DNA from: Hydractinia symbiolongicarpus
Taxonomy: Eukaryota; Cnidaria; Hydrozoa; Anthoathecata; Hydractiniidae
DNA length: 64,000 bases
NCBI RefSeq assembly: GCF_029227915.1
Contig: NC_079879.1
Span: 6,942,001-7,006,000, forward strand
Direction: 5' to 3'
Position 1 is the stretch's first letter; every line of letters starts with the position of its first letter. The translations under genes and the position numbers were made by a program. This document shows, in pieces, positions 1 through 64,000 of this stretch. The notes beneath the pieces are model-generated. The model worked only from the letters and a program-made list of their open reading frames with translations. It did no database searches and was not told where the DNA came from.

Positions 1-3000
1 AAGAATCCAAATTTGTTCACAACAGACGAAGAAGGCCTGTCGATGATTAAAAAGTTGTACGAGGTATGCTTTCAATTATGTTTAATTTAAAAAGCATGGT
101 GACATGGTTTGCTATTATCAAACGTTTGCTTTTTAACTTTATTTGATATTTTAACGGCGTTATTAACACGTTATAACGCGGACTGTAAAAAGTATACCAG
201 TGTTAAAGTTCATCTTGCTTACTTTAAACTGATTGGCTCATCATTTAGAAGTGTCATAACGCATTAATAACAGCGTTACAGATTTCACAAAATTTCGAAC
301 GTAGAAAACTTTCGAACAATGCTCAGACAGACGTTCCAAAACTATGATTTCTAACCGTTATAACGCGTTAAAACGCTTCTTTACAGCAACCGTCGTTCAT
401 TGAGGCGTTATACAAGCGTTATAACGCCATACACTTAAAAGCTTATTCTAACCGTTATAACGCGTTATAAGGGATCGTCTCAACCATCATTTCACATTAC
501 ACGATCTACGGCGGTCTTTTCGCTTTCTACGATCCTGTTTTCATGATTTTTAAACAATCTACGGCGATGTTTTCGCTTTCTACGATCCTGTTTTCATGAT
601 TTTTAAACAATCTACGGCGATGTTTTCACTTTCTACGATGCCGTTTTCATGATTTTTCAACAATCTACGGTGATCTTTTCACTTTCTACGATCCTGTTTT
701 CATCTTACGATATGTCAAACGGGTTTTTGACAAGATTGTTATCGACGAAATAAAACATTTGCAGCTATTATTTTTTAGAACACTTGTTCTAAAACATAGT
801 AGCTAAATATAAATGGAACCTTCACACGTTGTTGTAAATAAACTTTTTTTATAACAACGTAATATAATTGCACGCTGGCTAACACTGACGACAATGTGTA
901 AGTTGGAAAGAAAATAAATTAATAATAAAATTTCTGATCTAAAGTTTACTTTTTAAACTCGTTGAACGCGAAGTCAAAGTTATTGTTTCATGATCGAATT
1001 TTGTTTAACGGGATTCGAAAAAACGCTGCTAAAAACAAAACATGATGGGATAGTGTTATTAACGCGTTATAACGCTGGGTGTTTTAACGCCCTTTTAACG
1101 CTTGTAGATCAAAGTTTTAAAGCAACGTTAAAAGTGGAAGCGTTATTACGGCGTTATAACAGCGTTTTAACAGCGTTATAATAATGAAACGGTCGAAAAT
1201 TGCAAACCATGTCACGATGAATATGCTGCATTATGCCATGCTGCAGCAAAACCAGGAGTAGTGGATACTGATTGGCTGCAAATTAAATAAAGCTAGTTTT
1301 AGTTCTCGTGCAATTGTCTGTAGAATTAGAGCAGTGCAAATGCTGTGAGTAACAGGTGCCATTTCAACTAATATCTAATTAAATAAATATTATAATAAAA
1401 TATTATGAGGTGCCTAGGAGGATTTGGGGTATGGGGTGCCTGGGAAAATTGTGGGTAAGATAACAAACCAAAATTTATTATCCCAATCTATCCCTGTTCG
1501 TGTTCAATATTATATGTCAATGTTTTATTCTATAGATCAACAAGTGTTCTGAGAGATGCCCTGCTGGATTTAAGTACTGTCTGTCAGAAAGGACATGCTT
1601 TCCTGAATGGGTACCATGTGGACACAGTTCTTTTCCTGATATAACATCGTTCATGCTTCCCAGAATGTACTCCAACTCCTCAATAAGTCCTTCAACTGCT
1701 GTTAAGACCTTCTCTAATGGTAACATCAGCCTCATGAATAGATATGACAAATTCCAAAATGATGGCTCCTGGGAATATAATATCGATGGTCATTGGAAAA
1801 AACTGTCTGATATCCCTGTAGAGACTGGAGTCAAACTAAGTGCGGACAGTTTGATTCGATACCATCAAAGTAAAATCAGTTTTGGCGTTCGAATGTTATA
1901 TTACTACGATGATTACTCTGGTGTTCCATTGGGACAAGCAACCAATCCCAGTTATATGAACGTTGTGAAAAGAGCGTTTATGATTATTCATCCGGTCCCA
2001 ACAAAGTCTAATTTTACAGTGTATTTCTCGAATAGAACATATATTTTAAATGAGGACGACTATTGGAATAAAGGTATAATGGTGGAAGACATTGTTAATA
2101 TACACACGCCAGTGGAAAAAAATGGACAAGAGATACCTGACGAATATAGACATATAATTCCCCAAGAAGAATTGTCATTATTCCGTGTAAGTATAGAACA
2201 ATTCGAACTGTCAAGGCCAGTTGCCCTAATACACAATAATCACCCAGAAGCTGGTCGAATGGAGTTAGAAGTTTATACAAATTACGGAGTAAAACACCCT
2301 TACCTGCAGGCAAGCCACGCGTCGTTAGATTACCAACATGCTCGATTTGTATTCAGACCTAGACACGACTATTTTGGCAACATAACTATTGATATCGACA
2401 TATGCGATTGCTTAGCAAAATCAATTCTTACAACGCGCAAAACGGTGACAATTAATGTGGCAGTCCTTCCAATTAATGATTCTCCTGATTATGATAATGG
2501 ACTAGCTGTTCTACCCTCTATTCCATATAACCTTACCACTAACCCTAACGATGGATTCCTGGTCAGAGACTTAATACAAGGTAGCAATGTATACGATGTT
2601 GAACAAGGTACAGATATTGGAATTGCTGTCTATAAGGTAGCCTCGGTAAATGCTTATGGTAAATGGCAAGTCCAGCATTCTGAGGGAAATTGGGTAGATA
2701 TTGCAATAGAAAATCAAATGGATCCATTTAAATATAACCAACATCCAATTGATACGTTGGTTAATTCATATCATTTGGAAGCTAGTCAAAGAATACGTTT
2801 TCTGCTGAACAAAGATCTTCTTTGGACGTACAGCATGGCAGTAGAGAACGCATACCTTGTGTTTAGCTTTTGGGATCGCACCGACGGAAGTCAACTTGGT
2901 AACGCTTGTTTTTTAGTGTTTTTAACCCCATTTTACTGAGTTGAAAAATACAGGGTTCAGGAAAGTCGTTAAAATACCTGAAAAGAATAACTTTTTTGTG

Positions 3001-6000
3001 CTTTTTAATTCTTTTGATATTAAGTATTATTTTCGAAAAAAATAAAGATACCTCGGATTTAATATTTTTATTAAAATTACATAAAGCACGTCTTTAAACA
3101 AGACTTTGTACTCTTTACATGCTGCCATTTTTCTATTACAAATAAAAATATTGCACAAATAACGAGCTATAAGTGAAAGTTACTCCATTCTACAGTCAAG
3201 TAAAGTACTTTAACAGCATTCTTTAAACAGGTTTAAACAACCATACCATTGAAGAAATCATTAATTCTCGAGCCTATTCGCGACCTGTTCTTGGAGTGCA
3301 GCTTCGTAAAGGGTGCAATGATAAGCCTGGTTCAATGGCAAATTATGATCAGTGTGGAATATGTGGAGGAAATGGGAAGCGCTGTGTCGGTTGCGATGGT
3401 GTTTTAAATTCTGGTATGGTATTATGATTTTAACTATTGTATGTAACTAGTCTGTGGCCCGTGGAAAAATCTACGGGTTCGCCCAGGGTTTTTTATAATC
3501 TCAATACGTGCCTCTCTCTACTTGCGGTACCATTTTGCGTGACTAATTCGTGGAAAAATCCACGGGGTCGCCTGTCCTTTATATATCAAATTTCGTGTTT
3601 TCGTTACAGGACGCGTCTTTCGCTGACAGACAGACGATCGACGGCTATTATTAAAGGGATAGCCGGTAGCCCGTGGAAAAATCCACGGGGTCGCCTGTCC
3701 ATTATAAATTGCATTTCGTGTTTCCGTAACACGACTTTTTTCTCGCGCACAAACAGATAGACGGAATGCGGCTATTACTAAACAGATAAATGAAATCGTG
3801 CTTTTGTGATCTATTTTTAAAACTAAGTTATTTACAAAAGTGCATAATGTTTGTAACGTCTCGATTATTCAGATATAACAGTAACTAGATCTTAATATTA
3901 CAAATAATTCGCGACAGTAATAGTTACGGGACAAGTGTTTGCGATCAGACCTCCTAAAATTCGTGATTCGCGGTACATGTTTAAGATTTCCCAAAAATCG
4001 TGATTTACAGTTACTATTTTTGTGAATCGATGCTCTTATAAGTTATTATTTATTATTCGTTTCCATAATATAAATTATATGTTGCATATAAAGGGTGTGG
4101 ATAACTTTAAGAAAAACAATTGTTTGCGAATTAGTGGGATACTAGTCGTTAGTCTGTGGAAAAATCCACGGGTTCGCCCATCGCAGCTAAGCTACCATTT
4201 TGCGTCACAGACAGACGGACGGACGGACGGACGTATACGGGTATTATAATATAGATTATAAGGTATTTTTTCATTAAAAATTACCATAGATAGAAAATCA
4301 TTGTTTTATTGTGTAGACTTTTGTATTCTTTCTTAGTATCTGAAGTTTAGGGGAAGTGGTTTATCAATCTTAACGCGACATTTTACACCTTAATTTTAAT
4401 TCATCAATTTAATGCAATTTTAGAAAAGCTTAGAAAGGTCTGACACATCGGAGCTCCAATAGTCATTTCTCGTATCCGATTTTCTTGATATACCGCAGGT
4501 TTTTTCATACATTTTTACATTAAAGGGGTTTCAACACGGGTGTTGGTTTTAACTTTTTAGTGACTTACACGAAAGTTGAAATAATGGCGGTGGAAAAGTT
4601 TATTGAATCGTTTCGTAGCCCCTTTAACTAAATAATAATGTTGAAATCCTTATATAAAATTCAAAATTATACAGAAAATTTGAACCCACTACAAACTTTT
4701 GATATTTTCTGTATCCAAACCTCCTTTTGAAAATAAGAGATGGAATGATAGAGAAGAAAATAAAAAACTTTTTACTACAGTGAACACCACTGTGTAGCTG
4801 TTTTCCTTGAAGCTGTATCAACTTAAAATCTTTAGCAAACTTATTCTCATGAACACAGGTACAATACGAGAAAAGTTTATTCTTTTAAAATTATTCTTTA
4901 GGCGCTGTAATCGACAAATGTGGAAACTGCACGGGCGGAACCACTGGGTTATCCTACAACTTCATGAAAGATTGTGCTGGTACGTGCGGCCAATCAGATT
5001 TCGGGGAATGTAACATCTGCCAAATGAAAGGGGGGAAATCAAAGAGAAACTTCAAAGATTGCCATGGCACTTGTTTTGGGCGTGCCAAAATTGATAAATG
5101 CGGTGTTTGTTCAGGAGGTTTGACAGGAAAGGGAAGATACGATTTACTCGACGTATGTGGCGTGTGCAATGGTGACGACTCCACTTGCAAAGGATGTGAT
5201 GACGTTCCAAATAGCGGGAAAAAGATTGACTTGTGTGGTTATTGTTTGAGTCCTAGTGATCCCATCTTTGATCAGTCATGCGTGAAAGTTGTAAAAGTGG
5301 TTCCTAAGTCCGCGACAACAAGTGGTGGTGAAGAGCTCACAGTCCATGGAGCTGGCTTTTATGATAATAATATATACTGTTTATTGGTGGACTCAACGCA
5401 TGACTATGATACGCTGTTTGTTGCAGGTATGGTAGCTTCTTAAGTTTTTCTATTTTTACAGTTTTTGCGTGTTATTTACCTTAAGGGTACTAAATTTTGC
5501 GAGAATTAAATTTCGTATATTGAAAAGATTTTTCTTGGGAACTAATTTTTGCGATTGCGTGACTTGCAAAAAATATTTTTGCTTTTTAATAAAACTTGAG
5601 AAAGTCGTTGGGTTTTTAAAACATTATTATCCTTAACAAAAATGACCTTTCTACTATAAATGGCCTAAGTATTTAGTATATGTAATAGTATAATTTTCCG
5701 AAATTGTGTCTTTTCACGGAAATTTATTTTCTCAAACTATGTGTCAAGAATTATTTCGTGGACATTACATTTCGCGGTATAAGACCCTGTTTCCAGTTGC
5801 TATTTTATCCTGTTTATCTTTCACATTAGCGCAAAAAAATTTTAGCAGTATAATGTATTATAAGGGAGATTGGACAGATTAAGAGAAATGAAAGAGTTAA
5901 ATACAGGAGTGTTATAATTATTTATTCAGGTAGCAGAATGAAAACCCAATTTATGATTCAAACTCTCCAAATGTCTCCGGGTACCTACAATTTGGAGTGT

Positions 6001-9000
6001 TACATTTACGACAACAGATACATCATCGAAAACTTTCGCGTCTATGCTTCAGATGATGTGACCATAACGAGTATTACACCACCTCGTGTTGCTATTAATG
6101 AGAATGTCAACGTTACCATTAGTGGAAGTGGATTTATCAATACAGGTAAGTAAGTTTTTTTTAAGTTTTTTCAGAGTTCACTGTGACTTTTCCTTTCAAA
6201 GCCAATGATTTCATTAATAAAATTAAAATTCTCACTGGATTGTTTTTTCTAGACCTAGAAAACCCAAAAGGTTGTATTGGACGTTGTATTAAGTTAAAAA
6301 TCAGTTTAGAACCTTAAAATTTAAAAACTTTTATAATACATATCGGCGACTGTGCTTAATAGTTTCTTTTTTTCTTTCTCACAAAACACATGCTTCAACA
6401 AAGAAAGATCTTTCTAAAAAACAGAGAATTGTGTTTTATAATCACGCTTATAAAGTGACCTTTCTTGTGACTTTTATAATCTGTTTTTCGTCATAGGTGA
6501 ATTACGATGCATTTACCGTCAAGAAAATAAGTTGGTTCAAGTAACTGGTTTTTATGTTGATAGCACACAAGTCATCTGCCCTATAAAAACAAGCAGCAAG
6601 TCGATGATGTCAGAGCTCTCTGTTATATTTACCAACAAAGATATCCGTTATTCAGAATTCAAGCGACTTTCTAAAGTACCACTCGTTGTATATGCTCCTC
6701 CACCGCACATGTTATCAGCTAAAATGTCACCAGACTACAGAAGAATCTCCTTAACATTTCTACAACCTGCATGGAGCGCCAAGAAACAGTGTAAAGATCT
6801 ATTCACTAAAGCCACTGTTGCAGCTTTGGGTTCAAAGTTTCGCTGTTTCTTTAAGGGAACGCGAGAGTTACGCGTAATTGTAGGTCGAGGAGCAACCATC
6901 AAGCCAGGAAAAACAGTAAGCTTGTTAAAAGATTCGTTTAAGGCTCGATTTCAACAGGTAGCTGATTTCATGCCAGCCACTGATATCTCCTTAGCAGGTT
7001 CAAACACACCCATTGTTCCAATGGCAGATATTTCCGGTCCCAACACAATTGGCGCCTGCAATAGATTGAGAATAACTGGCAGGAAGTCACGTGGTTCAGG
7101 AGGTAGACCATTAGTATACACTTGGGATGTTGAATTTGCACAAGATGTGAACGTAGGACTTTTGTCAAGCAATATAACAAATGAGTTAGCGAGCATAAAA
7201 AACAGATTATCATCTCTGTCGCCTTCCACAAATACTCTCGTTTTTAACAAAAATGAACTCGCCATAAGCACGCAAGCTGTTTACGTTGCATATAACTTTA
7301 CTTTGAGTGTTACAAATTTCCTAGATGTAGAAAGTGTGAAGGCAAGTCTAGTTACAACGAAAATTAACACTATCCTACCTAAAGTCAGTGTACTCGGTGG
7401 AAGAAGGCAACGTATAAAAACGAAACGTTTAAATAAAATTCAAAGCCGAGCAAGAACTCCGTCTTGTGTGGACGCTGTTGGTGGATTAAATTTCGATTGG
7501 GATATCAACGATTTCTCAATTCAGTTAGACGATCAGTCGAAGCACAGTGCTAATCTTTACATATACCCTGGCACACTAGAAGGTGGAGAGACATATACCC
7601 TTACATTACTAGTATCATTGAAAGCCGATCCTATGATTTCCACAAGCGTTACTATACAGCTAGATGTTATCAGTAGTCCATTAGTTGCAAAAATCAAAGG
7701 TGGTAATAGAATTGTAAGCAAGCTAAGTAACTTTGTCTTGGATGGATCACTCTCGTACGATCCTGATAGAGGAACAACTGAGGAATGGTTTGAGTGGTCA
7801 TGTTATGACTCTCATAGCCATCCTTGTTTTATTCCGAACATCAACAACACGGACCAATACGTACGCCTCGAATTACCATCAGCAAGAAAGGTGATGATTA
7901 ACAGCGATCTACTGGACGTTAACGGAACTTATTTATTTAATTTAAATTATAACAAAGGACTTAAAACATCATCTAAAGCAGTGAATATAACAATTGCTCC
8001 AGGCAACCCCCCTAAAGTGAAAATTTTTCCACGACGGAGTGCTAAAGAGAACACCGAGAAGGCCATTAAAATTCGTTCGAAAGTATTTAGTAACAGTGGA
8101 GATACGAAGATATGGGTAGAGTGTGTAAATACAGAGGAATATGCTTTTGTTAACCTAACAGAACCTGGAGTTCTTCTGACCCCTATTGAAATGTACAGAA
8201 CAAGAAGGGGTATGTTTCCATTTGGAATTGTCTTAAATAAAGGTGTCTTAGATGGGGGATTGGCATATAAATTCATAATATATGCCGAAAATAGTGATGG
8301 TTTGGGACGCGGAGAGCTTGTTTTGGACACAAATTCCCCTCCTGCGATTGGTTCTTTCGAATCTGACGTTCTAAATGGTACTGCGTTAACGACCGACTTC
8401 ACACTGAACTCGGTGGAAGGTTGGGAAGATGACGATGATGATTTACCATTGACATATAAATATGGCTTTTATGCTGGCGAAGGACACAAACACTATTTAG
8501 GCGCACCAAGTTTTGAAAACGAGGTTAGCATCAAGCTACCTAGTGGAGACCAGAAAACAAATGGCTCGTTAAATTTGTTTGTAGAAGTTTCTGACGTTCA
8601 TGGAGCGATGTCAGAGGCGTCGTTAACAGTAACTGTTTCACCTCCAACAATGGATTCGTCAACAATTATCAATATAAAATCGTCAGTGGATGAAGCTATT
8701 GAGTCTGATGACCTGTCTTTGGCATTGAGTTCAATTTCGTCAACAATTACAACATTTGAAGAGACCACACCAGGTAATCCGATTTACCATAAAATCAATT
8801 CACGTTTATTACAGCAGAGGCCTGATATAGACTTTTACGGTTCTTTTTGTGTCCAAGCGCCAAAACCTATTCGTTTCATTGTTATATAACAACATGTTGT
8901 TATAAATGCTGATCTGTCTGGTTAATAAAATAAATATAAATTTATTCTTTTGTTAGGAAAGTGTCCCAGCTATTAAGAATAACTCAAATCTCTCCACTCG

Positions 9001-12000
9001 CTTGTTAAGAACTGGATTTAGGCAGCAATTATATGCAAATATTGACGGTAATTTGACATGCATACATTAAGATCAGCATAAGTTTCGTTTCATAATTTAA
9101 ACTCTAGACCATTTTGTTTCTTCACTTAAATAATTATTATTTTTTATCCTTACAATAAGTTATAAGAATTTATGACAATCGCTGATTTGTGCTAAACAAT
9201 TTTAGTATTATAAAAACTTTCCATAACTTAACGTTTCAGTCGTTTTAAACGGAAACATGACAGATAGCGAACTCGAGGAGGCAGCTATATTATCGGACGC
9301 GTTGCAGGAGTTTAAAGAAAATGTCACCAAAAGTGTGCTTGCAATGGTGGACGAAGTAAAAGATACAGAGACGCAAGACATCCTGCTTCAATCGATCAGC
9401 GAAATGACGAAAGGTGGCGAAGAGTTCGACGACTCAACAAAGTTACAGGTTGTATCAAAGGTGACTAGCATCGTAAAAGATCAAATTGGCGAGGTCTCTA
9501 AAAGAAAAAGAAGATCTATTGATGAAGGTGGCTCTTTAGATGATGGAAAGACACCAGAAGAGGTCAATAATTTTCATTCCTTGTGCTATTCTCCCTAGTT
9601 GAAGCTTAAGTAAACGCTTTTTATACTAAGCAACGTGACTTTCTTTAGACTCTCTCTTGTAGAGAAAATTTTGGAACGTTAAAACTAATTTGACTTTGAT
9701 TTAAAAAGGCTACTGTCCATATTGATATTTTTTTCACATTTTTTGTTTTAAAATCAAAGCCGAACCATAAGCCTGAATTTTCCATAAAAACGCGAAAGTT
9801 TTAGGAAGACTTCATTAGTACGTGTACGTAAGTGTCGCTAATTCATAGTTCTTTTATTTGATACTTTCAGGTAAAAACAATTCTCCAAACATTTGATAAC
9901 GTCATCACACCAACGAAAACGGACAACGTCACAATGTCAACGAAAAAAACGTTGACAGATCTTACCACAAGTCTTCTCTCTGCAATGTGTAAAAACATAG
10001 CTTTCGAACAGCCTGCAGTCGTAGCCGAATCTTCGCTTGTTTCTCTGCAAACAGTCAAGAATAATTTCGCTGACGCTGACAATGTCTCTATAGCTTTGAG
10101 TGACGGAAGTGATGGTAACAAACCCATCAAAGTTCTCTTTGGTGACGAAATGCAATCAATGTTCGAATTGTGGACATGTGGAGCAGAAAATTGTTCCGGT
10201 GAGTTTTGTAGCACAAAAAACCGCTACAAATTCTAGCATATCCTGTGTATCTTAATATTAATGATTTTCCAGTCAAAAACTTTTTTTGGTACTACACATG
10301 AATTCTCACCACATTGGATGTTTACTGAACATTGTCTTTAATTATTTTGTATTAAGGCACCTGCATTGGATCTGCCCAATACAAAGATGATTTGTTTTCA
10401 AGTGACTTGGAAGATACTTACATTTCAGACATTGTGTCTGTGCAACTATATGATCCTGAGATTCATTCTGTATTATCTGTTGGTATTCTATCTAAACCTG
10501 TTATTTTGGAAATTCCCTTGAGAAATGGCACTGACTTGAGTTATAAGTACAAGGTAAGAATCGAAATGTATATTTATTTACGAATGCGGTATTTTGTATA
10601 AAAATCTAAAGCAAAACACGATGAGTACCATGGTCATAAGATCATGTGATGACGAAAAAATTGATTTATACGCTTAGTTGAATAACGAATATGGTTTCAA
10701 GCATAGGTTTGAAACAAAGGTTTGAATTTCTTTCTTCTCCTGTTCCTAAAATGAAAACGGTAAGAAAAGTAATTGCCTTGTTCGAGAACATAATAGATTA
10801 CTAATAGCTGTTCAAAAAGTCTTGTCCTGGCAAAATTAAGGCTATAAGGAAACTGGGGTTTATTCTAATCAAAATAATAGGAAAATTCTGAGGCTCAGGT
10901 CGAGAGGCTTTGATCACTACTATCATTGTATCAGGTCGTCTGGCCGCACACTGCTTTAGTATTGTATAAGACATCAGAATTCTTCCCATTTGCTTCCAAA
11001 TTTATTTCCTAAACAAGATTTCTTTGTTTTCAGTGTCAAATGTGGAACGACTTCACCAATACATGGGCAAATAATACTTGTGTAAGCGGAAACAAAGTCA
11101 AAGTAATGGAGTCACTCCCACATGCTGTTTGTGAGTGCTATCAACTTGGAGTTGTTGGTGTCGTAGCAACCCATATAAAGAGTGATAATATAACTTTTGG
11201 TAACGCATCTATCAAAGAAACGAACCCGTCTCAAATCGCCTTAGGTATCGGAGTTATTATATTTTTTTGCTATTATTACTATACGACTATTTGGGTTGCC
11301 TAGATAATGAATGTTCAAGAAATTGTATTAATTATTTATCTGACACTTTGAAGGTATCATTTCATTTACCAATCGAGGTTAAGCATCGTCATATACAGTC
11401 GTCTTTTGAGTTCGTTTATATAACAACCTATATTTCCCAAGCTCGTTAACAACTTACCTTGACCTTACCCGCTATTCAAAAGAAGGATTGGCGACTAAAA
11501 CTTCACTAAACGATTTCAGTGATTTTAAAAACTGTCACCATTATGTTTTAATGTTTTTATCATTTAGTTGAAATCAGATTTCTGGATGATTTCGATGTTA
11601 TTGTTGGTCGTGTATCAAAGAGCGAATTGGAAGCATCGGTTAAATCAGCCATCGTGTCACTCCTGCAAATCGAAGACTGGAGAATACGAAACCTGGTTTG
11701 CGTCAACGGATCCATCATTGCCAAATTTGACTTCCTACCACCGGATGAGAATCTGGTACCGAATGCATTAGAAGTATTCAATACACAGCTGGAGCTTTTG
11801 AAATCAAGCGTCAAAGATGGAAGTCTTAGTGTGCAGCTGAGTGACGGAAGTTCTTTGTCGGTCGATGTTGATTATGAAATAGTAAAAAGTGAAGAGCCGA
11901 ATAAAGCTAACATTAAGGATTCAGACTCTCTACTACCGCTGTATATTTCACTGGGTGTGGTCGGTGGAATTGCTTTAATAGCCATCGCTGTGTATGTTGT

Positions 12001-12040
12001 GATAAAGTTTAAGCCTTTAACTCGTTCCTACGTTGCATAG
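1..12040 (+). CDS. Giant REJ/GPS single-pass membrane protein, 3' twelve exons (5' partial)
   Basis: I place exons at 1-63, 1536-2898, 3231-3413, 4902-5426, 5930-6145, 6497-8773, 8970-9047, 9240-9562, 9871-10198, 10357-10553, 11034-11244 and 11568-12040. They join in one frame to a TAA at 12038-12040, giving 2,078 visible residues. Domain order: two cadherin-like repeats, CGxC cysteine repeats, two IPT/TIG domains, PKD/REJ repeats, a GAIN/GPS region, a SEA-like module, one transmembrane helix (about 2043-2067) and an 11-residue tail. REJ plus GPS resembles the ectodomain of the polycystin-1 / egg-jelly-receptor family, but the multi-pass polycystin channel part is absent, so this looks like a single-pass relative. 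An adhesion or sensing role at the cell surface is inference. The acceptor at 8969/8970 is one of two possible; the one at 8956/8957 breaks the frame. The start codon lies upstream of the window. Confidence 0.85.
95..1219. mobile_element. Palindromic non-autonomous element in intron 1
   Basis: The ends at 95-112 and 1202-1219 are inverted copies of each other (17 of 18 bases; core gacatggtttgc). Both halves (about 150-470 and 1050-1180) are filled with the motif gcgttataacgc in various spacings, itself nearly palindromic. It carries no convincing coding capacity; the 63-codon frame at 990-1181 lies in the repeats. It sits wholly in intron 1 of the REJ gene. Superfamily unknown; no clear target-site duplication was seen. 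Confidence 0.6.
504..709. repeat. 53-bp tandem repeat, about four copies
   Basis: Units begin at 504, 557, 610 and 663, each starting atctacgg and containing ctttctacgatcctgttttc; spacing is exactly 53 bases. The last unit is incomplete. The array lies inside the palindromic element, just right of a 16-base match to the end of the DNA transposon at 18058 (see 468-483). Confidence 0.85.
1536..2898 (+). CDS. Exon 2 of the REJ/GPS protein: cysteine-rich start and cadherin-like repeats
   Basis: The acceptor TATAG/ATC at 1535/1536 continues the phase-0 frame from exon 1 (ends at 63). It opens with a cysteine-rich stretch (NKCSERCPAGFKYC). Two stretches then share the pattern GSWEYNIDGHWKKL and GKWQVQHSEGNWVDI, typical of the W-x-Y...W motif in bacterial-type cadherin-like tandem repeats. 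Between them a segment ends in INDSPDY, the usual linker between such repeats. The donor at 2898/2899 is phase 1. Function is not assignable beyond an extracellular beta-sandwich scaffold. Confidence 0.75.
3231..5426 (+). CDS. Exons 3-4: CGxC cysteine repeats and start of the first IPT/TIG domain
   Basis: Exons 3231-3413 and 4902-5426 (both phase 1 to 1) encode a run of short repeats built on CGICGGNG, CGNCTGG, CGVCSGG and CGVCNGDDSTC, alternating with CxGCDxVxNSG units. Such CGVCxGDxSTC repeats occur in large secreted and membrane proteins of marine invertebrates. After the last repeat, KVVPKSATTSGGEELTVHG begins an IPT/TIG immunoglobulin-like fold that continues in exon 5. The intron between these exons (3414-4901) holds several copies of a dispersed repeat. 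Confidence 0.75.
3450..3780 (+). repeat. Dispersed repeat family, three head-to-tail copies
   Basis: The core cgtggaaaaatccacgg starts at 3549 and 3672 (spacing 123), and a diverged copy starts at 3460. Each is followed by tcgcc, a ccatttcgtg/catttcgtg-like stretch and a gacagacaga-type end. Relatives are at 4145-4257 and 35390-35497 (plus) and 56466-56553 (minus), with fragments near 32456, 34545 and 61156. Confidence 0.7.
4145..4257 (+). repeat. Dispersed repeat copy with ACGG microsatellite
   Basis: Begins with ctgtggaaaaatccacgggt and ends with gacgtatacgggtattataa. Just before that end is a short (acgg)n microsatellite at about 4211-4232. The same 3' end closes the copy at 35390-35497, which defines the family boundary. 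Confidence 0.7.
5930..8773 (+). CDS. Exons 5-6: IPT/TIG domains and PKD/REJ region
   Basis: Exon 5 (5930-6145) and the start of exon 6 (6497-8773) complete two IPT/TIG folds; ITSITPPRVAINENVNVTI is the start of the second. The rest of exon 6 (about residues 840-1540) is REJ-like. GACNRLRITGRKSRGSGGR followed by LVYTWDVEF matches the REJ pattern of a conserved Cys, a GS-rich loop and Y-T-W. GGNRIVSKLSNFVLDGSLSY with a following DPD and WFEWSCYDS is a PKD-type strand pair. The exon has no introns for 2.3 kb, unlike the fragmented 3' part. Confidence 0.75.
8970..10553 (+). CDS. Exons 7-10: GAIN-like region with a furin-type site
   Basis: Exons 8970-9047, 9240-9562, 9871-10198 and 10357-10553 encode helical then beta-rich sequence directly upstream of the GPS motif, as expected for a GAIN domain. 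A basic run KRKRR/S is encoded at 9500-9517 (last Arg about residue 1660) and matches the R-x-K/R-R proprotein convertase consensus. Assignment as GAIN rests on position before GPS and the secondary-structure feel, not on a profile match. Confidence 0.6.
11034..12040 (+). CDS. Exons 11-12: GPS motif, SEA-like domain, transmembrane helix, short tail
   Basis: Exon 11 (11034-11244) begins CQMWNDFTNTWANNTC and continues to PHAVCECYQLGVVGVV, which reproduces the four Cys and two Trp layout of a GPS motif. The cleavage tripeptide, usually HL/T, reads QLG. Exon 12 (11568-12040) contains a SEA-like stretch (FDVIVGRVS, RIRNLVCVNGSIIAKFDF), the pattern of a juxtamembrane beta-alpha domain with a GS-I-x-x-F strand. 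A hydrophobic segment follows (LYISLGVVGGIALIAIAVYV), then a basic 11-residue tail ending SYVA. Confidence 0.75.
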
Positions 12041-12622
12041 AATGTCTCTAGTTTTAACTGGTTTATTGTCTCGGATGTTTTAATTATTTAACTGTTTTAA
12101 TTATTTATTGCTTATAAAACTATGTTCAGCTAAAAAGTTCTTTTTTAGAGTTATTGAGTCTCTAACCTCGTCCTAGTGCGCGCTATGTCTCCGATAGTCA
12201 GACGAGATATGTGGTTGCTCAAAAGCTAAAGATACTGTATAATGTGCGCACATTACAATAGATAAAAAAGGACCACATTGGGTAAACCTAATATTTTTAA
12301 ATTTCTTCACCCACAAAACAACAGTGGGAGCATTCTCTTTTTTTAGAGTAAAAGAACTAAAATTTTCAATCGTTATGGTCTTGTAGGTTGTCCATAAGGT
12401 TTCATTCGTTGTAAACTGGATCTGCGCTCCAGTGGGACCACATAAATGGACTTAAGAAGGTATCTGACTTCACATTTAGCCTTTAGACTTTGAAACTTTT
12501 TTCTTGAAACATTTTAAATATTAAAACAATGATTTTTAGCCGACAATAACCTGCTGCAAAATTAAGCACCCAAGCATAATATTCGGATTATTTATTTACT
12601 TTACAGACACGATGAAGAAATT

Positions 12623-12628
12623 AATAAA
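12623..12628 (+). promoter_or_regulatory. Possible polyadenylation signal of the REJ gene
   Basis: An AATAAA hexamer lies about 585 bases after the stop codon at 12040. In AT-rich sequence this is weak evidence; it was the first clear hexamer noticed downstream. Confidence 0.25.
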
Positions 12629-13353
12629 AATTCAATCAAATTAAAATTACACCTAAAAATGATATTTCGGTAAATTTATCAAAGCTGATTTGTATGCAAA
12701 AGACCTTACTTATATTTTTACGATGAATGCGTTCACGAAATAGTTTTTCTTGTTTATTAAAATGTGCGGACGTCACAAAAAAGGACCTAAGACAAAAATG
12801 GAGAACCTTAGGCCTATTAGTAGAGTCCCATCTGTCTCTAAAGAAATTGACCGTATGTCGGTGAGATGTTGCTGTTATTGAGCTGTTATAGACTGTATTT
12901 CGCAGCATGTCTTTTTATACTTGCTGCAGGATAGGTGGCATAGATCCAGGAAAACATGTAGCAGCTGTTTTGATGGATTTTGATTGACGCATTTGACTGC
13001 CTTAACTATAAATTAATTCGTAAAAGGCATGCGGACTAGAAATGACTTAAGCCCATCCTATATGCAAAGTATTGTTACTTTTGTAGAAACTCACTATACA
13101 GTTTATGAAGGGGGGGACTTCCTTAATCTGCAGTAACAACATGTATAACACATCGTATATTTTTAAGTAACCGATCAATAGAGCAGGGAAATTGTTACAT
13201 CCTACCTAACATTACATACTAAACAAGGGATTTTCTGTAGATCGGCAGTGCGGGCATGTACTTGGAAGATTTTTAATGGACACTAACGAAATGAATTTGA
13301 ATTTTTGAGTTTAAGAAGCACTTAGAACTTTTATCCATAATCTACACGGGGCG

Positions 13354-13442
13354 GCAACCTCGTCCCCAGGGCATCTTGTATCTTTTCTGACCCGCCGTCC
13401 CAGGGTCAGAAAAGATACAAGATGCCCTGGGGACGAGGTTGC
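13354..13442. repeat. Perfect 40-bp inverted repeat (hairpin)
   Basis: Arms at 13354-13393 and 13403-13442 are exact reverse complements over 40 bases, separated by 9 bases. The arms include cctcgtccccagggcatctt. GC content is well above the surroundings. Perfect identity over such arms implies a recent origin or maintained symmetry. Confidence 0.9.
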
Positions 13443-14465
13443 ACGGGACGGGTATGTGAACAAAGTTTCCTTCTTGGTTTTAGTGAAAACACTAATTGAG
13501 TGAGTTTTTAATTACATGTCATGTCTCTAGTAAGCATATTTACTCATCCTATTGATTTGAAAAATACATACGAAAAATGCTTACGATTTAAAAACATTAA
13601 TTTGCATGTGACTTATTAGACAGTAATTTTAATTACGTTGTCATAGGGAACAAGAAACAATGGTATTGATGCTGTTAAATTTCACAAAACGCATCGTCTT
13701 TCTTAAAATTTTTGAAAGTTAATTTCACGAAAATTTCTGATCGCGAAAGTTTCTTTCTTTATGGTATACTATTCTTTCGTAATGGCTTAAAAATATTTCG
13801 ATTTTGTATTCGACCTGAGCGTCCCCCCCGGTTTGAACTTCCTGTCAACAAACGTAACACAATTTGCTCCGCGCTGATTGATTTTTTTTTCTCTCGATCA
13901 CCTGCGAATCAGAATAATCAATTCCTATTTACATTATTGGGTTAATGAGATGCACCAAAACAATTTTGCCTACTCACCATGCTTTTTTTTACTGATCCAG
14001 TTTTTTTTGCTTTATCAATTATGTAACTTAATTTTACCTCCAAGGACAAAGAACGTGGATGAGATTGTCATTTTTTTGTTAGTTGCTTTAGTTCTGTACT
14101 TTTTTTTTATCAACTAATCTACTTAACTTATAGCTAGCTAGATAGCTATTTTAAGTACAGCGTAAATGGATGGACAGCAATGATTTTATCTGCTGTCGCT
14201 AGCCAGCTAGCTAGGTACCTTATATTTATGTTTATAAATGAGTTTCCAATGTTTACAAAGTGCCATATAATGCATATAATGCGTAGTGAATACCACGTTT
14301 TTGACTATCTAGTATATATTTAGCTACCACCTGCTTTTTCTGGTAGATATATAAGCTTTGCATATTTTGTGAAAAACCAGGCAAATCCACAGTGAGAATG
14401 GTGCACTGTATAGCATAGCCAGCAGGAGACCTAAGCTAGCGCAATTTTCTTACCATGGAAAATCA

Positions 14466-14541
14466 GAATGGCACCGTAGCTAAGTGGTTATATAACTCTC
14501 ACACGTGCAGGGGACCAGGATTTGATTCCTTTTAGCAATGA
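14466..14541 (+). repeat. tRNA-like SINE head (Pol III A and B boxes)
   Basis: A box-A-like tagctaagtgg at 14477-14487 and a box-B-like ggatttgattcc at 14518-14529 lie about 41 bases apart, the spacing of an internal Pol III promoter. Box B has one change from GWTCRANNCC and box A is imperfect. The acceptor stem does not close cleanly, so this is more likely a tRNA-derived SINE fragment than a working tRNA gene. Confidence 0.5.
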
Positions 14542-14918
14542 TTCAATATAGCTAGGTTCAATATAGGTCATGTAAGGGAATTGTGTATATGACAATGTAG
14601 GCCATTGTATGTTGCAACAACAAATGTGAAGTGTCTTATTGTACTTTTAGCATTTGAAGTTCTATTTTTTTAAATTACAATTAAAATTGATAAATTTAAG
14701 GTAAATTATAAACATAGTCTTCTGGAACATTATAACATTTAAAATAAAATCTAGAAAGCTTTTTGCAGTATATTACTACATTTTCAGGTAAAACTATAAA
14801 ATTCTTGTTTATAAAACTGCTATTTTTTAACATACATATGTTTGGCATATAGCTAATAAGGGTGGCAAGTTTGGTAATGTTTTAGCTCATTTAATCTTTT
14901 GAATTTGTATCTTTTGAG

Positions 14919-15119
14919 TTAGTTAGGTTGATATTTGGTGCTGTTGGGGCTTGTTGATTTTATTTTATGGGTCAATGAACTTGTTTTAAACCCCTTAACT
15001 AGCCACTTGTTTACACCTACTCTAACCATATAGATAACTGCATGTGGCAGTCTATCATAAGCTTTCTCCAAACCTACAAAATTTCCCGACATGAAATGCC
15101 ATTTGCCTGCTTTTAACAC
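14919..15119 (-). pseudogene. LINE-type reverse transcriptase fragment
   Basis: A 66-codon minus-strand frame contains GNFVGLEKAYDRLPHAVIY followed by GVNKWLVKG. This matches the FVDLEKAFDRVPR...GVxEWLV block of non-LTR retrotransposon reverse transcriptases (the palm region with the first catalytic Asp; here VDL has become VGL). Only this block is recognisable, so it is a short dead fragment. I cannot place it in a LINE clade. Confidence 0.65.
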
Positions 15120-16293
15120 TGCAAACTTTTATTTCGTGTCAACAAACAAGTGTTTTGTTTTAACAATTTATATTTTGTTTTGCAATTACCAGGCATTTCG
15201 TGAAAGGCGTACGATCGCACGTGCACGCCCCCACACACGCGCAGATTTGTTTAGGCGTGCAATTAACCGCACGTCCAAATTTTGTTTTCTTTATGTCTGC
15301 GATAGCTTTCTGAAATTATAGAAATTACGACAAAAGCCAAATATGAAGTCAGAGAATGATTTAAGAATGCTTTACAACCCTTATTGTTAACTTAAATCTA
15401 TTTTATGTACGTCGAAAACTGCATAGTTAAAATGCATAAAAGAAGCAAAATAATGAATTGTTACAGATCGTCTGTAACAACGATGTACGGAAGATTCTTT
15501 CTCGTGTTTTTATAACTTTATTATCCATTTTTATCTTACCAATCATAGAAGGACAAAGTTTCATGTGTCTGATTAATTCTATTTTTAATTTTTTTATCAC
15601 ATTTTTTGTTGCCACCTGTTGTTTGAAAGCAGCCAATATAAAAAAGAAAAGAAAGAAGGAATATCATTCAAAATAAATTGCTACATTTTTTACTTATTTT
15701 TAACAGCTTTTATCAATTTAGTCATGGGCTAAATACATGTCAATAACACCTAAAAATGATACCTGTCATATATACTGCTCTATTACCAGAAGCAAATCAT
15801 TTCAATATGCTCAATGCGATTGCAAATATATAAACAAACAACACAAAAGAAATATTGATCTCTACAATCATGTTTTAGAGAGAGTGAAAAAATCATTATT
15901 GAGAAAAAAAAATAAAGTAGTGAAGTAAGGTTAAAGTATTGGATTCTTTTAAAAAACTTTGTTCAGATTAATTTTTTAATGTGCATGATTTATGTCATTT
16001 GTTAAAAGAATGCGGCAAATATATATGTTCCATTCAGTAACTTTTTTGTGATTTTATAATTCAAGCTTTATATATTTATAATCGTCTTTCGGAAAAATAA
16101 AGTTCAAAAATAACTAAAACAAAATAAGTAAAAAATAAATAAAATCTTTAATAATAATGATTTATTATTATAGTAAGAAATTTTATGATCCATCCTTAGC
16201 ATTGAAATGTTAATTATCGTTATTAGCCACGCTTTAACTTTCCCTAATTTAAATTACATTAAATATTGTTTGTCCAACATGTACTTACAAATG
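15120..16293. other. Intergenic AT-rich stretch
   Basis: No gene I can support. A 10-bp-arm inverted repeat (ttgttacaga / tctgtaacaa) lies at 15458-15480, and overlapping frames on both strands at 15427-15676 look like chance in AT-rich DNA. A frame at 15737-15928 is unrecognised. Confidence 0.4.
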
Positions 16294-16379
16294 ATTACTG
16301 TGGAAAGATTATCATTTCTTGAACATGATAGTTTAGTAGGCGACGTTTCGGGAGATCCTTCTCCCATCATCGGGCAAAG
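16294..16379 (-). repeat. Penelope-like terminal arm with hammerhead-like core (left)
   Basis: On the minus strand this arm carries CCGATGA (16373-16367), a 6-bp stem GGGAGA/TCTCCC with loop AGGA, then GAAAC (16349-16345) and GTC. That order matches the hammerhead ribozyme core CUGAUGA - stem II - GAAA - GUH, with one change (U to C). Hammerhead motifs in terminal repeats are known from Penelope-like elements. Confidence 0.6.
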
Positions 16380-16651
16380 TAAAATGATGTTGCGCATGTA
16401 TTTATATAATTGCAGAGGATCGAAATTCATAAAAATTAACCAATGAGAAACAAGCTGATAATTACAGTTAATTACGGTAATTAACATTTTCGTACCTGGA
16501 TGTAGGTAACTACTTCTTCTGTAGGGCTGGTAATCAAATCTCTTGGAATTGATTCGAGATGCTGTTTATGTGTTTGTTACGTTCTACACTGTTGATGGTT
16601 TCTTTAATCTTCCTGGCAGTTGTTCTGGATTCTCTGTCTATGATTTTCTTC

Positions 16652-18054
16652 TCATCCCATAAACTGATGAATTCTGCTCCAGCTGTGGTCCGCAATTTTG
16701 TTTTTCTTCACATCTCCGTTTCTCACTGCGCGCATATGTTCTTGTACTCGTTGCTTAAACTTTCTTTTTGTTTCACCTATATACACTGCATCACAATCTT
16801 TACACAGGATTTCGTAAACAACATTGCTTTGTTCTTCCAGGTTTATTTTGTCTTTTGGTTTAGACAAAGTGCTTCTTAGGGTGTCTTTAGAGGTAAGAAT
16901 GCATTTGATCTTGTGTTGCCTTAAAACTGGACGAATGATCTCGCTGGTACCTGGTACGAAAGGTAGGAATGCTCATGCGATAAATTCCTCTGATGTTTCC
17001 TTGTTGTCTCCGTTGCATCTTCTCTTCATTTTATTTTGTACTTGCGTGATGACTTTATGACTGTATCCATTGCGATTAATGCATTTCTTACACGTCGAAT
17101 TTTCATTTTCCTCTCCTGTTTGTCACTGACTACTATGTTGGCACGATTCAGTAATGAAGATATGACACTTTCTTTGCAAGATTTCTGATGGTTTGATTCA
17201 AAGTTAAGGTACTGGTCAGTGTGTGTTGGTTTACGATACACTGAAACTGAAATGGTACCATTCTTGCGTTTGACCAAAGTGTCCAGGAAAGTGATACTTT
17301 CATCGTGTTCAAGCTCAACAGTGAATTTGATTTGTCGATGTAGGCCGTTGATGTGTTCATGGAACTCTTCTAGATGAGATCATTTGATTATGGCGAATAC
17401 GTCGTCAACAAATCTTTTCCAAACCTTTCAACGTCTGTCTGATGTGACTAATGCTGTTGTCTCCTGTGCTTGCATGTATATTTCTGCGACTACTGATGAT
17501 GCAGGGCCTCCCATGGCAACTCCGTCTGTTTGAGTGTAGAAGTTCTTATTAACAGATACCATGTTTTGGTTAGAACAAGTTCGACCAAACGCAGAAAATC
17601 CGGTACTGGAATCTTTGTCTTTTCACCGAATGCAGCATCGTTTTTGATAAGGTCTTTAATGATGTTTAAGGTGTCTTTTATGGGAACATTTGTGTAGAGT
17701 GATGTGACATCAAATGATACCATGCATTCGTGGTCTGCTATCTTTATTGCTCTGATGTATTCCGAAAATTCTTTTTAGTTTTTGCTGTGGTCACTTGCTG
17801 TGAATTTGCTGAGGATGAAAGCAAAAAATTTTGATAGGTTGTATAACGGTGTTCCAGTGCAGGAAGCTATTGGTCGAATTGGATCTCCCTGTTTATGAAT
17901 TTTTGGTAGTCCGTAAAATCGCGGTGGTGGTCCGTCACAAGGTTTCAGTCGGTAATACTGCTTATCGTCGATGTATTCTTTTCTCTTCAACTCCATTAAG
18001 ATGTTCCTCGCTTCTTGTTTGATGACTTCTGTGGGATCTTTCTTGAGAAGTTGG
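16652..18054 (-). pseudogene. Penelope-like element, reverse transcriptase and GIY-YIG endonuclease
   Basis: Following the insertion, the frame resumes with PPPRFYGLPKIHKQGDPIRP, then SFDVTSLYTNVPIKDTL (first catalytic Asp), QTDGVAMGGP and KRFVDDVFAII (catalytic DD). Later come SVYRKPTHTDQYLNF and, at 16652-16867, VVYEILCKDCDAVYIGETKR with a downstream R and EH, the GIY-YIG nuclease. An in-frame stop lies at 17775-17777, a frameshift near 17550, more stops near 17430 and 17400, and another break after 17026. Catalytic motifs are still readable, so decay is recent to moderate. Confidence 0.8.
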
Positions 18055-18206
18055 TAAGGGATCGTCTCAAAATGTTCGTACGTTTTTTTCGTATAATTAT
18101 ACGAACGCTACGAAGTACTTCGTTTCGTGAAACGAATGTCATACGAAGTGCTTCGTTTAAAATAAAAAATATAAACGAAGTTTATACGAACTTTTTTAAT
18201 ACATGA

Positions 18207-18497
18207 TACGAACTTAAACGAAGTTTTTTTATCATACAAAATAAAATGATACGAACTTTGAACGAAGTAAATTGCTATACGATCTTGAAACGAACTTCAA
18301 AAGTACCGGCGTAATAGCGCGTAATTATTTCAATACAAAATCAGAAACAAAAGAATTAAACGAAGTTTTTTTGACATAGGAAAAGAAATGATACGAACTT
18401 TAAACGAAGTAAATTGCTATACGAACTTAAAACGAACTTCAAAAGTACCGGCGTAATTGCGCATAATTATTTCAATACGAAACCAGAAATAAAAGAA
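18207..18497 (+). repeat. 142-bp direct repeat in the transposon's left subterminal region
   Basis: Two tandem units of 142 bp, with matching points at 18246 and 18388. They share acgaacttcaaaagtaccgg, a gcgtaattatttcaatac-type stretch and several tacgaac / aacgaagt words. The right subterminal region (21690-21945) repeats the same words in inverse orientation, as expected for transposase binding sites. Confidence 0.75.
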
Positions 18498-18628
18498 GTA
18501 AAATATACGATTTATTTTAATAGTTTCAACCAAACTTAAATTTAATATCAAGCATTTGTATTTCCTTTTTAAAATATCGAATTTAATTAAATTAAACAGT
18601 TTTTTTTAAAACTAGCTACTTTCATAGC

Positions 18629-19756
18629 ATGTCTAAAAATTACGACAGTGATATCGATTGGATATATGACACAGCCAGTTCCGACGACGAGACTGATTTG
18701 TTGCAAAGTATATATTTTTTTATTTTTTTCTCCCCTTTTTTTAAACTCTTAAATTTATTAATGTAGTTAAAATTCAATTTACTTATTTTTTTAGATAAAA
18801 ATAAAAGACGAGGAAGACCAAGCATACACGAGAAATATCCGGAAATAATTACTTGTGTCAAGACGTTGATAGAACAGGGTTCTGCTGAAGCTCACTTACG
18901 TCGGAGAGACAGTGTTATGTACACAAATGGGCTTTCTTTGAATGATATCGTTATGCACGTCAAAAAAACCTTGGGTATAACTGTTAGTCGCCACACCATT
19001 CACAGATTAATGCTTCCACCCCGAAAAAAAAACACAGCGAGTAAAAACTACAAATGTCTGATAGACGCACGTGTTCCTCCAAAAAGAAATACAAAAGAAA
19101 AAAAAACACACGACGACTTTCATTTCACTTGCGGTCAAGTTCGCATAGTTAACGAAATGGGATATCTTTGCAAAGAAAACACACTTATGCTGTCCGTAGA
19201 CAATAAAAATAAAGTTGATGTGGGTATTCCAGCGAACAGCAGACGAACGAAAATACGCACTTTTCATTTGGTTAACGAAGCACCAAATTATAATGATCAC
19301 GATTTTCCAAATCCAAACTCAAAGCTTGTGCCTGCTGGCTACCAAATACTAAAGGACCGAATACAGCGGAGTCGTTCTCTTTCTCCTGCAAAGAAAATTA
19401 CTTTTCGACGCAAGCGATCTTTATCCGAAGGATCAAACATTGACAACCAACTCAAACGATTTGTAAGAATATCGAAAGACAAGTTGAATCGTTCAATAAT
19501 AAACTGGCCGCGTTCTGGAAAACTTCTGGTGCAGTTGTATCCATCGCGTCTTATTGAAAGCACCAACGTGATGCACGTCAATCATATGATAAATTTGATT
19601 GAAAAAGAAAGAAAAATAAAAGAAATCGTTAATGTTGTTGCGATTGCTGACGGAGGCCCTGACTGGTCAGTTAAGGGCATTATTAATTTCATGTCTATGG
19701 GTTTGATTTTATATTGCATCATTAAATTATGTCTTTATAAACTTCTCTTTTTTTAG
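18629..19756 (+). CDS. DDE-type transposase-like protein, C-terminally incomplete
   Basis: Exon 18629-18707 and exon 18795-19756, joined across an 87-bp GT-AG intron, give 346 codons. The N-terminus is acidic, followed by KRRGRPSIHEKYPEI, an AT-hook-like RGRP run, and a helix-turn-helix-like LNDIVMHVKKTLGITVSRHT with HRLMLPPRKK. Two Asp-centred motifs, LMLSVDNKNKVDVGIPA and VVAIADGGPDWS, match a transposase-like family I know from cnidarian and other marine invertebrate genomes (SxDDKxKxxxG ... DxGPDW). Family members continue well past GPDW to a third acidic residue; here the frame ends about 30 residues later in hydrophobic sequence, so the catalytic domain is truncated or the rest is spliced in a way I cannot see. 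Confidence 0.7.
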
Positions 19757-20181
19757 TTAAAATGGTGAATATGTAGCGGTTAACGTTTTAAAAAAAAACT
19801 GTTGAGCTTGTTACGTCATAGCGTTATTCATTCTCACTTATTCTATTCAAAACTGAAACTTTACAGCATGATAGTTCTGTACAAGTTGCTAAATTTGGAG
19901 CCACGTGTACTATCTTATGTCGTAACCGTTGATCTTTGCTAAACTATTGCTAAATAATTGATAACTTATCGAATAGTTCACTGTCTGTTTTTTAAGAACG
20001 TGTTTCTTACACGTTTTAAAAAAAATATATATAAGTAGAGTGGGGGAAGCTAACTGACACATCTATATATTTACACAAAGACAAATTTCCAAGATTTTAA
20101 TGTAAAAATAAGTTTTTAACTTGAAAAACATTCTTCTCGGGATCTGCATTTATTTTCATTTTTTCTGGAAAATCTACAACA
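19757..20181 (+). other. Spacer between the two transposon genes
   Basis: About 425 bases with no supported coding sequence. It includes the likely promoter of the second gene and has no recognisable remnant of the missing transposase C-terminus in any frame I examined. Confidence 0.4.
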
Positions 20182-21678
20182 ATGTCTTCCGAGGTTGTTT
20201 ACAAGAAAAAGACAAGAGTACAAGCCTTGGATCCCGAATCAAAGCATTGGCTGTTAGCGACGATCACTGATGTTCAACTTGAAAGTGCGAAAGTTACTTG
20301 GAATGGTTACTCCAAAGAGTACGATTGCTGGCTAAATAAAAAAGACATTCGTATGCCGGTTAAAATAAGACCAATGATTTCCAGAAATTTAATATCGAAG
20401 AAAAACTTTCCAAATCGAAAACATCCAAAAGATCTCCAATATGAAGATGTCATTTACGACATGAAAAGAAATCAGAAATTTATTGTTGACACAAACGATC
20501 AATACGAGGCTAAAGTATGTCGACAAATACTTATGCTGATAATTACTACTATTTTTTTAATGCTAAATTCTAACATTTTTTTATATTATTATTAGATTAC
20601 TACAACCACTGGAGAAGCAGTTCTTTACGAAAACCTCAAAGAATACGATGGTGAAATCGTTGCAGTAGCGGAAGAACCTGATGCAAACATGCTACAACTA
20701 GATTTTTCAGATGACACAACCGTTGAAGTATCAACAGAAGAAAAGTCGTGTTTACCGGCTTTAAAGTCTTTAGACATTTTGTTTGAACCTGCCTTAAAAA
20801 GGTCATCTTCACTTTCACCAAAGGACCTTCCAACCCTTCAAGAAGAAACATTTCAGCCTGAAATCCATGAAACAACAGAATGTTTAGAAGAAGGAGAGAG
20901 TATATCTTCACTGCTGAAGAAATTATTTCGAGAAATAAAAGAAATTAAGGTCGACATACGGGAAATTCGAGAAAGAATTGACATAAACGAGGCTACCACT
21001 AATCAAATAAATGATAAAGTAGAACTTGTGGAAACAACTACAAAACACATTGAGACGCATTTAAAAAGAAGAAAGGAGAAAAGTAAACTTTCATCTGAAA
21101 CATTTTTTGTTCGTCCAGACAGTACCAGAGCATTTCAAGTCACCCCCACTGTTAACGCCACTAACATTACTTCCGAAGAATTTAACATGACACCTGAAGT
21201 CACAAGTATCCTGGCCGATATCACTAATGTGACGCCTGAACACGTTAATGTCGCGCCCGAAGAAATGCAACCTCCGCAAATTTCCTACATGCATTTACTG
21301 GAAAATCCCATGACTACTGACCCAACCACATTTCAGCTTTTTACTGAAATGAATGATCCAGTTAACTCGACGCCACTTCCAAAAAAAAGAAAAATAAATT
21401 CTTGTGCTTGTTATATAAAACAGCAACTGCAAGCGTTGTATACCGAGGAAGAGCTAGCGGTAGGAAGAATACAAGGTGGTGTTCGAAATTACCAAACAGG
21501 AGCGTTAAACACTTCTTCCCTCTCTCCGAATCGTATGAGTGTTATAGTGCGTCAAGCAAAAAAACGGTACAGCGATGAATTTATGGAAATGAAAAATTTA
21601 AATGAAATTGTGAACTCAAAATGCAGACAAGTAAAACGAAAATTAATCGCCAAACAAAAAGCCAGAGACAATGTTTAA
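20182..21678 (+). CDS. Transposon accessory protein: chromo-barrel/Tudor-like, coiled coil, BEN-like
   Basis: Exons 20182-20514 and 20596-21678 (81-bp intron, phase 0) give 471 residues. Residues about 8-60 (RVQALDPESKHWLLATI, VTWNGYSKEYDCWL) fit the chromo-barrel/Tudor-type pattern of a W-x-A-x-I strand, then V-x-W-x-G and YDxW. Residues about 213-275 are a heptad-rich coiled coil (LLKKLFREIKEIKVDIREI). Residues about 380-460 (LQALYTEEELAVGRIQGGV, LNTSSLSPNRMSVIV) resemble a BEN domain. It lies 3' of the transposase within the same terminal repeats. A DNA- or chromatin-binding accessory role is inference. Confidence 0.7.
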
Positions 21679-21973
21679 CGAAACGAACTTTATAATTGTT
21701 GAAAAAAATTAAATATAAAGACTATAGATAATAGTCCAATTACAATAAACGAACTTCCTATAAGCAAATTTTTATACGAACTTCTTTAAAAATGATACGA
21801 ACTACATACGAACTTTATTTTAAATGATACGAACTTTATACGAACTTTTAATTTTGATGATACGAAAAAGTTCGTATTAAAAATAAAATGATACGAAAGA
21901 TTTAATAAATCGATACGAAGTTTTTTATACGAATTATACGAACTACGTACGAACATTTTGAGACGGTCCCTAA

Positions 21974-22404
21974 GGCCCGTTGTTGATGTGTTCATTGCAC
22001 TTGTTGATGTAGTCAAGTGTATTCATGATAACTGTTGTTCCCCCCTTGTCTTCTGGTAGGAATATGATATCTTTGTCCTTCTTTAGATTCTTCAATGACA
22101 GTCTTTAAGATTTTTGCAAATTGTCCTTTGGTGTTTTGCTTTTCTGTAGCGTGAGGCTTACTTTAGCTCTTACTGTGTCTGCCTCTTCTTTTGGTAGATC
22201 TTTAATTGCCTCTTCCACTTTTGCAACTATTTCTTTCTTTGGAATTGAAGCTGGTGTCATGCAGAAATTCATTCCTTTTGATAGAAGGTTTGTTTCTTCT
22301 GTCCTGAGTTGTCTGTTGGAGAGATTGACAATCCATTTGCTCTTTTCTATACCCGTTTGTGTATCATCATTGAATCTGTCATTGATTTTGTTGAACTTTA
22401 TCAT
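21974..22404 (-). pseudogene. Penelope-like element, N-terminal coding part
   Basis: The frame contains KSKWIVNLSNRQLRTEETN and LLSKGMNFCMTPASIPKKE, the typical N-terminal block (NLSxRxL...LLSKGLNF.xTPxxIP) of Penelope-like proteins. After a stop near 22105 and frame changes it continues as DIIFLPEDKGGTTVIMNTLDY, the conserved xLPADKGxxTVVM block. The coding sequence is interrupted at about residue NNGP by the transposon end at 21970/21974. Confidence 0.75.
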
Positions 22405-22434
22405 ATCGTTTTGTTGAACTTTATCCTCAATTTT

Positions 22435-22520
22435 CTTTGCCCGATGATGGGAGAAGGATCTCCCGAAACGTCGCCTACTAAACTATCATGTTCAAGAAAT
22501 GATAAACTTTCCACAGTAAT
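22435..22520 (+). repeat. Penelope-like terminal arm with hammerhead-like core (right)
   Basis: The inverted partner of the arm at 16294-16379. On the plus strand: CCGATGA at 22441-22447, stem II GGGAGA (22449-22454) and TCTCCC (22459-22464), GAAAC at 22465-22469, GTC at 22470-22472. The stretch between GAAA and the cleavage-type GTC allows only a minimal stem III, as in the short-stem variants described in retroelements. Confidence 0.6.
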
Positions 22521-22871
22521 ATGAATACTGAACAGACAAACCAAAATAATATCTTTAATTAATGACTTTACTCACAATTTTTCGGACCATGTGAAATTTG
22601 TTGTAACTTGCACCTTACACCAAAACAATAGCCTCTGTGCGGGGTAAGAGGGTTAAGGAAATTTGTTCTTACTTTTGCTTCTCAAAAATTTAATAAGATC
22701 GCATATCATGCGCGCATTGCACACATGAAATTATTGGGCCCTCTTTTCCTAAAATTTTGTGATAGTAGATGTTATTAATTCTACTCATGATTTTCTATCT
22801 AATTCATTTAGAAATATGCAATTAATAAATTAAAAAAATCGATAGATAGTATATAATAATTAAATCTCATT
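22521..22871 (+). promoter_or_regulatory. Upstream region of the ABCA gene
   Basis: AT-rich sequence between the Penelope-like element end and the ABCA start codon at 22872. A tatataat run at about 22850-22857 is too close to the ATG to be a normal TATA box unless the 5' UTR is on another exon. No other signal was recognised. Confidence 0.3.
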
Positions 22872-23470
22872 ATGGCAAGCTTTTGGAAACAGCTTAGCTT
22901 GCTGCTGTGGAAGAATTATGCCATCAGAAAGAGACAGATAGTATGTATCTTTGTTATTTCTTTTGTTATGCAAATTTTCATGTATCTTTTACGAGTCATG
23001 TGGTAATAATGGTAACATGCCTTTTGTGCAGGGAGTGTCATTCTAAAGGAGAAAAAAGTATTTTTACAACCTATAAAACCTATTTGTTTTCTCAACCTAG
23101 AGAGGTTAAGCAAAATATAATGTTAAACCAACCTTATAGCAAAGTTTTCAAACATTTTAAGATTTGTAATAGATTCTAGGTCTGTAATATTAAATAAAAA
23201 AATTGACCACTAAGCATTAAAAAGATCAAGTTTGAATCTTTGTAATCCAAAACACTAGCGTGACAGTGCATTTGCAGTAAACTGATCCGTGGCTATCTTT
23301 TTTATCACTACAATACAAGACTTTTTTGTGTATTTAAAGTGGTTAATTTGTAAGTTGTAATTTTATTTAGTTTCGGAATTGTATGGAAATATTGTGGCCA
23401 CTCGCCATCTTTTTAATTCTTGTGTCTGTACGTCGTGAAAGACCCCCAGAGAATGTTCCTCCAAGTGGGC
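22872..23470 (+). CDS. ABCA: ABCA exons 1-2: N-terminus and TM1
   Basis: Exons 22872-22940 and 23371-23470. [20 protein letters not shown] is the characteristic N-terminal amphipathic ABCA sequence (QLxLLLWKNYxxRKR), which fixes the start codon. Exon 2 carries TM1 ([15 protein letters not shown]) and the first extracellular residues. The small intervening frame at 22907-23179 reads through the intron. Confidence 0.9.
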
Positions 23471-26400
23471 GTAAGTTTAGATATATTTTTAGTTAAACGC
23501 TCTGTCTGATCAGGTTAAACATATCAAATAACTATTTTAAGTTAAGAAGGATGAATATGTATTTTTATTTTTGCCATAATATTTTTCTGGGTGATAAATT
23601 TTTGGGCTATAAAATCCTTTTTTTAACTTAAAATGTATTGGTTTAATACACTTGAGCGTGTCTTTTTATGAGCAATGACAAATTCAGCCAACATATATGT
23701 AAAAACCTTGTGAATGGCATTCAAATGTACCAACTTTACCTTGCAGCAGCCTCAACAAAATTACCACTTTATAAAATTGTTGTATGTTATAATGTGTTTT
23801 ATAAGTATGTGCATGTTAAAAATATAGGCAATATTTTTTGTAGCACCTTATTTCTGACCTGATGGATTTTTGTTGTTGATATTTTAGAATCAATCTATTT
23901 TGTACCTCGTGCTCTTCCATCTGCTGGTGCCATACCATTTGTACAATCTTTATATTGCAATTTTAAAGACGTCAACAAGTTCTTAGCGAGTCCACAGGAA
24001 CTTCCAAAATTCACTAGCTCAGTGTAAGTCTTTTCTAGGGGTTTTTAGATTTTTTTGCATATAAAATTATAAAAGAAAATAGGGATTCTTAAGTACTTTT
24101 ACAAGTTGGACTTACTAAAAGATTTGCATGAGAAATTCAAAATTATATATCCACTTTTTGAAATTCGAGATGTGGTTTTTTAAATACTTATTTATTTCTA
24201 TTGACGCTTGACTGCCACTTTCACCTTCTTCTTTGAAATGAGAAGTTAGAGTAGTTATGGCATGTTCCAATGGTTTTCCATTTTTGTTTACATGCACCAG
24301 TTGAGCATAAAGAGTGGCAGCATTAAGGATGGCTGCAATATTGTTCCATGTATGCCTTTAAAAAAAAGTAATTGGACGAGGGCAATTGTTGACATAGTTG
24401 ACATACTCTAAATTCACATCTAGTTACCTTAATTCTTTGTATCTAACATTGTTAAGTGGAAACACACTTTAATGATGTGCTCCCTACATATTGCATATAA
24501 AGAAACCTTAATTAGGCAGTAATCTCTGTCTCTTACTGTATTATGAAATGCATTAACCCTATTCGGTCCGGGGGGGGGGGGGATTCCGCCCCCCCCTGTT
24601 TTTTTTTTAATAACTCCTGATTGCTTTGTTATATGGCTATGATACTACTGAGTTTCAACATTTATCTATTAGACACCTGCATGCTAATTTTTTAGGTCCC
24701 ATACCTTTCAGAGGCTTTGATATTGGCCATTACTCGAAACTACCCCTAAAAATCTCTATGAAATCCTTATAATGGGGAAAATATAATAACTCCTGTTAGG
24801 ATTATCCTTAGAACTTGAAACTTGCAACACAACTTTGTTTCATCAAGAAGAATCATTTTGAATAATTTGAACACGTGACTAATCCGATTTCCCGATTTTG
24901 TCGGATTTTACCCGAAAATTGGAAAAAAACGGATTTTCGGGCAATTTTTGGCAATTTTTCATCCGATCCATGTAAAAACCGGAAGATATGTTAAATAACT
25001 TTTATTTAGCTTTCAGAAACTTCAAACAGAATGTAAAAATTCGCTCTAGAACAAAAGTAATTATATTTTAAGCAGATAGTGGCATTTTTAACAATTTTCA
25101 AGCTTTTGATGACGTCACAGAAAATGTGCTGACGCAAGCAAATTTTTTTTGGCGCCATTTTGTTCCTTTTATGACGTACTATAAGTGTGCCAAGTTTGAT
25201 TCAATTTGAACAACCCTATGAAAAGTTATTGAGGGCTATGTTCGAAAAACCCCGGACCGAATAGGGTTAAAGAAGTGTTATACAAAATGCATGAAATTGC
25301 TTTCGTAGCTCAATTACTTTCGTAGCTCTTTACATTGATCTTTTTTTAAACTTTTTCTTTGATGGGCAACTTTAGGAGACTTCGTCCCCAAAGTCTGTTA
25401 GTTAGGTTTTTTATATTAATCCCTAGGAACGACAAGGTTGACGAGGACCAGACTTCTTTCTATCACAATCATTTGAGTAATCATAACCTGGATACAGCAG
25501 GTTATAGATTAGTAAATTTTATTTGAGTATATCATGCTGTGGGCTATAAAAGTCATTAATTACATAATAGGGTAAAAAATAGGCTGAAGAAGGTGAAAGT
25601 GACACTCAAGCATCGATATAAATAAATAATAAAATATTAAAAAACAATATCTGGAGTTTAACAAAAAATGGATATGTCTTTGGGAATTTCTCATGTGAAC
25701 ACGTTGTGATTATAACATTGTGTTTCATTTAATATTGAACAGGTTGATTGGCTAGGTTAGAACGGATTTATTAATACATATTTTAAAGAAATTAGTAGAT
25801 GAAATACATGTACTATTTGTCCCAAACATGTATAGTTTTGATTCTGTTATGTCTTTTTTAGCTTTTCTAAGTTTGCGAGTGATCTCAGTCCAATATTAAC
25901 CAACCAAACTAAACTGGGTTTATTAAGAAATATTTCAGCCAACATCAGTGCATTAGTCAGCCAGAGCCTTGGTATATTTCGGAGCTTTAACCAATCAGGT
26001 ATACATTATATAGTTAACACGGGAGTATGTACATTATACGAGACACATTGAAAATTTGTTTTAGACTTCAAAGGTTAACTACACCACCTAAAATTTCGTA
26101 AATAGCCTAAAATTTGGACCAAAGTTATTGACTTCTCCTAAAAGTTATGAAATTTATATATCCTAACATGCATTTATTCTTTTTGTACTTTTAATTATAG
26201 TTTTATAAAAGATTAGCCAGTACGCATTATCAATTCAAGGAAAAGTTTGATTATGGGTTGCCTAAAATTTTGTCAAAATCTCCTAGGAAATGAAATCGTT
26301 TTTATATGTATATTAGTGTTTTGCTCCTAAATTTTGACTCCCAAGCCTCCTAAAATTGTAAAATTTCAAATCTGTGGCCAGTTGTGTTTTGTACATACTG

Positions 26401-29400
26401 CTATTATAGAATTTCCTATCACCGATTTATTGGGAGATAACAGTGCTGCAGCTACCACGTTGCTAAAATCGGCAGGCTTAAGCGATTCTGTGGTTGCATC
26501 TTTGATTGGAAGCAAAGTAAAGGTTTGTAAATCTGCTCATTATTTATAAAATTTTTCACAGCATAGTTTTCTCTAATTGTAAATTATTGTACTTAAATGT
26601 CAAAAACAACCAAAAATATTAGTTGAATAAAATTTCAGGGTAAAAACACTGGCTGAAACATTTATGCTAGATTTTCAGAAAATCCCAAGAAAGTTTAAAA
26701 GAATTATAATTACTTAATTTGGAGAAACCTGAGTTTAACAATATTTGATGCTCTTAATACAAGTGCTAATGGGTATTCTGTCCAAAAGTTAACAATCATG
26801 TTTTATGTGTCTATAAAATTAGGAAAGTAAAAAAATTAAACAAATTTATGCAGAATCAACATTTTAGTTGGTAATGTACATAGCGTTTATCGCAAAAAAA
26901 GTAAATAGTTATAATTTTAAAAGCAAAAAGGACTTTGTGCAGATAAATAAAAAGAAACTGTTTATATTTTAGTTTCATTTTATTGTTGCTTTTACTCTTC
27001 TCTGATAAATCATTTTATTTCTTTTTAGTTTTCTGGTGCTGTTAAGTTCACAAGGAGCCTGAATTTAGGAGAAATTAGAAAATTGGTTAGCAATAGTAGC
27101 TTATTAATAACTACTTTCTTGGTATGTAGCATATATTTTTTTAAATATATTTTAGTCAGTGCAGATAAGAAAATTCGCGAAATTTGTTTATTCTTTGTCA
27201 ATAAAGTGTAGAGGTTGAAACGTTGGTCAAAATAATGTACAGGATCATATGTTCTCGACAAACGCCTGAAGATATCAGGGATTAAAATTTTTTCGGACAT
27301 CAGCAATCACCGTCAAAACCACCAAAATTTTTTTTTAGAACTTTGTATACCTGTTGTTTTATTTATTTTGACCAGCGTTTCAACCTCTACACATTATTGA
27401 CAAAGAATAAGAAAATTTTGCGAATTTTTTTATCTGCACCACATTGCTGACGTCAGCAAAACATCTAAAACAACTTTTATTGACCTTTTGCCTAAGTGGA
27501 TTTCTCCACAGGTCTTATCGACTATAGTTCCTGATGAAGACTTGCAAGAGCTGAAATAGAGAATAAACTTATGTCTCCCTTTCACTGTTTTAATGTAACT
27601 TTGTGTATTATACATTCAAGATTTTTATATAAATATAAACTACACACGTTTCTTAAAACTTACAGTATATATAATATATTTAAAATTTGGATTTCATTTT
27701 TTTTTTTTTTATTGGAACAACTTTTTTAACAAACTTTTTTCTTTTCTTTGGCAAGGATTTCTTATGTAAAAATATAATTAATTTAGTAAAAATGAAGAAC
27801 ATATGTGCTTTTTTTAAAACATAAGAAAAATTGAAATTGTGTGGCAGTTTTTGGTAAAGCTGTTGTTAATTTTAAAGTTTAAAAGTTGTGTTAGCAAGAA
27901 ATTGCACATGTGACATTTTAACATTGCAATAAATTAGAAAGACTGTTAAATGGTAATCAATGCAACTCAAAATAGTCATTTTAATTTTTTCCGTAATTTT
28001 TTTTAGGAAATAGGAAAAGGTTTATGCAATAATGAAACACTGTCCATGCTACTGGATTTCCCTAAAAATGTGTCTTCGGTAAATATTTATTTGTTGTTAA
28101 AATCTTTTTTTTAGTAGGCTCTCATTTATAGTCAAGGTTTATGTGTGAATCATTTTTTTAATAATCTAACATCTATTTCTTTTATCACATGCCTTGTTAT
28201 TAGCATCCTAAATAGATTGTAATTTTATGAGAGTGATAAATAATTTTTTACTTGACAATGCTTTTCGCAGTTTACAACAACGACTTAACCTGATGAATTA
28301 AACTAAGCAAATAGCTCTGTTGAGAGGGGAACCCAATAATATGTAAAAATAAATGGCTGTTCATTTTGCTGTGTACTTTGAATACACAAAAGCTGGTACA
28401 CAAGCCTTCGAATATTGTTTTACCAAAGAAATTACCTAAGTGTTAACAATTACAAGGGATTTACTCTATCTACTATGAAATTATCCAAATATTTTTATAA
28501 TATTTATTTTTACCAAACCTTTTAAAATTAAAATAGTGCTGAGGAGAATGCCAAAGCACACTGAAGTAATTCTGAAGGCTTGTTTGTGCTTTTGGTCATT
28601 GTGTTTGCCAAGGCTTATTGAGTTTTTGACTATTGTTTAAGGCATTTTTTTCTGACAAAGGCCTTAGATGTATATAAATGCTTAAAATTGCAGTACTGCT
28701 TTAGCTATTATTTATCGAAGCGAATAGTTCTGAAATTCAAAGGCCGTGTACATCTTTTGTAGTACTTTGTGAAGAACTGTAGTAAATGTTATAGTGTCAA
28801 GCAAAATATGTACTTTATTTTTAAGGCTGATATTAGTAAGGAAGTATGCAACTTGTCACCTTTAAATTTGATCATCCTGGGGAATGGCATAAGTCAATAC
28901 GTGAGTCAGCATAGCAGCACCATTATTGCTGAATTAATGGTAATAATATTTATACTATTATAGTCTTATACTTATATTATATACTATTATATTATATATT
29001 TATACTATTATAGCATATGATCAAGGTTTGTAATGATTTTGTAATAGCAATTATGATAATAAAATATTAGAATAAATAGTCCAAAAGCTGGAAATGTCAT
29101 AATGTAAAATGACTTATATTCAATAAAAAATCTATTTTTGGTATACAAATTTCCAACTAATACAGGAATAAAAATAAAGAAAGAAAGAAATCACAGATAT
29201 TCAGTATTAATTCAGTTGATCTTATTTGACCTATTTTCACATAGAACATAACCAAAATTGACATGGAAACAATTGAAATGATTGAGACTGAGATTAATGT
29301 TCTCACATCAGAAGTAAGTGTATCATTTACAAATACCATGAATATATGTGTAGTTTTGAATTTGGTTTGTAAACTTATCTTGGTTTAATGTTGCAGTTGA

Positions 29401-32400
29401 ATCTTATTTTTTTAAGTATAAAAGCATTTTGATATTTTTTTAAGTTTCAGGAACTTAGAGGTTATGAGGGGATTTTCAGTGATGTTGTTGGGTTTATTCG
29501 TGGAAATGATTCTGGTGCAGGAATTCCTAGCATTGCAAGAGATTTTACTTTAAGAGAATTTATATGTGGCAAAAATGATACAAAGAGCCACACATCTAAA
29601 ACAGGAAATTCAACAACAACAGCACGTCCAACAACAACAGCAGGTGACACAACAAGCGAAACGACAACTAAAGCAACTTCAACAAGTCAAACAACAAATA
29701 AACCAACTACAACACCCAAAAAAACTACTAAAGTCCATGGTGGTGCGTTATAAATTTAATTCTCATTTGACCAGAGCTGAAATCTAAATTGAAGTTCTAC
29801 TCACAGTAAAAGTGCTTACAAAATTACAATACACACCTGTTCAGAATAAAACTTTATAAAATATGTTTTTGTTAGAAAGAGATTATCAAATTTGCTGCAA
29901 TAAAAATGCATGCAGTGAAACTTATTGTAAAACTGTTAAAAAAAATGCCATTGCTGTATTTTATTAAAAAAAGCATTCTATTTTTAAAGCATTAAAAAAA
30001 CTTTTAAAAGCTTAAACAATTGTTTTTTGTTATGGTCTGCATTTATGTTTAGTGGGTAAATTTGATGTGCAAAAAAAAATAAAAATAAAAGTGATCAGAA
30101 TTCACAACCAAATAATTTGAACCCAAACCTTGTGATAGAGATAAAAAATGTTTTCGCTATAACAAAAATGAAGCTGTATTTGTATAAAGGGCTATCAGGG
30201 CAACAAACAAAGGTTAGGAGCAACATTTTTTTTCCTGCTATGCACTATACATTAAATGGGAAAGTGATTAGTAGTTGAAGTATCTCAACAATATTGAATG
30301 TGTGTTTGACAACTTGTTTATGTTTTAAAGGTGGAAAGGATAAACAATGTAATCTTATTCCTCCATGGAGTAGAAGTGATTGTGGCTGGGGTGGAATATC
30401 CGAAAGCCAATGCCTTCGCCAAGGCTGCTGCTTTGATAGCAGTATAAAGAAAGCAAAATATTGTTTCTGTAAAACACGTAAGTTCGATGATTTCATAAAA
30501 AATAATCTTGGAATCAATCTTGTCTTTTACATTGTTTACCTATGCATTATTTTCTTCTTGTAAAAAAAACATTATGTTTTACTACAACCAGTTTTCCCAA
30601 TCACTCTAACTTCAGACAAGAAAATCCTCATGCGCAATCCTGAATTTGGCTAGGAAGAGTGATCTCACACTGTTAAAAACTTACTTTGTGGTGAATTATG
30701 TTTTAGTTAGCAGAAATAGCTGTTGCAATGTACGCAATCGATTTCTGACTCTGTTATCCAGTGGGTCAGGTGGCTCGTCTGCAATGTCTCAATTCTTCAC
30801 GCTGGCTTTACAAGGCAAGATCTTGTACACACCAGATAATAACAAAACAAGGGAAGTAGTTGGAAGAATATCTTCATTTTTGTCATCGGTACGTATTTTT
30901 TAGTTGTTTTTTTTTAAAACATTTGTACCAAGCTTTAAGTAATCTTAAGTCCTATAGTCTTTTTATTTTCCAAACAATTTAAACATGGTAATACATACTG
31001 GTATGTGACGTTGCTAGGATGCAATGTATCGTCATTATTTTGTTTTTTGATGCTATATAAATATTGCCAGTCATGGTGCACAACATTAGGAAGATTTGTT
31101 TATCACTTTTTTAACTATAGCTTTAAAATTTTCTTATTATAAGAGAAAATGTTATGTCTTTTAGTTTTCAAGGGGATTAAAGGCAGTTGCTAATTTGAAA
31201 CCACTTATTAGTTATGGCCTTAACATTACAGAAAGCTTTGTCAGGAACAGACAGCAATTGGAACAGGTAAATTTGCATTTTCCATGAACCAAGTAATACT
31301 TAATGTAATGTAACATTAGAGTAATGTGTGATGTCTATTGCAAATCAGGCTTCTCTATTTCTGGATACTTAATTGCTCAAAATAAATAAATTTATTAAAG
31401 GCTTATAACCAGGTATGTTAAGATACAGTCAATGTACGCTTTGCTTTGTCATGTGACCAAGGAAATAGAGGGTGGAATAAGCGGGAAAATATCACACATC
31501 GTTAGTTAGATTTGCAGGCCAACCCAACCTCTTGGTGTGAGATTTTTCAAGTACAGTAATTATATATTTCTTGTTATTCTTTTGTAATTTTATATTTCAA
31601 TACCCAGTCCGATTTACTACACTTTTATCGCATATACGAAGGTTTTAAAGAGTTAAAAAATCAAGTTATTTTCAATTGGATGCAATAAATGAGAAAATAA
31701 CGATGTGAGCATATGTAACAAAAATTTGAACTTTTGGCAACAAATTTATGGACAATATCTTGGTCAAGTAATTGTGACATATACTTAATAATAAGTAACT
31801 ATATAACAAAGTATTTTTTTTTTGTTTTCTCGGGACTTTATCCATTAATACTAGTTTTTTAAAAGAAATCTTTAACTTGTGTCAGGAAAATTATGTTAAA
31901 TTGGTTTTTGTATACATGAAATACCAAACTATTCAAACTTCTCTGTGGGAGAGCCAACGGAATAAACATTTAGCACAGATGCTATGGTTAAAGGTAGGGG
32001 GAAAGTCGGCTCACCCAAAATACCTAGATTGTTAGTGGTTGAAACTTATTGTCTTATTTTTTTTTGTTGATTCTGGTAAGAGGTCTCAACCTTACTGTTG
32101 TAGTGAATACCAATGACTTGGTCAAGTAGTAGGTGTCAGGTTAATCAAATAATTTCCAAGTTTTAATTATATGTTAATTAAATTAGATGACCTGGCTTGG
32201 TGCGATGTCTGAAGTAGATCTTGGCTATTTTTGTATTTTTAACCTTGTTTAGATTGAGTCTTTGGCAAAAATTATTTTGAACCTTAACATTACAAGTTAT
32301 GATCCACAGATACAAAAATCGCTACAAACGGTAGGTATTTATCAGGTATTTCCTTTCGTTGAATATCTAGGTCACTCCAGCTCAGTGGGATTCAGTGACA

Positions 32401-35400
32401 AAAAGCCACTTCCACTAATTATTTAAAGAACTAATAAAAGTTGTACTAGTTGTTAGCCCATGGAAAATCCACAAGAAGCATCAAATTTTATTTTAAATCA
32501 AAATATTTTATGTATTCTTAATACTTAATTTAGCCTAGAGATTCAACAAAAAATATAAAATATCTGCATCTCTTAAGGCTAAATGGAACAGGTTGAAATA
32601 ACTGCCTTCTTTCTCCTAAGGTGTTGGTAGGGGCTATTAGGGACTAAAATGGCACTAATTTCCTAAACCTGGGTCAACCCACCCATTTTGGAACAGACAC
32701 ATTGATGATATCAACAAAACACCTTTAGGCCTCAATATCTATGTAAATTTTTTTGTGCACCTAAGTGAATTTTTTAACGAGCTTATTGATTAGTTAGGTA
32801 TCAATGCAATACACATATTGCTATTCTCTTTGTAATTGTTTGATATTTTTTAACATTTTAAACAAGAATCTAAAAGTTTGCATTGGGGTTAAAATGCTGA
32901 AACCAATTGTGTTAGGTGTATTTTATTCCAACTTGCTCTGTTTTAAACCTTTTTTTAATGTTTTGTCTTACTTCTGAAATAAAAAGATTTTGTTTTGAAA
33001 GTAAATGATAAAAAAATATTTTTTTAAAAGAACATGTCCATTATCGAATTGTACATAATTTTGAATTTATTACAAAGTTTTTGATAATTTCTTTTCAAAA
33101 AAGCCACTTTGTTTTAAAACAAAAAAACCATTAGAATTCAAAATATGCAAAAACTTAATAAAATATAGTTTTTGCACATTTTTATTAGGTTAAGGTAACT
33201 GTTAGCCATTAATCTTTACTACAAAATTTTTTTGATATGTACACTTTAGTTTATCATCATAAAAAAAGCAGAAATTGTTTAAAAATATGCTTTAAAACAT
33301 AGTTGTTTTTTTTATTCTATGACCCAACTTTTTGTCTGTGAGCCAAACATGATAGCTAGAGGATGATTTCCGTGGATTTTCCTACGTGTGAATTGCCATG
33401 GATTCCCTTCTCCTTTTTGTGAACAGTTGCTAAATAGGGCATTTCCTTCAACTCATCAGGAATTCAGATGTTTGAAAGATTTTTTAAATAAAATGGAGAA
33501 ATAAAAAAAACACTTACATTTACGTTGCATACCTTGGCATGTTTTTTTCTGATGAGAGCGTGTTATGTGACACAAGGGAAAAAATCAAAGCAGACACTGT
33601 TCTCTAATTGTTATATGCTTTTAAATTTATTTAAAGTGTTAGCATTTTTAATTGATTTTATGCATAAGCCAAAATAAATCATTTTCTTTTAGTTCGTCAG
33701 TTTTATGAAGAAGAATGAAAGATATTTAAACTCTTCAATGATTACAGAATCACGAATACAATTTGTGAAGAACTACACAAATTTATTCCTCATGCTTTTT
33801 GATGAATTAGAAGCTGTCACGCGCTGCTACAATTTGTCAACTTTTTTCCAGCCAGTAAAAGAGGAAGAATTAACAAAGTATGCCACAATCAAATCAAATG
33901 GATTCTTTTTATCAGGTATGTTTTGACATTTTGTACTTGGTACTTGATGTTTTGTAATTGATTTGTGTTAACTTACCTTATATTGTGAAGATCAAGGCAT
34001 TTACAATTGTCAATTTTCAATATGGAAGGTTTATCATTTCTTAAACTGGATGATTAAGTAGGTGATGCCCTGAATGGCGCTTCTTTTATTATAAGGAAAA
34101 GTGTGATATAAGATGTAAACTGTCCTGTTCAAGAAATATAATAAACCCTGAAAATATTAATATGAATGTTGAACAGAGAAACAGAAGTAATATCTTCAAT
34201 GTTATGTTTAATTATGTTACCAATTTTTTGCAGCTTGAATACAGTATGATCATGTACAAAGGTGTTTACTATTTGCCCAAAGCTAAAGTTCAAGTGTTTA
34301 GTAATTCCCAGTTATAAATATCCCTGAGATGGTTGTTTTGTTTCAAAGCGTATGTAAAAACAGAAAGCATTTCAAGAATTAAACTTCCAGGAAATATCTG
34401 AACCATTTTGCTTTGCAAGAACTTTTAAAACCTTCCAAAAAGTTCAATTTTTGAAAAGTTCTAGTCACATAAATTATGTATAGCTTTTAAATGATTTCTA
34501 AAATCTTCCATAATGAATGTTGTGAAAACTAGTCAATGAAAAAATCCATGGAAAATCCCCCCTTCATTGCTTACGGCTACTTTTTTTGGCTCACAGACAG
34601 ATAGACAGACATAATGACAATCATTATAATTATAGAATTAAATTTTTACATTTAGCTATTGTATTTAACAATCTTCACAATGATGCTCCATACCCTAAGA
34701 GGCTAAGTTACACGTTAAGATACAATCCAGACTTTGCCCCAAGTACAGCTCGTACTAAATCAAGGTAAGAAATTTTATATTTAGTTTTTTGATTTAAATT
34801 TGTCCTGCAACCCGAAGAACCAAAAGAGATTGTGATTTCCTCAAGGAGAACCAGAAATACTTGGAAAGGTTTCTGTCTACGAAAATTTGTTTTGCTTATT
34901 TTGTCTATTAAGAATTTTTATTTAATAGACTACTTTCGGTGAAATCTAAATGTTTTTAGAAACTATTTTACAATTAGAAACTAACAGCTGGTGTTGACTT
35001 TTAATATGTAAGTTTGGTTTCTAATCTTACAATAACTGAAAAATTGTTTATAAGTTCGTTTAAATAAAACTTTTAAACAAAATGTTTTTAGAAACTATTT
35101 TACAATTAGAAACTAACAGCTTGTGTTGACTTTTAATATGTAAGTTTGGTTTCTAATCTTACAATAGCTGAAAAATTGTTTATAAGTTCGTTTAAATAAA
35201 ACTTTTAAACAAAATGTCTCATGTAATAATTAGAGAACAATTAGAATAATTAGAAATTTAATTAAACCAAAAAATTATAATTATGTTGGAACAATTATAC
35301 AATACTTTGATACTTTGATTAAAACTAACACATAATCATGATTGTACCAAGATATTTATTATAGCTAATATTATTATAACGAACTAGTTAGTGGTACGTG

Positions 35401-38400
35401 GAAAATTTTACGGGTTTGCCCGTTCTTTTTATGCTGTATTGCATATTCCATTTTGTATGACAGTCAGACAGACGTATACGGGTATTATAATATAAATAAT
35501 ATAGCAATAGCTATCTATTTTTTCTAATTTTTGCCCTATCCTTTTTAAGTAGCAACCCCCTACTTTTTTACTCACTGCTAGCATAGCTATATCACTATTT
35601 TTTCTTGCACTATCAAGGGCATTGTAAACTTCCTAAAAGATGTAGTAATGTTATGACAACATGTAAAAAGACATTAACACCTTCATAATACAGAATTAGC
35701 TGTTGATAAAAGGACATTTCAGTAGTTTGTAATTTCAAATTTTCTTTTAAAATCATCACTCATCCTTATCATAACACACAAAGAAAGTAAGAAAAAGATA
35801 AGATAAAAAAAGTGATTTATTTAGAAATAAATAATGATAAAAGTTACAAGACAGTCAATGCCCAAATTGTTTTATTTCAATGTTTTTAATGCACTTACCA
35901 AGTGCTAAAGTTGTGATAATATCAGTTACGTAAATTTTTATTTGTGTCTTGTGTGGTTCATGTGAAGATATAAAAAATTTATGCTGCAATAAAAACAATG
36001 TATTTAAAATTCGTATTTATTTGAATTTTGTGTTTTTAGTTTTGTAATCACATTTACGCATCATTAAGCACCATATTTACATTCACGTTTTAATGATTCT
36101 TACGTAATATTATATCTATTAGTTTTCTTTTCATGTCTTTGTTCATCAATACGTAAACAATTGGATCTGAGATTGTTTTCAGTATGAATCCATACTGTAT
36201 AAATAGTAAATGCAATTGGTTTGTTTCTCTTCTACCTGTTACTAATTGGTTTATTGCATCAATTAATTTTGGAACATAGCATACCATAAAGGTTAACACA
36301 ACACCAAAGCAAATTCTAGCTGCTTTTATCTCCCGTTGCTTTGTTTTATTTTTGTGATCAACTTTATTCTTCGTTGCTGCTATCAACCTTATTTGCTTTT
36401 TTGCAATAATAAATAACAGTGTATTGCTGGCTACTAAGAATATATAGGCTACTATAATAATGACAATCCATCCGTAAGATGACAAGAAATAACCTTCTTC
36501 CCTTTCTAAAACAGCAACAATAATTCCACTGATTCCATATGCAATAGAAAGAAGCCAAATAGATGCAATGACCATGTATATATGAGCTACTTTAATTTTA
36601 TTGATGTAAAAGAAAGGATATATTACTGCAATAAAACGCTCCACTGAGATTGCTACCATCATTAACGCAGAGAGAATGAAAAAAGATGTTACAAACCATA
36701 AATATATCCAAAAAATCTTAAACCAAATTTTATCACTACTGTTAAAGCCATAATATGAATACATAAGAAATACATTTAAACCAATGAAAATCAGCGAAGA
36801 AAATGCATCGCTGGCCAGTAAGCTCAACAAAAACTTTGTTGAGTGAGATTTTGATAGTTTTTTTTCTTTCCATATCCAAAAAAAAAACAATGAAACTAAG
36901 TATAAAGCCAAAAATTGACAGAACTGTTAATATTATGTGATGTGTGAACATGCTTGTGTACACATAAAATTTTGTGTAAAGTTTTTTCTGATATAAAAGA
37001 ATCGTTATTTCACCTGCAGAAAGAAAAACAAACATACAAATTGATTCTATTCGCAATATCAATTGTTAAACCCTCTAATTTTCTTTTTCCTCCTTTTTAT
37101 ATGTTATTATTCTTTGAATTTTATGGCTTCAAAAAAGGGGTTGAAAAGGAAAGAAAACATTGAATCAATAAAACTAAATTTTGGAAACAACTGCTGTATT
37201 CTTAAATCTAAAAGAAAAATCACATGTTCACGAAGCAGAGCAAACAACATCAATGCCATAATGCTTAAAGAAAATGTACAGTTAAAAAATTAAATTTTTA
37301 CTAAAATTCTTAGAGGATGAATTTTTTTTAAATCAGATTTAAAGGGAACCCAAGGTATAAAATGATGTACTTAATTAACAAGTCTTTTTAATTTTTTTAA
37401 AAAGCTTTTTTCGTTCTCAAAATATTCACATTTTAAGAATTTCAGATTTAATTATGCTCCATAAATTATGATGTCATATTAAGTAATAGCAAATTTTGAC
37501 TTTTTCTGTCATCAGTAATTTTAGACCTGTTACAAACTTTATAAATGTATAAAGGTGAATTGATTAACATAAATTTTTTTTGCCAAAATGACACTTGTTT
37601 GCTTATCCCAGGCCTTCTAATTTTTTGTTGATGTCCCAATAACTCAGGATGTGCAACTTCGTTTTCAATAAAATTTTATGGGTAAGCTTGTAAAAGTCCT
37701 ATATGTTCACTCACAAAATTTGGTCAACGAAAGAACGTAAGTCCTCCAAGAAATAAAAAAAACCTGAGCATTTATAAGCTTCTAATTGAATTTTAAATCT
37801 AAATTTAAAAGCCCTCTTGGCTATGAGTGAAAAATAATAGGATAAGAAATATCCTGTTCTTATCATGACAATCCGAAATAATTTGGACTCAGAGGTAATT
37901 TGTACCTTTGATTCAGTTTATAGTTTACTTCGATTTCATGTTGTTTAAGTATACGTGAAAACAAAAGGAAATTAACAAGTACACCTTGCAATGTTTTTCA
38001 TATAAACAGTTGTTTCCTTATATTGGATCTTTCCAAAACAGTCTTTTTCTTTCACATTAACATGCTGATGTACATCTCTTTCAGTGGTAGCCCTTCTTAA
38101 ACTTCCTTCAAGATCAATGAAATGTATAAATAATATGGCAATGTATTGTTAATAAATTCAATAATGGTAACAGTTTGGGCGTAGGCCTTTTTGTTTTCTT
38201 ATTTGCAGCAACAGCAAGGTATTATTTGTGTTATACTTCGTTTTAAGTTTTTGTTTATCAGTGCATATATGATTGGGTCCAATATCGTGTTCAATACAAT
38301 CCCATACCCAATAATCATTGCATGCCATTTATTGGGGTAGTTTTTATCAGTTACCAACTGAATTATTGCATCAACAAACTTTGGTGTGTAGGTTATAGTA

Positions 38401-41400
38401 AATGCTAAAACAACACCAAAACAAACCTTTGCAGCTTTTATTTCTTTAAGCATTGTTTTATGCTTTTTAAGATATTTGTTGTTGGTAGTAAGTGCCACTG
38501 AAGCTATTGAGTTGAGTTGACTTCTAGCAATAAAAAATAAGGCTGTGTTGCATGTAATCAAAAAAATATAAGATGTTATGACTATTATGATCCAACCATA
38601 AGATGACATCTCAAAGCCATCTTCTTTTCCTAACAATCCCAATGTCATCCCACTTGCACCGTAGACAAAAACCAGCAACCAGCTACAGCTTATTGCTATT
38701 TCTATGTGTGAACTTCTAACGTATGTTGAATAGACATATGGATATTTCACAGCAATATAGCGTTCAAGAGAAATTAATATCAGCGTAAATGCTGACAAAA
38801 TGACAGAGGTCGTTGTCAGCCATAAGAACACTACAAGATGCCTGTACCAATTCATAAAATTGATTTTGTGGTGAAGCTGATTTATAATCAAACTACTCAG
38901 TATAATCATAAACATTGCTGTTATTGAATCACACAACAACAAACTTGAGAGTAATTTTCCAGTATTTGTCCTGTATATTTTCTTTGTGTATATTATTGCT
39001 AAGATGAACAATGAAAGCCCAAGTCCAACAAGGGCTAGTGAAATATTAATAATATACTGAGTTTCATTTGCTGCTAGATCATCAACCGGTGCCATGTTGA
39101 TTAAGTTGTGTTACTTCTTTTTACAACTTTAGACTTTAACTTTTGATTTTATGAGAAGCCATTTGAGTACAGAAAGTTCCTTTACTTCATAAGGAACTAA
39201 ATTTATTTTTTATGTTCATTTTATTGTAATGTTCTTCTTTCATTTGATTTTTTTCAAACGTTTTATACAAACATAAGTCACAATCAAATGTTTTGTTAAG
39301 TGTACAATAAGATATTAGATAAAAAACAACATGCTGTGAAGTTCATGAGATCAACATTGTTACCTGTTTACTATTTTTATTCCATTGCTCTGTAAATAAG
39401 ACCAAGAATTATGTATTACAGAGTAAGCACACCCTTTTCTTGTTTTATAGGTTCAATGAAATAAAGATAAACCAAGTTTTAAAATTTATTGTGAGGAATC
39501 GATGGTGACTTAGATGTTATTAATACGTTTTTTATGTTTTAGCTTAACTCCCTTATCAGGAATAACATTGTTTTTAAACTCTCACTTGATTCATAAATCA
39601 TACAGCATAATAAAAATAAGGTTTCTTTGATTATTTTTAATCCAGCATCATAAAAATTTTGAAACTGATTAATAAGGTTTTCTTTCAAACAAAAAGAAAA
39701 TAAAAGCCATAAGAATTGTGTAAATTTTTCAAAAAAGTCTTGACTAATTATTTGGGCACATTTTTTGCATTTTGTCACTTTTTGAGAGAAGGGTTGATTG
39801 TCATAATTATTGTAAACACCTTTAAATTGTAAAACATAGCAGATGAAAGATTTGTAGCTACTCAACATTGATAGCAGCATATAATATCATATTGAAACAG
39901 ACCACAGTTGAACAAATATTTTTACTAAAACACGATACTACTGTTGAATTGCTTCACAATGTAATTAAAGAACAAAACAAATTAAAAAGGAGAGAAGAGA
40001 AAAAAAAGAATAAAGAGAGAATAAATGAAATATTTTTATATTCTGTTAACCCTATCGTGATCTAATTTTTTTAACAGTCTAGTATGAATTTGTTTGTTTA
40101 CTTTTTATTATTTTTTTCTTTACTTTTTTTACAACAAAACTACAGAAGATGAACATCAGTAATTAACATCTTGCTTTAAAACAAGATTTTTTCTTGTAAA
40201 GGAACAAAAAAAAAATCATTTTTCAATTTTATGTCACACAATGTTTATTTTTAAACAACAAAATATTTATAAAGGATTATTGTATCTTCTTAAGAATTTA
40301 CACTTAAAAATCACAATTTCTTTAATAGTTTATAAATACATATTTTATTCATGTTTATCCAACCAAAATAATGCTGACGTAATGTCAAAAAACAGGTTTT
40401 CGTAACTATTTACGAATAAAAAAATATTTTTGTGGGCAAAAAAAAGGATAAATGGATGTGATCCAAGAAAAATCGTTATACTTTTCTACTTGTAAATTTT
40501 GCCAAAGTAACTTTACTTTCTGACTGCAATAAAGACAATATTACCATCAAGAATGCGTAAAATAGACCGGTTTCTGCTATGCTAGAACATTTTTTTTCAT
40601 AACCCCCACCTATGTTAATATTACTTGCAAACAATATTACAATTTAAACCTGTCTTAATATCCTAATATTTTCTTTAGGGTGATTTGTTTTCGAAGATTG
40701 TACTTTTTCATATGTGTATTATCACAAGTTCTATTGTTACTTTTCAAACAGAACTTTCCCTTTGTGATTGTGTCTTTCATGCGCAATAAAGAAATTTTGC
40801 TTTTTTTAATTAAATCATTTTTGTTCTAGAGCTTTTAATTAAGTTAAAATATTTGGTCTTTTATAACACCCTCAAGTTTTTTTGTGAAGGAAGCTGTAAA
40901 CACATGCTGGGGATATATTTTTCCACAAGTTAACATGTCTTTTGTGTTACGTTTCGAATAACTTCACATTTTTGATATCTGAACATTAAATGATGTTTCT
41001 CTATCGTTTGATGTACTAGATCTTCCCAAAATATTTCTGGAAATCTGCTGTCTTAATTTTTTGTTGATAAACACATATATAATTGGATCTACAATGGTGT
41101 TTAAAACCAGCCCATAATCAACAAAAATGTCAATTAACCGATTACTTGTTTCTACACCATGTATCAATTTAAGAATGATTTGCAACATTGTTGGACTGTA
41201 AAATATAATAAGTGTTATTACTACTCCATAGCAAATTTTCGCAGCTCTTATTTGATGAGATTCCTGCCATGCCTGTGCGGATTTCACTGTGATGGGAGTT
41301 ATAACAACAGCTATGGATTTGAGCTGTTTCCAAGCAGTTATAAAGATAATTGTGTTAACTATCATTAAAATAATAATAGTGGAAGGGATAACAGAGGCAA

Positions 41401-44400
41401 TTGAATAGAACAGGACCATAACACGGTCTGCATAATCCACCATCCATAAAGTGAAACCCATGATCAAGTATAAAATGTTAATTGTCCAGTCCAACCCTAT
41501 TATTAAAAACACGTGGTTATCTTGAACTTTGTTTAAATAAAAGTAAGGCCACATTATGGCAACTAATCGATCTCCAGATATAAAAATTGTGTTTATTGCT
41601 GAATGAATCATGGAACTTGTAATTAACCACAGTGGCAACTCTATACATGTTGCATATTTTGTGTCGCCAATAACATTATGTTCGTACAATAGTCGTATAG
41701 TTGAATACATAATCATTCCACTAGCTGTGCTGATATCACAAAACATCAGACTAAGTAGAAAGCGACTTGAATTTTGTTCTCTGAGGTTGCTAGATTTCAT
41801 GATATAATAGATGACAATAACAGTCATTATCACTGACGCTACTGCTAGTATGGCCATCATGTAATGTGAAAATTTCGATACAGGATCATTTAACATCACC
41901 ATGTTGCTGTACGACTGAGTGGTGTGTGCGGTTTTATGGTATGGTTGCTTTTGTGATAAAATCGTTTTTTATATATTATATATCAATTTTTTTAGATCAA
42001 CTTTAAAAAACATCTGCTTTCTCAAATTTATTGTGCAAAGCCTATTGGTAATTTCCTTTTGTCTACCCAGTGTTTACATTGCACATACTTTTTCAAGTCT
42101 TTTTTTCCTTCAGAACTTCATAATACTAAAAGGTTTCATTAACACATCTATTCTTTAATTTACATTACTTTAATGTTCTTCTTCAATGGAAAAGGTACGT
42201 GTTGACGTGTGTTTCAAAATAACAATTGCTTTGTAAATACGCCATCTTCAGTAAAAGCATATGTTTATCCATATGTTAGTAACTTATTGTTTGTTTACTT
42301 TTTAGCTCAAACGAACATTTCTTATTTTTTTTAGCTAAACCGACCATTTCTTTGTTTTTTTATATTAAGTAAGAAATAAGAAGTATATAAGATACTATTA
42401 GTAGTATTATTTGCTATTTAAATCGGTATGTTTTTGATGAGTCTGTAAAATTACTAAATAATATATATTTTATTTGGATTTATTGTAATTGTTTTGTAAA
42501 AGTATTGTTATAATATAGACGTAAATCCAGGATCTGACATCAATAATTCCTATTGTTTTGGGTAGACGTAGCCCAAAGATTGCCTTAAACAAGTCCGAAT
42601 GCTAGTTTTTTTTATATAGAATAAACTTTGCACTTCCCTTTTTTTCCATTTTTTTTATTTTGTTCATTTTTAGAAAATTTTTTCATTTTGTTCATTTTTA
42701 GAAAATTTTTCCATGTTTCTAGCTTCTTACCAAAGAATTTTTAATTTGGAATCAATGATGTTGGGAAAGAATTTGTTTAGAAATAGGGGGTATAGGAAAA
42801 TTAGGATGTTTTGTAAGCATTCAATATCTTAACAAGATCTTTAGACACTTATAAAAATACCTGTTGTGTCTGATGTTAAAAATTTTAGAATCTTTTTTTT
42901 TTGTTTTGTTCTGTGCAAAAAAAAAAAAAAATGAATAAAATGTATAAAAAACACAACACTATTACAAATTTTTTGCAATTTCCTATTTTACTTTAGCACA
43001 GAATAGACACTCCTAAAAATTTTAACAAAAAACAAAAATACCTTGAGATGAGTCTTATAGAATTTGTTGTTCTTTTGTTCCTTAAATGAAGTAAAGGGGT
43101 CCCTATCCTCTGTACATTCAGCAATCTGTTAGATTTTCTAGACATCAACATTTTTTTTACGTATTAATCGTCACCAATATCCCATAATCTCGATTTTTTA
43201 AAAAAATTAATATCTTGATGGTTCTTTACAGGTGATTACACCCAGAAATGTAATAATTATCTCAACTTGGGTTGTTTTTTTTACGCCAGATTATAGGGTG
43301 CTTAAAATTCATACAAAGGATACCACTTTTGTTTTAGATACTGGAGACCTGGTCCAGGTCCCTGGGGCAGCACAGGATTTTGGACCTTCAGATACTTAAA
43401 TTTTGGTTTTGTATTTTTGCAAGATATGATTGAGAGAACATTTATAAATATCATCACAAACAAGACTGTATCAGAACCTGGTATCTATGTCCAACCATTT
43501 CCATATCCATGTTACATCAAAGACCAGTAAGTTGATAGTGTCATTTTTCTGTATTGAATAAATTTAGTTTGATTAACAAGGCTTACTAACTCAGAGATCT
43601 TGATTTTAGTTCTTGTAATTTTTTTTGTTAAATTATTTGTTTATATTGATATTTTATAAAAATATTTTATATTAAAAAGCTTGTTATTATCTGCGTGAAA
43701 ATAAATTTATTCCAAAATATTATTTTCCTTTTTTATATCAAACTTGAAGATTTGTGATAGAAATTTAAGGCAGTACTGCTCACTCTTATATACATGCTAT
43801 CAATTCTTAGGTCTACCTATGCTGTCTATGTAATAATCTTTTGTTGACCAAATTTCTAAATTATTTTAATAATTAAAAAAAACGCTTTGCATCTAATAGA
43901 CCTCCCCTTAAACCCCCATAAATCATTGTTCCCTTTCTTAAGGTTTATTAACGGTCTGGGAAATTTCATGCCACTTTTCATGACATTGGCCTGGGTGTAC
44001 ACGATTGCAATGATTGTTAAAAGTATCGTCTATGAGAAAGAACTTCGTCTAAAGGAAGTGATGAAGGTAAAATAATGCTTGGTCTTTTTTTTACTTTTTT
44101 CATTATTTAATGTGTTATTTTTTTAAAAGTTCAGATTCTGTTTCTAAAAATGTTTTTTTGTTTAAACTATTATTACTGTACTTTTTTCGTACGTAATTAT
44201 CTTGTAATTAATATAGAAAGTGTTGCGGAGCGTGGGACTGAGTCCCCTAGGTTTGCAAGCGAAAAAATTTACATGCATCTTTCGGTTGAAAAAAGTTTCC
44301 ATGTGCTCCATGGTAATTGATCAAACGGTTTCATCTTCGCCTTGATGAAACATTATCTTGGGGCTTTCTGTATTAGCAGTACCGCAGTGTGTTCGGGACG

Positions 44401-47400
44401 CAATATTGCATGTGCCAGTGACATATTTTGTTTAGAACCTGATGTGTCAGAAAAGCCTAAAAAGGTTAAACTGAACAAGAACGATGTCCGACATCAGTGT
44501 ACAGTTCGTGTCAAGTTACAAAAATGTAAAATATTTCTTTATCGGAAAATTATTTCCTGGTTTAGAAATTATGAGATTTCCCAATCTGGAAATTTTTGTT
44601 TTATACAAAAGTATAAAAACTTGATGTACTAGGAGAAAATCAAGGAAATACATCACGCTCTAATATATTTATGGGAACGAGGAAAATAGCTCCGCTGCGC
44701 TCCTCAAAAAGTTGTACCTTTACGGCTTCTGCATTTAACGCATAACACAGAGTCCACCTTCCATTATTTTTTTTTGTTTTTATTAATAGTATTTTTCGTA
44801 AAAGATTGCTTGCTGAACAAAGAAATGCTAGATTTTATTTTCACATATTTGTCTTAATGCAAAAAAATTCTCCCTTGGTTATATTTAGCAGGAGATTGAT
44901 TTTTAAGATGCTTCCTACAGTGATTGGGTTAAACACATCTTTGTAGCATATCCATTTAGTATAACACTCTTTTTAAACTACAAATAAGTTGAAACATAAA
45001 CATAAAAATCAGTTTTCATACAAGGTGATGCTTAGGACTATTAATCATCATTCATGTGAAATGTTGTTTCTTTTACAGGTTATGGGATTAACCAACACGA
45101 TACACTGGACTGCATGGTTTATAACAAGCTTCACTACCATGTTCATTGCAGTTGTTATTCTCACAATTCTGTTAAAGATGGGAAACATTCTGATCTACTC
45201 CAATCCTTTGGTTATAATTTTTGTACTCCTGAGTTTCACAAGTGCTTCTATTGCAATGGCTTTTTTGATCAGTGTATTCTTTTCGAAAGCAAACATCTCT
45301 GCTGCATGTGGAGGTATCATTTACTTTTTCACTTACTTGCCATATCCTTTGACTTTGTGGTATGAAGAAACAATGAACTTCAGTGAAAAAGGACTAGTTG
45401 TAAGCTGAGTTTTTATTTTATTTTGTTTTATGTTTTGTTTTTTTTCTTTGTTTTTTTATTTTTGCTGATTTCTGTTAAGGAGTTCATAAGCATAGCTACA
45501 AGCATATGGATTTAGGTGCTTAAATTATTAATTGCCAAAAAACTAAAGATTATAGCTTTTTCAAAGCTTGTTAAGACTCGTCTTTAACTTTCAATGCTGC
45601 AAAGTGCTCAGGCAAAAATACTGAATATTCTAAGCTTCAGCCAAGAGTACTTTAAAGAAAACAATTTGTATAAAACCAGTAAAAGAAAACAATGTAATCA
45701 CAAGTTATGACAATGTTGAACAAAACTAACAAAAAAACTGAAAGGTTACAATAACTGAAATCAATTTCTTTGTCCTTATTGCAATTGTTTAGTAGCAAGT
45801 AAAATTGGATGATATGAAATACAATCACATTATCCAAAGCAGTACTTTTAAATATATTTTGTTATATCTTTAGTCCATGTTCTCTACTACTGCTTTTGGA
45901 TTATCCTTTAAATACATCTCTCGCTGGGAAGAACAAGGGATTGGAGCGCAATGGTCAAATTTCTATAAGAACCCAATGGTATCAGATACATTTAGTTTGG
46001 GCTGGTCTGTGAACTTTATGTTGCTTGATACTGTTATTTACTTCTTATTGATGTGGTATTTTGAGCATGTTTTACCTGGTAAGTGAAAATAATAGGGATT
46101 TTCCCTGTTTTTTATGTTTACTTGCAGAAAAGACAAATATTTTTACATTTACAACCTCTTAACCCTATTTGGTATGGGCTTTTTTGACCCTTGTAAGTAT
46201 GGGGGGGGGGGCATAAAGTGCCCGCAGGATGTAACTTTTGTTCAGTTTGGTTTTAAGTGGCGAAACTTGGCACAAAGAAACATCAATATGTTTTGACTTA
46301 ATTAGTGACAAAATATTTAGATTGACATGTCATCACAGGAAGTCATAATGAGACAATGGTTAAAGATAATATATCTTTCTTGGAAATTTTCGTTTTTTAT
46401 CTTTTTTAAAACTATTTACAGTACTAGTCATTAAAAAGTAATATAAGAATATAAGATATTATTAGGAACATTAACAGGTGGTATAAAGACAAAGGATTAT
46501 TTTAAGGAGAAAATGGAAATGGATCATAAATCAAATCTTCAAGAATTTTTTTTTTCAAAAATCTATGTTTGAGAACCTTAGTGATAGTAGTTGTCATAGA
46601 ATAAAACGTGGTATATCTATTAGCACTTACGTCAGTAGCTACTCAATAGAGACAATTCGGATTGAAATGGGACAAAATGACCTATGACGTTATCATATGA
46701 CAATGGAAATAGAGAAATATGAAATTACAAACATACTTTTCTGTAAATTACCAATATTCCGGTCTGCAAATTACACAGTATGCATGTCAATATTGTATGA
46801 TGACTTTTTGTCACTATCACATACATAATCACATATTCATACAACTGGTTAGTTTAGAAACCATTTATTTTTAGCACTACATTAAAAAAGTCGATATGAC
46901 CACCTGTTAAAAAGGACAAAGTGACATTGACAGGACCATTTTTTGGAAATATTTTTTTTTATTTTCCGAAAGTCCAATAAAATTTAGGAAAAGTCACAAA
47001 CTTTCAGGTAATTTTATCCAGTATTTAAAAAGTTAGACTTTGAAAATGCCGCTGGCACGTTATGCCCCCCCCCTTTTTCGGAACCTTTATTAAAAACGTA
47101 GTTTTCATATTTTTGTCATTTGCAACAGTTAAAATGAATGTCAAAAATTTTAAAAATTTTCGTTTAGCAAGTGACTATGACCTATTTTTTGCCCTATTTT
47201 CAGGGCAGTATGGAGTACCAAAGCCTTGGTATTTTCCATTTACAAGTTCTTATTGGTTAGAAAAAGGAAGAAGGGCAAAAGTAGCAGCTCAAACAGAACA
47301 ATATACTCACAACACCTACTTTAAATATGAAAATGAGGTAGGTTTTTTATTATTTGGTTGAATTTAACGGACAAGGAATTAAAGTGAAATATTGTTAAAC

Positions 47401-50400
47401 TTAGAAAATAGATTGATGATGCTGTGAGTGTGGCACCCTGTAAAAATACACACAAAAAAGCTACATTTAATTAAAAAGAACTTTTTTCAGACTTTTTAAC
47501 CGATTAGTGTCTTAATATGTTAACAAATTTGACTAAATAATTGAAATGTCACACGCGTACCAAAATAATACTCAATTTAGATATTTATAAGCAAATATCG
47601 CTTAAAAAATAAATCAACCAATAGATCTTTTGAAACGGAATTTTTACTACACCTGCATGAATAGTGGTAATTAACGTACTCTTGGAAGTGTTCACAAAGA
47701 TTTCACAAATTATTTTTATTCAAAAATTGTTGAAATTTCGCGAAATTTTTGAACCAATAAAAATATTGGTCAACCTCTGTTCAAGTCCAAAAAATAGACC
47801 TGAAATGAATTCATTATTGCGAAAAAAACTAAATTAATTCCCAACAACAAGCCTTAAAATGGTTCATTTGCGAACAAAAATATTCACAAAATATCTTATC
47901 AAGACTTCATCACGAAAATTAATCTTTGTGAATGTAATTTTTGGACCTCTTGAAAAATAAATTCTCTGCAATAATCAATCAACTTTATTATGAAATTAAA
48001 GTAAACACTCTATTTAGCAACCTATCTGTAATAAAGATTTTGGAATAGACGCCCTTCTTAAACAGTTTAATTGTAAGGCTGTGCTTCGGTTTGTCCCTGT
48101 GTTAGATATTAAATTTGTACCTTTTTGTTGAGGAGAGTAATTGAGTATTTAAGGTAATGTAGGAGATTAAAAACAATGTATTCACTTGTAAATAATTTGT
48201 AGAGAATATTTTATGTGACGATAAATTAAAATTATTTTAGGAAGGTGAGGATATAGATCCTGAAGAATTACAACCACGAAATGTTTTTTCAAAAAAATTT
48301 GAGAATGATCCTGATATGAAAATCGGTGTAGATATCAAAAACTTAGTAAAGGTATCAAACATTATTGTTGCAACAATTATGAAAAGAATCAGCCTTTCTA
48401 GTTATTGTCATGTCAGCAGCTAATTGGGGACAGAACCTTTATTTACCTAATGTAAAGTTTTATCACATCAAGATTTGTCTCAACGACAATTGATTGCATA
48501 CTTCGATTAGAAAGGGAAAAAATTAGGTTATATCAGAACTATATGTGATAAGTTTTACCAACAAAGAGTGTTACTGAAGCAAGAGTAAAGGAATTCTTTT
48601 TATGTCAACGTTAGATGTCACGGCTTTTTCATATAATTTTTTACTACTTTGGTACCACCTTTGTTTGATTATCGTGTGCTGTCCCATTCATAGTAAAAAC
48701 CACTGATTATGTGCACATGGTTAGCAATTTTGTATTTTAAGTCATTGCTTGTTTGGTTTTGCAGGTGTACAGTCGTGGAAACAAAAAAGCATTGGATGGT
48801 TTAAACATGAAATTGTTTGAAAGTCAAGTTACTGCTTTGCTTGGACATAACGGAGCTGGAAAATCAACAACAATGTCTATACTTACTGGGTTGTTCCCTC
48901 CTACATCGGGAACAGCTGTTGTGTATGGACATGATATAAAAACAGACATTGAAGGTGTACGAAAAAGTTTAGGGCTTTGTCCTCAACATAATGTTTTATT
49001 TGATCAGTTGACAGTGGAAGAACACATGTGGTTTTATGGTAGATTAAAAGGGATGGGAAAAGATGAAATTCGTAAGGAGATTGAAAGGTAAGGCATTTTT
49101 TCCATTACCAATATCTTGGCATCATTGGTTTTCTGATTAAGGAAGTTGTTAAAAAAAATTTTGGCAACAGAAAAAAACCTCTGAGTATTTTAATTGTGTA
49201 CTTATTTGGAACTTATTTGGAAAAGGTATAAACATTTATTTTTTTGATATAACTTTATGTAGATTTTTGGTTGATGTTGGTTTGCCAAAAAAAAGGAATG
49301 AACTATCGTGCAATCTTTCTGGTGGCATGAAGCGAAAGTTATCTGTGGCTATGGCATTTATTGCTGAATCAAAAACTGTGATCTTAGACGAGCCAACCTC
49401 TGGAGTTGATCCTTACTCAAGAAGAGGGATATGGGACCTAATTTTGAAACATAAGCAAGGTTAGTTCTGATTTTGAGAGTTGTAAAAGCATGAAGGACTC
49501 GTACACTATAACTTAGTTCTTTAAATGAGACATTTCACAGTGCTTAATATTAGATTACTTTAATTTGAGAAAATCTTATAGGAAGACGTGATTTCTGGCT
49601 TTTTTCTGTGAAACGTGTGTCGCTAAACTTTCAAAAAATGACAACAAAGGGAGGTTTATTTAGTTCAAACTTTCTAAATGGCTGATTTGCGAAAATTTAT
49701 TCACTAAATTCTTTTGAAAATGTTTTGCTTTAAAAGATATGTTTTACCTAATATTCGGAACTGAGAAGTATATTTGGATTTTAGAAAAAAATAAATAAAG
49801 CAATGAAGGTTTAAAGGTGCAAAAAAATCCCCTAAAAAAATCTTTTGAAGTGGCTTTTTCCTCTTGTCTTCCATTTACAAAATAATATGCGTTTTGTTCA
49901 CTGCTTTTTTAAGTCAGTAGGGTAAAAACGAAATAAAAAATATTTTCAACTAGGACATTTATTTCAAACTTTTTTCTTAGCAGGAAATTTGAAAACTTAT
50001 AAGTTACAAAATTTCGAAGTTTATTGCAAAGGTTTTCTGTTGGAAAATTTACAATTTGTGAATTTTTAAAAGTCTATACCAAAAAATGCACAAGTTTTTA
50101 CACTTCCCTAAGATTCTCTGACTTAAGTACTGAATTAATTATTGTTTAAATAATTTTCACAAGAAGTATTAAGCAATCGACTTATTTACACAAGTGTCTC
50201 ACAACTTGACAATTGTTTTTAATTTTTTTTATCTAGGAAGAACAATCTTGTTGTCTACACATTACATGGACGAAGCTGATTTATTGGGAGACCGCATAAG
50301 CATTATCTCCAATGGCCAACTACAGTGTTGTGGTACACCTCTGTTTTTAAAGAGGTGTTTCAGTAAGGGGTATTTCTTGGCTGTAACTAAAGATGACGAC

Positions 50401-53400
50401 AGTACAGCAGTATTTGATGCTGACGAAATAACAAAGTTCATCGCCTCGTTTGTGCCTGGTGCAAAGTTAAATGAAAACTTTGGAACCGAATTAACTTTTA
50501 TACTACCATCTTCAGCCAGATTAACTGGGGAATTTGCAAACTTGTTTGAAAACTTAGAAGGGAGTTTGAAAACGCTTGGTGTTAAAAATTATGGAATATC
50601 TGATACGACTTTGGAAGAGGTGAAGACTATTTTGTTACGTATGTTGATCTAGTTAAAAATTAGTGGCATGATTGTAGAATTTCTTTGTTGGAAACGCTTT
50701 TATGAAAATTTACATTTAAGACTGAAACAACTGGAATTCTTTTTGTTCATATCGTTTGTAGAGTAACAGAAAATTTTATTTGTTTAATTTAAAGTTTCAA
50801 TTGTTGTTGCAAACTGCTCCTATACTCACGTTTCATATGTTTTCCTTGTCACTAGGTATTCCTCACAGCTTGTGAAGATAAAATAGATCATTTAGATGAT
50901 GGTATGTTAGCGTTTCCTTTGCTGTGTTGTTTCTCATTTGTTTGAAATATATTATGTTCCTCTAAACTATTCAGTTAGCGAAGCTGACTTAATTAGCTAA
51001 AGTCTTCTGCTAAGAAATACTCCTAAAAATGAGCTTATATATAAGGTGAAATCCTCCTAATTTTACTAGCAGCCCACCCAGGTGAGATAGGATACTCTAT
51101 GTAACACACCCCAGCACTGCTTGGTAGGAGAAATGTTAGGCAAAACAACATACATAAATCAATCGATGATGTAAACAATAGTAACTTGGTGTACAGCATA
51201 GCCCACCTAATGTAAAAAGTCACTTAATTAAGATTCAATTTTTTGTTTCCTCCTTTTTTTAATTTCTTATAGGTTTATTAATATTTATGAGAAATAACTA
51301 ATATTAAATGTTTTTTTATAGATACTGTTTCATTAACTGGTCCTGTTCAGTCACGCAGACATACATTTAGCGATACAGTTAGTATAAGTTCGATAAACTC
51401 ACGAAGTGAACTTGTTTCAGAATCAGACACGCTTCCCAGTAAGTAGATTTGTTTTGTCGTCGCTGTTTAAGAAGTTTATAGTGCTCAGAGTAGTGTCTTG
51501 TTGACTAACAAAATCTATTCTATTGTATATGACGCTCTTTGGAAATGTAGTTTTTAGATTTCTGCTATTGCATATCCTTTTTTATCAATACCGTAATAGC
51601 ACTTAAATAAAATTCTTTAAATAGATCTTAAAACCTTTTTTTGCCACCCATTTCCAGCCAATGTTTATTACTATCAATTTCGTATAACAAAAATTAGTAT
51701 AAAAAATAATATTAATATAACACTGGAAATTGACAATTTATTTATTTTAAAATGTGTTTTGCCGAATTCTGTTTTTTATTCGCCACTCACAATTTTTCCT
51801 CTTGAGACCTGCATCAAAACACAAAAAACCTTGTGTTATTCGGTTCATTGTTGTCCACGTTATGAAAAAAGAATCGCAATGTTCCCTTTTTAAAAAGTTA
51901 TTCACAAGAATATTTTCTTTCAAGAAAAGCAATCGATGTTCCTGCAGTAAAATAATTGACTAATTAAGATACTCGTTGCATAGGAAATTTCGACGCGCTT
52001 AAATGACAATTCGAGACGAATAGTGTACACCTGTTCTCAGATTGTTTCGCTTGTTCGTGCTAGCAGTTGTATCACCATATATTTGTTCACATTTTCGTTA
52101 CTTACGTTGTTCATGCTTATTTTTTTTAAGCCATTGATGATGTGTGCGAGCAAAGTCGTTCTTGGGGACCTCTGTTATGGTTCCAACAATATAAAGCCAT
52201 CCTAATCAAAAGATTTCATCATGCTCGCAGAAGCAAGAAAGGGTTTTTCTCACAGATATTGTTGCCAGCTATATTCATCATAGCAGCAATGAGGGTCTCA
52301 ATGATTCGTCCTTCAACAGATATGCCTTCATTGGAGTTGTCAACAGCAATGTTCGATAAGCCAAGCTACGTTGTTATTGATAATATTAATGTGAATAATT
52401 TTTCAGAAAAATTGATGAGTGCTTATGTGAAGTCTCCCAGCTTAGGTAAGTCCTAGGGCTTTTTTGTCTTTTTAAGTGGGGGAGAGGGGAGGGGGAGTGG
52501 GGGTGGGGTTGGGTTGGGGATACACCATGTTTAAGAGACTTCTTATTTCCTATAACCTTTAAACAAAATTGATATTTTATATATCGTGCATATAGCAGTG
52601 TTAGGGAATCATTTGTACTTTATATTTTTTTAGGTGGTGGCCATTGTGTTAAACTAGCAAATTGCGCTGCGAAAAACATTCAACCTTTTTACCACCGTGT
52701 ACGCGGTGTACAAAAGAAGAAAATTTATTCCAACTGCTCATGTTCATCTGGTAAACAGATGTGTCCAAAGAATGCTGCTGGTCCCCCTCCTCCTTCAAAG
52801 GTAGTGGACACTGGGGACACCGTTCAAGACGTGACTGGAAGAGATATGAATGATTACTTGCTAAAAACAACAGATGATTACATTAGACAAAGGTAAAGGA
52901 TTTTAAACTTTGTGATTATTTAGGCAATAGACCAATAAACAGATTAACTAGAGTAGACGACAAAGTATATACAGCAGATACTTTGCAAAGGACGATCAAG
53001 CTGGCTTCTTTTCAAAGCTTAAGCTCCTCGAAGTATGAGGAAAACTCCTAGATAATAACTTTTCTGAAATTTTTTTGTGTGTATGTTTTGTTACCCACAA
53101 GCTATGGGAATTGTTTGCGTTTCGTTTTTCGCTAACACTCCAGAAAAAAAACACTTTGAAAATAGGTGACCAGATATTGGTTTTTACCTACACATTTCTC
53201 TCTCTCCATGTTTGTATCTGTGTCTTAATAAAGGCCTGGGTTTTAGTGTTATGTTTTGATGTGATTAAAATGCAATGTGTTTTGTACAGCAAACTTAAAA
53301 ACAGTTCGTCATCGTGGCATACATGCAATTAAATACATGCAATATTATAAGAGATAGCTCCAACAATTGTCAATGCCACTGTTGAAGCAACTAATGGTTA

Positions 53401-56400
53401 TGAAAAAAAGGGAAAAAAATAAACATAGACATAGAAAGTGTGCAGTTTTGGATGGCAAAAAATATAAGATTTGCAATTGACTTTTTTCTTGTTTTTTTAT
53501 TTTGTGTTTTTCCCAAATGGTAATAATATCTATATGGAAGTTGTTCTATTCTATTCAGATTCTATATTAAATTCTATGTTTTCGATTGGTTAATTAAAGC
53601 AACAAAAAAAGAAACAGGTCTAAAGTTGCACACGAGTAGCAACACACGTTGAACGCCGAGTTTGCAACATCTTAAGCATCACAAGGCCTAAATTCTATAA
53701 AACACAAAGCAACTAGTGAGCAAGAGCTAGCCTACAGTGAGTGTGAATAAAAAGTAAAGAAAACAACAACAGAGGTTTACCAAAACAGCAATACTTTCTG
53801 AAACGTAGTGTGGGTTTCGTACAAAAAACGTATTTAGCGCTGAAGTTTGATTTTGATTACCCAAGTAAGCAACCAATTGCATAAATGGATGAACGAATTT
53901 GTTCCTCCAAGTAGATATCTAACAAGCAACAAGCAACTGTTAAACCTGTAATATATAGAAACTTAAGCATCCTTAATCATTAACGCTTAATCAAAATTTT
54001 GTTTTGTTTATAACTAAAAATAATTGTTTGTTTAGGTTTGGGGGTGCAACATTTGGTGAAACTCTGTTTCAACTACCTGATCTTAATATGAGTGATTTTG
54101 CTTTGGCATCGAGTATTGGTGTACGAAGAAATGTCAAGGTAAGATTCTACATTTTATTTTGCCCACAAAAAAAACAGATCACGTAAAATTCTTTGTCACC
54201 TGAAAGATTTATGGGACGTTTTTTGCTGTTAATTAAATACCAATTTTTCATTACGACCTTGCATGTCTAGAAAAGAGATCACGTGATATCATCTTGTGAC
54301 CTCAAAATTTTTATTAAATCTTTTTTTTTTTTTTTGAGTATTGTAAAAAAATTTACTCAATGAAACTTACTTTATGAAATAACATTTTTTTTAGGTTTGG
54401 TATAACAACAAAGCATACCACGCGCTCCCAACATTCATCAACGCTATGAATAACGCGATTTTAAGAGCAAACCTAAACACGACAGAAAATCCTTTAGAAT
54501 ATGGTAAGGGACGTCATGTAATTCGTTCCTTCATTTTACTAGGTGTTTATATCATATATATTTCTAAAAAATCGGAGTATGCTATAAAAGTAACGACATT
54601 TTTATTTTTTATTTTCGTCAATTATTATTCTAGTAAAGCTAGTTTTAACTATGAAAGGTGATCTCATTCTGGTTGCTGGTGTGTTCTAGGTATTGTAGCT
54701 AACAGTCATCCAATGGATTTTAATGAAGAACAACTTGAAGATAAAGTACTGTAAGAATCAACTTTTTTTGTGTATCGCTTACTTAAAAACTTAAGGCCGA
54801 TTTACACAGCGAATTCGACAGTGAAATATCGTGTTTTCATTTTAATTTAAAAAACTCCACTGTGCTGAAAATTAATATACTAACCAAGTAGAACGCAACT
54901 GTTTGTGTTTTGTTTTAAAAAATCCCAGAACTAAAAGTAATTAAAAATAACTATTTTATTCTTCATATCTAAAGGAGTGTTTACATTCAATATCTTAAAT
55001 TCTCCACATGATTTTATAGTTTGTGTCAGCATCGAATTTGCTCTTCAAAATTCGCCTAAAAGTTTCCGCACTGTGTGAGGACTTATACCTGCTCAGTTTC
55101 CACCGTGAGCCATTCCTTCCTCATTATCGTACTTCAATTTCTCGGTATATGCCATTTTGACAGAGAACTCATCATGGACACCTGATCGACATGAGGTAAT
55201 ACACGGAAGTGTAGTCCCGATCCTCGGCCGTTTGCAACTTTTTGGTTACAGAATATTTTTTAACCGCTTTACAATAACATGACTCCTTTCATAGCTTCAT
55301 AGCTATCTTATTTTATCTCATTTTAGACGTGATGGCATTACAAGCCTTTTTGTCGCCATCTTTGTTATCTTGGCGCTCGCCTTTGTACCTGCAAGTTTTG
55401 TGGTGTACTTGGTTGAAGATAGAGTGAGCAAGTCAAAACATTTACAGTTGGTGAGCGGTGTGAATCCGATCGTTTACTGGATGGCAAATTTTTCTTGGGA
55501 TTTAGTAAGCTATTTGTGTAAATTTACCTTTTGCGACAAGGAGGATGTAGAACCTAGCAATTTGATGAGCTCGTTGTTGGACACTTTAAGTTTCTTTATT
55601 CTGAAACCTACGTTAGACAAAATGCTGATTTTGCTTATGCTTTTATTACTAAATCTGCGAAAAATGAATTTTGTAGTTGTCCGCAAAATATATTCCGCCA
55701 AAGAAAGAATTTTTGTACCGCAAATCTAAAAATAAGTTCTGCAAACCAACTCTTCCGAAAATGATTTGTACCATAATTATTATAAGTGTCAGTAAAATCA
55801 CCGTAATACCAGTCTTTGGTGTTTGTAAGACAGACCACTTTAACATTATTCGCAAATGTTGTCACATGAACGTTTTTTCTTGAACATTTAAGGTTCGTCT
55901 CCAATAGGCAGACTATTTCAAGCGAAGTAAATTTATGCATTTTGATTGGCTGGTGGAACGTTTCATCGTTCAAATTAGTTACATTTTAACGGCAGAAAAG
56001 TCATATATTGCGCTTCGTTTAGTTGCCCCCTTGTTTACTTTTTGTGAGCCACGCTGTTAGGTTAAAAATGTGCTAAGTGGAACTCTTTTCTTTGGTTCTA
56101 AAGAGATTCCGCTAATCTGGAGTCAACCGTATTATCAAAGTCTTAATTATTTTAAATAAAAAGTCAATATGTGTTGATATTTATTATTAATATTGCTTTC
56201 TTTCTAGATAAATTATCTCATTCCAGCAATGTGTTGCATTATTATCTTTCTGGCTTTCAATCAACAGGCTTATGTCTCGTCGGAAAACATAGGACCAACA
56301 CTGGCCTTGCTATTTTTGTATGGGTAAGCGAAGCAAGAAAATGTTCCTTTTGTCATGCCAGGTTTTCATCACGTGTTGAAACTGTCAGCTGTACCGCCGT

Positions 56401-59400
56401 TACTCCTCGCTTACTTAAAATTATGAAGTTAGATTACATTTCGCAGAGCTTCTCTAAAATAATAGCTGTCGTCTCCTTGTTTGTCTGTCTATAAGGAAAA
56501 CACGAAATGCGATATAGAAAGGACGGGCGACCCCGTAGATTTTTCGACGGATTGACAGATTCAGCTTCAGAGAGTGAAAATTTGAATTACAGAGAGAAAT
56601 TAAGTTAATTTCAAAATCTAAAGACATAATTCAAGTTTCATTCAATCTTTATTTTCATAGTTTACACAATAAAGAAACTCTGGTTTGAATATTTGATCAG
56701 AATCATGCTAAAAGGACTAAAACTGTTCGAATTATAGAAAGTTTCGAATTAGAGGAATTCGAATTGTAAAGTTTTTTATAAGAGTTTTTCAAGGAAAATT
56801 GACGGTGACAGAGCACTCGTTCGAATTATAAAAATATTCGAATTATAGAGATATGAATTAGAGGGAGTCAACTGTAAATGCATTTTTTTATTTAGGTGGT
56901 CGATGACACCATTGATGTATCCCTTCTCGTTTTTCTTTGACGTGCCAAGCACAGCTTACATTGTGCTGATTGCTATGAATTTATTTGTCGGAACCATAGG
57001 AACTCTTGCAACGTTCATTTTGGAATTCTTCGGCGCCGAGGATGAGGTTTGTGTTTTTGTGTTTCGTTTCCGATCATTGGATGGCGGAAAGTCGAAACTC
57101 GAATATACTCGCCTGTTCGTGACCTAACAATATCTATGATATTCAATGACTGAACTGATAACAGTAATGTCAAATTTGTCAATGTCGACAAATTGGATTC
57201 GACAAAATGGACTATGTATCGTCCCCTTTGGTTGTAAAAACCGATTTTGCTGTGTTTTTTATTCTTACTGTATAAGAAGTTAAAAGTAATCTCACATGTG
57301 TTTTACCCCGGTTTATTTTAATATTTATTTAGAAACTCAAAAACATTAACACAATATTAAAACGGGCTCTCCTCATCTTTCCGAATTATTGTCTCGGGAG
57401 AGGTCTGATGGATGTTGCTGGCAATCAAATCAAAGCCGATTCTTACAGCAGAGTTGGTAGGTTTTTCTTGTTGTTGTGGTTGTTGTTGTTGTGGTTGTTG
57501 TTGTTGTTGTTGTTGTTTTAATTTCCTTCTGAGGAGTGAAAAAAATCAAGGTAAAATAATGATGGAAACGATACACTCGTAAAAAATTAATTAACCAGTC
57601 TCTTCTAACACACGGATGCACTCTAAGCAACATGGCCTACTTGTCTACAACCTTAGAATAATACGAAAGTTGCTTTCATATCTCTTCAATAGGTCAGAAC
57701 AAGTTCGTGGATCCATTTGAGTGGGAGATGATTGGTAGAAATGTATTCGCCATGTTTTTGTGTGGCATACTCTACATGATAGTGACGATTTTGTTTCAAT
57801 ACCGATTCTTCGTCAAACCCTGGTGAGTGTAATGTTGTTATCTTTAAAAGGTTTTAACTATCAGATTTATCGTCTTACTTATGTCTTTTGCGACACTATC
57901 GTCTAGTTCTTTGTATAAGAAGGGTGCCAGTCCATATCTTACTAAATGTTTCGACTAGTCCTCTATTTTACGAGTTGTACTGTATAGTTGTATTTTTTAC
58001 GCGACATTGTTTGCGGTAATTTGATTGATTTTCTCAAAAAATAATTTATGACCGGAAATTCTTGGAAAGTTCTATTCGCGAAATTACTAGAAATGACTTA
58101 TGCACTAAAATTAACTTCTGGAAAAACAAAAAACTGCGAAAAATACTAATTTGTGAAAATATTTCTTCGCAACAAAACCTTAAAATAGTTGATTCGGGAA
58201 AAAAACTCTTCGCGAAATATCTTGACATGATTGGCTTGCAAAATTAAGTCTTTACGAAAACCGCGAGCCTGATTTTAGCATTTCCTTACCTTACAATTAT
58301 GTTCTAACCTGTGAGAGCTTTGTTATCCCTCCAGGACGTCAAAAGTGAGTTCAAAAGAGAAGATAAACGAAGAAGAAGATGTAGCGAAGGAAAGAAAGCG
58401 TGTGTTGGAAGGTGAAGTTGATAAAGAAGAAAATGTAGTGCTGAAAACTACAAACCTGACTAAGGTAGTTCTTCTTGACTAAATAAAATCCTTCTGGATC
58501 CTGTTTCCATTTTAGTTGAACTACTCATCATCACCACTGACTTGCCTGCAAACTTATTAGACGGTCCTAATTTTAAACTTGTTTCATTGAGTTCTTCTCT
58601 GTAGGTGTACAAGAGCTTACTTGGAAAAAAGAAAACGTTAGCTGTAGACCGACTAAATTTGGGTGTACAGAAAGGGGAGGTAGGTCCTAATCGCCTGCGT
58701 TTTTTTTATTATCTACTTACAACTAATAAATAGCGGTGCCTTTATTAGTGCGCATTGTTTTGTACTAAAATATCAGAACATTCGCTTGCATTTTTAGTGT
58801 TTTGGTTTACTCGGTGTGAACGGAGCAGGAAAAACAAGTACATTTAAAATGATGACTGGTGATAGTGCTATTACTGCTGGTGATGCGTTTGTGAAAGGTC
58901 ACAGGTGAGAATGAATTTTAATGGCGAAATAAACCACTTCAGAGTGGGCGTGTCTTTTTTAGTTTGCAAACCACACTTTCTTAACGGAAGCCCTTCTTTA
59001 GTTTGAAGTCCTTGTGTTTGAAAGGGGCGTTTTTATAAGGTGGTACAAAGCAACACGTAGTTTGAAGTGTAGGGTATTTTAAAAGAAAAGAGGGTTAATG
59101 CGTCTTTGCGTAGTTATCAAACACAAATTTAAAAGCGTTAATGTTTATTTAATTTTTATTTTTATAGTGTTCGTACTAACATGAATTCAGCTCGTCAATA
59201 CATGGGATATTGTCCACAATTCGACGCCCTTGACGAACTGTTGACAGGAAAGGAGTTGCTGTTTTATTATGCTCAAATACGTGGCATGTCCAGGAAAGAC
59301 AGTGTAAAGGTATAGAAAGTCATTCTTTAACTAGACCGTTATATCCAGATCGATTTATTAGGTGAAGGTCAATTTTAATACGATTCTTTTTGTCTTTTTG

Positions 59401-62400
59401 TTCTTTTTCAAATTCAACTAGTGTTTAGATTCTTTTCCCCATACATGATAAGCCAGCGAGATATTTTTGATATTTTCAATTTTAAATGGTGTATACTTAA
59501 CATGTGTATTTTTCAAAAACATTACACTGGAATTTTAATAGGATTTTTTGATTTGTTCCAAAATATTTTGTGTTCTATCATGGGTTTTTTTCAACGAGAC
59601 AAAAAAGTGATTACTTTGGGACGTTTATGGATGATGCTACAAGCATTCGAATGAGTTTTGTAGCTCGCCTGTTGTTGCACTTGATTACTTTTTTTATACA
59701 ACCTTATATTTAGATGGCTGACTGGGCAATCGAGACTCTTGGTCTTACGCCCTACAAGGATAAATTGTGTGGTGATTACAGCGGAGGAAACAAACGCAAA
59801 CTATCGACAGCGATTGCTCTACTTGGAAGTCCACCACTTATATTTTTGGTCAGTAGCATCGAATGTATTTTTTACGTCCATGTTTAATATCATGTTGGTC
59901 ATTTCTTTGTTTTATCCACGTTTTATTTATTTTCTTTATAAATAGCTAATTTTAATTTTTGGTTTTCCATTTCTTTCCTGTTAAGTGTAGATACTTTTTA
60001 TTATTCGCGCTATAATAATAGGCTACTACTGTGTGTCTGTCTGTGACATTTGCAAATGGATTTTATTTTTGACTTTTTTTTAGCAAATTCTAGAAAACAT
60101 TTCCTATAAAACTATTTTGACATCTACAACACTTGGCATTATTACCTCACTTTAACGTTCATAACTAATAATAATTTTTAATAAATTTGGTAAAACTATT
60201 GCTTTCCACAATTTTGAGGCCAAATAGCTTGGAAACGGGTGAAAACTAGGGTCCTCTTAACTACTTAGGACCAAACTTGTACCAATTTCCTAAAGCTGGG
60301 TTAACCCACCAGTCGTTTTGAAACAGTCAGATTGATGACGTCATTAAAAAACTTTGAATCCCAATATCTCTTTAGCCGTTCGTCAGAAGTACATGATCAA
60401 ATATATTTTCTTGATCCGCTGGGGAATTTCTCACGTCATCAAAATTCAAATGACTGTTCTTTTCCATTGTTCTTTTGCCTAAATGGATTTTTCCCTGGAC
60501 TTTCTCGACTAATCCCTATAATAATAGCCGTTTTCTGTCTGTTGGCTAAAACTCAGTCATGATAAACCGCGCACAAAATCTTCAAAATACAAATAACAAA
60601 TGCGATATATTTTTATCGACTTTGCTGCCACAGGGAATTTCCACCGCCTAAGGACTTGTTTTAATTATTCTTCTATCTGGTAATGCCGAAAATAGTTTGT
60701 CTTTTGTTTTTTAATATATGAGTTTCCGAGTTGGATTGTTTAAAAATAAAATTAAGCCCTTTACTCCCCTGTGATAACCTTGCCTGGAAATCTTGGTAAA
60801 ATTAATTATTCTTTTCTTACTTATTCAGGATGAACCTACCACAGGTATGGATCCTGGTGCACGTAGATTTCTTTGGAATGTTGTGTCTGGACTTTTGAAA
60901 GCTGGCAAATCTGTTGTGCTGACGTCACACAGGTATGTATTTCATAGATTGTTTCCTATTTAGTGGGTTTGTTCCTAAACCCACTTGCATAAAGTAAAAT
61001 CGGGCATGATATGTCCTGCTTTCCTAAAAAATTAAAATTTGTTTAGACTTTCACTTTTAAGAAAGTATCCTTGATTGTTTTACTTGAGTGTAGAATAGGA
61101 ACCGTTTTTTATATCTTTTCATACTTTCTTGTTAAGTATATACTAGTTGAATAGCCCGTGGAATACTCCAATACGTTCAGAGGCAAACAGTCACAAAGAA
61201 TATTTTTTATAGTGACACTACTAATGATCCGTTCACACTTCAAAAAGATGCATAGAATGGATAAAATAAAACTGGATTTTGTTGTTACAGACTATACTAA
61301 AATTATTTTTTTCCGAATGCAACAGATTGATTTTAGGTTATTTAAACAAAGAAAATATTTTTTAGCATGGAAGAATGTGAAACGTTATGTACAAGACTTG
61401 CTATCATGGTAAACGGTGAATTCCAATGTCTTGGAAGTCCTCAGCAACTTCGAAGCAAGTAAGTAGAATTCCTAAAACTAAGTTTTCCTCATGTCTGTTG
61501 CGAGTCAATAGAATTCAGATGTACTCTCAACATCTCCATGAGAAAAAGGCAAAGGTTCCCGATCAATGTGTCGTGCATTCCAAAAAACGTACAATATATT
61601 TGACTATAATAAAATATTTTTATTTAGATTTGGTACTGGATATACAGTGATACTTCGCGCCAAGCTCCCATGCATAGCCAGCGTTCAAGATTTTATTCTA
61701 GCTAACTTCACAGATGCCAAATTAAAAGTAATTTCTTTTTTTAACCGGCAGGGGTTGCTTAAACAGGGGAAATACAATTGGTTTAGCTAAAACAGATGAT
61801 TAGTTACCCATTATAAACCTTTTAGTTCTTATCTGTATAATCCGAAGGAGTTTGACCCAATTACCTGTTACACTAAAGGAAAATACTAGGCCATTATTTA
61901 GACAGATAAACCACAGTTATTATTAAATAGATCAAAATATATATCTACAGAAGTGTGTAAGCAAGTCTAAAACTAATCCTGCAAATTTGTGATTAAAAAA
62001 TAAGCCTGGTCATGTAAACGTATGCAAAATAGTGCATTGTCAAATTTTTAGTACGAAACAAGAATTTTGTCGAATCAATCCCAAATTTGTAACATTTATT
62101 TATCAAGTATTGTTGCTATGCGCCAGTTAGATAAGCTTCTCAAGTTATATCTAAAATAAGAACCCTTATTGGATATGCTATCTGACACCTGCTATTGGAT
62201 CTTTCTTGAGGTCTCAGTATAAAAAAAATTTGTTATGACATCAGTTATCGATTTAAACATTTAAATGGTGGAAAGTGTGTTTTAATTTATTTGTATTTCA
62301 TTTTATAGGACCATCATCACTATATGCTGGAATACCAAATTCCAACAACTGATTTATCTTTGTCTCAAGTATTTCAAAAATTGGAAATATTAAGAAAAAC

Positions 62401-62732
62401 GGATACAATTGAAGATTACTCGGTCACGCAAACAACACTAGATCAGGTAAATCATAAATCGGGTAATTTGTCTCTTGTCCAGCTTCGCGAAATACTTAGA
62501 ATATTGCGTGACAGTAGGCTCATGTTTAAAAATTTAAAATCCTGTTTTTCATGAAAAACATGGCCCAAGTCTATGTTGTATATCATTTCTATACCGTTTT
62601 GTTTTAAAGATATTTGTCAATTTTGCTCGCGAACAAATCGAAGCTGTCCAAATTGATGACAATGATGGTAGTGATCCTGTGGACACATCAATAGCATTAG
62701 CTGACATGCCACCCAATCAAGTGGTAGTTTAA
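22872..62732 (+). CDS. ABCA: ABCA1-like full lipid transporter with a trefoil insertion, 47 exons
   Basis: Forty-seven phase-consistent exons give 2,292 residues, close to ABCA1 (2,261) and ABCA4. Order: N-terminal helix and TM1, large first extracellular domain (ECD1), TMD1, NBD1, regulatory linker, TM7, ECD2, TMD2, NBD2, tail. NBD1 has GHNGAGKST (about 1067-1075), [10 protein letters not shown] and [14 protein letters not shown]2 has GVNGAGKTS (about 1985-1993), [10 protein letters not shown] and [10 protein letters not shown]. The C-terminal [13 protein letters not shown] plus IFVNFA matches the ABCA1-type end. By family knowledge it should move phospholipids or sterols across or out of the plasma membrane. 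Oddities: a Thr-rich linker and P-type trefoil domain in ECD1, and three antisense GPCR genes in intron 16. I cannot say which vertebrate ABCA is closest. Confidence 0.93.
23888..29313 (+). CDS. ABCA: ABCA exons 3-9: N-terminal half of ECD1
   Basis: Exons 23888-24023, 25862-25998, 26410-26522, 27029-27121, 28007-28078, 28826-28939 and 29245-29313 (residues about 57-301). Early residues [19 protein letters not shown] match the ABCA xLPSAGxxPWxQxxxCN motif. The rest is fast-evolving, with Cys and N-glycosylation sites. Joining is supported mainly by splice sites and phase, so single small exons here (72 and 69 bases) are less certain. Confidence 0.75.
24127..25695. mobile_element. Non-autonomous element with about 110-bp inverted ends
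   Basis: The left end (about 24127-24235) and right end (about 25584-25695) are diverged inverted copies. Both outer ends read gaatttctcatg inward to outward, and both inner parts contain gaagaaggtgaaagtg. There is no coding capacity; the 60-codon minus frame at 24115-24297 is part of the left arm. Confidence 0.65.
24557..25266. mobile_element. piggyBac-like MITE flanked by TTAA
   Basis: Ends ccctattcggtccgggg (24557-24573) and its exact reverse complement (25250-25266) are flanked by TTAA at 24553-24556 and 25267-25270. TTAA duplication and CCC-starting ends are the piggyBac hallmark. A run of 12-14 G followed by a C run forms a hairpin just inside the left end. A related left end (TTAACCCTATTTGGTATGGG) is at about 46159. 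Confidence 0.75.
27161..27437. repeat. Inverted repeat, 74-bp arms, in ABCA intron 6
   Basis: Arms 27161-27234 and 27364-27437 are diverged inverted copies containing gtgtagaggttgaaacg and ttctttgtcaataa. The sequence just outside (27515-27560) has cctgatgaagacttgcaaga followed by gctgaaat, the style of a degenerate hammerhead or Penelope terminus. No coding sequence. Confidence 0.65.
29451..29742 (+). CDS. ABCA: ABCA exon 10: ECD1 segment plus threonine-rich linker
   Basis: The first 40 codons are ordinary ECD1 sequence ending REFICGKN. From about 29574 to the donor at 29742 some 53 residues follow, of which about 23 are Thr ([28 protein letters not shown]), a mucin-like O-glycosylation stretch not found in standard ABCA proteins. 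The donor GGTG/GTGCGT leaves phase 1, matching the trefoil exon. Confidence 0.85.
30331..30477 (+). CDS. ABCA: ABCA exon 11: P-type (trefoil) domain on a symmetrical exon
   Basis: This 147-base exon (residues about 399-447) encodes [20 protein letters not shown] followed by [11 protein letters not shown] and KAKYCFC. Cysteine spacing is C-x10-C-x9-C-x4-CC-x10-C, exactly the six-Cys P-type trefoil pattern, with the conserved R-x-D-C-G-W and GCCFD. Both introns are phase 1, so the module can be inserted or removed without shifting the frame. Trefoil domains in secreted proteins bind mucin glycans; here the role is unknown. Confidence 0.88.
30707..43526 (+). CDS. ABCA: ABCA exons 12-17: C-terminal half of ECD1
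   Basis: Exons 30707-30888, 31165-31266, 32253-32330, 33693-33915, 34656-34764 and 43338-43526 (residues about 448-742). [19 protein letters not shown] matches the ABCA1-type [16 protein letters not shown]. Later come [10 protein letters not shown] and [15 protein letters not shown] (the xVxFxxxxxxLPKKVxYxIRMN block) and [17 protein letters not shown], which precedes TM2. Exons 16 and 17 are separated by the 8,573-bp intron that holds the GPCR genes; AG/A joins them in phase 2 to give RYWRPGPG. Confidence 0.88.
32440..33410 (+). repeat. Degenerate dispersed element in ABCA intron 14
   Basis: Starts near tagcccatggaaaatccac (about 32453) and ends near ccgtggattttcctacg (about 33371), an inverted pair of the cgtggaaaaatccacgg core. 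The internal stretch 32640-32745 (cctgggtcaacccacc, attgatgatatcaacaaaac) resembles 60270-60370, so both are copies of one family. Confidence 0.5.
34024..34200. repeat. Remnant of fused Penelope-like termini
   Basis: tttatcatttcttaaactgg with gatgattaagtaggtgat, and about 100 bases later tgttcaagaaatataataaa with aatatgaatgttgaacagag, are diverged copies of the two inverted arms at 16294-16379 and 22435-22560. Here they are almost back to back without a coding body. Confidence 0.55.
34951..35216 (+). repeat. Two-copy 132-bp tandem duplication
   Basis: Units start at 34951 and 35083 with tgtttttagaaactatttta and differ at only a few positions (for example ctggtg versus cttgtg, aataactg versus aatagctg). 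A recent tandem duplication in intron sequence. Confidence 0.9.
35390..35497 (+). repeat. Dispersed repeat copy in intron 16
   Basis: Begins cgtggaaaattttacgggtt and ends gacgtatacgggtattataa, the same ends as the copy at 4145-4257. Confidence 0.7.
36090..37062 (-). pseudogene. Class A GPCR with a homopolymer frameshift (GPCR 1)
   Basis: The main minus frame (36911-36090, 273 codons) carries TM2 to TM7: [30 protein letters not shown] (ERF in place of DRY), CYVP in TM6 (for CWxP) and [11 protein letters not shown] in TM7 (DPxxY). TM1 ([19 protein letters not shown]) lies in another frame, ending near 36880. The two overlap at a run of ten A (36878-36887, plus strand), so a one-base length change there would rejoin them. 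Either a young pseudogene or a sequencing error. Intronless and antisense inside ABCA intron 16, about 40% similar by eye to GPCR 2. Confidence 0.75.
38199..39095 (-). CDS. Intronless class A GPCR (GPCR 2)
   Basis: 298 residues with seven hydrophobic helices and a short N-terminus ([13 protein letters not shown], one N-glycosylation site). Motifs: LLLCDSI in TM2, [13 protein letters not shown] after TM3 (ERY for DRY), [12 protein letters not shown] in TM6 and [15 protein letters not shown] in TM7 (DPxxY). The usual Cys at the top of TM3 and the Cys in ECL2 are both missing, and ECL2 is very short. The tail ends CCCCK, a plausible palmitoylation site. Ligand unknown; DPxxY and no TM3-ECL2 disulfide recall the melanocortin/lipid (MECA) group. 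Confidence 0.88.
   Translation of the reverse strand: MAPVDDLAANETQYIINISLALVGLGLSLFILAIIYTKKIYRTNTGKLLSSLLLCDSITAMFMIILSSLIINQLHHKINFMNWYRHLVVFLWLTTTSVILSAFTLILISLERYIAVKYPYVYSTYVRSSHIEIAISCSWLLVFVYGASGMTLGLLGKEDGFEMSSYGWIIIVITSYIFLITCNTALFFIARSQLNSIASVALTTNNKYLKKHKTMLKEIKAAKVCFGVVLAFTITYTPKFVDAIIQLVTDKNYPNKWHAMIIGYGIVLNTILDPIIYALINKNLKRSITQIIPCCCCK
40964..41902 (-). CDS. Intronless class A GPCR (GPCR 3)
   Basis: 312 residues, seven helices. Motifs: [15 protein letters not shown] in TM2, [18 protein letters not shown] after TM3 (DRL), [14 protein letters not shown] in TM6 (FYSP for CWxP), [17 protein letters not shown] in TM7. One Cys (ATCIELP) lies near the top of TM3, but ECL2 ([14 protein letters not shown]) has no partner. 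More diverged than GPCR 1 and 2, but TM7 and helix 8 clearly belong to the same family. The stop is followed by AT-rich sequence; no polyadenylation hexamer was placed with confidence. Confidence 0.85.
   Translation of the reverse strand: MVMLNDPVSKFSHYMMAILAVASVIMTVIVIYYIMKSSNLREQNSSRFLLSLMFCDISTASGMIMYSTIRLLYEHNVIGDTKYATCIELPLWLITSSMIHSAINTIFISGDRLVAIMWPYFYLNKVQDNHVFLIIGLDWTINILYLIMGFTLWMVDYADRVMVLFYSIASVIPSTIIILMIVNTIIFITAWKQLKSIAVVITPITVKSAQAWQESHQIRAAKICYGVVITLIIFYSPTMLQIILKLIHGVETSNRLIDIFVDYGLVLNTIVDPIIYVFINKKLRQQISRNILGRSSTSNDRETSFNVQISKM
42642..42715 (+). repeat. Short tandem duplication (unit about 29 bp)
   Basis: ttttgttcatttttagaaaa occurs twice in a row, about 29 bases apart. Simple local duplication in intron 16. 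Confidence 0.7.
43943..46078 (+). CDS. ABCA: ABCA exons 18-20: first transmembrane domain
   Basis: Exons 43943-44066, 45079-45399 and 45874-46078 (residues about 742-958). [20 protein letters not shown] is TM2 followed by the coupling sequence [12 protein letters not shown], conserved as EKExRLKExM in ABCA proteins. Exon 19 holds TM3 to TM5; exon 20 holds TM6 and ends HVLPG, continuing as [11 protein letters not shown], also a standard ABCA junction. Confidence 0.92.
46079..47203 (+). other. ABCA intron 20 with a TTAA-type element
   Basis: From about 46158 (ttaaccctatttggtatggg) to about 47090 lies an element whose subterminal parts are inverted: gggggggggcataaagtgcc near 46202-46220 against ggcacgttatgccccccccc near 47053-47073. 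It resembles the MITE at 24557-25266, but no right-hand TTAA end is visible. No exon in this intron. Confidence 0.55.
47204..50901 (+). CDS. ABCA: ABCA exons 21-26: first nucleotide-binding domain
   Basis: Exons 47204-47337, 48241-48351, 48765-49087, 49263-49459, 50237-50619 and 50856-50901 (residues about 959-1356). [15 protein letters not shown] is followed by Walker [11 protein letters not shown]-loop [11 protein letters not shown], signature [13 protein letters not shown], Walker [13 protein letters not shown] and H-loop [15 protein letters not shown], all intact. [12 protein letters not shown] closes the domain. ATPase competence is expected. Confidence 0.95.
47690..47960 (+). repeat. 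Dispersed repeat rich in gcgaaatt words
   Basis: Shares phrases such as caacaa-aagccttaaaatgg, aaaatatctt and gaaaattaatctttgtga with 58040-58262. A looser relative lies at 5495-5780. A degenerate interspersed family in introns of both host genes. Confidence 0.5.
49460..50236 (+). other. ABCA intron 24, nothing recognised
   Basis: 777 bases of AT-rich sequence with no supportable exon or element. Confidence 0.5.
51322..52445 (+). CDS. ABCA: ABCA exons 27-28: regulatory linker and TM7
   Basis: Exons 51322-51438 and 52131-52445 (residues about 1357-1500). Exon 27 is Ser/Thr/Arg-rich ([20 protein letters not shown]), typical of a phosphorylatable linker. Exon 28 has [20 protein letters not shown], the second-half equivalent of the N-terminal helix, then TM7 ([12 protein letters not shown]) and the first part of ECD2. 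Confidence 0.88.
52634..54750 (+). CDS. ABCA: ABCA exons 29-32: second extracellular domain
   Basis: Exons 52634-52892, 54036-54138, 54395-54503 and 54690-54750 (residues about 1501-1678). [15 protein letters not shown] plus GPPPP and [18 protein letters not shown] match the ABCA CSCSxGxxxCPxxxxGxPPP ... LTGRNxSDYLVKT segment. RFGGATFG and [20 protein letters not shown] are likewise conserved. Cysteines usual for ECD2 disulfides are present. Confidence 0.9.
52893..54035 (+). other. ABCA intron 29, nothing recognised
   Basis: 1,143 bases, AT-rich. Frames such as 53075-53332 are unrelated to ABCA and break phase, so I treat them as chance. Confidence 0.5.
55327..57822 (+). CDS. ABCA: ABCA exons 33-37: second transmembrane domain
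   Basis: Exons 55327-55504, 56208-56323, 56896-57046, 57333-57456 and 57693-57822 (residues about 1678-1911). Motifs: [76 protein letters not shown] and a last helix ending QYRFFVKPW. All are hallmark ABCA TM8 to TM12 sequences. Confidence 0.93.
55505..56207 (+). other. ABCA intron 33, nothing recognised
   Basis: 703 bases; overlapping frames on both strands (55635-55973 minus, 55677-55883 plus) look like composition effects. The words tgcgaaaaatgaattttgta hint at the gcgaaatt repeat family. Confidence 0.4.
56466..56553 (-). repeat. Dispersed repeat copy, reverse orientation
   Basis: acgggcgaccccgtagattt followed by ttcgacgg, with tgtctgtctataagg about 50 bases earlier, is the reverse complement of the family seen at 3549-3780. 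It lies in ABCA intron 34. Confidence 0.7.
57466..57519 (+). repeat. (GTT)n microsatellite
   Basis: An interrupted run of ttg/gttg triplets immediately 3' of the exon 36 donor. Confidence 0.9.
58040..58262 (+). repeat. Dispersed repeat rich in gcgaaatt words
   Basis: Second clear copy of the family at 47690-47960 (aaccttaaaatagttgattc, cgcgaaatatcttgacatga). Lies in ABCA intron 37. Confidence 0.5.
58335..62732 (+). CDS. ABCA: ABCA exons 38-47: second nucleotide-binding domain and tail
   Basis: Exons 58335-58464, 58605-58679, 58798-58904, 59168-59309, 59714-59848, 60829-60932, 61366-61458, 61628-61727, 62309-62446 and 62610-62732 (residues about 1911-2292). Walker [12 protein letters not shown]-loop [17 protein letters not shown], signature [15 protein letters not shown], Walker [14 protein letters not shown] and H-loop VVLTSHSMEECE are intact. 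The end has [21 protein letters not shown] and an acidic tail ending NQVVV with TAA at 62730-62732. The hydrophobic last residues could be a class II PDZ ligand (inference). Confidence 0.94.
59849..60828 (+). other. ABCA intron 42 with a dispersed element
   Basis: Holds an element from about 60010 (ctataataataggctactac, gtctgtctgtgac) to about 60560 (ctataataatagccgttttc, tgtctgttggct), whose middle (60270-60370) matches the copy in intron 14. No coding sequence. Confidence 0.5.
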
Positions 62733-64000
62733 CCCTCCCGAGCATCTTATGCACCCAGGCACCACAGAATTAACACAAAGCATGTAATATAATTCTCGTA
62801 TCGTTGACTAAGGGTTTTCTTATGTTTTATCACATGTTTTTTAAAGGCTTTTGTTTTTAAACTCAGTCTCAATACACTTACCTAGACTCGAAATCTGTCT
62901 AAAATCTTAATTCTCCTTGATTTTAACCCAATTTGAGTGGAGGGCCTAAAAAAAATCCACTTTTATTCAAATAATTTCCAAAGCATACTGTTTCAAGGGT
63001 ATAAAGTTTGAGTATTCCTTAATTTTAGCTAGCTTCAAGACAGTCAAAAAAATTAGCTTGAAGTATCTTTATTAGGAATTGCAAAGTCATGTTTTCCCTT
63101 TTTAATGCGTTTATCAGTGAGTGTTTATCAGTGAGTGTTTTTCTTGTTGCGAAATTGGGTTTTTTCCGATGTTTTAGCCTTTTCATGTTTTGAAATATAT
63201 GATGATGACGATGATGCTATCTCTTTTATCTCAATCGTCCTTTAAACATTTGTACTAAGTTTTGTGGTCATACGATGTCCCCTCCATCATCTCAGTTTTA
63301 GCCTGAATAGGGCTAAACCTTCACATATGCCGATTAGGGTTGCGCTTATAAGAAATATTTGTCTTATTGTTGTGGCCGGTTCCACTAATATAAAACTGTA
63401 TATTATGTTGAGGGAATTCTAAGAACTTTTTCTCTAAATTAAAAGGTAAAAGACTCAAAATCATAAACGATAAACCGTATGAAATAAAAGATAAATTATA
63501 TAAATTCCAGTTCTCTCAACCAAGAGATTGATTGACAATTTTAGAATTTTAAGTAACTTCGCAAAGACTTTTTCGCTCCATTTTTTGTTTATTTTCAAAG
63601 GCCGTTTTGTGTGGCACTATTTGTTAATTTATAGCATAGGACGTTTTTAATTTAATATTTTCTATTTTATATATTTTGTTTCTTATTATTTGTTTGCGAT
63701 TTGTTGTTGTAATTTGGGTGCTTTCTAAACGTTTTTAGTTATTTTTTGGGTGCTTCAAAATTTTAGAAGAATTTTGGGGCTTAAACGTTATTAAAAGACA
63801 AAAATGAAATGTCAATGTCGATGCAAAATTTTTGCAGAACTTAATTTTCGCTATTTTTTCGAAAAATTAAGTTCTCCAATATTTGACGTTACAGAGCAAA
63901 TAATTAAAATCAGTTTTGCAAAAGTATGCAAAAGTTGATTAATTTTAAAAATAAGTTTTGCGATTTTTTTTTAAAACTATTGAATGTCAAACACGTGAAA
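62733..64000 (+). other. 3' flank of the ABCA gene
   Basis: AT-rich non-coding sequence. An AATAAA at 63483-63488, about 750 bases past the stop, may be the polyadenylation signal. A 16-bp duplication (gtttatcagtgagtgt twice) lies at about 63108-63139, and a short inverted repeat (aacttaattttcg / cgaaaaattaagtt) at 63838-63873. No further gene seen. Confidence 0.45.

Follow-up and report, generated by a model that had tools for sequence, protein, structure and literature searches.

A putative trefoil domain carried by a threonine-rich stalk within the first extracellular domain of an ABCA1/4/7-type transporter from Hydractinia symbiolongicarpus

The first extracellular domain (ECD1) of human ABCA4 is described as containing the disulfides C54-C81, C75-C324, and C370-C519, with residues 325-365 forming the B-loop (PMC8501128). 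This segment is also named the S-loop, and its residues W339, Y340, Y345, and F348 are reported to hold substrate (PMC8219669). The matching loop is disordered in the ABCA1 structure as described (PMC9381790). The annulus at the bottom of the ABCA1 lipid tunnel (residues 363 and 368-379) comes after the loop.

Trefoil (P-type) domains are found in a different setting. The trefoil factors TFF1, TFF2, and TFF3 are small secreted peptides with a six-cysteine trefoil and a Trp before Cys6. Trefoils also serve as accessory domains in lysosomal alpha-glucosidase and maltase-glucoamylase, which are enzymes and not transporters, and in frog integumentary mucins, where they adjoin Thr-rich stretches; these, too, are mucins rather than transporters. 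In the account of sugar binding by trefoil factors, Asp20 and Trp47 of TFF3 are given as the only residues that contact GlcNAc-alpha-1,4-Gal by side chain, the corresponding TFF1 residues are Asn14 and Trp41, and Ala mutants of these residues lose mucin binding or show reduced binding (PMC7221086). Monomeric TFFs are reported there not to agglutinate mucin (PMC7221086). The Hydra beta-trefoil proteins, as their source describes them, have a different fold and were set aside (PMC3531485). Among the titles and abstracts listed from the literature on trefoils with ABCA or ABC transporters, none describes a trefoil-bearing ABCA protein.

A 64,000-nucleotide stretch of the H. symbiolongicarpus genome, here called the window, holds an ABCA1/4/7-type full transporter gene at about 22872..62732 on the forward strand. 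The gene resembles human ABCA1, ABCA4, and ABCA7 (PDB 5xjy, 7lkp, and 8edw) at the N-terminus, at the end of ECD1, and in the first transmembrane domain (TMD1), and its nucleotide-binding domains (NBDs) and, clearly for the second copy only, its R1 regions are recognized by Pfam. The gene model is a chain of 49 exons with doubtful parts at 26523-29240, 30199-30706, 31886-33692, and 50620-51321; at 30199-30706, homology overrules the homology-blind chain. Exons 1-3 (22872..24023) encode the N-terminal membrane segment and the start of ECD1, with RKRQ, RALPSAG, and LYCN identified by alignment to ABCA1. The end of ECD1 (PYPCY) and the TMD1 exons lie at 43338..46078 (phmmer to ABCA1, PF12698), followed by NBD1 and a first R1-type region at 48765..50619 (PF00005, PF23321), the TMD2 and ECD2 exons at 52131..57822 (PF12698, E 2e-31), and NBD2, the R1 domain, and the C-terminus at 58605..62732 (PF00005; PF23321, E 1.1e-18). 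A 752-residue query for the first half, from which the stalk and trefoil described below were omitted, matched ABCA1 (3.6e-116), ABCA4 (4.2e-111), ABCA7 (7.1e-104), and ABCA3 (2.3e-63) by phmmer. The second R1_ABCA1 copy scores 67.4 bits against a cut-off of 27, and the first scores 24.9 bits in the joined half and 28.9 bits in the open reading frame alone. PF12698 and PF00005 match in each half, the union of the halves in one chain resting on the predicted exon chain, and the Walker A, signature, and Walker B motifs of both NBDs seem intact by eye. Because of these motifs and the domain matches in both halves, the predicted product is a full ABCA1/4/7-type transporter, and the gene is no pseudogene by these signs. 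Within ECD1, the first ~173-180 residues, which reach into exon 5 near 26.5 kb, align to ABCA1, and the alignment starts again at GKILYTPD in exon 11; from ~26.5 kb to 30.8 kb no piece aligned to ABCA1, and the exons between exon 5 and exon 11, exon 9 included, were placed by frame and order only.

Other reading frames occur in the window. Three rhodopsin-type GPCR frames at 36093-36926, 38202-39110, and 40967-41968 (PF00001 E 4.2e-16, 1.3e-15, and 2.2e-13) lie on the reverse strand, opposite to the ABCA gene and inside its 8.6 kb intron 34765-43337. The stretch 4889-8886 (+) carries a REJ domain (PF02010, E 4.4e-61), TIG and PKD matches under the cut-off, and Cys-rich repeats, and is perhaps a polycystin-like gene. 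A long reading frame at 18767-19753 (+), with an HTH_32 match under the cut-off (E 0.0031), may belong to a mobile element or be a domesticated transposase gene.

The trefoil module of the ABCA gene lies in exon 10 (30331..30477, +), an exon of 147 nt in phase 1-1 with 48 full codons. The preliminary description of this DNA had claimed the spacing C-x10-C-x9-C-x4-CC-x10-C with RxDCGW and GCCFD; the spacing is found at 30348-30464 with RSDCGW and GCCFD, in an exon bounded by AG and GT. In a Pfam scan of the exon alone, PF00088 scores 46.9 bits, where the cut-off is 21 (E 2.4e-12), and the same domain is recognized in a hand-joined 1258-residue half-transporter (E 4.8e-10, 39.6 bits). When exon 10 was compared with 177635 distinct PDB sequences, the eight matches at E <=0.1 were porcine TFF2 (n=2), human TFF1 (n=3), human TFF3 (n=2), and, weakly, lysosomal alpha-glucosidase. 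By phmmer its best relatives in sequence are TFF2 (1.8e-13), TFF1 (3.7e-9), and TFF3 (3.8e-7), while the glucosidase matches reach E 0.061 by sequence and E 0.72 or worse by fold. Exon 10 has in common with the trefoil factors the six-Cys trefoil, GCCFD, and an Asp or Asn before Cys2, but it carries Tyr before Cys6 and forms one domain inside a membrane transporter. The exact six-Cys spacing arose in 4 of 1,000,000 composition-preserving shuffles of the exon 10 peptide; in view of this rarity and the Pfam score, chance spacing was rejected. Across the six frames of the window, a loosened six-Cys pattern matched exon 10 and nothing else. The single-sequence AlphaFold model of the trefoil is poor (pLDDT 64.0, pTM 0.42). 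Searched with this low-confidence model, Foldseek placed TFF1 or TFF3 in its top four matches (best E 0.071) and none of its 12 matches at E 0.001, so fold contributes little to the trefoil call. A seventh Cys (30468-30470) follows two residues past trefoil Cys6.

Directly upstream of the trefoil, and in frame with it, is a feature absent from the preliminary description. Exon 9 (29451..29742, +) encodes ECD1 up to the FICG cysteine (29565-29567) and then a Thr-rich, mucin-like stalk (29571..29739, +), defined by its composition: 57 residues with 23 Thr, 6 Ser, and 3 Pro (29 Thr/Ser). From this composition, the stalk is a candidate for O-glycosylation. The flanking exons had been taken for ordinary ABCA ECD1 exons, and this applies to one side only. 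Exon 11 (30707..30888, +) carries the NSCC cysteines (30721-30726), the equivalent of the annulus helix by position, and GKILYTPD, from which point it aligns to ABCA1. Exon 9 matches no PDB chain on its own and cannot be called ordinary, because its second half is the Thr-rich stalk.

The stalk and trefoil occupy the place of the S-loop. IVCG and PYCN of ABCA1 have their counterparts in the FICG and NSCC cysteines, GKILYTPD comes next, and 113 residues separate the two loop cysteines here against 45 in ABCA1. The ABCA4 loop from C324 to C370 is also 45 residues by its numbering. These human loops include NWYEDNNYKA and have no trefoil, whereas the 113 residues here include both stalk and trefoil. 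The forward frames of 29451-30888 contain no NWY- or YKxFLG-like S-loop motif (10 chance-like matches lie elsewhere in the gene), and no alternative S-loop exon was found in the neighbouring introns. It is the anchor cysteines, GKILYTPD, and the lack of an S-loop motif in 29451-30888 that assign the insert to this place. The aromatic residues W339, Y340, Y345, and F348 of an ABCA4-type importer have no counterpart here; this says nothing on the direction of transport, because ABCA1 has the same aromatics. The insert was placed by anchors, namely a short one consisting of a hydrophobic residue and CG, the NSCC cysteines, and GKILYTPD, and not by a continuous loop alignment: with the 752-residue query, the loop was not aligned as one block, and a 4.3-bit piece fell at GKILYTPD. 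The upstream anchor is weak, because exons 8, 9, 11, and 12 joined without the insert matched no PDB chain by phmmer at E 10. A MAFFT pair alignment with ABCA1 scattered ABCA1 residues inside the trefoil and was discarded.

The cysteines of ECD1 are in part those of ABCA4. Cysteines stand at the places of ABCA4 C75, C324, and C370, and further ECD1 cysteines are presumably the equivalents of C519 and C641. Exon 3 (23888-24023) keeps the C75 equivalent and lacks both partners of C54-C81, which are Ile and Asn in the ABCA1 alignment. Two cysteines are extra, the one after Cys6 (30468-30470) and one in NSCC (30721-30726), and these may pair mutually or between molecules. By its predicted position, the trefoil may adjoin the loop that touches transported lipid in human ABCA4, and a structural or gating role would suit the same position, close to the lipid entry.

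Relatives of the gene were sought in the genome (480.9 Mb in 76 contigs, the window lying on contig C5). Exon 11 matched only itself at E <=1 (1/1 candidates). The TMD exon at 45082-45399 gave five matches among eight candidates, comprising itself, two on C10 that belong to one gene, and a single match each on C7 and C4, in a search that would miss more distant ABCA genes. The closest paralogue is the ABCA1-like gene on C10 (about C10:22.194-22.215 Mb), where two pieces of the TMD exon match at 54 and 61 % identity, and its loop reads LCG-(42 residues)-PMILYSPN within one exon. From CG to [GP][KM]ILY, the loop spans 142 residues in the window gene, as against 70 for ABCA1 and 42 for the C10 paralogue; it is therefore variable, even within one genome. 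The DNA read around the paralogues (60 kb on C10, 30 kb on C7, and 40 kb on C4) yielded no trefoil, either by the loosened six-Cys pattern, which would miss one interrupted by an intron, or by tblastn at E 0.01 using two trefoil queries. One pattern match on C4 proved to be a Cys-rich low-complexity run and was rejected. The C7 gene has a compact ECD1, judged by the spacing of its matches, and the absence of a trefoil is less firm on C4 because the start of ECD1 was not located there. Among the ABCA genes read (the window gene and those on C10, C7, and C4), a trefoil was found in the window gene alone.

Whether exon 10 enters the protein depends on its junctions. With donors at 29742 (or 29739) and 30477 and acceptors at 30331 and 30707, the frame is open in phase 1-1, in agreement with the earlier reading of the exon as in frame with its neighbours, and since the exon is 147 nt long and of phase 1-1, the frame stays open without it as well. 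Splice matrices were trained on other junctions of this gene (34 donors and 34 acceptors), so that the four trefoil junctions did not enter the training. Among all GT or AG of the window, 29742, 30331, 30477, and 30707 score at percentiles 95.3, 92.5, 99.0, and 96.4; when they are ranked among these 34 donors and 34 acceptors instead, the lowest quarter takes in 29742, 30331, and 30707, and 30477 comes just above the median. Donor 29742 outscores 29739. The homology-blind exon chain for this gene bypassed the trefoil path, reading the 30331-30477 stretch in another frame. When this scoring was retrained for a sub-problem and run with five intron penalties, the trefoil path led only at -14. At -16 the skip path led it by 0.2, and at -12 and -8, where other chains led, it ranked second and third. 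At -4 the best chain held both exon 10 junctions together with four small exons, and the plain trefoil path scored 68.4, outside the top four. At 0.5, the codon log-odds for the trefoil frame come close to neutral. Given the undecided homology-blind scoring and the near-neutral coding log-odds, the assignment of exon 10 to the predicted protein is decided on homology, not on ab initio signals.

On that footing, exon 10 very probably encodes a domain that the ABCA protein uses. The domain match, the frame, the phase, and the ABCA1 homology on the flanks support the proposal that a trefoil is built into an ABCA ECD1; human ABCA1 and ABCA4, by their PDB sequences, are trefoil-free at this place. 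A cassette exon, with the trefoil present in some isoforms only, is somewhat unlikely, and it would be compatible with either of the roles weighed below. This reading arises because exon 10, in phase 1-1, is skippable: the joined and skipped readings are both open, the skip path is ahead at a penalty of -16, and 30331 belongs to the lowest-scoring quarter of acceptors in the gene. At penalties from -4 to -14, however, the plain trefoil path outscores the skip path by 1.8 to 11.8.

The role of the trefoil turns on its sugar site. As read from alignments to TFF2 and TFF1, exon 10 has Asp before Cys2, the place of TFF1 Asn14 and TFF3 Asp20, and before Cys6 it has Tyr in place of the Trp on which mucin binding by TFF1 and TFF3 depends. 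The combination of Asp or Asn with Trp that marks a TFF-type lectin is incomplete here, and exon 10 is not classed as one. Tyr can stack on sugar. With the Asp kept yet the Trp changed to Tyr, a glycan tether stays the suggestion it was in the preliminary description; if the trefoil is used in the ABCA protein, the chances that it acts as a glycan-binding tether are about even. A single trefoil could tether and not cross-link, because monomeric TFFs did not agglutinate mucin.

The main rival to a tether is a rigid structural plug in the S-loop place, one that would prop the base of ECD1 and gate the lipid path without glycan binding; pairing of the additional Cys past Cys6 with the additional one in NSCC could lock the trefoil to the ECD. 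The position upstream of the annulus-helix equivalent, the change from Trp to Tyr at the sugar site, and the nearness of the two extra cysteines to each other are all consistent with a plug. The 57-residue Thr-rich stalk, by contrast, points to a flexible, projecting module, and the sugar-site Asp is kept. Moreover, the loop is disordered in ABCA1 and short in the C10 paralogue, so a plug would seem unnecessary, and a plug is judged unlikely.

Trefoil exons are abundant elsewhere in this genome. Two tandem arrays with a period of 3.13 kb lie at C3:4015989-4274519 (-) and C3:9177585-9374692 (+), and their size is ~83 and ~63 units as estimated from span. All but two of the 150 PF00088 matches scored (from 615 candidates) are inside these C3 arrays; three of the matches listed contain TAA. 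Each of the array units read (L002, L007, L008, and two in L011) holds four trefoils, identity among seven compared units is 98.8-99.97 %, and the sugar-site Asp and Trp are kept in all four trefoils per unit. Three of the four trefoil exons in L007 are phase 1-1 by their nearest AG and GT, the same class as exon 10. The fourth (1939-2052) starts in phase 1 and runs into TGA before its GT, and for this reason each array unit may be its own gene. That three of the four L007 exons belong to the phase 1-1 class fits exon shuffling, in which a ready-made trefoil exon would have been inserted to give exon 10. Relatives of exon 10 were also sought in viral and prokaryote contigs, where the pattern matched 3 and 84 stretches and tblastn matched none.

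A genome so rich in trefoil exons makes stray copies conceivable, and together with the near-neutral coding score this lends something to the idea that exon 10 lies outside the protein, as a relic or as an intronic copy that is not spliced in. Such an origin is improbable for an exon with an intact frame, six exactly spaced cysteines, AG and GT ends, a phase that fits both neighbours, and a stalk upstream. An assembly or gene-model artefact fusing two genes, to which the uncertain places in the exon list and the stretch from ~26.5 kb to 30.8 kb without ABCA1 alignment might point, is highly improbable, since the contig is a single one of 35 Mb, the window is free of N, and ABCA1-aligned pieces flank the trefoil on both sides, on the same strand and in order.

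The explanation preferred overall, and judged probable, is that a trefoil on a Thr-rich stalk was gained in an ECD1 loop and holds lipid export near the glycocalyx or mucus. Insertion of a phase 1-1 exon into an ABCA1/4/7-type gene would have added the trefoil on its stalk, and the insertion site would be the variable ECD1 loop, where ABCA4 has its S-loop. Exon 10 would be spliced in, the stalk would be O-glycosylated and project from the base of the ECD, and the sugar cleft may be kept sufficiently for weak binding of surface or mucus glycans. Lipid export would thereby be held beside the glycocalyx or mucus layer. A bolder form, in which the S-loop has been swapped for a glycan-reading trefoil on a mucin-like stalk to give a lectin-gated or lectin-anchored lipid pump coupled to mucus or glycocalyx, is speculative and rather doubtful.

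If exon 10 is transcribed, the S-loop of ABCA ECD1, which contacts substrate in ABCA4 and is unresolved in ABCA1, would be exchangeable for a whole extracellular domain. The Hydractinia gene would then offer a natural test of the role of the S-loop, and it might directly connect lipid export with mucus at the animal surface.
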